From: Neospora caninum Liverpool
Taxonomy: Eukaryota; Apicomplexa; Conoidasida; Eucoccidiorida; Sarcocystidae
NCBI RefSeq assembly: GCF_000208865.1
Contig: NC_018392.1
Coordinates: 1,446,793 to 1,510,792 of the forward strand
Direction of reading: 5' to 3'
Length of the DNA: 64,000 bases
Below the pieces are notes generated by a model. It was not told the DNA's origin and searched no databases. It saw nothing but the letters and a program-made list of their open reading frames with translations. Made by a program: the position numbers and the translations under genes. Shown piece by piece: positions 1 to 64,000 of this stretch (the first letter of the stretch is position 1; each line of letters begins with the position of its first letter).

Positions 1-1801
1 TGTTCACTGATACTATCGTGAACAGGACTAGTAACACAATTACGACCCCGATATGACACCTCCCTCCGCGGGGTGGGGAAGATCTCCGCTTATGTGTATC
101 TTCCCCCACATGCCAGAGGCCACCACACCATTTTCCGTCGTAAGGCGCTCCTTGAGTTTGTTGGTGCACACTGATTCTGTACGTGGTGACAGTCTCGGTT
201 TCGTCCGTCGTTGCCCCGTGTTGATTTGGGCCCTCGATCCCGTGCTGCTAAGCAGACACTTTGAAAAGACCTGTAAACGCCTCGGAATCCCCTTCTTTCT
301 CCTCTACCAAACGAAGCTAGTACGAGAAAAGTGGTTGTCGCCGTCGACATTTTGAGTTCGGCGCATGGTAATGCGAGGCTGTCTAATCCCTTGCCTGCCA
401 ACATACTAGGGCGCGATAGGCACACGGCCCGCAAGAGGAAAAGATCAACTTCGTGTGGAGATCGATTGCTCCCAGACAGAACACCTGAAGAAGGGTAGCA
501 CGGACCATAAAAGAGACTGTGGACGCCAGGTGACGCCGTTGGCGATCCGTGTGGCTTTCCAAATGCATGTATCATCGGTGAAAGTGTGATGGAGCTGACT
601 GCGTCTCTGTTGTCCACGTTTTCCCATGCCTTTTGGTTTTTGATCGGGAGAGTGTTGACACTTTGAGAGAGCCATCTTAAAGAGAGATGCATTGCCCGTG
701 AATGCTTGAAGAGTTGTCCGTGCTGTGTGGACAGGGATGAACCGCCGGACGCCTGGAGGCGGTTGCGAAAGAGCGTTTTGACGCCCTCTACCTATTATGT
801 TAAAGCGCTCACTGAGAGGGACCAGCGGATCACTGATGTAGCATCAGAAACAGGAGTCTGAACGACCTGCTATATACAGAGAAGCGAGCCCTCGTTCCCT
901 TTTCTAGTGATACACTTGAAAAGTGCGAAGACCTGCTGGCCGCGCCACAACATTGCCGCGTGTCCTCGGATCACCGCGTAAAGGGGCTTTCTTGCTTATC
1001 ACCAAACAGGGGAGCACAACTGAAATCTGTCTTTCTGAATGAGCGACTTTCTCTTCCAGCACGGGCAAGTTAACGAATACATCGACGACGCCGCTTTGGC
1101 AAGTCACTTCCAGTGTGGAGACCGCTTGAGACAGGGCCCGTTCCGCATGCTATATCCTGTCTACAGAGACGAACGTAGCTATTGTGGAGGCGAGCGCGGC
1201 GTGAAAGGAGGCCACCAAAACGACTAGCGCGGTCCCTCGGATGACGCGTGTATCTTTCATCTTTTCTAGGGCTGTTAAACTAGCTTTTCTTTAGATTCTT
1301 CTGGCCGCAATTCCTCAAGCGGCTTCAGCGTGCTTCGCGGTATCCCCTGTTCGTATTCCCCCTTCGACGCAGCCCACTTTGCCCAGCCGTCCGACTCTTC
1401 TATCCGTTTCGGTCCGTCGATGCGTTTCAGTTCCGGTTTCACTCATTTGGCCCTGAGAAATATTCAGTTGATTCTTTGGCCAGGCAGTGTGGATCATTTG
1501 TCGGTGGGAATATCGAGGGGCGCTCTGTCTTTGTTTTCCCGCCCTGGTGAAGAACTCTGGAGCCCACTTCTGTTAACGATTCCAGCACAGTGTTTTGCTG
1601 CTTAGGTTGTTGCTCATTCGGTCACACAAAGTTTTCTCGGAGCTCGTATTTCTCTCTTTCCGTCATATGAGGCTTTGTCACGTTTCCCGCCACAAACCAC
1701 ACGAGAAAGCGGCCTGTGTGGTCCCCGACCGTTCGACGCGGACTCGCAAGACGGCTCGATTTTTCTGTTTGCTTTCGGCGTAGACATCCGTTCCCTTCAG
1801 C
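1..1801. other. Upstream flank of the KH-protein gene, no confident gene
   Basis: No convincing coding exon was found. A 200-codon minus-strand frame (692 down to 90) begins with ATG, but it has no recognisable domain, signal peptide or splice partner and I do not support it. The last 300 bases before 1802 are T/C-rich on the plus strand, as expected of a 5' UTR and promoter of the following gene. Confidence 0.5.
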
Positions 1802-4800
1802 ATGGCAGTGGCTGCCACCCTCCTTGCTGTTTCGCCGCCCGGCGACTTCTCTCGTTCGTCTACACACAGTGTTGCTTGCGCCGCTTCACACTACACGCCA
1901 TGCTGGCCCCGCGCTCGCGACTGCTTTTCGACTTCTGCCCCGTCCTCTTTTCGCATCGCTTGCTGCCCTTGTCTTTCACCTTTTTCGCAACCGAGGGAGT
2001 CTGCGGTGTCGGCAGTTCACGCACTTCCTGTGCTGCACTCCGGGAAGTGTGGCTCTGCGGCCGTGGGTGCCGTGGGAGGTGCGCTCGACGACACCAGGGG
2101 AATTGTCCCGCCTGGGCATGTCAGAACGGAGAAGAACCCTTCGACGCGGAGCGTCTGCAGAACTTCTCTTCCCCTTGACGGCGAAACTCCAGATGAAGGA
2201 TCGCTTGCTCGCAGTACGCCTGCGCTTCCCTCGTCTGCTCCGTTCGTACCCGCTTCTTCGCCGGCTTCTCCGTCCTCGCCTGTCTTTCCCGGTGTCTGTG
2301 CATTTGCACGGTCGCGATTTCCCTACGCTCTCGAGGACGGAGCAGCGCCGCAGTCTGCATTCCTGTCTTCTCGTTGGCCGCGGGAACCCCCGAGACTGGA
2401 GCCTTCCGACTCAGCGCTGGGCACCTCCAGTCAGATTTCCTCAGTTGTCCACGAGTCTTTGCTGAAGATGGGGCCCTGGTCGACTCGAGGCCCTCCTCCG
2501 CCTCAGCCTCTGCTTCCCGAGAGTCGGCAAGGCGAGGCGGGTCAGGGGAGAGTGAGAACGGCGAAGGGACGAGAGGAGGCGAAGGAGCGGGAGAAGGACA
2601 ACAGAGAACGCGAGGGCGGAGACGGCAAAGACCGACGGAGGGACACAGACAAAGAGAGAGAACGCGGCAGAGGCCGGGGCAGCGACAGAGGGGATCGCGG
2701 GAATGCCGGTCGAGACGGCAGTCGCGATGGCGAGAAGGACCGTCGGGACGATAAGGAAAAGGAGAGGAAGAAGAGCCGCCGTGACGAGTCCGAGGAGAGC
2801 GACCGTGAATCGACAGGTCGTTCACGGAGCAAGGATCGGTCGAGTCCTCGCCACCGACGCGACAAAAGAAAAAGGGAAGAGACGAAGGAGCGAGAAGCGT
2901 CGCACAAGAACGAGACGTCGCGTCGTCACCACTCTGCTTGTTCTGCGGATTCGCACGCGTCGATCAACAAGTCCCGCGAGAGGTCGCAGGAAAGGAAGTC
3001 GTCCAAGCACAGACACTCCAGTCGCGACCGAAGAGCGAAAAAGCATCGCCACCACAGCGGAAGGCGCCGCCGGTCTCTGTCCGGTTCTGAAAGCCGCGAA
3101 TCGAGCAGCCGCAGCGCTTCCCCCCGTCGTGTAGTCAAAAACACGTCGGACCCGACGCGGAACTCCGAAAACGATCCGTTCCCTGCGGACCTGCAGGGCC
3201 CGTGCTTCGTGAAGATTTTGCCCCGCGCACGCGACCCTCCGGTCGTTCTCGGCATCGACAACCGAGGCGTGCTGAATCTCGCAAAGACGCACGGGTGCAA
3301 GCTGAAACTGTCGGCGGTCGCCGACCTGTACCCGCAAACCGAGCGTCGCTTTCTCCTCGTCTATGGAGCCGAACTGGGGCCGTGCGTCGCCGCCCTCCAA
3401 GGCTGGGTGGCGAAGACTGCGGACGCGTCCGACTCGAAGCGCGGGGCAGAAATCACCTTCCTAGTTCCAGACTCCGCCATGGGCGCGGTGCGCGTGGCCA
3501 CGGCGGATCGAGGCAAGTCTCGGAAGAAGACCGCGCTTGCGGATCTGCGGAAAGTGTGCGGCGCCCGCGTCAAGATCTCGTCGCGGCGAGACATGAAGAA
3601 GGCGCACGGCCGCGAACGCTGGATCACGCTCCAGGGCTCGGTTGAGAGCGTCCAGGGCGGCGTCAAAGTCCTGGCGTCAGCGCTGCAAAGTTTTCCAGAC
3701 TTGCGGGACTACATGAATATCCAGTACGTGGAGTACACGCAGGAAAGACGAAGGCGGAAACGGTCGCCCTCGCCGCTCCCGACCATTCCTCGAGTTGTGT
3801 TGCGCGAGCCGTCGATGCCGAGTGCCACGGTCCCTGGCCTCCAGTTTCAGCGGGCGCTCCAGGGCGTCAGCGTGCAGGACGAGCTCGTGAAGATCACCAA
3901 TTTGCGCGGGATTCTCGACCCGACCACGCCGCAGATGCGCGGACCGGCGTACGCGAAAATCGTGATATCCGATCTAGTCACGACGCTGCTCCTGGGGACG
4001 ACGACGAAGGAGCCGAACCACTCGTGCCCGCTGCGCCTGATTGAAGCGACCTTCAAGGTGGCGGCGAAGATCATGGATCCGGAGAGTCCCGGCATTCTCG
4101 AGCGCGTCCTTGTGCTGTCTGGCGAGCCGCCCGAAGTGGACAAAGCGACGCTGGCTGTTTTGGAGCAGGTTTACGCGGCCTGCATCATGGCGGGGCAACC
4201 GTCTCAGGTGACGTGGCGGATGTGTGCGTCAAATAGCGCCGCTTCGCTGATTATCGGCACGGGAGGCCACCGCGTGAAGCAGCTGCGGACGCTGAGCAAC
4301 ACGCGGATCCAAATCAATACGCGGGACAACGTGCCCAACGTTGACCGGTTCGAGCGCGTGATTGCGGTCACGGGGAGTTTCGACTCCGTCGTGAGCGTGA
4401 CCAAGGCCATGATGCCCTTCATGCATGCAGACACGAACCACGCGTCGCACGTCCACCAGTGCTACGGCACAGGGCGGAAGCTGGAGATGCCGGACTGGGT
4501 CGAGAACGTCGTTCACCGGGACGGCATGAACGAAGAAGCCTGCCGCCAGCCGCCTCTGCCGGACACCCGCGAGGTCACTTTAGAGGGGACTTGCTTCATG
4601 AAGCTGCTCATCGACAACGGCCTAGCGAATGCGCTGATCGGGGAAAACAGCGCAAACATCCAGCAGCTCTCCGAGCAAACCAAGTGCAACATGAAATTCG
4701 CGGACCCCGAGAACGTCTTCCCGGGCTGCCAAGGCGACCGCATCCTCATGATGGCTGGCTCCGGCGACGCCATGAATGCTGCCACGATCGCCGTCATTGA

Positions 4801-7255
4801 AAAGTGCAAGGAAGTCCATCCGAACCTGTCCTACGACCAAATGTACGGGAAAGTGATTATCCCGCAAACGTGCTGCTCCGCCATTGTAGGCCACGGCGGC
4901 CTGAAAATCCGCGAAATTCGAGATGGAACTATGACGCGCGTCGAAATTTCAAAGAAAGGCATCATGACGTCCGAACGACTCGTGACCATCTTTGGTATGC
5001 CACAAGGTGTACATACAGCCCTCATCACCGTCTGCGGTCTCATCCAGTTCGACCCCGCCGTCCGAGCCCTCCTCGAAGTCGTTTATCCGCCGGAGGCACT
5101 TGAACAGCAGCGAAAACTCGAGGAAGAACGCCTCTCTGCGAATGTCATCGGCGCCGTCATGGAGGGTGTCAACGCAGTCATCAGCAAAGTTGGAGGAGAC
5201 GAAGCTGCTGAAGCCGCTCTCAGGAAACTGCAGGAAATGCAACGGGTGAGTCGCCGGGCCGTGGCACAGCGAGGCACTTGCAGAAAGTCGCAGGCGCCCC
5301 CGCGTTTGCCTTATTTTTTCTTCGCATACCAGCCAGGACTTGTATTACTTGTAGCCGCTCCCCTCGTCGGAGGGGTACGATTTCCCCGCACATTTCGGAC
5401 TTTTCTGGCGCTCGAGCTCGATGGTGCCCACACACTCGGTGATATCTTTGCACAAATGCGCCCGCGTGCATATTTGGGCACGTCTGCTGGCGGCAGAATG
5501 CCTACGGATCTATCTGTCCGTCTCGACGCGTGGGACTGCGTAGGTGAATGACGCTGTATGCACCGCTCTATGCTGCCGGGGCAACGTGTTATCCATCCTC
5601 GTCTTTTTTTCATTCATTCGCCACGGCGACACGTAGGAATCTCGGGCTGCGACGAGCGGTTTCTGCGTCTACATGTCTGCATGCGTATTTAGGCTTCGGC
5701 GCCCGCAACCGTATTCTACAGAAATAGCCTGCGTGTACACGCTTGCTAGTGTGTTTGGGTGAAACGTCTCGAGAGTGGCCTTTCTTTATGAAATTTGCTT
5801 GTTGCGTGCCGTCGCTTAGAGGGAGCAAAGGTCACTGCATGGAGATACTTCTCTTTATTGCGCGGCTCTGTGGCCTTTCTTTTGTGGAGGACCTGGGAAG
5901 CGATCGCCTCACACACCGCGTTGCTCCCTGCTGCCCGTTTCCCTTGTGGCCCGTGTGAGGACGCACACGCCGCCCCCCCCCCCCCCCCCGCCCCCCCGCG
6001 GGACCGTGGAATTCCCCTGCTTTCCTTCTTTCTGACATGTTTCCCTTCCTTGCTTCGGTACCCACCGTCTCGGACGCGTCGGCTAAGCATATGCAAGGCT
6101 GGCGTGCCGTCGCGTTGCCTTGGGTTCTCTCTCCATCGAACGGGGGTTCCACATCCGTGTTTCGATCTGCTTTGGCAGTGACAGGAAGAAACGCTTAAGA
6201 GGGAAAGACAAACCCGAGGCAACTAACAGGACAACACGAGGAGGGGGGAAGAGTGCCAATGCAGTCTTCACAAGAGACAGAGCTGTCGGCGAAACCAGAG
6301 AGGCGATCCAACTGGAAAGACAGACAAAGCAAATACTGAAACGCAGCGGCTCTTCCCGTGGCGGAAGGGACTGGCGACGCAGGCAAAGGACGCTCGAGAA
6401 GTATACGCTGTGGATCTGCCAGATTCTGGATACGTTTTGCTAGGTCCTATACCTTTGTATCGCACGGATCACCACTCATGGGAAAATGCATGCGCGGCGT
6501 TTGGTAGTTCACACGTTTTTCTCGTTTCACCTCGTGCGTGTGGCGATCAGCAACTCATCTGAATGACAGCCCTGTGGGTCGTGCAAATCCCGTCACCGCG
6601 CTCTCGTCAGTTTGATTGCATGCGGGGGTGTCTGTGGGGAAGTCTATAAGGGCGTATGGCTTTCTGAGTCTTGATTTTGCCAGACTTTCGTTCGCTCTCG
6701 CCGTCGTGAATGTGTGTCGTTTCGACTGCGTTTTTTCTCTTCGATCTCTCCCCACGTTTCGCTGGTTTCCCCCCCTCTGTCTGTGCCCGGTGTCCTCTGT
6801 CTGTGCCTCAGGCAGCAGTTCTTGCAGCGGGAGAAACGGCTCCAGAAACCTACGACTTCCGGGGGCCTCTTGGGCCGATGGGCCAGACGCGACATGACAT
6901 CGCGGCAGGCCCTGACTACTCTGCTGGGATTTCTTTCGTGCCCGCCTCTGGCGGCGGCCTCAAACCGTCGCTTCCAGGACAAAGCTTGTTTCCCTTCCCG
7001 CCTCCTCCTCCTGGGGTGCCGCCGGGAATCCTGCCCGCCGACGGACCTGCAGTTCCTCTCCCGCCTGAGCCTCCTGTCTCTTCTGGTCTGTCACGGCAGG
7101 AGCTGAGACAGAAAATTCTCGACGCCTCTCTCAATCGTGCAGCGACTGCAGCTGAGGCGCTTCGGAGTGTCGCGCCTGGGTATGCAAATGCCTTGGACGA
7201 CGGCGATCTGGAGGAAGATCCTTCTCTCGCCGGCCTCATGGATGAAAAATTCTAA
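1802..7255 (+). CDS. Multi-KH-domain RNA-binding protein with RS/RD-rich N-terminal region
   Basis: Two exons: 1802-5245 and 6812-7255. The donor (CGG|GTGAGT) and acceptor (CCTCAG|GCA) join in phase 0, giving 1295 residues. Residues about 250-440 are extremely Arg/Asp/Glu/Ser-rich, like RS/RD domains of splicing factors. About six KH-type modules follow, near residues 465-540, 550-640, 710-800, 802-880, 925-1000 and 1009-1085. The last three keep recognisable loops (IIGTGGHRVKQL, LIGENSANIQQL, IVGHGGLKIREI). The first three are degenerate and probably structural. The C-terminal exon is Pro/Gly-rich and ends in an acidic tail (EEDPSLAGLMDEKF). Family knowledge: tandem KH proteins (vigilin, PCBP, FUBP types) bind single-stranded RNA or DNA; with an RS-like region, a role in splicing or mRNA fate is likely. 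The specific target is unknown. The ATG at 1802 is the first in frame, but the low-complexity first 200 residues leave the start uncertain. Confidence 0.85.
5971..5998. repeat. Poly(C) tract in the KH-gene intron
   Basis: Two long C runs separated by single G residues lie inside the 1566-bp intron (5246-6811). No gene is visible in the intron. Confidence 0.8.
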
Positions 7256-10200
7256 TTCTGCAGGGGCAGAGGAACTCTCGTGAAAGAGGAAACGAACGGC
7301 GAAGACGAAGCGATGGTTCAGAAACAAACGAGGAGGGAGCACACAAGAGGAGAAAGCAAAGCAGAAAAGGATGTACAGAGGAGGAGGAAAGACGAGGAGG
7401 CACACAAGAGGAGGAAGTAAAAAAGAAGAAGAGGCACAGAAGTGGAAGCGTAGAGGGAGAGAGAAGCGATGGGGAGATTCAAATGCTTCCCTTGCTCATA
7501 TGCGTTGAAATTGCGCAAACAGAGGAAATACAAGTGGAAGGTGAAGGAGAGATAAAAATGAACAAGGACGACAGACTGCAACAGGAAGAGAAGCACGTGG
7601 CAACTTGTAACGAGTGGAATAACCTACCACTATATATATATATATATGCATCACTATGTGTGTGTATGTGTGCATGTAAGTCTGTGGGTGTATATCCATA
7701 TGTATTCAAGGATATATATGCGGGGGGATGTTGAGCATTTTTTATCTGCCGTGTTTGGCATTCTGTGTTTTTTGGTGGCAAGCGGCGTATACCCTCTGAC
7801 GCTCTTTTGTCTCCGGCCCTACAGGGAGAGACGGGGTTCACAGGTATCGGTTGCTCGCGTGTGATGTGTGTCAGTGCGGCGTTTGTGAGGGGACTCCTTC
7901 CCCGTTCACATTTCCGTGCAGGTTGAGGTAGTTGACGCGAGCGTCTTTCTTCTCGGTGCTTGTATCCCGTGTCCTTCTCCATACTGTTCGCTCTGTATCG
8001 TGCTGTTTCCGTTTGTGTTTCTTTTATGACACATGCCGCCCGTGAGTCTCTCGCCTGTGTATGTCTCTGGGTCTGGGAGTGTCGCCGAAGGCACAAATCA
8101 TCTGTGAACGTTCAGTCAAGAGGCCACGATTTTGCGGCTCTACAAAGATGTTGCGGATGTGGAGAGGAGATCCGTGTCTGTGTCTCCGCGTCGAGGTCAG
8201 GGATTCCAGTCTACGTGGTTCTCTCCTTCGTTCTGTGTGGCGAGTCCTGGGGCCGGAACGGCTGACGGAATGACGGTGGGGGTTCTCTGTCTCTTTTTTC
8301 CTGCGAGAAGGGTTGTTTGCACGAGGATAGAGGTGCATGGGGTGGGGGGGGCTTGTGGGCGTATGTTTGCTGAGTGGTTTTGTTTTGCGGTTGAAAATGT
8401 GTGTGCTTTCGCCTGTATGCATGCGCCGATAGGCGTATCAGGCAATACGGGCATGAGGTAGCGTGAGGTCGTCTTCGTGTTGTTTTTTCCCGGCCACCGA
8501 GGTGTCTCTGTCCCTTTCTGCAAAGGGTTGGAGAGTGAGTGTGAAGGGAAGAGGCCGCTCTGCATTTTTTCTTTGATGTGGCAGGCACTCGGGGCGTGTC
8601 TCTTTTGCTTTTGTCGCTTGTTCGGGGCTAGCTGTTGCGCGTGTGTGTCTTGCCTTGTGGAACTGTTGCTGCTTGTCTCTTTCGAATTCGACAAAAATTC
8701 GTCAGGCAGATCATCCTGGGGTCTTGGGGCACCATCCATGTTGTGGTTACCATCATCCTTCCGAGCCAGTAGGGGTATAAACATGTGACGTTTGTCTCTT
8801 CTGTCTCCTCGCCTTCTCTCTGGACGGAGAGAACGAGGGAGACGCAGAACACGAGGAAGAAGGGCGGAGTGGGTACAGCGGTTCTCTTTGTGCGTTATCA
8901 ATTCCTGGTTGTCCTTGACTTTTGTTTTTCTTCACAGATCCAAGGTGAATACACAAGACAGAAAACTGGATAATTCGTTAGCTTACGCGCGGAATGTATC
9001 TTTAGCTGCTAGTGATTCGGATAGGCGCAGGATGCTGATTTGTGTCATTTTGTGTTTGGAATATAGAGATGAAAGGGGAAGATAAGGAAAACTGTTAAAC
9101 TGCGTGCATCTGTAAGTCTGTATGTGTATCCCTGCGCACGCGAGAAAAGAGGGGCGAAGGTTCTCATCAGGTACTCTCAGCCATGCTTAGAATGGAGACT
9201 GCCATGCGAATATGTCTCGACTTCGCATCAGATGCGAAGAAAGCCTTGCATGCATAGCACATATTGCAAAGTTGACACTCAGGCTTCAGCGTTAGCGCAG
9301 CCAGGTATGCCCTCAGCGTTTGCTGTCGCGTTTCAGCGACCGAAAGACTGAGTGAGATCTGGTGCGGTATTTTGGGCCGCAGTTCTGTCACCAGATCAGT
9401 GACATGGATGTTGGATAGTAAGTTGTCGCTTCAACTCCCAGCCGGATTCATCTTGCGCTGCTTGCGATGGTATCGCTCTCTATACTCGGCAGAGGTTCCT
9501 GTCTCCCTTTTCTTCAGCCTCTTTTCAGCTTCTCTGCCTTGAGTGTATGCGCTTCTCTGGCGTCTCCTGTCCTCTTTCCTCTCGTCTCTTCCTGTCTTCT
9601 GTTCGGTCTTCCCTGTTTCACCGCTTGCCCCGGGTCGCTGTGTCCCGTTTCTTTCTCAGTGCCTCTCTTCTGTGTTGCGCCTGCTTCTTTTTCTTGAGAG
9701 TTCGGATTTCAGTCGCGTGTGGGGACAGAGACGACGTTTGCGTTCGTCTCCTTTGGAAAAGGCGTGTGTCCTCTTTCGCTTTGCTTGTGCCGGCGCATCT
9801 CTCCTCTCTTGTCCTCATCATCAGAGTTGCCCCAGTCTTTGTTAGGTTTCTCGTGCATGTCTACATCGATAGTTTTCTACCACTTGTCGTTACTAGAAAG
9901 GAGAGACAGGGATAGTGCGAGGAAAGAATGTTGCGGACAGCCGACATCCTCCGTCAGTCCCTGTTTGCCTGCCTCTTCGCGATCAGGCCTTCCTACCACA
10001 GCAAGGCCCAACATTCATTGTCTTCATTCTCTCTACATATTTATACATACACGTTGTATATACGTATGTGTGTATGCATGCATATGCACCTCAGGGTTTT
10101 TGAAAATCACCATGATCGTTGTGGGTGAGCTAGTGCGTGGGATGTTTTTCACTGTGTAGATACCCGAGGTCAGAGAAGGCGAGGCGCGGAGATGTGTCAT

Positions 10201-11448
10201 TCTCTCTTCAGCTTGTCACCCCCCCTCATATTTTCTTCTGGTCGCTTGTTAAGGTCCTTTCTCGCACTTCGCCTCTTCTATTTATCCTGTTTGTGAGACC
10301 TCTGAGAGACGCAATCAAGATAACTACGCGACACGAGAGAGGGAAATGGAGCAGATGAGAGGGACGCGTTGTGGTGTGTTCTGTCGGTGTGCAAAACAAA
10401 GTTTCAGTGTTTTGGCCATTCACCGCGCGAAACAGAACAGGAAGAGGCCCGAATCAGGGGACCCCATTTGTCTCTCCGCATCTCGTAGCTTCTCAGTCAG
10501 TCCTGTTCCTGGTCGCTTTCTGTCATACGCAGGTATTTATACTTTTTGATTTGTGCGAAAGGCGCACCATCATGAGGCAGTTTTTGTAGGCAGGTAGGCG
10601 GTTTGATGTCCCATGGGGAGAGGGGGGAGAGATGAGAAGCCCAACGATTGTGGAGGAGCCGAGGGGGAGATACAGCGGTAATTCCAGCGATAGTGGATCG
10701 TTTAGTTCGCTTATTTCTAGGCCCGAGAGTGACTGACTCGACGCCGGGTTCTTTGGAATTAGTCGCGCTCTTTGTGTGTTGTCAATTTCCCTTTTATCTG
10801 TCAGAATGCAATTTTCGCCCGTCTCCTCGAGAAGATGACTTACGGTATACCCGGCTCTTGGCTGCAAGAGCTGCTCTACATGTGTGGTCTGGTGTCTGTG
10901 TAGTCGTTGTTTTCCGCCTCCGTGTCCTCCCAGTCATTCTTCTGCCCGTCACGTATGCGTTTCTCCGCTTGAGCCTCAACAACTAGAGGCTGTCCTGATC
11001 GCAGCCGACCATTGTTTTCACAAGTTCAAAAAGCATGCGTAGGTCAGCTGACCGGTGTTTTGTGTGCCTTCTTGGCCCGTGTACGTACCTCCCCTTTGCA
11101 GACAGACGCTGTAGAGATCTACACGTTTGTAGCTTGTTGCTAGATTTTTAGAGATTTTCCAGGAGCCAAGAGAAGTAGGGCTTTTGACTCTGAAAAAATT
11201 CGGTCCTCGACTCAAAATATTGCTTTCGTGGTTAGGCGGCATGGCCGCCAGGGCTGAGATGAGAACACCGTTCCCGTTTCTAGCGTTGGAACGATACGCT
11301 CTGTCCAGACCGATTGCTGACTTGGTCTGCTCAGAGTGTAAGTTGAAGTGTCATTTCAACTAGTTTCTGCTTTGTCGAATCTCGACATCGCTGCGCTTTT
11401 TCTCCCCTGTTCCCGCACATCGAAGCCACCAGAGGCGTACGCAAGCCT
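7256..11448. other. 4.2 kb without a supported gene
   Basis: This stretch is presumably the 3' UTR of the KH gene plus intergenic sequence. It is T-rich on the plus strand, so the antisense strand shows Lys/Thr/Gln-rich frames (for example 8901 down to 8197) that look like composition artefacts. A (TA)n microsatellite lies at about 7631-7648, and several TGCATGC palindromes occur (for example near 8416, 9248 and 10076). I see no domain, signal peptide or paired splice sites. Confidence 0.5.
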
Positions 11449-14400
11449 CGTGCGCCGCTCAAGCGGACTACTGATATGTCTGTCTCTCTGAATCCTTGTA
11501 GCCCGAAGAAGCCGGAGTCTGTTTTCTCGTTGTTTCTTCAGCCGATTGGCTTGATGCTGCGGCGAAGGGTTCCCTGCACGTCGGTCGACAGTGTGAAATG
11601 GGAACTGTGTGGGTTTCTACAGGTGGCCAATGCGTGTATGGAAGACGACCTTGACGCACTTCGTGTGTACAGAGGACAACTGAGAGGCACACTCTTCAGG
11701 TTGTGATACTATGCAAGGACAGTTGCGCTGCCTAGGGATCGATGAAGGGGAGAAGAAAGACTCAGTTCGTCTGTTATGCATGCGAATAAGCACGTGCCTT
11801 GCCTTCCCTCCCTTTCGCGTTCGCACGCGGATGCACGCCGCTGCGGCTCCTTTAATTCCGAAAAAGCGACGAACAGGAGACGCTCTTTGTTTTGTCTCTT
11901 CTTTAGGCCAGACGTTTTGTCTTTTGTCGGACGCCGGGGTTATGGCCCGGGGGACACGAGGATGAGATGACTCGGCTAGACCGGTTTAAACAACAATCGC
12001 TTCTGCCCGTCTATTTGGCAGATGCGGATCGCGTTTGCATGCAAACCTTCTCGATAGTGGAGAGGTGGCAGGGGGCTACCTTATCAAACGACCGGGAAAA
12101 AACCAAAGTGATGGAGGACGTACGGGTGGCGCCTTCTGAAAATCGAGACCGATAACGAGCGCCCCTCGAGCACATTTCCCTGGCGCGATGTTCAACCACG
12201 TAACGCAACGATCGGACAGAACAGCTACACAAGAGACCACGGAACCCTTGAAGGCACTTTTTGTGTCGTTTTACACAACCCGTAGAAAACTGTGGATCCC
12301 GTGCAGCGGCTCTGCAGTTGGGCACCGCGAGGGAGACCTTAGGGGTTACTCGAGAGCACGCGCAGACGAGGAGCAGAGCAGCAGCAGTGCGCACTGCTTA
12401 CTCACGGTTGCTTGCGCCTATCTGCCGAAGATTCACGACGCACTCACTGTTTACGTCAAGCGATGTCGATGGGTAAGAGAAGGGGAACTGGGCCGAGCAA
12501 ACTTACAATCGGGCGTCGATCATGGTGCCTTCAGTTGTGCCAATGCCAGGTGGGCGGGCACAGAGACCACCTCGACATTTTCAGTCATGTTGTTCGTCCC
12601 CTTTGTTTCCTTGCGTATATTGACTGTGTTTCCCTTCAGCCATCGTGTGCTCGTGTGGCAAGGGCGGGGTACAACCAAGATTAAGTGTTTCGGGGATGCA
12701 CCCGTACATCGCTAGACATTGTAGCTTATGCCTGGGGTCCGTTGTTGAAGCTTTATGATAATTCGAAGTGACTCGCGTTCTTACGCTCAGTAGACACGGA
12801 TCTATCCTGTTCGAAGTCTTACAAAGACAAGCGACTGTAAACGGCTTCACAGGAAAGTTGACATAACTCGATGTATCAGCTGCTGACGGTCTGGAAGCAC
12901 ACGGTTGATGTGAACAGAAACGGAAAGGGGCAGATCAGAAATCTGTCAGAGCGACGAGAGCAGAGACAGTGTCACAATCGTTGCATGTCCGATACGTGGC
13001 CCTCTTGGGTGTCATCTTGAAGGTGACGCGTGCGGACAAGCAACACGAAACAGCCTTTAACAAGGTCGAGGGGTGCCCAGAACAACCGGAGCACGGGTCT
13101 GAGAATCTGTAGCACAACCACTTTATTTTCCTCGGTTCGGGAAGGAGCTGCTGCTGCTACTGTACGTACTGGTATTGCAGTTGTCTTGCCACAAAAACCA
13201 CCCTCACATTTGTAGGAGGCCCACCCTACTACCACACCGAATTGCAGATGAAGAATCGTACCCAGCGACCACATCACCCCCGAACACAGTGGGGCTCCTG
13301 ACGTCAGGCAAATGAGGACACCGACGCGCACAATACTTACGCTCCTAGCCGACATCCAGACCAGCATGGAACCCGTCACGTGTACACTTTTCAGAACCAC
13401 TGCTCGCGTCTTGAACATCCAGGGTGGTCTTCAAGGGAATGCGTTCTTTTGTCTCTTCCGGATCGGTCCCGCAGGAAGCGAAGACCGACCATTGCCTCCC
13501 AGTCGATAAAAACAGTTCCGTTTTTGTGTGGCGTCCTCAGCCTTCTGCCGGCGCTTGGCTGCCTGCATGAAACCTAAAACAGAGAGAAGTCGAGTGTCCA
13601 CACATCGGCTATCAGACTGCAGACACCGACACAAGACTTCTTTAATAATGGACGTTTCACAGCATGCTTCGTCGTCACGACCGAGTTCCGTGTGCCGGAT
13701 AAGAAGAGACAGAGACAGCTGCTGGAGACTCAACGGTGACCGTTTCTGGAGGTATTTAGTTGTTTCGCGTGCTCGCCGTGACCCGGGTGCTGATGGACAG
13801 TTCGTGGTTCGCTTTTGTTTAGAATGGAACGTCTCCTGCTCTTTTGCCTGCGTGTCTTGCCACCGTTAAAGGTTCTGGCTCCGTCTCAACGATCTAGACT
13901 TGAGAATGCCCGGTAGTGGAAATTCTGCTTTTTACCATGCACGTCCACACTGCCGGTGCGACTTTTTGTTGGAGAGCAGAGACAGCCGCGTCAACCTCCG
14001 TTTGTACACGAACACACTTTCCCGCATCCGGGCATATTTGCTCTCTGAAATAGTGGTACACATCTATGATGGTCACTTTGGTGCAGGCAAGTCGGGATGC
14101 CCTAAATGGGCCGGCTACGAGGGGAAGTCTCAAATACCTGTTAGATAAAAAGCACTGGGCACGACGGACACGCTCAAATGTATGGTTCCCCGCTTCGCGG
14201 TATTCATCGTGCAACAAGCATGATCAATAACGGAAAACGGAAAAAAACGCCCCCGGTGTTTCTCTTTCGTGGAGAAGGCACGCCACCGTTTTCAGGTGGA
14301 GCGACAGAGGCGACAGCACGGCATTTTCGGTGCCTTTGACATACTCCACGTATGTGCCTGAACAGGGGGGGGGGGGAGAGGGTTTGCACTCAAACTCTTC

Positions 14401-14891
14401 TTCGTAATACCCATATATATATATATATATCTAAACAGAGCAACAATGATATATGAGTATACGTGGCCTCCCTTGGTCTTCTTCTTGTCCCTCTTCGACC
14501 TGTAGATTTTGTTCCCTCTTTGTCTTCTTTTCTTCTTCGTTTCCGCTCCTACAGGATGGCATTGGCGCAACCACATCAAAAGTGGTCCAATTCGTGGCTC
14601 GCATCGTCTTCCTTCCGTTTCCTCCTCTCCTGTTGGCGCCGTGTTGAGCGTCGGCATGTATTTCTGATGCAGGCTGCCGCATGCCCCGCGCCCAGTCGGT
14701 CTAGTATTGGTCCGTTTCTCCTCTGTGTTGTTTCCTTTCGCGATGCTTCGTTTAGTCGCCACATGCGTTTTGTGCAAGTTGATGCACTCTGAACGGGTGC
14801 TCTGCAACTAGACCACGACGCCCCTCACCATCTGGAGAGCCCCCGGGGTCGAGTTCAACGCCTCGTCTCCCCCAAGCTGCCAACACTGTTC
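11449..14891. repeat. Block A of the tandem duplication, unit 1
   Basis: Matches 27171-30701. From about 11672 on (27460 in the other copy) the two are nearly identical, with a constant offset of 15788 bases, rising to 15810 after a microsatellite length change. The first ~200 bases are clearly more diverged and the other copy has an extra ~60 bases there. Short frames (12188-12715 plus, 13418-12972 minus) are present in both copies, but sequence this similar gives no evidence of selection. I call no gene. Confidence 0.9.
14412..14430. repeat. (AT)n microsatellite in block A, short allele
   Basis: About nine AT units, preceded at about 14366-14376 by a G run. The matching site in unit 2 (30199-30238) has about twenty units, so this locus has changed length since the duplication. 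Confidence 0.85.
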
Positions 14892-14997
14892 AGATTTAGT
14901 CTCGCCTTGCTCGTACTGTACTCCTGTATACGCCTGACTGCTGGCGTAGACAGGGAGACGAGAGGAAGATACCGAGGCAGAGGAAGAAGCGGGAGGG

Positions 14998-17703
14998 TCA
15001 GTGGGAGTTACGAAACCAGTCAAACACAGCGTTGGATGCACGCTGCAGTGCGGAGTATTCATTGCGGAGAACAGGTAACACGCCCCGTGACGCCTCTGCG
15101 TCGCCAGAGGAAGACCCCGCCGGCCCGTCTGCAGCTAAGGACCGACCTAATTCCCCTGCCTCATGGCGTGGACCTTGGCTGTCTCTGCCTTCCCCTGTGG
15201 TCCTCCCATCCCGTTCTGCTTGTGCGCGTCGCGGCCCATCGGTGTTTCTAAGAATGACAGAGAGAAGGGGACAGATTAAGCCCCCTGTTTGTCCCTCCCT
15301 CCCCCCCCCCGTACAGACGATTTCCCACACGCGACTGGAGCGCCGGCACGTTTGCAGATGGTCGGCCCAGATGCAGGTTGCTGATATCCAAGCCCGGTGA
15401 GTCGTCGAAGTCGCGGTCACGCAACAGCGAGGGACTCGGTGGACAACGATAGCCAGTGTCGCATTCACCGAGCTTGACGTGCGGCCACGCAGGAAGTGCA
15501 GATACGAATCCACCGACTCCCGCAGTCTTCTCGCCTTCCGCTCGGGCAGCAGAAAACAGCGGGTCCCCTCGGATGGTGGCAGGTGTCACATAACTCGGAG
15601 ACAAGTGCTCGACAACGTGGAAACCGGCTCGACAGATGAACACGCCGCCCACAGAGATGATCGCGACAGACACCAAACTCGACAGGCTCGGCTGGAGGAG
15701 AACCATAGAGAGAATGGAGGAAAACAGGTAGCACGCCAAGCCAATGCTGAACAGCCTAAACACATGCAGGAAACAAAAAACACGCAACACAGAAAGACGT
15801 CGTGGAAGGGATGGATGGCGAAGTAGTGCTCGAGAACCAAGCCGCCAGCGCCAGACAGAGCTCCACATCTCGAAACAGCACATCAAACTTCGTCTCTAGA
15901 ATGCAACATGCAGGTGGAAACGAATGAAAAAAACGGTACCGATTCAAGTTGACGAGAAGGTAAACGACGTATGCTCTTGTGCAGTGAAGCTATCATGTTC
16001 TCGGGTGTGTCTTTTCTGAAACCCATGCCGTCCCGCTGCGCCGCGCTGTTCTCCCGGAGCATCGCTCGCTCCCCAGTCACCGTTTCTGGCGCGAGATATG
16101 GCCCCATGGAGAACTGTGGTATGCAGAATACCCACGCTGCACATTGCGGCAGCTATCGCGGGGGGTTACGAAGAGTACGGCAGACGAGTCGTATATGCCG
16201 CGTCCGTTCACACGGTCCAACCGTGTTACCAGTGACGGAAAAACACGCGGGATTTCCGAGCTGCATGCAGCTTACGGATACGCGCCATGTATTTTGTGTA
16301 GTGCATGCACGTGAGAGATGGCGGCCTCCCGAGTTCCTTACCTGAATGCCGCTTGAACTGAAGAATCCATAATATCCACAGCCCTTTGCAGAGACTCATC
16401 TTTAGGGCCACGCAGAGCCAGACCAGGCCCCCACATGGTACAGAGTGTGCAAATCAAAAGAACCAGAAGCATGAAGCCCACGGCACTAGATGTGAAGAGG
16501 ACGTAGATGAGCTTGATCCAGGATTCTCCTTTTTGAAGACCTGTACAAGTACCCGCGAAGGCAAACAAGAAGGCCACAATGCTTCATGGTAACCATAGCA
16601 GCAACCGATATACTGCTACCTGGGTTTAGGAGGTGAATGTGTATCCACACAGATATGAGGAAAAGAATGGAGACGGGTAGCACAGTGCTCCAGTCGCCGA
16701 GAAAAACATAGGACCCGCCCAGGAAGACCTCGGTGCCATGCAGAAGCGACAGATGGAACAGGCAACGCTACACAAGAGACAATGAACCAGCTAAAAAAAA
16801 ACTGTAGGGATCGAACGGCTCCTGCACGCGCTCCACGAAACATCCAGGAACGTGGCCAGGAGGGAGACATTTCTCACACGAATCACCTATGTCAAAAAAT
16901 GATGTTTCTCTGAGAAGCCACAGGAGATGGGGAAGGAGGGAAAAGGCAACAAAGGCTACGTGACGAGGGAAAATCGATCTATACAAGAATGGAGAGAGCA
17001 GTTTCTGAGACCTGCGGCGCATGCACTGCCCTTGGCACATTGCCTACTCCTGATATCACAGTACAAAGCAGACCGAGATGCACGAAGCGCACAGGACATT
17101 TTCAGCAAGAATGCGTCCCCACTCCACAAGTTCAAAAGATACGAGGGGAACTGATCGCTTGCCACCGAAGAGCACACAGGGAAAACAAGAACCAACACCA
17201 GGACAACACAAGGAGAGAGGCAAAGGAAATTATCTCTGTGCCTTCTTACTGTCATCCTCTCCACACATATCGATTTATTTGTATCCACATGTATATATAA
17301 ATATATATGTATATATATATATATATATATGAAGATGTACGCACATGTATGCGCCCATGCGTGTTTTTCGTGTCTCCGGCACGTTCTCTCTCCAGTGTCC
17401 TATCTGTCGTTCGGGCGCGTGGCATGCCATGGCCCGCAAGACTTGAGACACGACGACGGCACTGGTGTCATGACCCACCAATTCATCCGGTGGAGAACCC
17501 CCTTCTGTTTCAGTAGTGATCCCTGTGGTCTTGTTGTTACCTGTGGATTGCAAGAAGGTCGAAGCGGCAAAGCCCGAGAGAAGAGAAGCGAGGGATGTGG
17601 TTTTATTCATGACCATAATTAAGTATTCGACTTCCATATACTGGACTTTCATGCTCCCCATATGAAAGCCAGTCAACACGGAGGCCTTGTTGGCCTGCAA
17701 CAT
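14998..17703 (-). CDS. Four-helix membrane protein, Orai-like (possible Ca2+-channel family)
   Basis: Four exons read leftwards: 17703-17541, 16540-16342, 15755-15315 and 15247-14998. Phases 1, 2 and 2 all join cleanly, giving 1053 nt (350 residues). The ATG at 17703 opens the first exon. Predicted helices: residues about 35-54 (TSLASLLSGFAASTFLQ), 63-91, 122-141 and 145-163. Helix 2 is followed by a conserved-looking loop, MWGPGLALRGPKDESLQRAV. The C-terminal 185 residues are hydrophilic. What points to Orai: four closely spaced helices, and the LLSGFA core in the first helix, which resembles TM1 of Orai store-operated Ca2+ channels (SALLSGFA). Residues 19-27 are Tyr/Glu-rich. That link rests on motif and topology by eye and is an inference; another small four-TM family is possible. 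The gene lies within the duplicated array but exists only in unit 1. Confidence 0.65.
17292..17330. repeat. (TA)n microsatellite in intron 1 of the Orai-like gene
   Basis: Interrupted TA repeat inside the 1.0-kb first intron (17540-16541) of the four-helix membrane-protein gene. Confidence 0.85.
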
Positions 17704-20480
17704 CTTGCGGCGAGAGAATAACAAGACTCCAATGTTCACTGCTGGATCTGAAGGGGTTTCCGAAAGCAGTTGCGTCTTTTCAAGAAGAGAGGAAGAAGAT
17801 TAGTGCAACGGGAGGGTAGACGAAATGGAGCAGAGATCGGCAACGAAAAAGGAACACAGAGAAACCGAGGGGAGTGGAGAGGAGTGAAAGAAGAGGGAGA
17901 GCGCGGGCGAGGAAGCGCGTCGAGACGCAAAACATACGACCGAAGAGGAAACAAACGTAAATGGCGCGAACGAGAAGAGAATGATAAGGAAAAGAGGGGA
18001 GGAAGTAAATAGAGGTGAAAGAAAAAGACGCAGTACAAGCGGTTGCAGACGAGAGACTATAGGGAAGGAAGGCACCATTGACATGTCGCTAGGAGGACTG
18101 GGGCTGTGAGTAGTCACGGACCTCCCAGAAATGCTTCGAAAGAAAGAAAAGCTACCAGGCTGATGGAGAACCCAACGAAAAAAACACTTGTGTGCGGACA
18201 GAATGACGGGTAGCGTGTGCTGGAACACGAAAAACGCGAAAACATGAAAGGTCGATGACGCGAAGAAAAACGACGGAGAGAGGCAGACAGGAAGCAAGGC
18301 AAACTGCAACCTTGCTGGAGATCTGTCTGCGTTTTTCGCTATTGTTTCCAACCTCTTTCACTTCGTTCTGTTCCTCTGTGTTCTCGTCACCTGCGTCGGC
18401 CCTGCACTGCCGAACGTCCTCGCTTGCACGGGACCAGAGAAATGAGGACCAATGACGTGGGAAGAAGCAGAATACAGGAAAGTCGAGGAAAAGAAAACAT
18501 TCATCGTTCCATCCGAAGAAAATGTTTCCCCCCCATGAGTTCTCGATGGTCTGACCGGCGATGAGAGAAAAAGATGACGAGACTCTTGGATCAGCGAGAT
18601 ACCAGTAGCACGGAAACGTTTGCCACACCGTCGTCGGGCAATGAAGGTTTGGCCTTAATGGAGGGTGAACAGTAAAGGATCTCCGCACAGTTAAAAGAGA
18701 TAGACCACCAGGGTTTGGACGAAAATTTCCCAAGCTGAAGAATTCGACAAGACTCAAAGGGGAAATGTCAGCCTCGTTCTCAAAGGAGAGGTGGCGTCTT
18801 TCTGGTGCCCAGACCCGCGAGGAGGAACGTCAACAATGACGACGAAGGAGAATAACGTGCCTGTAATTCTTTTTTCCTTTCTCCCCTTCGACGGATATGC
18901 GGTATGCCGCCGTAAAAAAAGACGCTGTCACCTTACCCGTTGTATCCGATTTTTAAAAAGAACAGCTCTAGGAACCACGCGGGTTTATTGTTGAGCAGCG
19001 GCAACTAGCCATCAAGAGCACCCCCCACGTCGCGCCCCCGCACCCCCCCCCCCCAACGAAGACACTTTGGGTAACCTTACGACAGGCTTTGAGTCACCCG
19101 TCTCAGTGCTACGCAGACATGGGTCTCTTTTCTAAGGCTCATCTGTAAAGATCACTTGTCCAATGTGCTGGCCAGAAAATGATCGGATATATTTCGATAA
19201 TCGAATGACATCGTGAAAAGAAAGGGTACTTCTTATGTGCTGCTGCACTCCTTGGCGTACACCAGCCCCTCTATTCCGGTGGCTGTAATCCTTACATTCG
19301 TGCGATATACGGCTCCAGAAAGGAAAGCTGCCACACCTTTCTGAGCAGGCAGCCAACGAGAATTAACGCGGTCTGCCGCCTACTCAACCACAAATGACAG
19401 GGGCATGGTCGAAACCCTGAAGGGACCGGAAGGGCTTACATGTTTGGGAGGGCGAAAACAGATGAGGCAGCCCATCCTGTGCGACCAGCCGAATGCTCAA
19501 AACCCCCGAGCGCAACCTAATGCCAGCGGATGACGCGTTGACCTCGCGAAGCCTCGAACGCGCGCTGTGTTCTCGTAGCCGAGGACTGAAGTCGTTTGTG
19601 GACCATGCGCCCTTGCTAGTTCACACGGTAGCTTGTAGAGACCCCTCATGCACCATGGAACCTCGCTGTTGGGACGCGGTCGCTCCTTGCACAATTTGAC
19701 GGAGGCACTGCCACGCGTAGGGACAACAGCGCCATTGCAAGGTTTGGTAAATGGGCCCGCAACTACCGCGAAAGGCCCGCTTGAAGGACATTGAGTTTCA
19801 GCGAAGATTGCCCTGCTCTGGAAAGGATCTCCATAACTGAAAGAGCAAATCAGGAAACGAAAGTGACCAAATTAGGTAGAGTCCAGAAACGGAAACACGG
19901 ATCCTTTAAGGCTTTTTCCATAAGAAGAGCCGTCTGCCCTCTAGTTTCGTCGCGTTCGTTGGGGTTTCTGTACCACCGTCAGGCGTGCACCCGGTTTATT
20001 GACCCTCTCATGTTTGTTCTGCACTAACACAACTTGCGAGTGAATACCGCTCCTGCTCATGCCAGAGATACATGCAACAGAGAGGTGGATTCGCACCACA
20101 ACTCCGTGTTTGTTACGTGTTAGAATGGAACGACGTGCATACCCCTCTGCGTAGAGTCAGGACAGTTTCCTGTCAAGTTTCTTGTTGTTCGAGGCGTTCC
20201 GGCAAAGTGGAAGACTGTTCATAACAACTCTCAACCAGATCACGTTCTGGTGCCTTCCGCACTTTCGTGGCCCACTGCGGCAGTTGCTGTCGCTGTTTGC
20301 GCGTTCGATCCACTGCGAGCTACACCTGTCGTGGCCTCCGGTATTAGGTTACCCGTCACTTCTCTTGGACTCCTGCTCTGGATGTCTGCTGTGCCTTCAT
20401 TGTCGGCCCTGGAACCTCGTTCTCTTTCTCTGCCGTTCAACGCGGATGGAACAACCAGTTGACTACCGTGCTGCTTCGAC

Positions 20481-21474
20481 ATGCGTGCGTGTGCTGTCCT
20501 GCCTTCTTCTGTACTCCTAGGTAAGTTGCTCCTTTTTGCTTCTTTTTCATTTGTTGCTGAACCTTGCAGAGATACAGTGGAGTCCACAGTAGTTCAGGAG
20601 GAGCTCCGTTTCCGGATTCCCACACGAGTCCTGCGCCGGTCTGTGACAGCATCATCGTACCGTATCAGGCCTCCCGTGAATATGCCTACCCCTGCCGGCA
20701 CACACAGAGCTCGTCCCCTCTTCAATAGCTCAGGAAACTATACAACCAGTGGTTCTTGTGTCATTGCAGTGCGTCCTGTCACAGATGGTTACCTCTAAAG
20801 GTGACAGTATTTGTGTGGAACCGACACATTTGTCAAACGGATTCTTTTTGCGCGGTGCAGGCAGTGTAGGAAGGTGGTAGTAGAACGTAGGCACGCGTAA
20901 CAGGAACAGACATTTACTCAGATAAAAGGAAACTAGTGGCTCAGCACGCTAAGAAATCATTTGCTTCCGATTCAGGCGCCGCGAGACACCAGTCAAGGTT
21001 GTCTATCAGTCTCGGCTGACTCAATGGAGTCGTGCACCTGGTCTGGACAGAGACTGCAAAAAGCCACAGGTTCCACGACTCGAACGACTGAATGTTGGAA
21101 CCAGAATGGACCAAACTTCGTTTGGCATAGGTAGGCGTTTAGGAGCTCATGAGCGAGCATTTTTGTCTGTACAGGTAGCGAGTTTCACACGGGGAGACAA
21201 TCTCAACAGCATTTGCGCGCAGAGTCACGACCGCGTCTCCACTCCTTTGAGGCTGACGGGCTCTTGTATTGCCCACCCCACACAGGCCACTGTTTACTCG
21301 GTACCCGTTTACCGCGATATCTACCCATCCAGCAAGTACCTGCTCAGCGCGGATTACAGAAGTGAATTCCTATTCGCGACAGTCAGGAATTCTTCTTTCG
21401 TGTACGTGGCAACAGCCAAACACAAACACTGGCGTTATCGCTCGTGTGGTCATTTATTCGAACGGACGTTGTAG
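20481..21474 (+). CDS. Small predicted secreted protein, unit 1 copy
   Basis: Proposed two-exon gene: 20481-20770 and 21175-21474, phase 0 at GCA|GTGCGT and CTGTACAG|GTA, about 196 residues. The N-terminus has a classical signal peptide: a short polar start, then VLLGKLLLFASFSFVAEP before a likely cleavage site near residue 27. The rest is Ser/Thr/Arg-rich with several Cys (C29, C93 and others) and no recognised domain. If the intron is not spliced, the first frame simply ends at 20798 (105 residues) with the same signal peptide. A GT-AG pair at 20522-20569 inside the signal peptide is too short to be a likely intron. The unit 2 copy carries a stop at codon 4. No homologue is recognised; the presence of a gene rests on the signal peptide and phase agreement. 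Confidence 0.45.
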
Positions 21475-22036
21475 CAGGTTGTCACCGGGGCCGACCTAGC
21501 TGTTCCCAGCCATGACGCAGTAACGCCGGGATAAGGCTGAGTCTCATACCAGCCGTTTTCCGTCTCTAACTCCACCACTCGGTGTGACGGCGGTTCTCGA
21601 TGGGCGCCGTCAAGAAAAATCAGACGGCGCTAACACCGTGGGGCAGCGATATATTGGTTCCTCTTCTGAAGATGTTCCTTTTTGAGCTGTGACTGTCGTG
21701 ACAGAATGACGAGCCCATCGTCTTTTCTCGATACAGGTTGTCTGAGTACGCTGCCTTTGCCATGACAGTGTGCTGTCTTTGTATAGTGGGCGCTGACCGA
21801 CAGCCGTTTGCGTTCGAAGCCACGGTCCTGTAGACTCGAAAGATAGCGGCTCTTGTTGCGATCGCTGTCTAATAGAAACGAGAATAAAACTAACAAACGT
21901 CCAACTAGGAGACGCGAGAGTTGTCCCAAGGGAAGATGCGTTTTAATTTGCCGTTTCGTTGCACTTGATTTAGAGTCATCCGGACCAGGGGACTTCCTCG
22001 TAATCCTCCCGCGCGCCCTGCCGCTCTCACAAAATC

Positions 22037-23850
22037 ATGGAACGCTTTGTTCTATTTTTATCAGTGGCATTTATCTATGCCATGGGCGTCAGGGCACCTA
22101 TGGCATCAGGTGTGTCGGCACACACGACAACGGTACATCTTATCGTCTTTTCACTCCAATATGTCGTTTCTACTTTTTTACAGGGCCTCGACGCGACGGA
22201 AGCCGGTCCGAGTCCCGTACGAGGTCCACCAGGGGCTCGCCGGGGTGTTACCCCGCCGAGTTCAGTGTCAGAGGTTTCGAATACCGAGGGGGAACGGGTG
22301 CGGAGGCTTGCCGAGGCCAGCCCCAGTGCAGAAGAGATCACGGATCGAATGATTCAGATTGAGAAGCAACTCAAGGACCTTGTTGCGTTTCGATACGCGG
22401 AACGATGTAATTTTCGACAATTCGCACGGATGTGGTTTTCAGAAGACGCGTTCTGTACACAACACTTGAAGCGGAAGGACAGAGTAAGCGGCACGACTGG
22501 CGAAACGCTTCGAAGACAAGTCGGCGGCGGCCTGTAGGTAGCGTGAAATACATGGTTTAGAGAGGTCAAGTTGGGGGTGCGCCAAGAGAAGACTAAACTA
22601 GTTGTTTGCTTCTCCAGCAACGACACAGCGAAGGCCATAGGTCATGCTTCCTGGAAACTCTCATTCGGCTACTTCGTCGAGGGTTGCGCGCACAACCATT
22701 CCACATGATACTTATGGGATTAATTCGCTTCCGAGATCATAATGGTACATTGCTATTGTTTCAGCGCCGTTGTCATAGCGCGTGTGGTATCCCATCGTGT
22801 CAGGTCCCGTTGGCTCGTGAGGTGCTGAAACAACGCTACAAACAACAACGTGAAGAGAAGGAACGTGATTTGAATGCCTGGGCGGCATGTCTAGATGCCC
22901 TCAATTTCCGAATTAAGTTGCTGGACAATGAGAGAAAGGATCTGGAAAACAAGCTTACAGAAGAGCAGTACGTTCGGTTCCTAGTCAAGTTGGCTGGTCG
23001 CGGTGAAGGTGACTCCGGTGGAGAAAGCACTCGTGCATTATCGGGCGAGGCAGATGAATCAGCAAGCACGAGCCAATCTTCTGATGTGGCAGGATCTACG
23101 CCAGGTGGAAGTGATTCCCTGGAGGCATTGCAGCGGGAAATACCTCTAGCTAGACAGGAAGCAGCACAGGCCTTAAAAAAGCGGCGGTACTGGCGCAACT
23201 TCCTGCGGACTCATGAAGCGCAACGTCCACAAGGTCCCACGGCGGAAATGCTTGAAAACGAACGCGTTGATGCCGCCTGTGACTTTGAAAAATGGCAGAC
23301 CGAACTGGCAGAACTCAAAGCAAGATCCAGCGGGGCGGAGAAGGTATACGCCGCCCTCCGCGCGAGAGTGAGGTCACTTCACCAACGGAGACGGGCTATA
23401 GTTAAGAAACAGAAAACTGGATCGCAATCTGGTACGAAAGGAACCGGTACCGGGACGCCTCTGAAAGGCTCCTGGAATGCTCGTAATCGCTTCGCTCGTT
23501 TTGACATTGTCGTCGAGGAAAGTGATGCGCAGACGCCGTGGCGTACACGTCCTTCCTGCGCCTTTTGGAGCCAGCGAACGAGTGGTCAGTCTGCTGCAGC
23601 GGGCTTGCAGCCAGGTCCGGCCAAGCACCATGTGCTTCTTTCTGCGCGCCCATACATGCAACAACGATACCAGAAACCACGCCGAAAACCACGAAAACCT
23701 GCCGTTTCTAGTGAAGCTGAACGCGGCGGGGGAGGCGGTGCGGAACCTGGGCCGAGCACGAGTACGTCTGGTCTTAATGCAGCCTCAGCGTTACAGGAGA
23801 ACAGATCTGCGGCGCGCTTGATGAGACTGACAAGTCACTGGCGACAATAG
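22037..23850 (+). CDS. KRUF-like secreted coiled-coil protein, copy 1
   Basis: Two exons: 22037-22483 and 22765-23850, phase 0 (AGA|GTAAGC, TTTCAG|CGC), 510 residues. Residues 1-24 form a signal peptide (MERFVLFLSVAFIYAMGV). The frame stays open through a Pro/Gly-rich stretch into charged, Lys/Arg/Glu-rich helices (for example LLDNERKDLENKLTEEQY and LAELKARSSGAEKVYAALRA), probably coiled coil. Low-complexity Gly/Ser linkers (GESTRALSGEADESASTSQS) and a Ser/Gly/Pro-rich tail follow. A GT-AG pair (22110-22183) near the signal peptide would break the frame and is probably not used. Lys/Arg richness, signal peptide and tandem copies match what I know of the KRUF family of Toxoplasma, which has no known function and is expanded in tandem. 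The family assignment is by resemblance only. The copy at 33727 has the same exon structure but only about half its residues are identical in exon 2. Confidence 0.7.
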
Positions 23851-24350
23851 CGACTCGACGGCACAACCCCGTGTTATGAACTGCCTGGGCTGATTTTTCT
23901 CCTCCTGGCAACTGGTCACGCCGCAGAGAATGCCAGTTCTGTAGGACAAAGTTGCCTTCATTACCTGAGAGACGCAGCTGTGGAAGACGTATGTGGCTTC
24001 CGTGTTCGGGTCAGATAGCTGAGTGTTAAGTGGAATCGCCAATCAGAAAACAGTCGTGTTCCGCGTTGCAGCTCGGCGCCCGGGGGACCGCGGTGCCCAC
24101 GGGCGATGTCTCTATTTGCCACTGGAATGAGCGTCAGTAGCGCTCGCGGGAAACGCCGGTGACTCGCGTACGAATGAATGCCCGTTACTCGTGAGTGTCG
24201 CTAGTTTTCTGCGTGTGAACAAAACCTTAACGGGGGCTCCGTGGAATAGCACTCTAGAATATGGGCCGGTACAGAGACGCATCCAACTCACGCGTGGTTT
24301 GTAATCATAGCGCGCCGTATTGGCAACATGTCCGTGTTCCTTTGCTTCAG

Positions 24351-26731
24351 GCGCATCGACAACCCCTTTCCCAGATTCACCGGGCGAAGGAACATCTGGT
24401 GTTAGCATGACGGCGCCGACTGCCGGACCTGGCACGAGACATTGCGCGAAGCAGTCTCGTTCAGGTCCTTCCGACCAAGGTCAGCAGTCTTAGTATGGGG
24501 GCGAGGTCCGGGCTTACACAGCGGTAACCCGTCAGGAATAGGATCGAGTTCGGGAATAGTGGTGCTAACGGTCGAATCGAGACCGTCGCGATGACACTGT
24601 ACGTCTGATTCCTGTCGTCGGTCAACGTAGAATTCTGACAGACAGGATTTGAGGCGAGGACCAAGAGTTTTGCGTGGAGTTGCATATTCCGTGTGGAATG
24701 TGCAGCCGTGTTTTGTATCGGTCTTGCATCAATCTGTACCTGACGCTCCGACGTTTCTGCATGACATGCTGAAGGCCACTCTACGTGTCCGGTTCAAGAG
24801 GATGTTGGCGGAGCTGCTGCGAAGCAGCCAGCCTCTGCTGCTTCTACCGCTTCTGCTGCTTCTGCCGCTTCTGCTGCTTCTGCCGCGGGTCAGTTTGCTG
24901 GTGCAGCATTGCAGTGCCACCAGCCAGCCACCTGCCAAGAGAACCCCTCAACTGACGGAAGTAGCTGAGGTTGTTGAATTGATTCGAGCCGGCGAGAGAT
25001 GGAAGTGTATCTCTCACATCAATGTTGGGGCACTGTCTACTCGGTGATTGGGGTACCCGCCTATAGTCTTGTACACACCGGGGAATACGTGTCTGGCTGC
25101 AAAGCGTTTACCCTTTGAGAACTAGGGGATTAGGAGTGCTAGCGCTGTCGGTGGCCAGGAAATGCCACAAATGACTCCAAGCGCAGCGTTACTTCAGGGT
25201 CTTGTGTCTTGCGTTTGTGACTCCTTTCGGTGGATGTACTTGCTCAGCCGCTTCACCTTCGTCTGCAGAGAGTCTCACGGCAGCGTTGCCAGGGGGGTCT
25301 CCCGGTGAAGCTGCAGGGGCTCCCGCCGCGAAGAGCCGACCGCTGCCTGTAACGACTGAGGGACCTGAATCGGCCGTTCCTGCGGCTGACATTGACAAGG
25401 CAGGAACTCCAGAAGAGGCGACTACATTCCCACCCTTGATGCGAGCACATCCTTTCTTGATTCCAGGCGCCCCTGCAGACGCGAGCCCTACCACACTACC
25501 GGTGACGCCGCAGCACTCATCGAGTACTTCTCTCCCACGCAGCGATCCAACAGGCGGCGCGACTTCGTCTGGACCCGGTGACAACTTTTCATATTCTGTT
25601 TCCCCCAGTTCGCGCCTGCGGATGAAGCGTCCGACACCGCTGCCCTCTCGTGGAGGCCCGTCTGCTGCCAAGCGAGCCGGCATGCCACAACCGCCTCATT
25701 CTCAGTCCACTGCACCAGAGCAGCCGGAAAGGGCATCTGTTTCCCATGAAGGTGCTGTTTCGCCATATCATATAGGAGCATTCCAGTCCATGGTGGTTAG
25801 TAACTGGGTTCAGCGTTGAATGATAGCTAAGCCGGACTGTACACAGCAGTACGAACGTACGGGAAAGAGAAAGGGTTTCCCGAATCGTATGGACCTATTA
25901 GAGTGCTGCTAGATTCCGGTATGCTTCGTTTTGCTTGTGCATGGGACTAGAGACGGAGGGTACAGTGTCTGTTGCATTAAAAGGTTGCTCCGGTGCGTGG
26001 TGCTTGCGGGAGATATGATTGAGGGATTAGAAGGGGTCACGAGGGCACAAGTAGTGAAGGTGCTTCGAGCAGCGAACGAAAGAAACTCACCACTAATGCT
26101 ACACGATGCCGATGTACAGGCACACCGGCGGTCCGTTTGTGCTACAGGTGAAGGTGGCTTAGTACCATTGGCCCAAAAGAGTGATACTGAGACGACGAAG
26201 TCTAGTGGAGGTTCTTCCCCCAGTCTCACTGCTCGGCAGACGGGACTGCATAAAACGAAGAAACCAAGACGACGACAGAAACCAGGACAAGAACGTGGAA
26301 TTCGCATGTCGTCTGGTGGCCGAGCAACCACCACCCGTCAAGGATCTTCGAGGCCTCCGAGCTCCAGCAGCCCTCCGAGTTCCAGCACTTCTCCTTCATC
26401 AGGAAGGCATCCTCAGACACGACATGTGAGAAGACCTAGAAGGAGCAAGGAAGAAGGCTCTTCCCCTCACCACCACGCTGGTGCTTGGCGCCTGACGTCG
26501 TCACCGTCCAGCCTAACGCCTGCCGGTATCGTTCCTACCGCCTTCCAGACCACGTCCAGTCACGTAGGGCCTTTAAGCGGCGGGAGTGGCGTGCTGTCGC
26601 TGGTACCATCGTTCATAGGACATCCCCCAGCAAGTTCTCCGTTTCCGTCTCAGCTGTCCTCCTACCTGCAGGGAAGGGCAATACCCTTCAAACCACAGCG
26701 TTCCACAACGTCGTGGGAGAAGGACTCGTAG
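24351..26731 (+). CDS. Ala/Ser/Pro-rich protein with basic C-terminal half, unit 1 (5' exon not found)
   Basis: Tentative four-exon model: 24351-24479, 24775-24960, 25269-25795 and 25913-26731. Phases 1, 1 and 0 agree, giving about 553 residues; at least one 5' exon is missing. Exon 1 is Pro/Ser/Thr-rich. Exon 2 holds an Ala/Ser repeat (ASAASTASAASAASAASAAG) encoded by reiterated GCT/TCT codons. Exon 3 is Pro/Ser/Ala-rich with short basic patches (RLRMKRP, AAKRAG). Exon 4 contains a basic cluster (KTKKPRRRQKPGQER) and long Ser/Pro runs. No folded domain is recognised. The disordered composition is typical of parasite secreted or dense-granule-like proteins, but no signal peptide is proven. 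A hydrophobic stretch at about 23875-23920 is a candidate for it. The weak acceptor before 24775 makes that junction the least certain. Exons 3 and 4 could also be separate genes. Confidence 0.4.
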
Positions 26732-27170
26732 AGGGGCTGTAAGGCGCTGGCACGCACAACAGAGAATAAAAATTCGAAAAGGGCGTAATAGGCTGCGTGG
26801 GTCAACCTTGTGCGCCCCCGTGGCATCAATCACTGGGGGCTCAAGAATGTCTTGCTGACGCACTGTTTGGTGTTTTCCCGTCTCATAGGGCACCGATTAT
26901 TCATAGATTTCGTTTTCTAGAACAGATCGTCACTTTGATGGGGTAGCGTCCTCGCTCTTTACGGTCAATCTGACGGTGGGTCCTGCTGTATGTTTTACCG
27001 GTGGTTTTTTTCGTGGGTCGTAAGGTGTATGGCAGGAGGCAGAATACGGAGTTAGTCAGGGTAGCGGCCCGTATGAAACCCCGTACACGCCCGTGTTGAG
27101 AATCATTTTTTCATTGTAATAGTCATTCGAGTCAAGATGGCAAGGACGCTGCTCAAGGGAGTTGCGGGAA

Positions 27171-30100
27171 CCGTGCGCCACTCGGACGGACTCCTGATAT
27201 GTCCCTCTCTCTGAATCCTTTTTGCCGCCTGAAGAAGCCGGAGTCTGTTTTCTGGTTGTTTCTTGAGCCGATTAGCTTGACGCTGTGGCGAAGGGTTCCC
27301 TGCATGTCGGTCGACAGTGTGAAATGGGAACTGTGGGAGTTTCTACCTGGGGCCAATGTGTGTAAGGAAGACGTCTTCAAAGCACAACATGTGCAAGGCA
27401 GACGCCTGACACACGCAGTGTCTGTAGGTACGACGCCGTAGACGCACAGCGTGTGAACAGAGGACAACTGAGAGGCACACTCTTCAGGTTGTGATACTAT
27501 GCAAGGACAGTTGCGCTGCCTAGGGATCGATGAAGGGGAGAAGAAAGACTCAGTTCGTCTGTTATGCATGCGAATAAGCACGTGCCTTGCCTTCCCTCCC
27601 TTTCGCGTTCGCACGCGGATGCACGCCGCTGCGGCTCCTTTAATTCCGAAAAAGCGACGAACAGGAGACGCTCTTTGTTTTGTCTCTTCTTTAGGCCAGA
27701 CGTTTTGTCTTTTGTCGGACGCCGGGGTTATGGCCCGGGGGACACGAGGATGAGATGACTCGGCTAGACCGGTTTAAACAACAATCGCTTCTGCCCGTCT
27801 ATTTGGCAGATGCGGATCGCGTTTGCATGCAAACCTTCTCGATAGTGGAGAGGTGGCAGGGGGCTACCTTATCAAACGACCGGGAAAAAACCAAAGTGAT
27901 GGAGGACGTACGGGTGGCGCCTTCTGAAAATCGAGACCGATAACGAGCGCCCCTCGAGCACATTTCCCTGGCGCGATGTTCAACCACGTAACGCAACGAT
28001 CGGACAGAACAGCTACACAAGAGACCACGGAACCCTTGAAGGCACTTTTTGTGTCGTTTTACACAACCCGTAGAAAACTGTGGATCCCGTGCAGCGGCTC
28101 TGCAGTTGGGCACCGCGAGGGAGACCTTAGGGGTTACTCGAGAGCACGCGCAGACGAGGAGCAGAGCAGCAGCAGTGCGCACTGCTTACTCACGGTTGCT
28201 TGCGCCTATCTGCCGAAGATTCACGACGCACTCACTGTTTACGTCAAGCGATGTCGATGGGTAAGAGAAGGGGAACTGGGCCGAGCAAACTTACAATCGG
28301 GCGTCGATCATGGTGCCTTCAGTTGTGCCAATGCCAGGTGGGCGGGCACAGAGACCACCTCGACATTTTCAGTCATGTTGTTCGTCCCCTTTGTTTCCTT
28401 GCGTATATTGACTGTGTTTCCCTTCAGCCATCGTGTGCTCGTGTGGCAAGGGCGGGGTACAACCAAGATTAAGTGTTTCGGGGATGCACCCGTACATCGC
28501 TAGACATTGTAGCTTACGCCTGGGGTCCGTAGTTGAAGCTTTATGATAATTCGAAGTGACTCGCGTTCTTACGCTCAGTAGACACGGATCTATCCTGTTC
28601 GAAGTCTTACAAAGACAAGCGACTGTAAACGGCTTCACAGGAAAGTTGACATAACTCGATGTATCAGCTGCTGACGGTCTGGAAGCACACGGTTGATGTG
28701 AACAGAAACGGAAAGGGGCAGATCAGAAACCTGTTAGAGCGACGAGAGCAAAGACAGTGTCACAATCGTTGCATGTCCGATACGTGGCCCTCTTGGGTGT
28801 CATCTTGAAGGTGACGCGTGCGGACAAGCAACACGAAACAGCCTTTAACAAGGTCGAGGGGTGCCCAGAACAACCGGAGCACGGGTCTGAGAATCTGTAG
28901 CACAACCACTTTATTTTCCTCGGTTCGGGAAGGAGCTGCTGCTGCTACTGTACGTACTGGTATTGCAGTTGTCTTGCCACAAAAACCACCCTCACATTTG
29001 TAGGAGGCCCACCCTACTACCACACCGAATTGCAGATGAAGAATCGTACCCAGCGACCACATCACCCCCGAACACAGTGGGGCTCCTGACGTCAGGCAAA
29101 TGAGGACACCGACGCGCACAATACTTACGCTCCTAGCCGACATCCAGACCAGCATGGAACCCGTCACGTGTACACTTTTCAGAACCACTGCTCGCGTCTT
29201 GAACATCCAGGGTGGTCTTCAAGGGAATGCGTTCTTTTGTCTCTTCCGGATCGGTCCCGCAGGAAGCGAAGACCGACCATTGCCTCCCAGTCGATAAAAA
29301 CAGTTCCGTTTTTGTGTGGCGTCCTCAGCCTTCTGCCGGCGCTTGGCTGCCTGCATGAAACCTAAAACAGAGAGAAGTCGAGTGTCCACACATCGGCTAT
29401 CAGACTGCAGACACCGACACAAGACTTCTTTAATAATGGACGTTTCACAGCATGCTTCGTCGTCACGCCCGAGTTCCGTGTGCCGGATAAGAAGAGACAG
29501 GGACAGCTGCTGGAGACTCAACGGTGACCGTTTCTGGAGGTATTTAGTTGTTTCGCGTGCTCGCCGTGACCCGGGTGCTGATGGACAGTTCGTGGTTCGC
29601 TTTTGTTTAGAATGGAACGTCTCCTGCTCTTTTGCCTGCGTGTCTTGCCACCGTTAAAGGTTCTGGCTCCGTCTCAACGATCTAGACTTGAGAATGCCCG
29701 GTAGTGGAAATTCTGCTTTTTACCATGCACGTCCACACTGCCGGTGCGACTTTTTGTTGGAGAGCAGAGACAGCCGCGTCAACCTCCGTTTGTACACGAA
29801 CACACTTTCCCGCATCCGGGCATATTTGCTCTCTGAAATAGTGGTACACATCTATGATGGTCACTTTGGTGCAGGCAAGTCGGGATGCCCTAAATGGGCC
29901 GGCTACGAGGGGAAGTCTCAAATACCTGTTAGATAAAAAGCACTGGGCACGACGGACACGCTCAAATGTATGGTTCCCCGCTTCGCGGTATTCACCGTGC
30001 AACAAGCATGATCAATAACGGAAAACGGAAAAAAACGCCCCCGGTGTTTCTCTTTCGTGGAGAAGGCACGCCACCGTTTTCAGGTGGAGCGACAGAGGCG

Positions 30101-30196
30101 ACAGCACGGCATTTTCGGTGCCTTTGACATACTCCACGTATGTGCCTGAACAGGGGGGGGGGAGAGGGTTTGCACTCAAACTCTTCTTCGTAATAC

Positions 30197-30241
<45 letters not shown>

Positions 30242-30701
30242 TAAACAGAGCAACAATGATATATGAGTATACGTGGCCTCCCTTGGTCTTCTTCTTGTCC
30301 CTCTTCGACCTGTAGATTTTGTTCCCTCTTTGTCTTCTTTTCTTCTTCGTTTCCGCTCCTACAGGATGGCATTGGCGCAACCACATCAAGAGTGGTCCAA
30401 TTCGTGGCTCGCATCGTCTTCCTTCCGTTTCCTCCTCTCCTGTTGGCGCCGTGTTGAGCGTCGGCATGTATTTCTGATGCAGGCTGCCGCATGCCCCGCG
30501 CCCAGTCGGTCTAGTATTGGTCCGTTTCTCCTCTGTGTTGTTTCCTTTCGCGATGCTTCGTTTAGTCGCCACATGCGTTTTGTGCAAGTTGATGCACTCT
30601 GAACGGGTGCTCTGCAACTAGACCACGACGCCCCTCACCATCTGGAGAGCCCCCGGGGTCGAGTTCAACGCCTCGTCTCCCCCAAGCTGCCAACACTGTT
30701 C
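27171..30701. repeat. Block A' of the tandem duplication, unit 2
   Basis: Second copy of 11449-14891, starting directly where block B ends, so the two units are head to tail. The first ~290 bases are diverged and contain ~60 extra bases compared with unit 1. The rest differs by scattered single bases and microsatellite length. No gene is called. Confidence 0.9.
30199..30238. repeat. (AT)n microsatellite in block A', long allele
   Basis: About twenty AT units against about nine at the matching site 14412-14430. Confidence 0.9.
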
Positions 30702-30750
30702 GGTTTTTCTCTCTTCCGTTTTGTACTGTTGGTCTGCATATGCCTGGTCG
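30702..30750. other. 49-bp sequence replacing the 4.2-kb segment U
   Basis: Lies between the end of A' and the start of B'. It is not identical to the start of U, but shows a weak resemblance to 14892-14940 (shared GTACTGT and T.CTG.ATACGCCTG-like spacing), as if it were a diverged relic of the same left edge rather than random filler. Confidence 0.55.
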
Positions 30751-32170
30751 GACACTTTGGGTAACCTTACGACAGGCTTTGAGTCACCCGTCTCAGTGCT
30801 ACGCAGACATGGGTCTCTTTTCTAAGGCTCATCTATAAAGATCACTTGTCCAATGTGCTGGCCAGAAAATGATCGGATATATTTCGATAATCGAATGACA
30901 TCGTGAAAAGAAAGGGTACTTCTTATGTGCTGCTGCACTCCTTGACGTACACCAGCCCCTCTATTCCGGTGGCTGTAATCCTTACATTCGTGCGATATAC
31001 GGCTCCAGAAAGGAAAGCTGCCACACCTTTCTGAGCCGGCAGCCAACGAGAATTAACGCGGTCTGCCGCCTACTCAACCACAAATGACAGGGGCATGGTC
31101 GAAACCCTGAAGGGACCGGAAGGGCTTACATGTTTGGGAGGGCGAAAACAGATGAGGCAGCCCACCCTATGCGACCAGCCGAATGCTCAAAACCCCCGAG
31201 CGCAACCTAATGCCAGCGGATGACGCGTTGACCTCGCGAAGCCTCGAACGCGCGCTGTGTTCTCGTAGCCGAGGACTGAAGTCGTTTGTGGACCATGCGC
31301 CCTTGCTAGTTCACACGGTAGCTTGTAGAGACCCCTCATGCACCATGGAACCTCGCTGTTGGGACGCGGTCGCTCCGTGCACAATTTGACGGAGGCGCTG
31401 CCACGCGTAGGGACAACAGCGCCATTGCAAGGTTTGGTAAATGGGCCCGCAACTACCGCGAAAGGCCCGCTTGAAGGACATTGAGTTTCAGCGAAGATTG
31501 CCCTGCTCTGGAAAGGATCTCCATAACTGAAAGAGCAAATCAGGAAACGAAAGTGACCAAATTAGGTAGAGTCCAGAAACGGAAACACGGATCCTTTAAG
31601 GCTTTTTCCATAAGAAGAGCCGTCTGCCCGCTAGTTTCGTCGCGTTCGTTGGGGTTTCTGTACCACCGTCAGGCGTGCACCCGGTTTATTGACCCTCTCA
31701 TGTTTGTTCTGCACTAACACAACTTGCGAGTGAATACCGCTCCTGCTCACGCCAGAGATACATGCAACAGAGAGGTGGATTCGCACCACAACTCCGTGTT
31801 TGTTACGTGTTAGAATGAAACGACGTGCATACCCCTCTGCGTAGAGTCAGGACAGTTTCCTGTCAAGTTTCTTGTTGTTCGAGGCGTTCCGGCAAAGTGG
31901 AAGACTGTTCATAACAACTCTCAACCAGATCACGTTCTGGTGCCTTCCGCACTTTCGTGGCCCACTGCGGCAGTTGCTGTCGCTGTTTGCGCGTTCGATC
32001 CACTGCGAGCTACACCTGTCGTGGCCTCCGGTATTAGGTTACCCGTCACTTCTCTTGGACTCCTGCTCTGGATGTCTGCTGTGCCTTCATTGTCGGCCCT
32101 GGAACCTCGTTCTCTTTCTCTGCCGTTCAACGCGGATGGAACAACCAGTTGACTACCGTGCTGCTTCGAA

Positions 32171-33164
32171 ATGCGTGCGTGAGCTGTCCTGCCTTCTTCT
32201 GTACTTCTAGGTAAGTTGCTCCTTTTTGCTTCTTTTTCATTTGTTGCTGAACCTTGCAGAGATACAGTGGAGTCCACAGTAGTTCAGGAGGAGCTCCGTT
32301 TCCGGATTCCCACACGAGTCCTGCGCCGGTCTGTGACAGCATCATCGTACCGTATCAGGCCTCCCGTGAATATGCCTACCCCTGCCGGCACACACAGAGC
32401 TCGTCCCCTCTTCAATAGCTCAGGAAACTATACAACCAGTGGTTCTTGTGTCACTGCAGTGCGTCCTGTCACAGATGGTTACCTCTAAAGGTGACAGTAT
32501 TTGTGTGGAACCGACACATTTGTCAAACGGATTCTTTTTGCGCGGTGCAGGCAGTGTAGGAAGGTGGTAGTAGAACGTAGGCACGCGTAACAGGAACAGA
32601 CATTTACTCAGATAAAAGGAAACTAGTGGCTCAGCACGCTAAGAAATCATTTGCTTCCGATTCAGGCGCCGCGAGACACCAGTCAAGGTTGTCTATCAGT
32701 CTCGGCTGACTCAATGGAGTCGTGCACCTGGTCTGGACAGAGACTGCAAAAAGCCACAGGTTCCACGACTCGAACGACTGAATGTTGGAACCAGAATGGA
32801 CCAAACTTCGTTTGGCATAGGTAGGCGTTTAGGCGCTCATGAGCGAGCATTTTTGTCTGTACAGGTAGCGAGTTTCACACGGGGAGACAATCTCAACAGC
32901 ATTTGCGCGCAGAGTCACGACCGCGTCTCCACTCCTTTGAGGCTGACGGGCTCTTGTATTGCCCACCCCACACAGGCCACTGTTTACTCGGTACCCGTTT
33001 ACCGCGATATCTACCCATCCAGCAAGTACCTGCTCAGCGCGGATTACAGAAGTGAATTCCTATTCGCGACAGTCAGGAATTCTTCTTTCGTGTACGTGGC
33101 AACAGCCAAACACAAACACTGGCGTTATCGCTCGTGTGGTCATTTATTCGAACGGACGTTGTAG
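32171..33164 (+). pseudogene. Small secreted protein, unit 2 copy, stop at codon 4
   Basis: Matches the gene at 20481-21474 (exons would be 32171-32460 and 32865-33164). The fourth codon is TGA where unit 1 has TGT. The remaining frame is open but has no in-frame ATG until after the signal-peptide region, so a secreted product could not be made from this start. The rest of the copy has very few changes, which suggests the stop arose recently. If the gene model in unit 1 is wrong, this is only a silent change in non-coding DNA. Confidence 0.4.
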
Positions 33165-33726
33165 CAGGTTGTCACCGGGGCCGACCTAGCTGTTCCCAGC
33201 CATGACGCAGTAACGCCGGGATAAGGCTGAGTCTCATACCAGCCCTTTTCCGTCTCTAACTCCACCACTCGGTGTGACGGCGGTTCTCGATGGGCGCCGT
33301 CAAGAAAAATCACACGGCGCCAACACCGTGGGGCAGCGATATATTGGTTCCTCTTCTGAAGATGTTCCTTTTTGAGCTGTGACTGTCGTGACAGAATGAC
33401 GAGCCCATCGTCTTTTCTCGATACAGGTTGTCTGAGTACGCTGCCTTTGCCATGACAGTGTGCTGTCTTTGTATAGTGGGCGCTGACCGACAGCCGTTTG
33501 CGTTCGAAGCCACGGTCCTGTAGACTCGAAAGATAGCGGCTCTTGTTGCGATCGCTGTCTAATAGAAACGAGAATAAAACTAACAAACGTCCAACTAGGA
33601 GACGCGAGAGTTGTCCCAAGGGAAGATGCGTATCAATTTGCCGTTTCGTTGCACTTGATTTAGAGTCATCCGGACCAGGGGACTTCCTCGTAATCCTCCC
33701 GCGCGCCCTGCCGCTCTCACAAAATC

Positions 33727-35394
33727 ATGGAACGCTTTGTTCTATTTTTATCAGTGGCATTTATCTATGCCATGGGCGTCAGGGCACCTATGGCATCAGG
33801 TGTGTCGGCACACACGACAACGGTACATCTTATCGTCTTTTCACTCCAATATGTCGTTTCTACTTTTTTACAGGGCCTCGACGCGACGGAAGCCGGTCCG
33901 AGTCCCGTACGAGGTCCACCAGGGGCTCGCCGGGGTGTTACCCCGCCGAGTTCAGTGTCAGAGGTTCCGAATACCGAAGGGGAACGGGTGCGGAGGCTTG
34001 CCGAAGCCAGCCCCTCTGCAGAAGCGATTATGCAGAGATTAAACGGCATTGAGAATCAACTCAAGGACCTTGTTGCGTTTCGGTTCTCAGAACGAGCTAT
34101 TTTTCGAAATTGCGCACGGATGTGGGTTTCGCTGGAAGGCTTTCGCACCGAATACACGAAACACTGCAAGGGAGTAAGTGGTAGGACTGACGAAGCGATT
34201 CGTAGGCAGGGTAGCAGCGGCCTGCATGTGGCGTGAAGGCCATGGCTTACGGTCTTCAAGTCGGGGGTGCGGCAAGCGAAGTTTACACAAGTTGTTTTGA
34301 TTCTCCAGCATAGCGAGACAGCGAACGCCGTAAGTAGTGTTCCTGGAAAATCTCATTCAGCTACTTCGTCCAAGAATTGATCACAAGACCGTTCCACGTG
34401 AGATTTAGTGGATTAATTCACTTTATACGTGATAATGATACATCAGCACCGATGGCATAGCGCGTTTGGTATCCCATGCTCTCAGAAACGGTCATTCAGT
34501 GATGCGGAGCTGCAGCAACGCTACGAAAAACACCATGAACAGAAGGAACATGATTTGAATACCTGGGTGGCATGTCTAGACGCCCTCAATTCCAAAATTG
34601 AGTTGCTGGACAAAGAGAGAAAGGATTTGAGAGGAAAACTTACAGAAAAGCAGTACCGTCTGTTTTTAAGCAAATATACTGGACGCGGTGAAGGTTACAC
34701 CCCGGGAGAAAGCACTCGTGCCACATCGGGCGAGGCAGGGGAAAGTGCGAGCACGAGCCAATCATCTGCTGCGGCTGGACCTACGCCAGGTGGCAGTGGT
34801 TCCCTGAAGGCATTGCAGCGGAAAATGGCTCGACTAAGGCGAGAAGTAGCACTGGCTTTGAAACGGGACTCTTGTCTTCGGAAGATGGTGCGGTCTCATG
34901 AAGAGAAACGCTCACAAGATTCCTCGGGGGAAATGTCTGAACGGGAACGAGTTCGTGCTGCCCGTGTCTCGGAAAAATGGGAGGCTCGACTGGCACAACT
35001 CAAAGCTAAATCCGCCGAGGCGACCGCGATATACGCCTCCCTCCGTGAAAGAATGAGATCACTTAAGCAACAGAAAGCGGAAATGCTTAAGGATCCTCAC
35101 ACCGCTAAGCGACCGCACCGAAGACGGACAGGTGACGGCGAGACTCTGAGAGGCTCTGAGAATGCTCGAAATCGCTTCCAGCGATATGGTATTATCGTCG
35201 AGGACAATGATGCGCAGAAATCGTGGCGTACACGTCCTTCCTGCGCCAATTTGAGCCAACGCACGAGTGGTAAGTCTGCTGCAGGGGGCTTGCTGCCTGG
35301 TCCGACCACGCGCCATGTGCAACTTACTGGGAGACCATACGCAGCCCATCCACCTCAGAAGCCATACCGAAAACAACGTTGCGTTTCTCTCTGA
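33727..35394 (+). CDS. KRUF-like secreted coiled-coil protein, copy 2 (shortened C-terminus)
   Basis: Exons 33727-34173 and 34447-35394, phase 0 (GGA|GTAAGT, CATCAG|CAC), 464 residues. The first ~80 residues, including the signal peptide, are identical to copy 1. The rest is only about half identical, though the layout is kept: basic coiled-coil helices, a Ser/Gly/Thr linker (GESTRATSGEAGESASTSQS) and an RTRPSCA.LSQRTSG.SAA motif near the end. An extra base relative to copy 1 near 35390 shifts the frame, so the protein ends in CVSL. The Gly/Ser/Pro tail and final ~45 residues of copy 1 are lost, although their DNA is still present downstream up to about 35530. Function is unknown. Confidence 0.68.
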
Positions 35395-36030
35395 AGCAGA
35401 ACGCGGCGGGGGAGACGGAGCGGAACCCGGGCCGAGCACGAGTACGTCTGGTCTTTAAGCAGCATCAGCGTTACAGAAGAACAGATCTGCGGCGCGCTTG
35501 ATGAGACTGACAAATCACTGGCGACAATAGCGACTCGACAGCACAACCCCATGTTATGAACTGCCTGGGCTGATTTTTCTCCTCCTGGCAACTGGTCACG
35601 CAGCAGAGAATGCCAGTTCTGTAGGACAAAGTTGCCTTCATTACCTGAGAGACGCAGCTGTGGAAGACGTATGTGGCTTCCGTGTTCGGGTCAGATAGCT
35701 GAGTGTTAAGTGGAATCGCCAATCAGAAAACAGTCGTGTTCCGCGTTGCAGCTCGGCGCCCGGGGGACCGCGGTGCCCACGGGCGATGTCTCTATTTGCC
35801 ACTGGAATGAGCGTCAGTAGCGCTCGCGGGGAACGCCGGTGACTCGCGTACGAATGAATGCCCGTTACTCGTGAGTGTCGCTAGTTTTCTGCGTGTGAAC
35901 AAAACCTTAACCGGGGCTCCGTGGAATAGCACTCTAGAATATGGGCCGGTACAGAGACGCATCCAACTCACGCGTGGTTTGTAATCATAGCGCGCCGTAT
36001 TGGCAACATGTCCGTGTTCCTTTGCTTCAG

Positions 36031-38213
36031 GCGCATCGACAACCCCTTTCCCAGATTCACCGGGCGAAGGAACATCTGGTGTTAGCATGACGGCGCCGAC
36101 TGCCGGACCTGGCACGAGACATTGCGCGAAGCAGTCTCGTTCAGGTCCTTCCGACCAAGGTCAGCAGTCTTAGTATGGGGGCGAGGTCCGGGCTTACACA
36201 GCGGTAACCCGTCAGGAATAGGATCGAGTTCGGGAATAGTGGTGCTAACGGTCGAATCGAGACCGTCGCGATGACACTGTACGTCTGATTCCTGTCGTCG
36301 GTCAACGTAGAATTCTGACAGACAGGATTTGAGGCGAGGACCAAGAGTTTTGCGTGGAGTTGCATATTCCGTGTGGAATGTGCAGCCGTGTTTTGTATCG
36401 GTCTTGCATCAATCTGTACCTGACGCTCCGACGTTTCTGCATGACATGCTGAAGGCCACTGTACGTGTCCGGTTCAAGAGGATGTTGGCGGAGCTGCTGC
36501 GAAGCAGCCAGCATCTGCTGCTTCTACCGCTTCTGCTGCTTCTGCCGCTTCTGCTGCTTCTGCCGCGGGTCGNNNNNNNNNNNNNNNNNNNNNNNNNNNN
36601 NNNNNNNNNNNNNNNNNNNNNNNNNNNNNNNNNNNNNNNNNNNNNNNNNNNNNNNNNNNNNNNNNNNNNNNNTTCTTCGGGTCTTGTGTCTTGCGTTTGT
36701 GACTCCTTTCGGTGGATGTACTTGCTCAGCCGCTTCACCTTCGTCTGCAGAGAGTCTCACGGCAGCGTTGCCAGGGGGGTCTCCCGGTGAAGCTGCAGGG
36801 GCTCCCGCCGCGAAGAGCCGACCGCTGCCTGTAACGACTGAGGGACCTGAATCGGCCGTTCCTGCGGCTGACATTGACAAGGCAGGAACTCCAGAAGAGG
36901 CGACTACATTCCCACCCTTGATGCGAGCACATCCTTTCTTGATTCCAGGCGCCCCTGCAGACGCGAGCCCTACCACACTACCGGTGACGCCGCAGCACTC
37001 ATCGAGTACTTCTCTCCCACGCAGCGATCCAACAGGCGGCGCGACTTCGTCTGGACCCGGTGACAACTTTTCATATTCTGTTTCCCCCAGTTCGCGCCTG
37101 CGGATGAAGCGTCCGACACCGCTGCCCTCTCGTGGAGGCCCGTCTGCTGCCAAGCGAGCCGGCATGCCACAACCGCCTCATTCTCAGTCCACTGCACCAG
37201 AGCAGCCGGAAAGGGCATCTGTTTCCCATGAAGGTGCTGTTTCGCCATATCATATAGGAGCATTCCAGTCCATGGTGGTTAGTAACTGGGTTCAGCGTTG
37301 AATGATAGCTAAGCCGGACTGTACACAGCAGTACGAACGTACGGGAAAGAGAAAGGGTTTCCCGAATCGTATGGATCTATTAGAGTGCTGCTAGATTCCG
37401 GTATGCTTCGTTTTGCTTGTGCATGGGACTAGAGACGGAGGGTACAGTGTCTGTTGCATTAAAAGGTTGCTCCGGTGCGTGGTGCTTGCGGGAGATATGA
37501 TTGAGGGATTAGAAGGGGTCACGAGGGCACAAGTAGTGGAGGTGCTTCGAGCAGCGAACGAAAGAAACTCACCACTAATGCTACACGATGCCGATGTACA
37601 GGCACACCGGCGGTCCGTTTGTGCTACAGGTGAAGGTGGCTTAGTACCATTGGCCCAAAAGAGTGATACTGAGACGACGAAGTCTAGTGGAGGTTCTTCC
37701 CCCAGTCTCACTGCTCGGCAGACGGGACTGCATAAAACGAAGAAACCAAGACGACGACAGAAACCAGGACAAGAACGTGGAATTCGCATGTCGTCTGGTG
37801 GCCGAGCAACCACCACCCGTCAAGGATCTTCGAGGCCTCCGAGCTCCAGCAGCCCTCCGAGTTCCAGCACTTCTCCTTCATCAGGAAAGCATCCTCAGAC
37901 ACGACATGTGAGAAGACCTAGAAGGAGCAAGGAAGAAGGCTCTTCCCCTCACCACCACGCTGGTGCTTGGCGCCTGACGTCGTCACCGTCCAGCCTAACG
38001 CCTGCCGGTATCGTTCCTACCGCCTTCCAGACCACGTCCAGTGACGTAGGGCCTTTAAGCGGCGGGAGTGGCGTGCTGTCGCTGGTACCATCGTTCATAG
38101 GACATCCCCCAGCAAGTTCTCCGTTTCCGTCTCAGCTGTCCTCCTACCTGCAGGGAAGGGCAATACCCTTCAAACCACAGCGTTCCACAACGTCGTGGGA
38201 GAAGGACTCGTAG
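36031..38213 (+). CDS. Ala/Ser/Pro-rich protein, unit 2 copy, interrupted by assembly gap
   Basis: Exons match the unit 1 model: 36031-36159, 36455 up to the gap at 36573, 36751-37277 and 37395-38213. The gap removes the end of the Ala/Ser-repeat exon and most of the following intron. By comparison with unit 1 (24893-25190) about 300 bases are missing rather than the 100 N shown. The visible exons differ from unit 1 by only a few residues (for example Lys to Glu in the AQVV.VLRAANE segment). The same model uncertainty applies as for unit 1. Confidence 0.38.
36573..36672. other. Assembly gap (100 N)
   Basis: Exactly 100 N, the usual size placeholder. It falls at the codon-reiterated Ala/Ser repeat, a plausible place for an assembly failure between two near-identical copies. 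Confidence 0.99.
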
Positions 38214-38650
38214 AGGGGCTGTAAGGCGCTGGCACGCACAACAGAGAATAAAAATTCGAAAAGGGCGTAATAGGCTGCGTGGGTCAACCTTGTGCGCCCC
38301 CGTGGCATCAATCACTGGGGGCTCAAGAATGTCTTGCTGACGCACTGTTTGGTGTTTTCCCGTCTCATAGGGCACCGATTATTCATAGATTTCGTTTTCT
38401 AGAACAGATCGTCACTTTGATGGGGTAGCTTCCTCGCTCTTTACGGTCAATCTGACGGTGGGTCCTGCTGTATGTTTTACCGATGGTTTTTCCGTGGGTC
38501 GTAAGGTGTATGGCAGGAGGCAGAATACGGAGTTAGTCAGGGTAGCGGCCCGTATGAAACCCCGTACACGCTCGTGTTGAGAATCCCTTTTTCATTGTAA
38601 TAGTAAATCGAGTCGAGACGGCAAGGACGCTGCTCATGGGAGTCGCGGGT

Positions 38651-41554
38651 ACTCAGGTGGTTCGGACTTGCCAGCGCCATAATGTTGACGCACCACATAC
38701 CAGTCCACGATGAGCCACGTTGATCCTGCGTGGCCGTATCTACACATACGGATGCGCAGAAGCAGCGACCGTCGCTTGAAAGCATGCCTCGGGATGATGT
38801 GTGTTTGTCATTTCCATTTCCATGCAGCCTGAGAGCTGACGGCGAATGCCAGACGGAGCCTGTTCCGTCCTTCCTGTGCCTTTTCGGGCGTCGGCGCGGG
38901 GTGAGTGTCTTCAGAAAACTCCAGCAATGCAAAGGGTCCGACAACGGACGGACGACATGTGTGGCGGCAGCAGTCAGTCCATGAGAAACAAGAAATACCT
39001 CCGTTCTGCGGAAGCTTGCTCCCTCCGACAGATATATGTATACTCAGCTTCCCAAAAGCTGTTGACACACTTACTGGTTTCGTGGTAGAGATCTTCAGAC
39101 AGCTAAAGGGCAGTAACTGTTGCCTCTTCCAACATCCTTTCTTTGATCTCTCCTCTTGGTCCCTTCGTGGACTCCAAGCATTGGGCAGTTACTGTCATGT
39201 TTCATTCCTGGACGAGTACGCGCGTTTCGCTTTCAGTGGATCAAAGGGCCGATTTTTGTTTCATTCCTCAAATGAATAGATCCATTCTTCGCTGTGCACG
39301 TTGCCAATTGTGGCCGGAGACGTATACGGATCTCCATCGTTGAACCTGATCTACAAAGCCACAGTCAGTCCGGAGCCCACCTGATGCGCTACTGCGAGTA
39401 AGGGGCAGAAGTCACGATGTACTATTTCAGGGCGACTCCCTGTGAAGTATAGTGAGCACGAAGGTAGAAATCTTCATGGTACTGCGACAGCAGACTGTGC
39501 AACCGTTTTTGATATACAAATACCCTGTCGCTCTTCTGAACACTACCGTGCGCCACTCCATGGCCCGGATCAATATCAAGTCAGTCGATGCGGCCATTGT
39601 TGGTCTTTCCTCATATCCTCTCTTGCAAACCATCCCCTAACCGGGTGGACTGAAGAGGGCAGGGCCCGCCTCTACTGTACTGGTTTCAGCTGTAGCCTAC
39701 CGGTATCATGCCTCCGCCTTTACACACTCTGACTGCCTTCAAGTGACCCAGAAGGGAGCATATACAGCTATTCGCGGCTCAAGGTGAAGTCACCTGCCAC
39801 AATCAGGCTTGACGAACCTCCGATTCCAGCCCGTTGAAAGTTTTGCGTCGCTGGATGAGCAAAACTACTCGAACTCACAAGCAAACGTAAAAAGAGGTGC
39901 GCCACGATAATAGCATGCTGCCGGATCAAGAAAGGTTAGGTACGAGAATTAGAGTACCAATATGGCCCACACCAGTGCGTTGGACAATGTTTCCTGCACT
40001 CTCTTGCGCTAGTGCTTTAGGTTGTTCCTCCCGTGGATAGGGGAGCGGTTGCCTGTGGCATTTTCCTGACAATTGTGAGACCACAGCACCGGTCTCTCGC
40101 ACATCGTATCGCTGTTGAGGGCGCAGTTTCCGTGTATTCAGGGATGAAGACGTTGTCAGCAGGTTCCTGCCCAGGTGGCTAACAGACACTTCGTTACTCT
40201 TCGAGGCAAAGAGAGGAGAACCCCGCATTTGCCTGTACAGGTAGTCTCTAGCACATCTGTCTCGTGAGCGGTCAATCTCCTGCCGCAATTGAGTAGCGCG
40301 TGGAACCCCCACTGACAGTGTCGCTTGTTTCCCTCTCTTACTCCCGTTTTGAGTTAAGGCTTAACACAGCCGGAGAAACAATTTGATTAGGGAAGCGATC
40401 AAAGGAACAGACATACCTCTGCTCCCTTCCTCGATTGTGGAGAAACCCATCTATTTACCGTTTGTGGATGTGAATAGGGTACTCCCAAAAGCCAGGTGAC
40501 CGCCCCCAACAACCTGGTATAAACACGAGAGAAAGAACACCTTACTTTTACTGTTCCGTGGTAACACACTCTTAGTGTTTGTACGATAATTATATCAACG
40601 CATTACCAATTAAGGTGTGTAGCATTTCCTATGCTCCTTAACATCACATTTATCAAATCATATCGTACCTGAATGGTATTTCTAGCATCAAGTACCCATG
40701 TCGAGCACCCGTGAGCGCCTCGCTGGAAATGTGCGTGCTCGTGTATAGGGCGTTGATCGTTTGTGGTCCCTTTCCTGTGGCTCGCCTGGCTAGAAGTGAT
40801 CCGAGCTGACGGCAGCGTAAGTAAGTGGTTTTTCTCCGTCGAATGAAAAAGCGGAAATACGGATCGCAAAACGAAGGGCACACCGCTATATATTCTTCAT
40901 CCTGTTTGCTATCCCTTCGAGGGTGGGATGTATCTTTTCCATTAAAAACGATTTTGAATCCTTTCTGGGGTTGCGCCGCCACTCCGTGTCTTTTTTCCCA
41001 GGTGACAGTTCACTCGAAATCCCCTCTACTTTTTTTTGCTTCACCACTGGCACGGAGAAAAGTTTCACTCGGTTCGCGGTCTTCTCTTTTTTGACGTTTC
41101 TGTATTTTCCGGTTTTTTTCGTCCGGCCTATTTGTCGCTTTCGACGACCAGGCGTTTGTCTTCCGTGCTGGCATGCCGTTTCCCTGACTACCACAGTCGC
41201 ACGTGTGTTTTTGCCACCTGCTTTCCCTTTCTTCGTCATTTTCATATTCGTTCCCCCCTCTTGTTTCGTTTTCCCGTCGCCACACTCCTGCTCTGTTTCA
41301 CTGTCCTCTTTGCCGTCCTTTCGTTCCGGCTCGACCACACCCGCCAACTGCAGCCGAGCTGCATATGGGCCAGCCACCACTCGCTTCGAGGCAACAAACA
41401 CGTACATTTCTCGAGTGGGTATCTGTCAACTGAATTGTTGCAGAGTTGTAGAATTGTTTCTCCCCGACAGCAAGTGCACGCTGTCTCTTGTCCGTTTTCG
41501 TTTTTCTCGTGTCTGTTGCCACCGGGTTCGTTTTTACCCCCCCGCGTTCAGACA
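38651..41554. other. 2.9 kb unique sequence, no supported gene
   Basis: Follows the end of the duplication. No reading frame has paired splice sites, a signal peptide or a known motif. A 128-codon minus frame (40312-39926) and several short ones are not convincing. About 40520-40700 is noticeably AT-richer. From about 40920 the plus strand becomes T/C-rich, as expected of the 5' UTR of the next gene. Its antisense Lys-rich frame (41407-40886) is a shadow. Confidence 0.5.
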
Positions 41555-42436
41555 ATGAAGGGCTTGGCGGCAAGCGGGTTCCCAGGCGGCGGATCCGGGG
41601 CGGTTCCCGGGGCATACGGAAGCAACGGTGGAGCCTTTGGGCCGTCCAGTTCTTTCGGATCGTCCCTGGTTTCTAGCAGTGCGTTAGGGAGCGTCATGAA
41701 CTCGATCAGGAAAGTGGAAGTGACCCGTGAACTCGTCTGCAAAGGCACAGTTTCGGCGAGCGTGGGCATTGCGCTTGGCATCATTGCCTCGCTTATTGTG
41801 AACTGTACCTTGGTCGAGATCTCCATGTCCTCGTTTTTTTCCTTTTACTTTGGACTTCTCTTCGTCACCGTCGGGAGCGTCATTCTGTGGCGCATTCAAG
41901 TAACCAGTAAAATGGCGGCAGATATCTCCGTAGGAGGAGGGGAAGGCGACCAGCCGAGAAAGATGCAGTTGCAATTCTTTGCAGCCTTGATTATTGTCTC
42001 GGGTATCCTCTGTTTTGTCCTGAAAAAGAATTGGTTCGTGGGTCTGCATCCGGTCGTCAAGGTGCCCCTATACACTCTTCTTGGCATATCTGTCGCCTTT
42101 GCCCTCACTTTCTCTCTCGTCGATATGGTAAACTATCTCCTCGGCTTCTTCCAGTCCGCCGTCGCGAAACCGCTCGTGGAATCCAAAGAGCAAGTCAACC
42201 TGGTGCTCTTCATTGCCCTTCTTATGGGCGGCTTATTTGGTTTCATTTTCGGCGTCCTAGATGTGGAAGATGAGGTCCAGTACCACGTCCGTCTGGCGCT
42301 CTTGAGGGAGCAGCATCTCTGCTATCCAATCGGAGCCATTCTGGGAGGGCTCGCCGGCCTCGGCAACGAAATTCTTAGACAAGCAGATGAGGCAAAAATC
42401 CGGAAGCTGGCGACAGAATTCGATGAAGAAATATAA
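41555..42436 (+). CDS. Six-helix membrane protein, intronless
   Basis: Single exon, 293 residues. The ATG at 41555 follows a T-rich leader and starts a Gly/Ser-rich cytosolic-looking N-terminus (residues 1-48). Hydrophobic helices lie at about 66-90, 93-113, 139-156, 169-198 (possibly two short ones), 216-236 and 257-274. The last pair flanks an acidic loop, FGVLDVEDEVQYH, and the C-terminus is charged. There is no signal peptide. I do not recognise the family; it looks like a conserved polytopic membrane protein rather than a secreted effector. An inverted fragment corresponding to residues about 217-243 occurs just downstream at 42765-42845, so this gene has been copied in part. Confidence 0.8.
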   Translation: MKGLAASGFPGGGSGAVPGAYGSNGGAFGPSSSFGSSLVSSSALGSVMNSIRKVEVTRELVCKGTVSASVGIALGIIASLIVNCTLVEISMSSFFSFYFGLLFVTVGSVILWRIQVTSKMAADISVGGGEGDQPRKMQLQFFAALIIVSGILCFVLKKNWFVGLHPVVKVPLYTLLGISVAFALTFSLVDMVNYLLGFFQSAVAKPLVESKEQVNLVLFIALLMGGLFGFIFGVLDVEDEVQYHVRLALLREQHLCYPIGAILGGLAGLGNEILRQADEAKIRKLATEFDEEI

Positions 42437-42618
42437 CAACGGGTTCAGGCGTCCAGTTTGCAATTCTTAAAAGACCAGGGGACACGAAGAAGTGGGGAGG
42501 GAGAGACTGTAGATTGAGGAAGAGGGGAAAACGGATAACTCACAAGGCGCGAAGAACACAGGCGAGCACGTGAAAATAACGCAATCAAAAGGAGGAGGTC
42601 GCGACTGCAGAGAGAGGG

Positions 42619-42768
42619 GGACCCTTGCTTCTTCCTAGGCCTACTTCCCCTTCCTACGCGAACAACCTGTTCACAGGTTTGTCCCCTTTCGGTGTCGCTA
42701 TTCCTCCTGGTCAGCTTCCAAGGAAACATGAATACCGGTAGGGGGATAGTGAAATGCAACATTGGTAC
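42619..42768 (+). repeat. Left arm of fold-back inverted repeat
   Basis: About 150 bases that match the reverse complement of 42946-43096 at roughly 88% identity, with shared stretches such as CAACCTGTTCACAGG and TTCTTCCTAGGCCTACTT. It begins about 180 bases after the stop codon of the six-helix membrane protein. Confidence 0.85.
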
Positions 42769-42845
42769 TGGACCTCATCTTCCAGATCTAGGACGCCGAA
42801 AATGAAGCCAAATAAGATTAGGGCTGTAAAGAAGGCAAAGAAGTG
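42765..42845 (-). pseudogene. Reversed fragment of the neighbouring membrane-protein gene
   Basis: Read on the minus strand, this stretch encodes FGFIFGVLDLEDEVQY, nearly identical to FGFIFGVLDVEDEVQY in the gene at 41555-42436, with a similar hydrophobic run before it. It has no start, no continuation and sits in the loop of an inverted repeat, so it is a non-functional gene fragment. Confidence 0.85.
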
Positions 42846-42945
42846 TGGAGAGGTGTAAGGGGACCGACTACGAACTAGGACACCCTTCAGTCTGTCTAGA
42901 TATAATGGATCTCGACAGGGAGAAGAGAGTGACCGGGTGAGATAA

Positions 42946-43096
42946 CTACCAGTGTTGCATTTCGCTAGCCCCCGGCCGGTATTCATGTTTGCTTGGAAGC
43001 TGACCAGGAGGAAGAGCGACACCGAAAAGGGGACAAACCTGTGAACAGGTTGTTGGCGTAGAAGGGGCAAGTAGGCCTAGGAAGAAGCCAGGGTCT
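42946..43096 (-). repeat. Right arm of fold-back inverted repeat
   Basis: Reverse-complement partner of 42619-42768. The spacer between the arms is 177 bases. No transposase frame is present. Confidence 0.85.
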
Positions 43097-43194
43097 CTTC
43101 ATATCCCTTAATAGACAGAGAAACATGCCTACATAAACAAATATCTATAAGCATACGCCAAGGCGTCTCCTGTTTCAGCACCTGGTAGATACTG

Positions 43195-43216
43195 GCATAT
43201 ATATATATATATATAT
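43195..43216. repeat. (AT)n microsatellite
   Basis: About ten AT units just after the fold-back repeat. Confidence 0.85.
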
Positions 43217-43580
43217 GTGTATACCACTGTGTATACTTTAACCGTTACAACCTGCGTTCCCTGCACATTTTGGGGCGTTGCGCGGCTTACGAGGCTAGAG
43301 TTATTGCATATATAAGGCGGCAGACCACTGCTTGAAATAAACTGTTATATAGCTATGTGCGAATGCGAGAGTACGTGGGTCACAACTATGTAGACTCACT
43401 TTATTCTGTGCAAGCGCCTGGTTAGCCCTCGTGTCATTCGCTCTTGCTCATGAGGGTCATCGGCCGCAGGGACAGTGTCGATGGAGCTTGATATACGTGT
43501 ACAGTATACACATGTACGGGCACACGTTTACGTGTATTTGTGCAAGCGTAAGGCAGTATATGTTTGCTTCGTTCACTTTG

Positions 43581-44098
43581 TTACGATTGAGAAGAGGGGC
43601 TGTACTTGAATAGATAGTAAGGCATTTTCAGGAGACAGTCTCCAGCCGGTCTGTTCATTGCATGCCATTCGTCCAGCGAGCGTAAGCGACTAAATGACTT
43701 GCTTTTAGTCGTACATTCCGTGTCGCTTCTCTCATGAGGACTTCGGTGGAAAATTCCGGTGCTCGTTCTGTCTCCTCGGCGAGTGTCTTCGCTTCTAGCC
43801 GATTCGAAAACTCCTTCCCTGTCTAGAAACACTGTTAGGAAATCCGTTGCTTCTGAGTGGCGACCACGTGCTCGCTGCTGTGCTGTTTCTGTTGCCGTTT
43901 TGCGGAGAGTTGTTGTCCTTGGGGTCTCCTCTCGCTTGTCTCCGCTCTTGATGTTCCACTTGGGCCGCGTCTTTCTTACGCTAGGAGCTGCGTGTGAGCT
44001 CACCGGCTCGAGAGGTCCTTCGGCGTTGCCGTTCTTCCCGATTTGCTTCGCCTCGGTAGCATTGGCAAACTGTACACATAACCCCAGACGTCGACCTA
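43581..44098 (-). CDS. Possible terminal exon of an unidentified minus-strand gene
   Basis: A frame open for about 170 codons on the minus strand, ending at 43581. It is strongly hydrophilic and Arg/Thr/Lys-rich (for example RKTRPKWNIKSGDKREETPR) and ends in a hydrophobic-aromatic tail (MPYYLFKYSPSSQS). A possible acceptor lies near 44099 (TGCGTAG|GTC). No 5' exon or start codon was found, no domain is recognised, and the facing 130-codon plus-strand frame at 44528-44920 is an equally unproven alternative. Offered as a candidate only. Confidence 0.25.
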
Positions 44099-45683
44099 CG
44101 CATCAGGTAGGGCTGAAAATCTACAAATTCCCTTAGGACACGCGTACAAACCTTTCGCAGACTGACACGGTCTGCATGACCAGGCGATCCACCGAGCTTC
44201 TACAGCGTTTCATTCTTTCCCAGGTCGCATCCAGTCATATCCAGCCCACCCAGCTGACTCGGTCTCGTCCGGTCTCTTTGAACATGTTTCTCCTGTCATC
44301 ATCGGCACATGCACCAGCTTGTTTGGACACCCGAGTGTGGCCGTTCACCGCTAAGGTGGAAATCGGAGCGTTTCTCGACTTCGTTGTCTAAGGTGACCAG
44401 CAGCGCCCTCTCAACCCACGCACGCACACAAATCGCTGTCATTCAGCTGTCCACACATCTCTTCTGTACTAGCGACTCTCGCCCGTTCTCGAAGCGTCTC
44501 GTCGGACCCACTGATGAGGTGTAGAGCATGCCAGTGAGAAAACAGCGGCGGTTCCGTCGACTTCGAGAGGAAGCCGCCACCGGTCAAAAATCGCAAGTCT
44601 CTAGGAAGGCTGACTCGAGTGTTCACAAGGTCCAACTCTGTTATGGTCCGCTAACTTACACCACGCTGGATTTCTTTTCCGCCTCAGATGAGACTGGCAA
44701 ATCGGTCTGCTTAACGGGGCTTGGCATTGGCCACGGAGTCGCGTGTCTCCACAACAAAACTGGCCCTCAAAAAATTTCGGCCGGCGCCGAACACCCTGTG
44801 AACGCGGGTCCGAAAGTATCTCAGGATCCCCGAAACGGCGTGACGATAGCCGATAATCCGCAAGACATGCATTTGACAGCGGGGAAAAGCCACCCGGACG
44901 TTCAAGGGAACTCTTCCTGACGACGGCGGGTGGGCATCACACTTGCACTCGTAGGACAGCGCTTCCAAAAAAATGGGTCTAGGTCAGGGAAACTCGGCAT
45001 ATTTGCGGTCTTCAGATTTATCGTTCATTCCCCTTTCGCAAAAAGCCGTTCTGGAACGACGTACGCGTGCTGACACACATGCGTCTTCGAACGCGTATGT
45101 GTGACACGACCCCTTATCCACAGTCCACCAAAACTCACAGTGCCCGTCCAGAGACATCAGTCCGCACACACAGATGCCTAAATATGTATATATGTGTGTG
45201 GAGGAACGTGTATGGACGCGTGCAGAGGTATATGCGCATGTGTAGGTGTCTATGAAGAAGACACTTGCTTCTTGCGGCGGTTGCACGGGGGGAGAAGGGG
45301 AAACGTGTCGACAGTTCGAAGCTGCCGTTTCCAGGGAGGAAAACCAACCGAGTTCTGAAATTCGAATCCCAAAGTAGTCGACGCTGTTTGGTTCACTACA
45401 GAGGAGCGGGAGAGGATACACTGGACTCTGAAGTGTTTATCACGCGCGACCTGCTGACAAATATATCACAGGCGCAAACCCGCCCGCGGCAAAACCTCCT
45501 GGACACAAGGTGGTGTATGTGTTTCCCCTGGGGCTTTAGCGACGTCTCGATTCGAAGCCTCCCCATGTTGTCCTCCGTCTATTCTCACTTTCTTCCTCCA
45601 TTGCCTCTTTTTGTTTTTGCGGCTCGTTCTCCCCTTCCTTCGCATCGTCTCTCAGTCACCGTCGGGGTGGCCCTCGGCGCCGG

Positions 45684-47993
45684 TCACCATTTCGGCACAT
45701 CCCGCATGCCGTTCTCGTTGATTCGGCCTTGTTCTCTCCTCCTGTTTTCTGCACGTTTTCGCTTCACTTCGTCACTGAGACCCTTGAGAGGATCAAACAC
45801 GACGACTGAGGCCGCAGCACGCGCCTCATCCAGTTCGTACGCCCGGGCGCTGTCCACCGCGAATTTGAGGCCGCCGGTATTAAGCCACGACCCGTCGCTT
45901 TCGTCGACTTCCTCGTCTAAATCGGGCAGGAGCGCGTTCAGCGTGCCTGCCTCCCCTTTCGACCTCTTGTCTTCTCCCGCGCGGCTGGAGTGGCGAGGTG
46001 AAGCAGCGGGGGACACGCGGTTTGACGCTGGCTCAGCTGTGCCAAGAGGCGACGCAGCCGCTGGTGCCCGGAGGCGGCGCAGCTACAGCACGAGTAGAGA
46101 AGGAGAGAGAAAACGAGAGCGAAGGAGGGGATGAACGAGCGCCGAGAGACAGACGTACACACTCCGGGAGCAGGAACGAAGCGACACACCGGTGGAAAGA
46201 GCAGGAAAGGAGTCTCCAAGCACGGTCAAAAGACATAGCACGGACGCAGGAGAAGACTGCGTGAGAGAGCCAGTGCGAGGAAAGGCACAGCGAGGTCGAG
46301 ACGAACACACACACACACACTCGCACGAAGAAGAAGCAAGGCGGAAACAGCCACACGCGATCGCAGTCACCTGACGAGCAGGAACATGGGAAATACTCCG
46401 TCTGAAACTGAAACACGAGCAAGCACAAAAGTGAAGTGAAAGAAAGCACACACTCGAACGCCAAAAGACATAGAACACCAGAGGAGAAAGGCGTCGCAAC
46501 TTGACCTCAAACAAAACCGTTGACACGTCTACCTCAGCCTTTTCCTTCCCTCCTCTATTCCTTTCCTTCGTGCTTGTTCTCTCTCCTCTGGTTTGCGTGT
46601 TCGTCTTCTCCCTCCTGTCTTTTCTCTCTCTTCCCTCTCGCCTCCGGCTTCTCACCTGAGCAGTGAACAAGTCGAGTTTCTGCATTGTGGCTTCTTGCCG
46701 TTTTTTGTCTCCTTTGTCTTTCTTCTTGAGAAGAAAAAGTTGTCTCCGCTTCTCTGCCTCCGTCATTAGATCGCTGTTCTCCATTTTCTCGCGATCGGCG
46801 TGCGATCCGCGGAGTGCACTTCCAACTCCACTTCGCAGCCGAAGAGCCTCCACGTGTCGCCTGTCGTCGGGTTTTTCGCTGTCTCGGCGTCGCCCTCGAC
46901 TCGATCTTTCTGCCTCTTCCTCACTGTCGCTGTCGGGAGAGGGAGAACTTCCTTCTTCTCGGCTTCTCCTGCCTCTCCTCTCGCTCCACGTGCCTTCAGG
47001 CGCGTGCTCCCCGCCGCGAGACGACAGCGCAGCGAGGCGGGCACGAACGCCCGCGACAGTATTGGTTCGGGCGCCCCTCGATCTTCGTTCTGCACTCCAC
47101 TCTTGCTCTTCTTCTTCGTCTTCTCTTTCTTCTCTCTCGTCTGTGTGTGGCGCGTCTCGGAGGAGATGGGGATCGTCCAGGAGGTCGTGAGCACTGAGTT
47201 TTTTCCCAGTGTCGGACGCGTGGGTGTCCCCGTCCTCGTCGCCAAAAGAAAGCAGTTTCTTGTCCGCCTTCCGCAACTTCTCCCTCGCCTCCACTTCCTC
47301 GTCGAGCTCTTTCCCATCTGCGCCACTCAACCGGCCTCCGGGTGTACGTACATCTCGCGCCCGTTTTCTCCGGTCGCGCTCGGCCGCGTCCTTCGCCCCA
47401 GGAAGGTCTGGCAGTCTGCGCGGCACGATGTCGTCGAACGGATTCCAGAGAACATCCACGCTTTTGATGAAGGGCGGATTCAGAGGGCGATCTTCCTTGC
47501 CGACTTCGAGGTCGTTGAACTTCATCAAATTGTACAGTGTATGTCCACTGATTTTCCCAAATAGCGTGTACGCATTGTTGAGCACATCTGCGCGCGCGAG
47601 CGTGATGAAGAACTGGTTTCCGTTCGTCCCCAGGCTACGGCCGCGCTCGTCTTTCTCGTTCTCCTTGGAACGTCCCAAGTTCGCGACGCCGAACAAACCT
47701 CGATAGCGGAATTTCAGGCGGGGATGCGTCTCGACATCGAACGGCTTCCCGTCGAAAGTCGTGTCCGCGCCTCCCCGTCCCGTGCCCGTCGGATCGCCTC
47801 CCTGGACGATAAAGTCTTTCACAACCCGGTGGAAGATCGTGTTTGCGTAGTAGCCCTCTAGACAAAGCTGGACAAAGTTCCTGCATGCAATAGGGCACTC
47901 GCGGGCCCAGAGCTCGACATCCAAGTCTCCCAGCGACGTGTGCAAAACCACCTTGCCGCGCGTCGACGGCTCGTGGACATACACTTCAGACAT
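45684..47993 (-). CDS. CWC27: Spliceosome-associated cyclophilin CWC27
   Basis: Two exons: 47993-46656 and 46082-45684. The join is phase 0 (GCTCAG|GTGAG, GCTGTAG|CTG), giving 578 residues. Residues 10-170 are a cyclophilin fold (FHRVVKDFIVQGGDPTGTG, GNQFFITL). The usual Trp-containing segment is replaced by ADVLNNAYTLFGKI, the same replacement as in human CWC27, where peptidyl-prolyl isomerase activity is lost. The following KSVDVLWNPFDDIVPR matches the signature after the CWC27 fold. A long Arg/Asp/Glu-rich linker then leads to a conserved C-terminal segment (GGLKF ... VVVFDPLKG...KRKRAENRRR). Known role: a component of the activated B spliceosome, paired with CWC22. An acidic insert loop (SKENEKDERGRS) extends the cyclophilin domain. 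The ATG at 47993 sits directly before the fold, so the start is secure. Confidence 0.93.
46304..46321. repeat. (CA)n microsatellite in the CWC27 intron
   Basis: Short dinucleotide repeat within the single intron (46655-46083) of the CWC27 gene. Confidence 0.8.
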
Positions 47994-49060
47994 CTTTTGT
48001 CGACCAGAGACGAACGGAACCAGACGAAAGGGCGACAGCACAAAAGTGGAAAGGTCAGAGAAAGAGACGCGTAGACTCCAGAGACAGAGAGGAGCGAGAG
48101 AGACAAGGGCAAGAAAGAGACAGAAGAGAGAGATATATATAAAGGAAGGTAAAAGACAGAATGAAAGGAAACAGGGGAATTAATCAAGACCAGAGAACAT
48201 GGGAGAGAGGAAAGAGAAAGGAGAACGGGAAGGAGACGGAGAGGACAGGAGAGCACCAAGTCAGAGAAGACACGGGGACACACTGGGACAGGGTGAGAGT
48301 GAGAGAAGCAAAGACGAGCAAAGCGAGAGCGAACAAAAAATTTGCCAAGAGCCTTCGAAGTCTGCAGGGGGAAACGCTGGGATGGTGTCCTCCGTTGCCG
48401 CGGAAATTCGAGGTACACGAGATGTGTCATCAGAAAGGCGTGAACCGGGCGAGACGCCGAGACCGAGGGGTGCGAGAAGACACAGGAAACAGAGGGAGAA
48501 AGAGACAGGACATTTTCAAGAAAACAAACACCGTCACATCTTTTCTCCCAGGAAACTGTGTCAAAACTAGGAACGCGCGAGTTTCACCTCGACAAGTCGA
48601 TGGCCACGGCTCCGCTAGTTTGTTTCTGGAGAGGGAGAAGGGAGCGTTTCTCCCCGCAAAAAATGCTGTCGGAATGGTCTCTCCCTCTTTGTTTTTTCTA
48701 CTTTCTTTTCTGCGGACGATTCCACACACAATGCGCGTGAGTTCCCGACAGCCTTCCTGAGGCTTTGTCTGCTGCGCCTTTTCTCGGGACACTCGCGCCT
48801 CCCGCGGACCGTGTGCGTTTCCGTCCCTACCGATCACGCTTTCGATCTACGAGGCGACAGTGAAGACTACATCAGCCTGCTTTTGTTCTTGTGAGGGAGG
48901 CGAGAAAAACGGGGTCACAGAAAAAAAGAAGAGGAGACAGCGGCCCAGCCCAGAGCGCAACTGTGCGCGGCGTGCTTGTAACTCCGGAGAACTCCGGGCT
49001 CCGGAAGTTTCCTGCAAAAATCCGACATGCAGCTACGCATATCAACAACTACACATCTAC

Positions 49061-49082
49061 ATATATATATATATATATATAC
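49061..49082. repeat. (AT)n microsatellite
   Basis: About ten AT units in the divergent intergenic region. Confidence 0.85.
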
Positions 49083-49281
49083 ACGCAATTTTGTATGTAT
49101 GCATGCGTGTAGTTATCTCTAGGTATCCCCTACACATACACGGACGAGCTAGTGTTCGGCTGTCCCGAGTGGGTGTGAATGCACGCAGGCAATACGAAAG
49201 TTCTCAGGACGTTTGTATGCGCACCGATATGAAAGGAACTGGGCCCTTCGCTAAGCAGGCACGCGACACATAGCTGCGCGA

Positions 49282-49405
<124 letters not shown>

Positions 49406-51289
49406 CTGTACCGGCTACACATATGAGGACGAACCGAGCATCGGCATAAGTGTATGTACGCTGTAGATGAGCATCTATAAAAGAAAAGCAGATCCGAATA
49501 TTTGTTTGTCTAGAAAGAATGCTCTTTCGTAAGGGATACGCTGGGCGTTTTCTTTCTGCGCGTCTCTCGGGTCACCGAAGGTTCATCACGGCGCTAAAAG
49601 AAGCGTGCGTCGGAGGGGAAGCCGCTGCACAGTTGGATTTTAAAAGGCACGCACCGCTGTGTCTCCAAACTTTGAACGTTTCGAGTCGTAGGGTCTTTCT
49701 TTCAGGCTGGAGAGTTAAGGAGAAACCTCCCGGCCCTTCCTAATGAAGACTTGGGCAACATTTTGATACTATATGTGTGTAGACATTCTCAAGCGTTGGT
49801 GTGCCCGCGCACACATCTACCTGTATATCTGATTCTGTCGATACACTGACATAAAGAGGAATCTCTGGGTCTGTACGCCTCTGTATGTAAGAGCCTGCGA
49901 GCGAGAAGAGAGGGAAAGTTAAAGCGAGAGGCTTCCCTTCGCAGGAGTCCATGGCGGCGGACTGTGTGGCGCGAAGCGCGTAACGAACTCCCGCAACAAA
50001 CGGCTTCGCTTTCTTCGAAATTATCATAACACTGTGCAATGACGCGGAGGATGCCACTAAACATACACAAATGTGTGAATCTGTCCATACACCTGGACAA
50101 ATAAAACACGCATATACATGTGCGTGTACTCAGCGAAAAGTACATGCATATGTGTGTATCTCCAGTTTGGGGGTCTCCCGAATGATCGTAAGGATGAATT
50201 CCTGAGGCGCGAAGGACGTACTCTGAGTGTTTTCTCATCTTTAGAGGGGTTTTGACGTTTCTTCGTCTCCTAACGTTTTCTGTCTCCTGGTGCAACTTTC
50301 CCTTTTTCCGCGCTTTCCTCACGGCGAGCGTTGACAGGCGGTTCATTGCGTTGCCCGCCGTCGGGGCAGCGTGCGAGACGGACCTCTACGGGACGGTCGC
50401 GCAGCAGCGATGCGCATGCTGCAAGCGCTGACGAGAAATTATCGGAGAGAAAAGACGAAAGCAGCCCGTTTTCCAGTGGATTTCTTGATTGCCGTTAGAC
50501 CTGCGCGCGCGCTCCAAACGTGTTCCGCCGTCCCTCTCTCTCTCTTCACTTTTTTTCGCCTCTCACTCAGCAAGACCGGTCCCGCTACCGTCGAAGAACG
50601 AATGCGGATGGGGAGACGTGAGAGACTGGGGAAAGCGTGCACGAAGCAGGCAGTTCTTTTCAGAGTCGGGGCTGGGAAGCGAAGCAGAGACGGGCATCAT
50701 TTGCTGACGAGATCTAACGAAGGCGTTGAAAGTGGGGTGCGTTTTCCGTGTCCAACTTGGAGTCTAGTGACGGCTTTTTCTTTCGAGCTCTACGTCCCCC
50801 GCTCACCGCCCACTGTCCCCGCTGTGCGCTTTTCCCGGGAACGAGTCAAGAGAGGAAGGCACAGCCGTCTTGTTGCCTCACGGTCCTTCCCTTCCCCGCG
50901 ACGGCACGTTCCCTCTTCCTTGACCGACGCAGCCATCATCTGTGCGCCCGTTTGTGAAGCGTAGAGAGACCGTCGTTCCCGTGTGTGCGTCTCGGCAGCG
51001 CGCGCAGGCGCTGGAGGGAACGCTTTCGTGCCTGCCTCTTTTTGAGGTAAAACGCTCCGTCCTGTTCGCTCCCTCTCTCTCGTCCTTTTTCTCTGTGGGG
51101 GTTTTCCCCGGCGCCGCCGTCTCTGCTTCCGCCTTTGCATCTGCCCTTCCTCAACTGCTGGCCTTTTGCGCGCGGCGCTCCTCCGGTCTCCAGCGGGCTC
51201 CCGCGTTCATCCCGCTCCGCACCCTTCGTTTTGTCTCCCCTCTGCGCGCGCATAAAAACAACTTCTCTCTCTCAGGCCTTCGCTCCACG

Positions 51290-54200
51290 ATGTCGGACGT
51301 CAGCGGAACGCCGGCAGTTCCCGCCGCGTTCATCGCGTCGGCAGTGGCGGAGAAGGACGAGGACAAGGAGTCGAGCGCTTCAGCTCGGTACCAGATTCAC
51401 ACATCTCAGGGTTCGGTGCTCGGTGTACCTCAGACTGACTGCGACAGTCCGGTTCCGGACGCGAACGGCGCGGCGCAACCTGCCACGGGATTGAGTCTCT
51501 CCGGTACAGACGGCTCGGGCGCGGCGGATCCCCGGTCTTTCGCGGCGGTCACCCGCGAGCGGACGATCGGCGTCGCCGCCGACGTCCCCGGTCTCGTGTC
51601 GTCCAGCGGCTGTGCAGAAGTCGTCAAGATCAAGGTGGTGATCTACGGAGGGCAAAACATGGATGGAAAAAAGCTGTACTGCAAGTTCTACCACGGCAGC
51701 TGCAAGCACAAGACGTCGACGGCGGTCGCGCGGCGGAATCCAGAGTGGAAAGAGTGGTTCTCCATCACTCACTTGGTCAGCAAGCAGTCGCCGGTCCTCC
51801 GCATCGAGATCTGGGGTGGCGGCTTTCTCGGCAAAGAAGTCAAGGGATTCTGTGACGTGGACCTTTCTCCCGTGCTCCACGATCACGTCCTCGTCGACGG
51901 CCTGTACGACGTGCGCGGCTGTGGGGGCCAACTCCGCGTGAAGCTTATCAACATGGATCTCCTGCCGCGCTGGGAACGGACGATTGCAGCGGAGGCCGCA
52001 CTGCATGCAATCGGCGAGGAAGACCCCGAAGGCGTCCTCGCCCTCATGATCGACGACCTCAAGCGCATTTTCCCCGCAGTGCCCTACAAGGAAATCGCCC
52101 TCACCCTTCGAGCCCACGACTGGCGACGCACCTTCGCTACCAACGAGCTGAGAATCACCGGCGGGAAAAGAGCGCAAAGTGAGACACGTCGCGCGGGGAA
52201 GAAGCAGGGGAGAAGGGCCAAGACCGCGAATCGACCGCGACGCCTAGCGCATAAACTCCCTGGACACCCACACACACACGCATATGCGACAACCAGTCGG
52301 GAGGTCTTCTCTCTCGAGGACGGCCCGCGTTGCGGATTCGTCGACGCGCGCGGTTCTCCCTGCCACACGTAGCTGCAGAAATGCATGCACACATGAGTGT
52401 GGAAGCGCCTTGACATGCGCTCTCGTCTGCGCTCCGCATGGACACACAAGCGGGGGCTCTGAGGCCCATTCGTCTCTGTTTTCAAGCGAATCGGGGTGCT
52501 TTCGCGCACATGCCTGCGTTCTCGCCGCGTAGAAGTGTGGCCATCGCGAGTCTAGCGAGTGCGTTTCGACTCCGAAGAAACTTTGCCTCGGTGGCAGCTC
52601 CGCGGCGGTTCTCCTCGCATGTGGCTTTGTCGCCTTTTACCGCACGCTCCTTTCTCCCTTGGCCTCGTTTCCCTGGATGAACATCACAATCCGATGGTCC
52701 ACGCTCAATCTTACCTTGCATAGTACGTTTATGATCCCAGGCACACATCGCTGTCAGTTTACTCGCGTTTGCTTCCGTTTCGTGCAGCTATCGCAAACCT
52801 CAGGAAACAACGCCCGATCGCCGTCGGCGACCCTGGACAAGGCTGCGTCAGTCTCGGTCTCGGATCGTCCGGCGAAAACGCAAAACACGAATCATTTATG
52901 GAGAGAAAGGTAACGTCTTCCAATGTCAATATCAACACGTGCTTGGTATGCATATACATATTCTTGTGTTGCAGGCAGCAACACGTCTATATATATATAT
53001 ATATATTTCATGTGTGAACATGTACATGTATACCTATTTACCCATACACGTAGATGTATATAGATCTGCACACCTCAGTTTTTTCGCATTCTTGTGGCAC
53101 ACGGGTACCCGCTATATTTGTAGCTTGCAGAGAAGGTTTCTTTCGGTTTCTCTTCCGATCTACCTATACTCTTCGATCTACCGAACTGTGACCCTCTCGA
53201 CGCACAGACATAGCGGTTCACGTGCAAACACGCAGATACAGGTGTAAGGCAAATGTACGCGTACGGATATCAGTTGTTCTCCAGGAAAGGAACAAGAAAG
53301 ACAAGATATCTCCTTGGTTGTTTTGCGCCTGTGTGTCCATATATACGTTTGTGTTCCTGTGCGCATGCACTGAACAGAAACGCCAGCAGATTCGGGAGGT
53401 GGCGAAGATGTTGCCGGATGTCGATCTGGAAGAAATTGAGCAGTAAGGCTTTCTTCACGGCTAAAATGAAACACGTAGGACCGCTCCTGGTACACCATTC
53501 TGCATATGTGCATGCATTTATATATATATATATATATATTTATTCATTCATCCCTTAGTGTGCAGCTTTCTCGGTCTGCATCTCGCTCGTATATATATAT
53601 ATATATATATATGTACCTCTGGTGTGATAGCATTCCTGTGTGGCGTGCGAGCGTGCGTTTGTCCCGTCGTTTTGCGTTCTTTTCTGTCTCGGAGAGGGTC
53701 CCTTTTGTAAAAAGACAGCTTTTCACTTAACGCTGCCAATGGAGTTGAGCCGTGTGCCTACCGTCCCCCCTTTTGTCAGCACGTTGCGAACGAACAACTG
53801 GAATGTATGCGCTGCTGTCGACGAGTTGATTCTCGCACACCGCGAAACCGACATGCCGACACAACAGAAGGGCGATGGCGTTCGAATCACCAAACTCGAT
53901 ACTACCGCTCAAGCAGGTAATTGTTCTCTTGAATCCACAGAGAAGACTGTATCTATGTATACATGAATGTATATGTATATATATATATATATATATATAA
54001 ATATGTATATATATATATATATATAAATATGTATATATATGTATATATGTATGTATTTTTACATGTATGTACGTATGTGTTCCAGTCCCTCCCCCCCCCC
54101 GGTCACCAGCATCCACAGCATACATTGCAAATAAATCTTACCATGTAGCCTGTGGAATGCGGAAATGAGTTCTGCACAGTCTCGGCCTCGGAGGAGAGAG

Positions 54201-55185
54201 ATGCTTGGGAGAGCGCGGAGGGCGCGATCTGCGATTTCCCCTTTTTCCGGTTCGTGTGTGCAACATCGAAGAGCCCACTAACATTTCCCGAAAGTACGAC
54301 AAATCCAGCAAGAGGAGGCTCTGTATGGAAGGTACCAGAAAATGTCTGCGTGTCCATGTAGACGTGGATAGATGCGTCTCCAGATACACAAAACAGTCGC
54401 GTGTGTGCTTTGCGGCAGTTGAAGCGCCTGGCGGCATGTGCCGAGAGGGGCGACAGGGAGAGCCCCGAGGAACGGGGGTATGCGGATCAAGCGCACACGA
54501 CGTTCTTTTCGCTTCCGTCCTCTGCGGCTCTTCTCAGGCGGATTTGTGGCAGTCGAACAACACCACGGCTTGGAGGTTCGCCACTCGTCTGCGCTTCCTC
54601 CCCAACGATCAGGTACTTTTGTTTTCTCTCCCTCCGTCTTCGCGTTCTCTCGCTTTTCGTGTCCACGCCTTGGCGTCTTTTCGCCCGTCCGCGTGTCCCC
54701 ACTCCCTCTGTGGAGAGGCTGGTGTTCTCGCTCGTGTCTCGTGACGTGCGCTCGTTTCCTTGGCAATGATGCGGCCGTGGTTTTCTTTCGCGCGTCGCTG
54801 GAATTGCTGTACGCTTTCTACTTCAAGCGGTACGACCGGAGCTACGGGAAATGCACGGAATGCTCACAGAGACGCTTCTGCGTGGCGTCGCCGCTCTGTG
54901 GCGCTTGAGGTAGACAGGGAGAGAGAGTCGCGTGCCGTGCGTTGAGATGATAATCCTTCAAACGCTCACTTCTGCGTGAACCGCATTACGTTTACTGTTT
55001 TGGGGGCGGGTATGTCGCGGCGCGACACACTCGGAAGCGTTTTCGATCGGTTGGCGCCTTGTTCCCGTTGGGTATCGTGTGCGGAGAACATGGGAGAGAA
55101 TGCTGTGGTGCGTTTGTTTTCAGGAGTCGGCGACAAGAAATTTCGACAGCGCGTCATGATGTTCGAGAGAGAAAAAGAGATTTAG
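51290..55185 (+). CDS. C2-domain protein with two CUE ubiquitin-binding modules (Tollip-like)
   Basis: Six exons: 51290-52178, 52788-52909, 53378-53442, 53780-53916, 54538-54612 and 55124-55185. Every junction has a GT-AG pair and the phases agree throughout (1350 nt, 449 residues). Residues about 108-228 form a C2 domain ([13 protein letters not shown]...[30 protein letters not shown]). A first CUE-like helix bundle follows at about 247-290 ([22 protein letters not shown]...FATNELR), and a second at about 340-380 ([34 protein letters not shown]), which is split by an intron. CUE domains bind ubiquitin and C2 domains bind phospholipid or protein, the combination used by Tollip in endosomal sorting and ubiquitin-dependent trafficking. 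Two CUE modules instead of one is unusual, and the first is degenerate. The N-terminal 107 residues and the C-terminal basic helix have no known match. Confidence 0.78.
52987..53007. repeat. (TA)n microsatellite in intron 2 of the C2-CUE gene
   Basis: TA repeat between exons 2 and 3. Confidence 0.85.
53519..53612. repeat. Two (TA)n microsatellites in intron 3 of the C2-CUE gene
   Basis: TA runs at about 53519-53541 and 53591-53612, within the intron that splits the second CUE module. Confidence 0.8.
53970..54060. repeat. TA-rich satellite-like stretch in intron 4 of the C2-CUE gene
   Basis: Alternating TA runs broken by AAATATG units, repeated at least twice. Confidence 0.85.
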
Positions 55186-58100
55186 TCCGCGGCCGCCTAT
55201 CTAGAGCCAGCACTAACACACATTTTACGATTGGTCAGGCAGAAAGAGAAGACGAGCAAAGAGAAAGAGAGAGAGAAAACGAGAAAGAGAAAAAGAGAAG
55301 GAAAGGATATAGACAACGTCGACCGTGCCATTTGTTGCCCCGCAGAGGAGTCGTTAGATGTGGGCGAAACTTCCTTCTTTTAGCGCGTGCGAAGAAAGGG
55401 AAATCCCACCTGTTTCTTCCTGTCGCGTTTCTGTTGGGAAAACAGGATACAACCTGTTTCGTGCCGTCGCGCCTTTGCTTGCTGGCTTTTCGCTGGTGGT
55501 GTGTGCGTGTGGGTTTGTCCATTCCTCTTTGAAATTTGAGAGAGACGAACGCGTCGACTGGCGCCTCTCCCAGGTACGAGAGTGTTGCCGTTTGTCGGGT
55601 CGAGGTCGGGCGACGAAGGGCGCACGAGCCTCTCAAGGCGAACATGATATTTGTGAGAAAATTTAGGCGTTCCTATCTTTTTTGCCGCTCTATGTGGACG
55701 GGACCACTCGATTTGTTTTCCACCTTTCAAAACTTTTTTTTCTCGCGGCGCGTCGGCCCGGGGTGTCGCGCTCTCTCCCCTCCGGCTTCTCCGTGGTTGT
55801 TTTTGCCTCGCTTTTCCTGGAGACGGGGGCGAGAAGACTCTCCTTTTTAGGTCCCCTCGCGGGCTTCCTGTCGGATATCGAGAGACTGCGCCGGGCCGCG
55901 CGTTTTCCGGCGATTTCGTTCTCCCATCGCTGCGCCTCTTCTCTTGCGCTCTCTGTCGAATGAGAGGAAACTTTGAAAGGTTGAGAGGGGGAAGGGAAAA
56001 GGAAGACAGCGTGAGGGGTGTCGCCGTGAGAGCGGAAGGCTGACCCCTGGTTCGAAGGAATGATGTGCGTGCAAAAGATGGACAAAAAGGGACTGTCTTT
56101 GCTTTTTCTCAGGTAGTGGGAACCTCTGGGAACGGCGCTGGGAGAGAGAAGAGAAGCAACGAGAGCGCGAACACGTGCGCTGTGTTTGTGCTTGAGGGAC
56201 GAGGGGAGGCGAATGCTCGAAAGAGAAAAAACCGAGAGGGAAAAGAGGGAACGCGGAAGAAGAGACAGTGATTGGAACACTTGGCAAGCGCGCGGGTGAC
56301 TTGATCGCACAGCGCGCGCGTCTGCTTTGGGGCTGATCACAGTGAGGTTTCGTAGGTCTTTTTCGATCACCACGACGGGCGAGGACGTCTCTCTTTCCTC
56401 TCGGTTTCTGCATCTCCCCTTCCTCTGTCCATGGCGTCACGTGGCTGTCTCAGTGTCTCGTGCGCTCGCTCTTCTCGGAATTTGCCTGTCAAACACCTCT
56501 CGCTTCTTAGCCGGAAGGAAGAGGGATGGGTTCCCGGTGTGCAGTTTGCAGGGTTCACTGTCCCGTCTGGTTCGTGGTTTCCCACTTTCCTGCATGCGCC
56601 GCCGACACGCGTTTTCGGGCGTCGCACAGCTGCTCCCCGTACTCACTGCACGGACCTTTTTCGAGTCCCCCCCGTTATTTACTGCGGTGCCGCTTCCAGC
56701 GGGGCGTGGCTAGGAAATGACGCGTCAGGCCCAAAGCGCATGCGCGACCTCTCGCTCGCGCTGCTACGCACTCACCAGACCGAAGCTTCGGAAGCAGCCT
56801 GACAACGTTGAGGCTCTGGAGACGAACCCCGGGACGTTCTCCAGAATTCCAGAGCTCGCGAGCCAAGAGAAGTCGAGAGTGTGGGGAAACTCGCATTTCT
56901 GTTGAATGTACTTTGGGCGCAGTCTCGTGGTCTCAAACGATGCTTGTGACTGAAATGAGAGAGCGGGGCTTCGATGCACAAATATACCTACAAAAAATGT
57001 AGGCATACATGCGGGATAGACCTACCCGCACGTATAGATATATATATGCATATATCTAGTTCAAATATACATCTATTTATAAATAAATATGATTCGTATA
57101 TATAATCTATATACTATTCATATATATATATATATATATATATGTACTATCTACCTATCTACTTACATGTGCATATATGCTTTTAGGCGTACCTATGGTT
57201 TGTAGCCGTATGTGTCGGATTGATACAGTTGTCGAAACAAGTATGTGAATAGAGAGCGGTAGATGAGACAGTTTCCACGGCGCAGTTTGTCTCACGTTTC
57301 GGATAAGAATGCTGGGTACGTCTTTACGCGTCTTCGATAGGAGGAGAGCGGAAACGGTACTGCTGACACAGTGAAGCGAAGCTCGAGGATTACTTCCCTC
57401 TTGAATCCTTTTTGAGCGAGAGCACTTAAACTTCCTGTCTCGTGCACGAGCATCCTCCCCCCTTACAGTGAAATTCACGCCTCGGGGGTCCGAATCTAGG
57501 GCCCCTCGGAGACACTCCGCCCAGGGAGAGCTCGACTGGCAAAGACAACTTCATGCTACTCATTGCGGCACATCTCTATTTTTATGTCCTTGATTTTTAC
57601 TTACATGAATCTAATATATTTATCTCTATAGTTGTATGAAGAGAGATACATCGATGGGTAGATGAGGAGACTAGCATGAATGGATGCAGGCGACAGCTGC
57701 TCGAAAGCCTCGAGACAGATGGGCAGAAGACGACCACACAGACTTGATAGCAGAAGACGTTTGTACTGTGTATCGGGATGGACGCCCGGCACATGCGGCG
57801 CTGACTGCTTGAGAGACGACACTACGTATCCAAGGTTTCTAAAAGGGAGAACTTTGAAGGAAGGAAAAAGGCGAGGCATGAAGCGCAGGGACCGGGGTGC
57901 GAGCAGATACCATGTGAAAAAGACCGACAGGAGTCAGCAAATTTCCAGCAACCTTGAAATCCACTTTTTTCCTCGAGTTTCTCTCAAATGTGCGAAGGAA
58001 CGTAACATCCCCATGTATCTGCCGGTTTCGTTATCTTCAGATTTCGCCGCCTGGGTCTGTGTACTCTTCTGCCCCAGAAGATGCTAATTCAAAAGGCTAC

Positions 58101-58829
58101 CTTCTGATACACATGCATGCAATTATGTATGTATATATGTATATGCATGCACACACATATATCATGTATTCCTGCGTCTACGTATGTGTCTGTGTATCGG
58201 TGGCTATTTGTTTTTGCGGTGCATATGTGTGTGACTTTATGTCCTGTGCATGACGCACGCACAGACATGAAAATGTGATCTGGGCAGAGACACGGATTCA
58301 CGCGTGTGTGCGCACCCGTTGTTACGGAACGAATTCTTCCCTGAGGCAGATGCAGTCCTGCCGACGCAGTGAGTTTCGAGATTTGCTCCTTGCATTGTTT
58401 GAACGATTTTTATTCCGTCCTTTAGAGACTTTTTTCTTGTTTAGGAGCTTTTCTGTGACGCCTTTCTGCGTCGCCGTAGCCGGCCGCAAGAAGCTGGTCC
58501 TACGAGGACGAGCTTCAGAACTGGAAAGCATCACCGCTGCGTTGTGACGAGAGGCAGTGTGAAAACGACAAGAAGAAAACCCGAAAAAACCATGGGTCTC
58601 CACGCACGACAAGCTCGAACGCGTACACATACACCACACCTAGGTATTCTTTCCTGCCTCCACACGCACGATACACCCTAGATTCCCAAGCATACACGGC
58701 TCGAAAACGTAAAATACAGATATCAGGGTATGCACCTGTAGGCACACAAATGTGTAGATATATTTATATATATACACACAAACAAATAAAAAGACAAATG
58801 ACGTTCTCCATATCAAAAGTGCTTTTCCC
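55186..58829. other. Convergent intergenic region, no supported gene
   Basis: Lies between the 3' ends of the C2-CUE gene and the PHD gene, so it should hold both 3' UTRs. Plus-strand frames at 56431-56802 and 57680-58087 and a possible terminal segment at 58480-58547 (ending ELESITAAL) lack partners or motifs. (TA)n repeats occur at about 57118-57143. Confidence 0.5.
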
Positions 58830-61800
58830 TTAGGTTGAGGGCGTCTTTTTCTTTGAAGTTCTTCGCTGCGTCTTTTGCATCTGGAGATGTTTCTGATTTT
58901 CCTGGCGTTTCGATAGATCGAGCAGTTGGATTTGAAGCGCCTCTTGCTGTTTTAATTCTTCCTCGACGTCAAGAAGATGTTTGTAGTCTTCCTCTATGTG
59001 TACCATGTCGTGCAGCAGAGCTCGGTGCTGAGAAAGATGGACAGCAAAAGTGAAGAGGATTTGAAGTGAAAAGGGAAGAGACAACAGAGAAAAGAGCGGA
59101 CTCGCGAAGAAGTGGGAGACGTGACAGGAAAGCGAGCGAGGTGCACTGAGAGACGCATACATGGAAGAAATGCGAACAACGTCGACAAAAACGACTTGAT
59201 TCAGTGCTGTCACGAATGAAGAGAAAAAACACGAAAGGAAAAGGTGTACAGAGGCGAAGGCGTCGGAGACAGAAGAAGAAACCACGGACCAGAAGACCGA
59301 GAAGAATAGAAAAAAACCCGGGAAAACGCCTTCACAAAACCCTATCACACCCCCAGCGCCCGCGCTCTCACCTGAAGTAGCAGACGGTAGACGTCAAGCA
59401 GGCGGGAGACAGGAGACGGCAGTTTCTGGAGGTGCTCCGAATGCTGCGGAGACCGCCATTCACCAGCCAAGAAACCAAAAGAAAAAAACACGCGTTCTCA
59501 TTGATTTCTTCATATCCACATCCACATTTCTGCACATGTACTGAGACATATGCATACGTGTATATTTGTAGAGGCAACAGAGTCACATGTGCTAACCCGA
59601 AACAAAAGCATCTACCTACCTCTATCCGTCTGTGTGTCCAGGTGCCTAACTGCCTTGTCTCGACTCTCGAATGATTTCAGTCGATCGGCTGATTCACGTA
59701 TTTAGTGGACATGATACATCTTTGCACCGACAACCCTGCACACCGTTCCATACCTCACTTCACGTCGGTCTCGATGTCTCTCCAACGACATCCCAGCACA
59801 AACGTGCACACATACATACACGTATATGTATATACATTTATGTATATATATATATATATATATATACATACATTTATGTGTACGTTCACATGCCACGAAC
59901 CGTGTCCCTTTCTCTGTCTCGGCGTACAAGTGGCAGGAGGGGTGTTTAAGACGTGTAGACATGCAATGCGTCTTCAGGTTCCGCACAGAGCCTCGTTTTC
60001 TCTCACCTCGCGGCAGAAAAGGAATGCTCTGCATTCCTCAGTGACACACCAGGAGACGTGCACGCCGCGCTGGTACGCACAGAGAGGATGGAAGCGCGTT
60101 GCGCAGCGCTGCGGATCTTTTTTCTTTCCTTCGAAGAGAGTCAAGACCGGGCACGGTTTTTTTCTTGTCTCGATTTCCGCGTCTTCTCCCGCATCGATTT
60201 CTCGCTTCAGGTTCTCGCGGTGTGCGAGGGAAGGAAAGCGACAGCCCCGAGACGGCAGAAAAGCCGGCGGCGCAGAAACCCCGCCAGTCGCGCGCTCGGG
60301 ATGGCGAAACGAGCACTGAATCAGGAGACCTCCGACGCGGCAGCAAAACGCACAGGACAGTCCTACGTCCTGAAGCATCGCCACGTCTTGGCTCGGCGCT
60401 CCGCTCGCCTCGGCAGCGTTCTCCCGCTTGATCGCTCTCTGAGTTTGGTCCTTCACACCGCTGTCGCGGTCTTGTTTCGCTCCACCCCAGGGCTTCGCGC
60501 CTTGTGTTCGCAGATCCGCATCCGCCGACACCAGGGACGACGCGGACGGGGCGTTCGCTGGTTCTTCTCGCTTCACTTCGCCGACTTTGGGCTGTGGTTT
60601 CACTGTCTCCGGCGCCGCTGCTCCAGAGACAGCCAACCTGTGAACCTCCCCCTTGCCGCCGCGTTCTCGCTTGGCCCTTCCGCCCGCCTCTTGTTTGCGT
60701 TTCGCCGTCGCGAGGACGGAAAGGACAACGTCCGTCTTCGCCTTCAGAGCCGCCGCGAGGAGATCCACGCCCCACACTGGAGACAGTGCGCGGTTTCTCG
60801 CAATTTTCACCGGGGGAAACGGCGAGAGCAGGGCGCAGAACATGTGTACATACAGCGGCCGCCTCCAGCGACACAGCAACGCAGAAGAGAGAGCGGAGCT
60901 GCGCCACGCGGCGGCAGAGTCGAGGGGTTGGATCGCTTTCAGCGCGCCACCACGGCGCGGGCACAGCAAGCACGATACCTGCAGGGAAACAGAAGGGAGC
61001 CCCACGAAGGTGCATGCACTCGGGCCTCCGCGGTCGAGACGCGTTCTGCAGAGATCGCTCGCTGTGTCTGCCTGGATTTCGTCCTTTTCGGCCTCGTGCC
61101 TGCGTCTCAGCTGTGCAAAGCCCGCAGAAACATCTCCAGCGTCGCGCCTGGGTTGTCGCCTTTCGCCACAGCTGCGTCTGACTTCTCAGCAAGGGGCGAG
61201 GCTGCGAGGCGCATGGACCCGAGACCTGCCGACCAGCCTCTCCCCCTGAGGCTTCCGCAGCCGCGTGTCCCTATCCTGTCCGCAGATTAGTGTAATGGAG
61301 AAAGAGTGTTACACAGCAAGAAAACAAGCGAGACTCGAAAAGAGCAGACGAGGAGAAAAAGAAAGAGCGAAGCGAAGGCGAGGAGGGAAAGAAGAGAAGA
61401 CACGAGAGACGAGGAGTGATCTTTACAAGACACACCACGAGGTGCGGCTGGGGTTGTGATTTTCCTTCCTTGTCGTACCTCACGAGGTCTGGACCCCCAA
61501 GCACACACATCGCAGAGGAACGTCCCGGCGACGGCAGTGCAGGTCGAGATTCGGCTCTCTTTGCCTTTCGTTGTCTCCTTGCCCTCCTCCTCGCACAGGG
61601 GATGCGGATCTTCGTTTTCGCGTTCATCCACCGTCTGCGTGTTCCTCGCTGACGAGTCCTCAGCGTTCACCGAGTTCAGATCCAGCCTTTCGTTTTCCGC
61701 TCCTCCTGCTCGAGGTGACGAATGCGCAGCAGAGGAGCCAGCAGAGAGCGAGGCGGAGAGACCCGCGACTTCGGAAGTCTCCCCAGCTGTCTTCGCTCCG

Positions 61801-64000
61801 AGTGAAGCGACGCGGAAACCGCGTCCACCGTAGCAGTCGCGATGCACGCAAACCCCACATCCTCGACAAGAGAAGACTTTTCTTTTCGACCTTTTCACCA
61901 CGCGTGGAAGAACCGCTGTCTCCGCGCCTGTCTCCAGCACGGAAGGAGTCCGGTCGCTTTCTTTCCTCGCCTTTACTTGTTCGCGATTCTCCCCGTGCTT
62001 CCCACTCTGCTCGGCCGACAGTTGCCAATCGACGGCGCTGGACAGCTCGTCTTGCTGCTCAAGAAACGCACCAGGAACGCAGTGACAAGGGATTCAGAAT
62101 TCACACAACGCCCTGAGTCGCCGCCACCAGAAAAGCGGAGCGCCCCACAGACGCGGACAGACACTCGCGGCGAGAGGAAGAGAGCACCGCCTCGCGGACA
62201 GGCGGAGGAAACAGCGGAAACAGAGGCGAGCTCGCCAGCAACGACAAGGAGAAGCCACGGGGGCGAGAAGGCTTCTCTCTGCTGAGGACCAGCCGGGCAA
62301 ACATAAGGGAGAAAGAAGTCGGCAGAGCGCGACGGCGTGGGACGGCAGATTATTTCCAGTTCCTGCTCTGTGGAGAGACAGAGATCTTGACATGATGGCG
62401 AAGGAGACGACCGGCGAAGCGAGCGAACCAACAAAAGAGGTCAGCTCCACGTTTTCCCTGTGACGAAAGAAACGCAGAGACACGAGCGTCTGAGAGCTAT
62501 GCATGTCTTTCTCACCTCGAGACAAACCGTACACACACCGGGTGGGTAGTGATCTGGAGGCAGGGGATCCCATTCTTCACTTTCTTCTCTCGCGTCGTCG
62601 CTCCGCCCTTCCGCAATCGCATGGTCTTCCGCGGACTGTCTCTCGAGCCACGGGAAGGGCGTCCGGCGATTCGCCCCCGCCCCTCTCTCGCAGTCTGTCT
62701 CGTCTCTTCGGCCTCCCGAGCTGAAGCCGATTGCCTCAGAGTCTCCACACCCGCCGGCGCCGTCTCGGGCTCCGAACCCGTCACTGCCGGCTTCCCCTCC
62801 CACGCTTTCCAGGTGCCCAGACACCCCAGCTGGCGCCCCGGCATCGCTTCCCGCTCCACAGGGCGCAAGAGGCGGCAGAGCAGCCACAGCAGACCCCGGC
62901 GCGGGAAATCCTTTCTTGTCGACTCCGTCGGCGCCTGGCCTAAGCTTTGGCGGAAACCGAACTCCGGGCGATTGCCACGGCGCGAGACTCTCGTGAGAAA
63001 AATTCGAAAACGCCGCCGGGAGAGGGCTGGCGCCCCCGGCCTTCCGGCGCTTCTTGCATGCGCTGAGATTCTTTCCCACCTTCCCGCCAGCGCGGCCTCC
63101 CAGGTGAGACTCCGAGTCGTCGGCGCCGTGAGCGACACCGAAGCCGTCAGCGTCGCCTCGGAGCGCATGCAGCGCAGGAGGCGAGGGGTCTGGCGGGAAC
63201 AGGGCATTTGGAGACTCCGAGAAGGGGAGCGCTGGGGAAGCAAAAGCGTCGCCAGCGCGCGGCAACATAGAGGAAGCGTCCGGTGTACAGACGAGCATCG
63301 ACCGATACGAGAAGCCTTCGGGTTGCGAAAGGGAAAGACGGAGAAGCCGGTAGTGCATCTGTTCGGCTTGGTCCCTGCGAGCAAGAAAGGAGAAAACACA
63401 GACAAGCTGTGAGCCACGCCGCTCCGGAAAGGACGCACACGGCGGTACACACCCACACGAGAAGAGCCTCGTTTGCTTTCTGGCCTCAGAGAGCGCCCCA
63501 ACGGCGCAGGACACACGCCGCAGAGACCAGAGCACGAAGCTGGAACACGCAGGGACACCCTCGACAGAACCACGCCGCTCCCAGGCAAAAACAGTTACCG
63601 CACTGGCCTTCACAGGCGAACTTGACGCAGAGGGAAGGGCGCGTGGTTTGCGTGCTGGAGCCGTGGAGGCACAAAACAGGCGACTCAAGTCGAAATGCGA
63701 GGGCGCGTGCCGGCGAGGCGCGAAACCATTTCTCTTCTCTCTGGCTTCGCCGTTGCGCTCCAAACGCAAGATTTCTTTGCGCTGTCCACCCTAGTCCCCC
63801 TCCCCGCGACGCCCGACTCACCTAGCCCGCGCGTGCGGGGCGAGATGGGCGTGTTGAGGGCACCAGACGTGGACGACGAGGCGCTTCATGAGGAAATCTT
63901 CCCAGAGAGGTCCCCAGCGACTGGTTTGCCGTTTCGACGCGTCTCGAGTTTTCTCCTCGCCAGAAGGCGCACGCCCTCGTTGCGCGCTGAGACGCGCGCC
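58830..64000 (-). CDS. PHD finger plus extended PHD (ePHD) chromatin-reader protein, 5' end outside the window
   Basis: Seven exons read leftwards: 64000-63822 (partial), 63374-62516, 62054-61479, 60978-60007, 59443-59372 and 59027-58830 are the six supported here; others lie beyond the edge. Phases agree at each join. The PHD finger is split: CTVC ends one exon, then CRGC, CVHRDC and CDVC follow in the next. Exon 60978-60007 supplies the ePHD: CLLCPRRGGALK, HMFC, then after a ~100-residue insert CAFC, RCATRFHPLCA and HVSWC. The order PHD-knuckle-ePHD is that of JADE/BRPF/AF10-type readers, which bind histone H3 and scaffold acetyl- or methyltransferase complexes. The last two exons encode a Glu/Gln-rich helix (HIEEDYKHLLDVEEELKQQEAL), probably coiled coil. 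Long low-complexity inserts within the zinc modules are typical of Toxoplasma. The exact intron before 62054 is the least certain. Confidence 0.8.
59838..59864. repeat. (TA)n microsatellite in an intron of the PHD gene
   Basis: TA run between the exons ending at 60007 and starting at 59443. Confidence 0.85.

Follow-up and report, generated by a model that had tools for sequence, protein, structure and literature searches.

A strongly diverged gene body inside a near-identical tandem duplication of Neospora caninum

A tandem duplication in Neospora caninum, with units of 11-16 kb, carries an island of strong divergence (376/1467 sites) amid flanks that are approximately 99.4-99.6% identical, and in both units the island lies inside a single gene. 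The divergence is uniform across exons, intron and silent sites, the outer edges of the units are old, and no third copy was present in the genome and protein data searched. It is probable, in our judgment, that an old tandem duplication has been homogenised by gene conversion and that one gene body escaped this process.

Layout of the duplication and extent of the island

The window, i.e. the whole stretch of 64,000 nucleotides that was analysed, is C7:1446793-1510792 of the Neospora caninum Liverpool assembly (57.5 Mb, 14 contigs). Unit 1 of the duplication consists of A + X + B and unit 2 of A' + B' (Table 1). When segment X (4.1 kb) was compared with the rest of the window, only matches of 44-88 bases were obtained. 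Its left junction falls inside a diverged stretch, and its right junction is sharp and follows a C-rich run. The window also contains an inverted repeat of about 149 bases with 91% identity (42620-42767 and 42947-43095).

Table 1. Coordinates of the duplicated units, the island and the two gene copies in the window
Feature	Position	Strand	Remarks
Block A, unit 1	11449-14936	.	counterpart of A'; near-identical interior, diverged ends
Segment X, unit 1, spacer between A and B	14937-19060	.	no equivalent between A' and B'
Block B, unit 1	19061-27171	+	self-BLAST and alignment
Block A', unit 2	27172-30746	.	abuts B directly
Block B', unit 2	30751-38652	+	self-BLAST and alignment; 100-base N gap at 36573-36672
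Island in B	22314-23797	+	two-state HMM; 376/1467 sites differ; shoulders from 22277 and to 23922
Island in B'	34004-35477	+	alignment
Unit 1 right outer edge	27091-27171	.	10/81 differ from 38572-38652; HMM: 27094-27171 in diverged state
Neighbouring open frames in B, homogenised	25202-25819, 25931-26731	+	0/618 and 3/801 differ from B'
Copy B, first 149 codons	22037-22483	+	signal-peptide-like start; codons 1-80 same in B'
Copy B, intron (GT..AG)	22484-22764	+	diverged, 64/269 sites
Copy B, last exon, 361 codons + stop (23848-23850)	22765-23850	+	contained in NCLIV_017220
Copy B', first 149 codons	33727-34173	+	
Copy B', intron	34174-34446	+	
Copy B', last exon, 315 codons + stop	34447-35394	+	ends before the equivalent in B

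Blocks B and B' were aligned globally over their whole length and scored per block of 100 columns. The blocks starting at 22261 to 23654 showed 59-83% identity and the block at 23754 showed 95%, and the remaining ones were 97-100% identical, with exceptions around the N gap and in the two final blocks of the unit (93/100 and 15/18). The left border of the island is steep: there are no differences in 21945-22276 and 3/48 in 22277-22324, and differences are dense from 22325 onwards. On the right the shoulder is longer: differences are dense up to 23711, followed by 8/86 in 23712-23797 and 4/127 in 23798-23924. A three-state HMM broke the island into many short pieces, and no clear second boundary was found with it. 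The initial annotation of this DNA, which described two diverged cassettes amid near-identical flanks, was thus confirmed, and the breakpoints that it placed at 22277 and 23790 are good, with short shoulders at both borders.

Inside the island, codon positions 1, 2 and 3 differed at 26.6, 26.6 and 27.4%, fourfold sites at 26/105 (25%) and the intron at 64/269 (24%), and the rate in the exon core (303/1101) was not different from that in the intron (p 0.25). Since exon, intron and silent-site divergence are similar, the intron and the exons appear to be about equally old. The protein changes approximately as fast as the silent sites, with a dS of 0.37 (bootstrap 0.28-0.46), a dN of 0.32 (0.27-0.38) and a dN/dS of 0.87 (0.67-1.17); the latter value is no demonstration of positive selection and could also result from relaxed constraint. 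Blocks of 100 sites inside the island were more variable than expected by chance (variance/mean 3.14, with 0/2000 shuffles as high). The intron had been described as diverged, with an identity of roughly 70%; it is indeed diverged, and the measured identity was 76%. The conclusion drawn from it, namely that protein-level selection alone is excluded as the direct cause, is sound, and selection against conversion would also leave the intron diverged.

The interior of the duplicated unit differed at 40/9258 sites (approximately 0.4%), of which 9/3199 were in A (11691-14891) and 31 in B (20/3216, 4/953 and 7/1890). At the left outer edge (11449-11683 against 27172-27471), 29/235 sites (12%) differed and there were 65 gap columns, including a 62-base indel. 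With the right outer edge added, the pooled edges differed at 39/316 sites versus the 40/9258 of the interior (Fisher p 3e-37, a descriptive value, as the edge limits were set after the alignment was seen). The island with its shoulders, 24878-25199 (N gap), 11684-11690 and 14892-14936 were left out of these counts. The last of these stretches, the end of A beside X, differed at 17/45 sites, and its addition to the edges gives 56/361. A run of 1060 identical bases starts at 11669, and a minus-strand open frame overlaps the left edge in each unit. At the inner end of B beside X (19061-19160), 1/100 sites differed and there was no decay of identity.

The gene in the two copies and the search for relatives

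The protein of copy B is NCLIV_017220, a hypothetical protein. As judged from the sequence, the leader of both copies opens with a hydrophobic, signal-peptide-like stretch. The initial annotation regarded the first ~80 residues as common to both copies and the proteins as about half identical; the results showed that 240/240 bases of codons 1-80 are identical and that the last exons share 56% protein identity. The B' product is shorter than that of B (149 + 315 versus 149 + 361 codons) because its frame hits a stop at 35392-35394, and the stretch of B' resembling the last 50 residues of B sits in another frame. In the tail there is a 5-base indel close to where the island ends, and the gene end of B' (35378-35533) combines a 5-base difference with the earlier stop. 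The public model of NCLIV_017220 starts at a later ATG, does not include the signal-peptide-like stretch and uses an earlier acceptor for the intron. There may be a first intron of 72 bases behind the signal peptide (22112-22183); whether it is spliced out or read through, the frame stays open.

The splice sites are preserved in both copies. The exon core contains a single indel, of 3 bases, and the intron five indel events of 1, 2, 1, 1 and 11 bases, none of which is a multiple of 3. When as many substitutions as separate the copies (295) were placed randomly on the 362 codons of copy B, the frame stayed open in 2/20000 trials. On this sequence evidence, namely retained splice sites and a frame held open more than chance would allow, the idea that this is not a real gene was rejected.

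Pfam searches gave no family at cut-off for five proteins. Lysine and arginine together make up 17.4% and 20.3% of the two last exons, which is an unspecific feature. A weak model of the last exon, based on a two-row alignment (mean pLDDT 50.7), was mostly helical in its better parts and showed helices only, at 18-63, 116-152 and 160-219. We take the product to be a putatively secreted, K/R-rich and probably helical protein kept in two versions, both of which are presumably produced and used. NCLIV_017220 was not found in the literature searched; NCLIV_016 and NCLIV_017 names are absent from the main text of PMC6147731, and NCLIV_017 names from that of PMC10469931.

Further copies were looked for with DNA and protein queries. 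In the 57.5-Mb assembly the island DNA matched B and B' only, and the upstream flank DNA was found at two places. The last-exon protein gave three genome matches at E <= 1, all within B and B'. Exon 2 gave four at E <= 10, namely the two copies and matches with E 0.309 and E 0.489 that were taken as noise, and the frames around one of these noise-level matches showed no evident relative. The intron query recovered nothing but itself, not even the B' intron already known, and this search has no bearing on further copies. Among approximately 8000 and 1143 candidates scored from about 5.8 billion proteins, NCLIV_017220 and the B' frame were the only relatives, in a word-based search that misses relatives having no 5-residue words in common. 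The assembly and the protein candidates scored contained no third relative, so that no source for a swapped cassette turned up. The check proposed at the outset for cassette exchange was a closer match elsewhere in the array; only the two copies rose above noise.

The initial annotation also called the gene KRUF-like, a label for which neither the published gene list nor the searches with the present gene gave support. The passages of PMC3310773 that list KRUF members of N. caninum name NCLIV_002020, NCLIV_002030 and NCLIV_043740, and NCLIV_017220 is missing there. A tblastn search with four queries against 200 kb of C1, where the site of NCLIV_002020/30 was guessed from the numbering, returned 22 rows with a best E of 0.54, and nothing marked the array in this region as KRUF. 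This tandem array, at about 1.790-1.828 Mb of C1, has repeat pairs of mostly 75-99% identity and several minus-strand frames with a common signal-peptide-like leader; we presume it to be rhoptry-protein-like.

Origin of the island

The explanation that we hold to be probable is that the tandem duplication is old, that gene conversion has kept its units alike, and that one gene body escaped. Gene conversion or repeated unequal exchange would keep copying one unit over the other, which would bring the difference down to about 0.4%. The gene body would have drifted or been selected apart, now to about 25% at every kind of site including the intron, and conversion tracts would then fail to pass it and stop at borders inside the gene. 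As a result, the secretory leader and the upstream region would be homogenised in both genes and the bodies would be different. Conversion would be the agent, with divergence as the barrier, and the island might be kept because selection favours two distinct secreted proteins.

Two mechanisms had been offered at the outset, i.e. replacement of the gene by another family member, and conversion of everything except this gene. What speaks for the latter is the age of the outer edges of the units, which lie outside the gene and are old as well; for the former, no donor was found in the genome and protein data searched. Had the duplication been recent, its ends would be as young as the rest; the excess of differences at the edges fits an old, homogenised one, whose age is taken from the edges only. 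Conversion that weakens near the ends of homology would give such diverged edges, and the shoulders at the island borders are expected if tracts end at differing points. The homogenised frames next to the island, the uniform divergence within it and the open frames also support the escape of the gene body. It had further been suggested that a new body was joined to an old leader. The leader is indeed shared, and the situation is better put as a leader that is still homogenised and a body that is not.

The inner end of B, where there is no decay, counts against this reading. The flank differences were not clustered beyond chance when the surroundings of the N gap were omitted (variance/mean 0.91, p 0.62; and 1.21, p 0.28), so that separate tracts are invisible and the flanks, taken alone, are compatible with one young event. 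Clustering was also tried as proof of conversion tracts and rejected: the right-flank value of 2.65 (p 0.004) came from misalignment at the N gap, and removal of 24878-25199 gave the value of 1.21 above. Moreover, divergence in the island intron is about double that of the unit edges (64/269 versus 39/316, p 0.0003), and the island may therefore predate the duplication, unless the edges have been partly converted. This gap between intron and edges leaves room for partly converted edges, captured old alleles or a lost donor.

A donor is required if the duplication is recent and the gene body of one unit was afterwards replaced from a diverged paralogue by ectopic conversion. Such an event would account for the fairly sharp borders inside the gene, the even spread of the flank differences and an island more diverged than the edges, but it fits poorly with the already old unit edges, with shoulders in place of clean steps, and with the lack of a third family member in the 57.5-Mb assembly or among the protein matches scored. 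The donor may have been lost, or may lie in unplaced contigs or in unannotated DNA elsewhere. On balance, we regard this explanation as unlikely.

The escape of a gene body from conversion can be taken one step further. The island could keep two ancient, functionally different versions of one secreted protein that are older than the duplication, with conversion renewing the leader and the upstream region and selection separating the bodies, as a kind of fixed 'heterozygosity' in a haploid parasite. We advance this as a speculation that is quite improbable as it stands.

It is very unlikely that the two bodies go back to ancient alleles of one gene which persisted in the population and which a later unequal exchange between haplotypes put on one chromosome, with the flanks alike through free allelic recombination outside the selected site. 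The divergence peak with shoulders, the island more diverged than the edges and the single locus found in the genome would fit such a history, but the old outer edges and segment X would need a further explanation. An assembly effect, in which both genes are real and their near-identical flanks were over-merged or put in the wrong unit, has an equally small probability: B' contains a 100-base N gap, and the previous NcLiv reference, which the analysed assembly appears to be, has incorrectly assembled chromosomes according to passages of PMC10469931, but over-merging would not create a 25% diverged island or diverged edges, and differences are not absent from the interior compared, with 31 in B and 9 in A.

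Comparison with known systems

Divergence islands in homogenised duplicates can flag genes that are possibly selected to differ even if dN/dS does not exceed 1, and they offer a simple criterion for picking test-worthy genes in coccidian tandem repeats. The present island points to an uncharacterised gene pair, putatively secreted, that had no relative outside N. caninum among the protein candidates scored. The age of a duplication taken from whole-block identity can be badly underestimated.

Among coccidian genes, the pair resembles KRUF in being K/R-rich, of unknown function and present in more than one copy; it differs in that the N. caninum members listed above do not include NCLIV_017220, and no sequence link was found. 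The SRS19 locus of N. caninum and T. gondii is likewise a coccidian cluster for which gene conversion was suggested by the authors, as described in passages of PMC3310773. The genes there cluster by species and are thus homogenised, whereas in the NCLIV_017220 pair it is the gene body that has not been homogenised. According to passages of PMC4729833 on the secretory pathogenesis determinants of tissue-cyst coccidia, tandem copies of genes diversify there as well, and the present pair is similar in being tandem copies of a putatively secreted gene. The comparison with the ROP, MIC, GRA, SRS and TgFAM families is one of description, and no Pfam family was at cut-off for the pair.

The closest comparison is provided by Drosophila duplicates, as far as these are presented in passages of PMC2588116. 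Osada and Innan found elevated divergence at the block edges, and in CG18281/CG17637 a coding peak was considered to be held against conversion, following Teshima and Innan. The N. caninum pair shares with CG18281/CG17637 the low surrounding divergence and the local coding peak, and its diverged block edges have a parallel in those described by Osada and Innan. Teshima and Innan look for duplicates that are old but homogenised, and the interior (40/9258) and edges (39/316) of our units are of this kind, with the age taken from the edges; they also look for a local peak in the coding region, found here as 376/1467 in 22314-23797. Unlike CG18281/CG17637, the N. caninum pair has one island of about 1.5 kb, with 25% divergence, that spans intron and exons, and the test of type-C and type-N sites would call for a sister species that shares the peak in orthologous grouping, with type-C sites around it. 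We regard the NCLIV_017220 pair as a clear example of an already known type of pattern.
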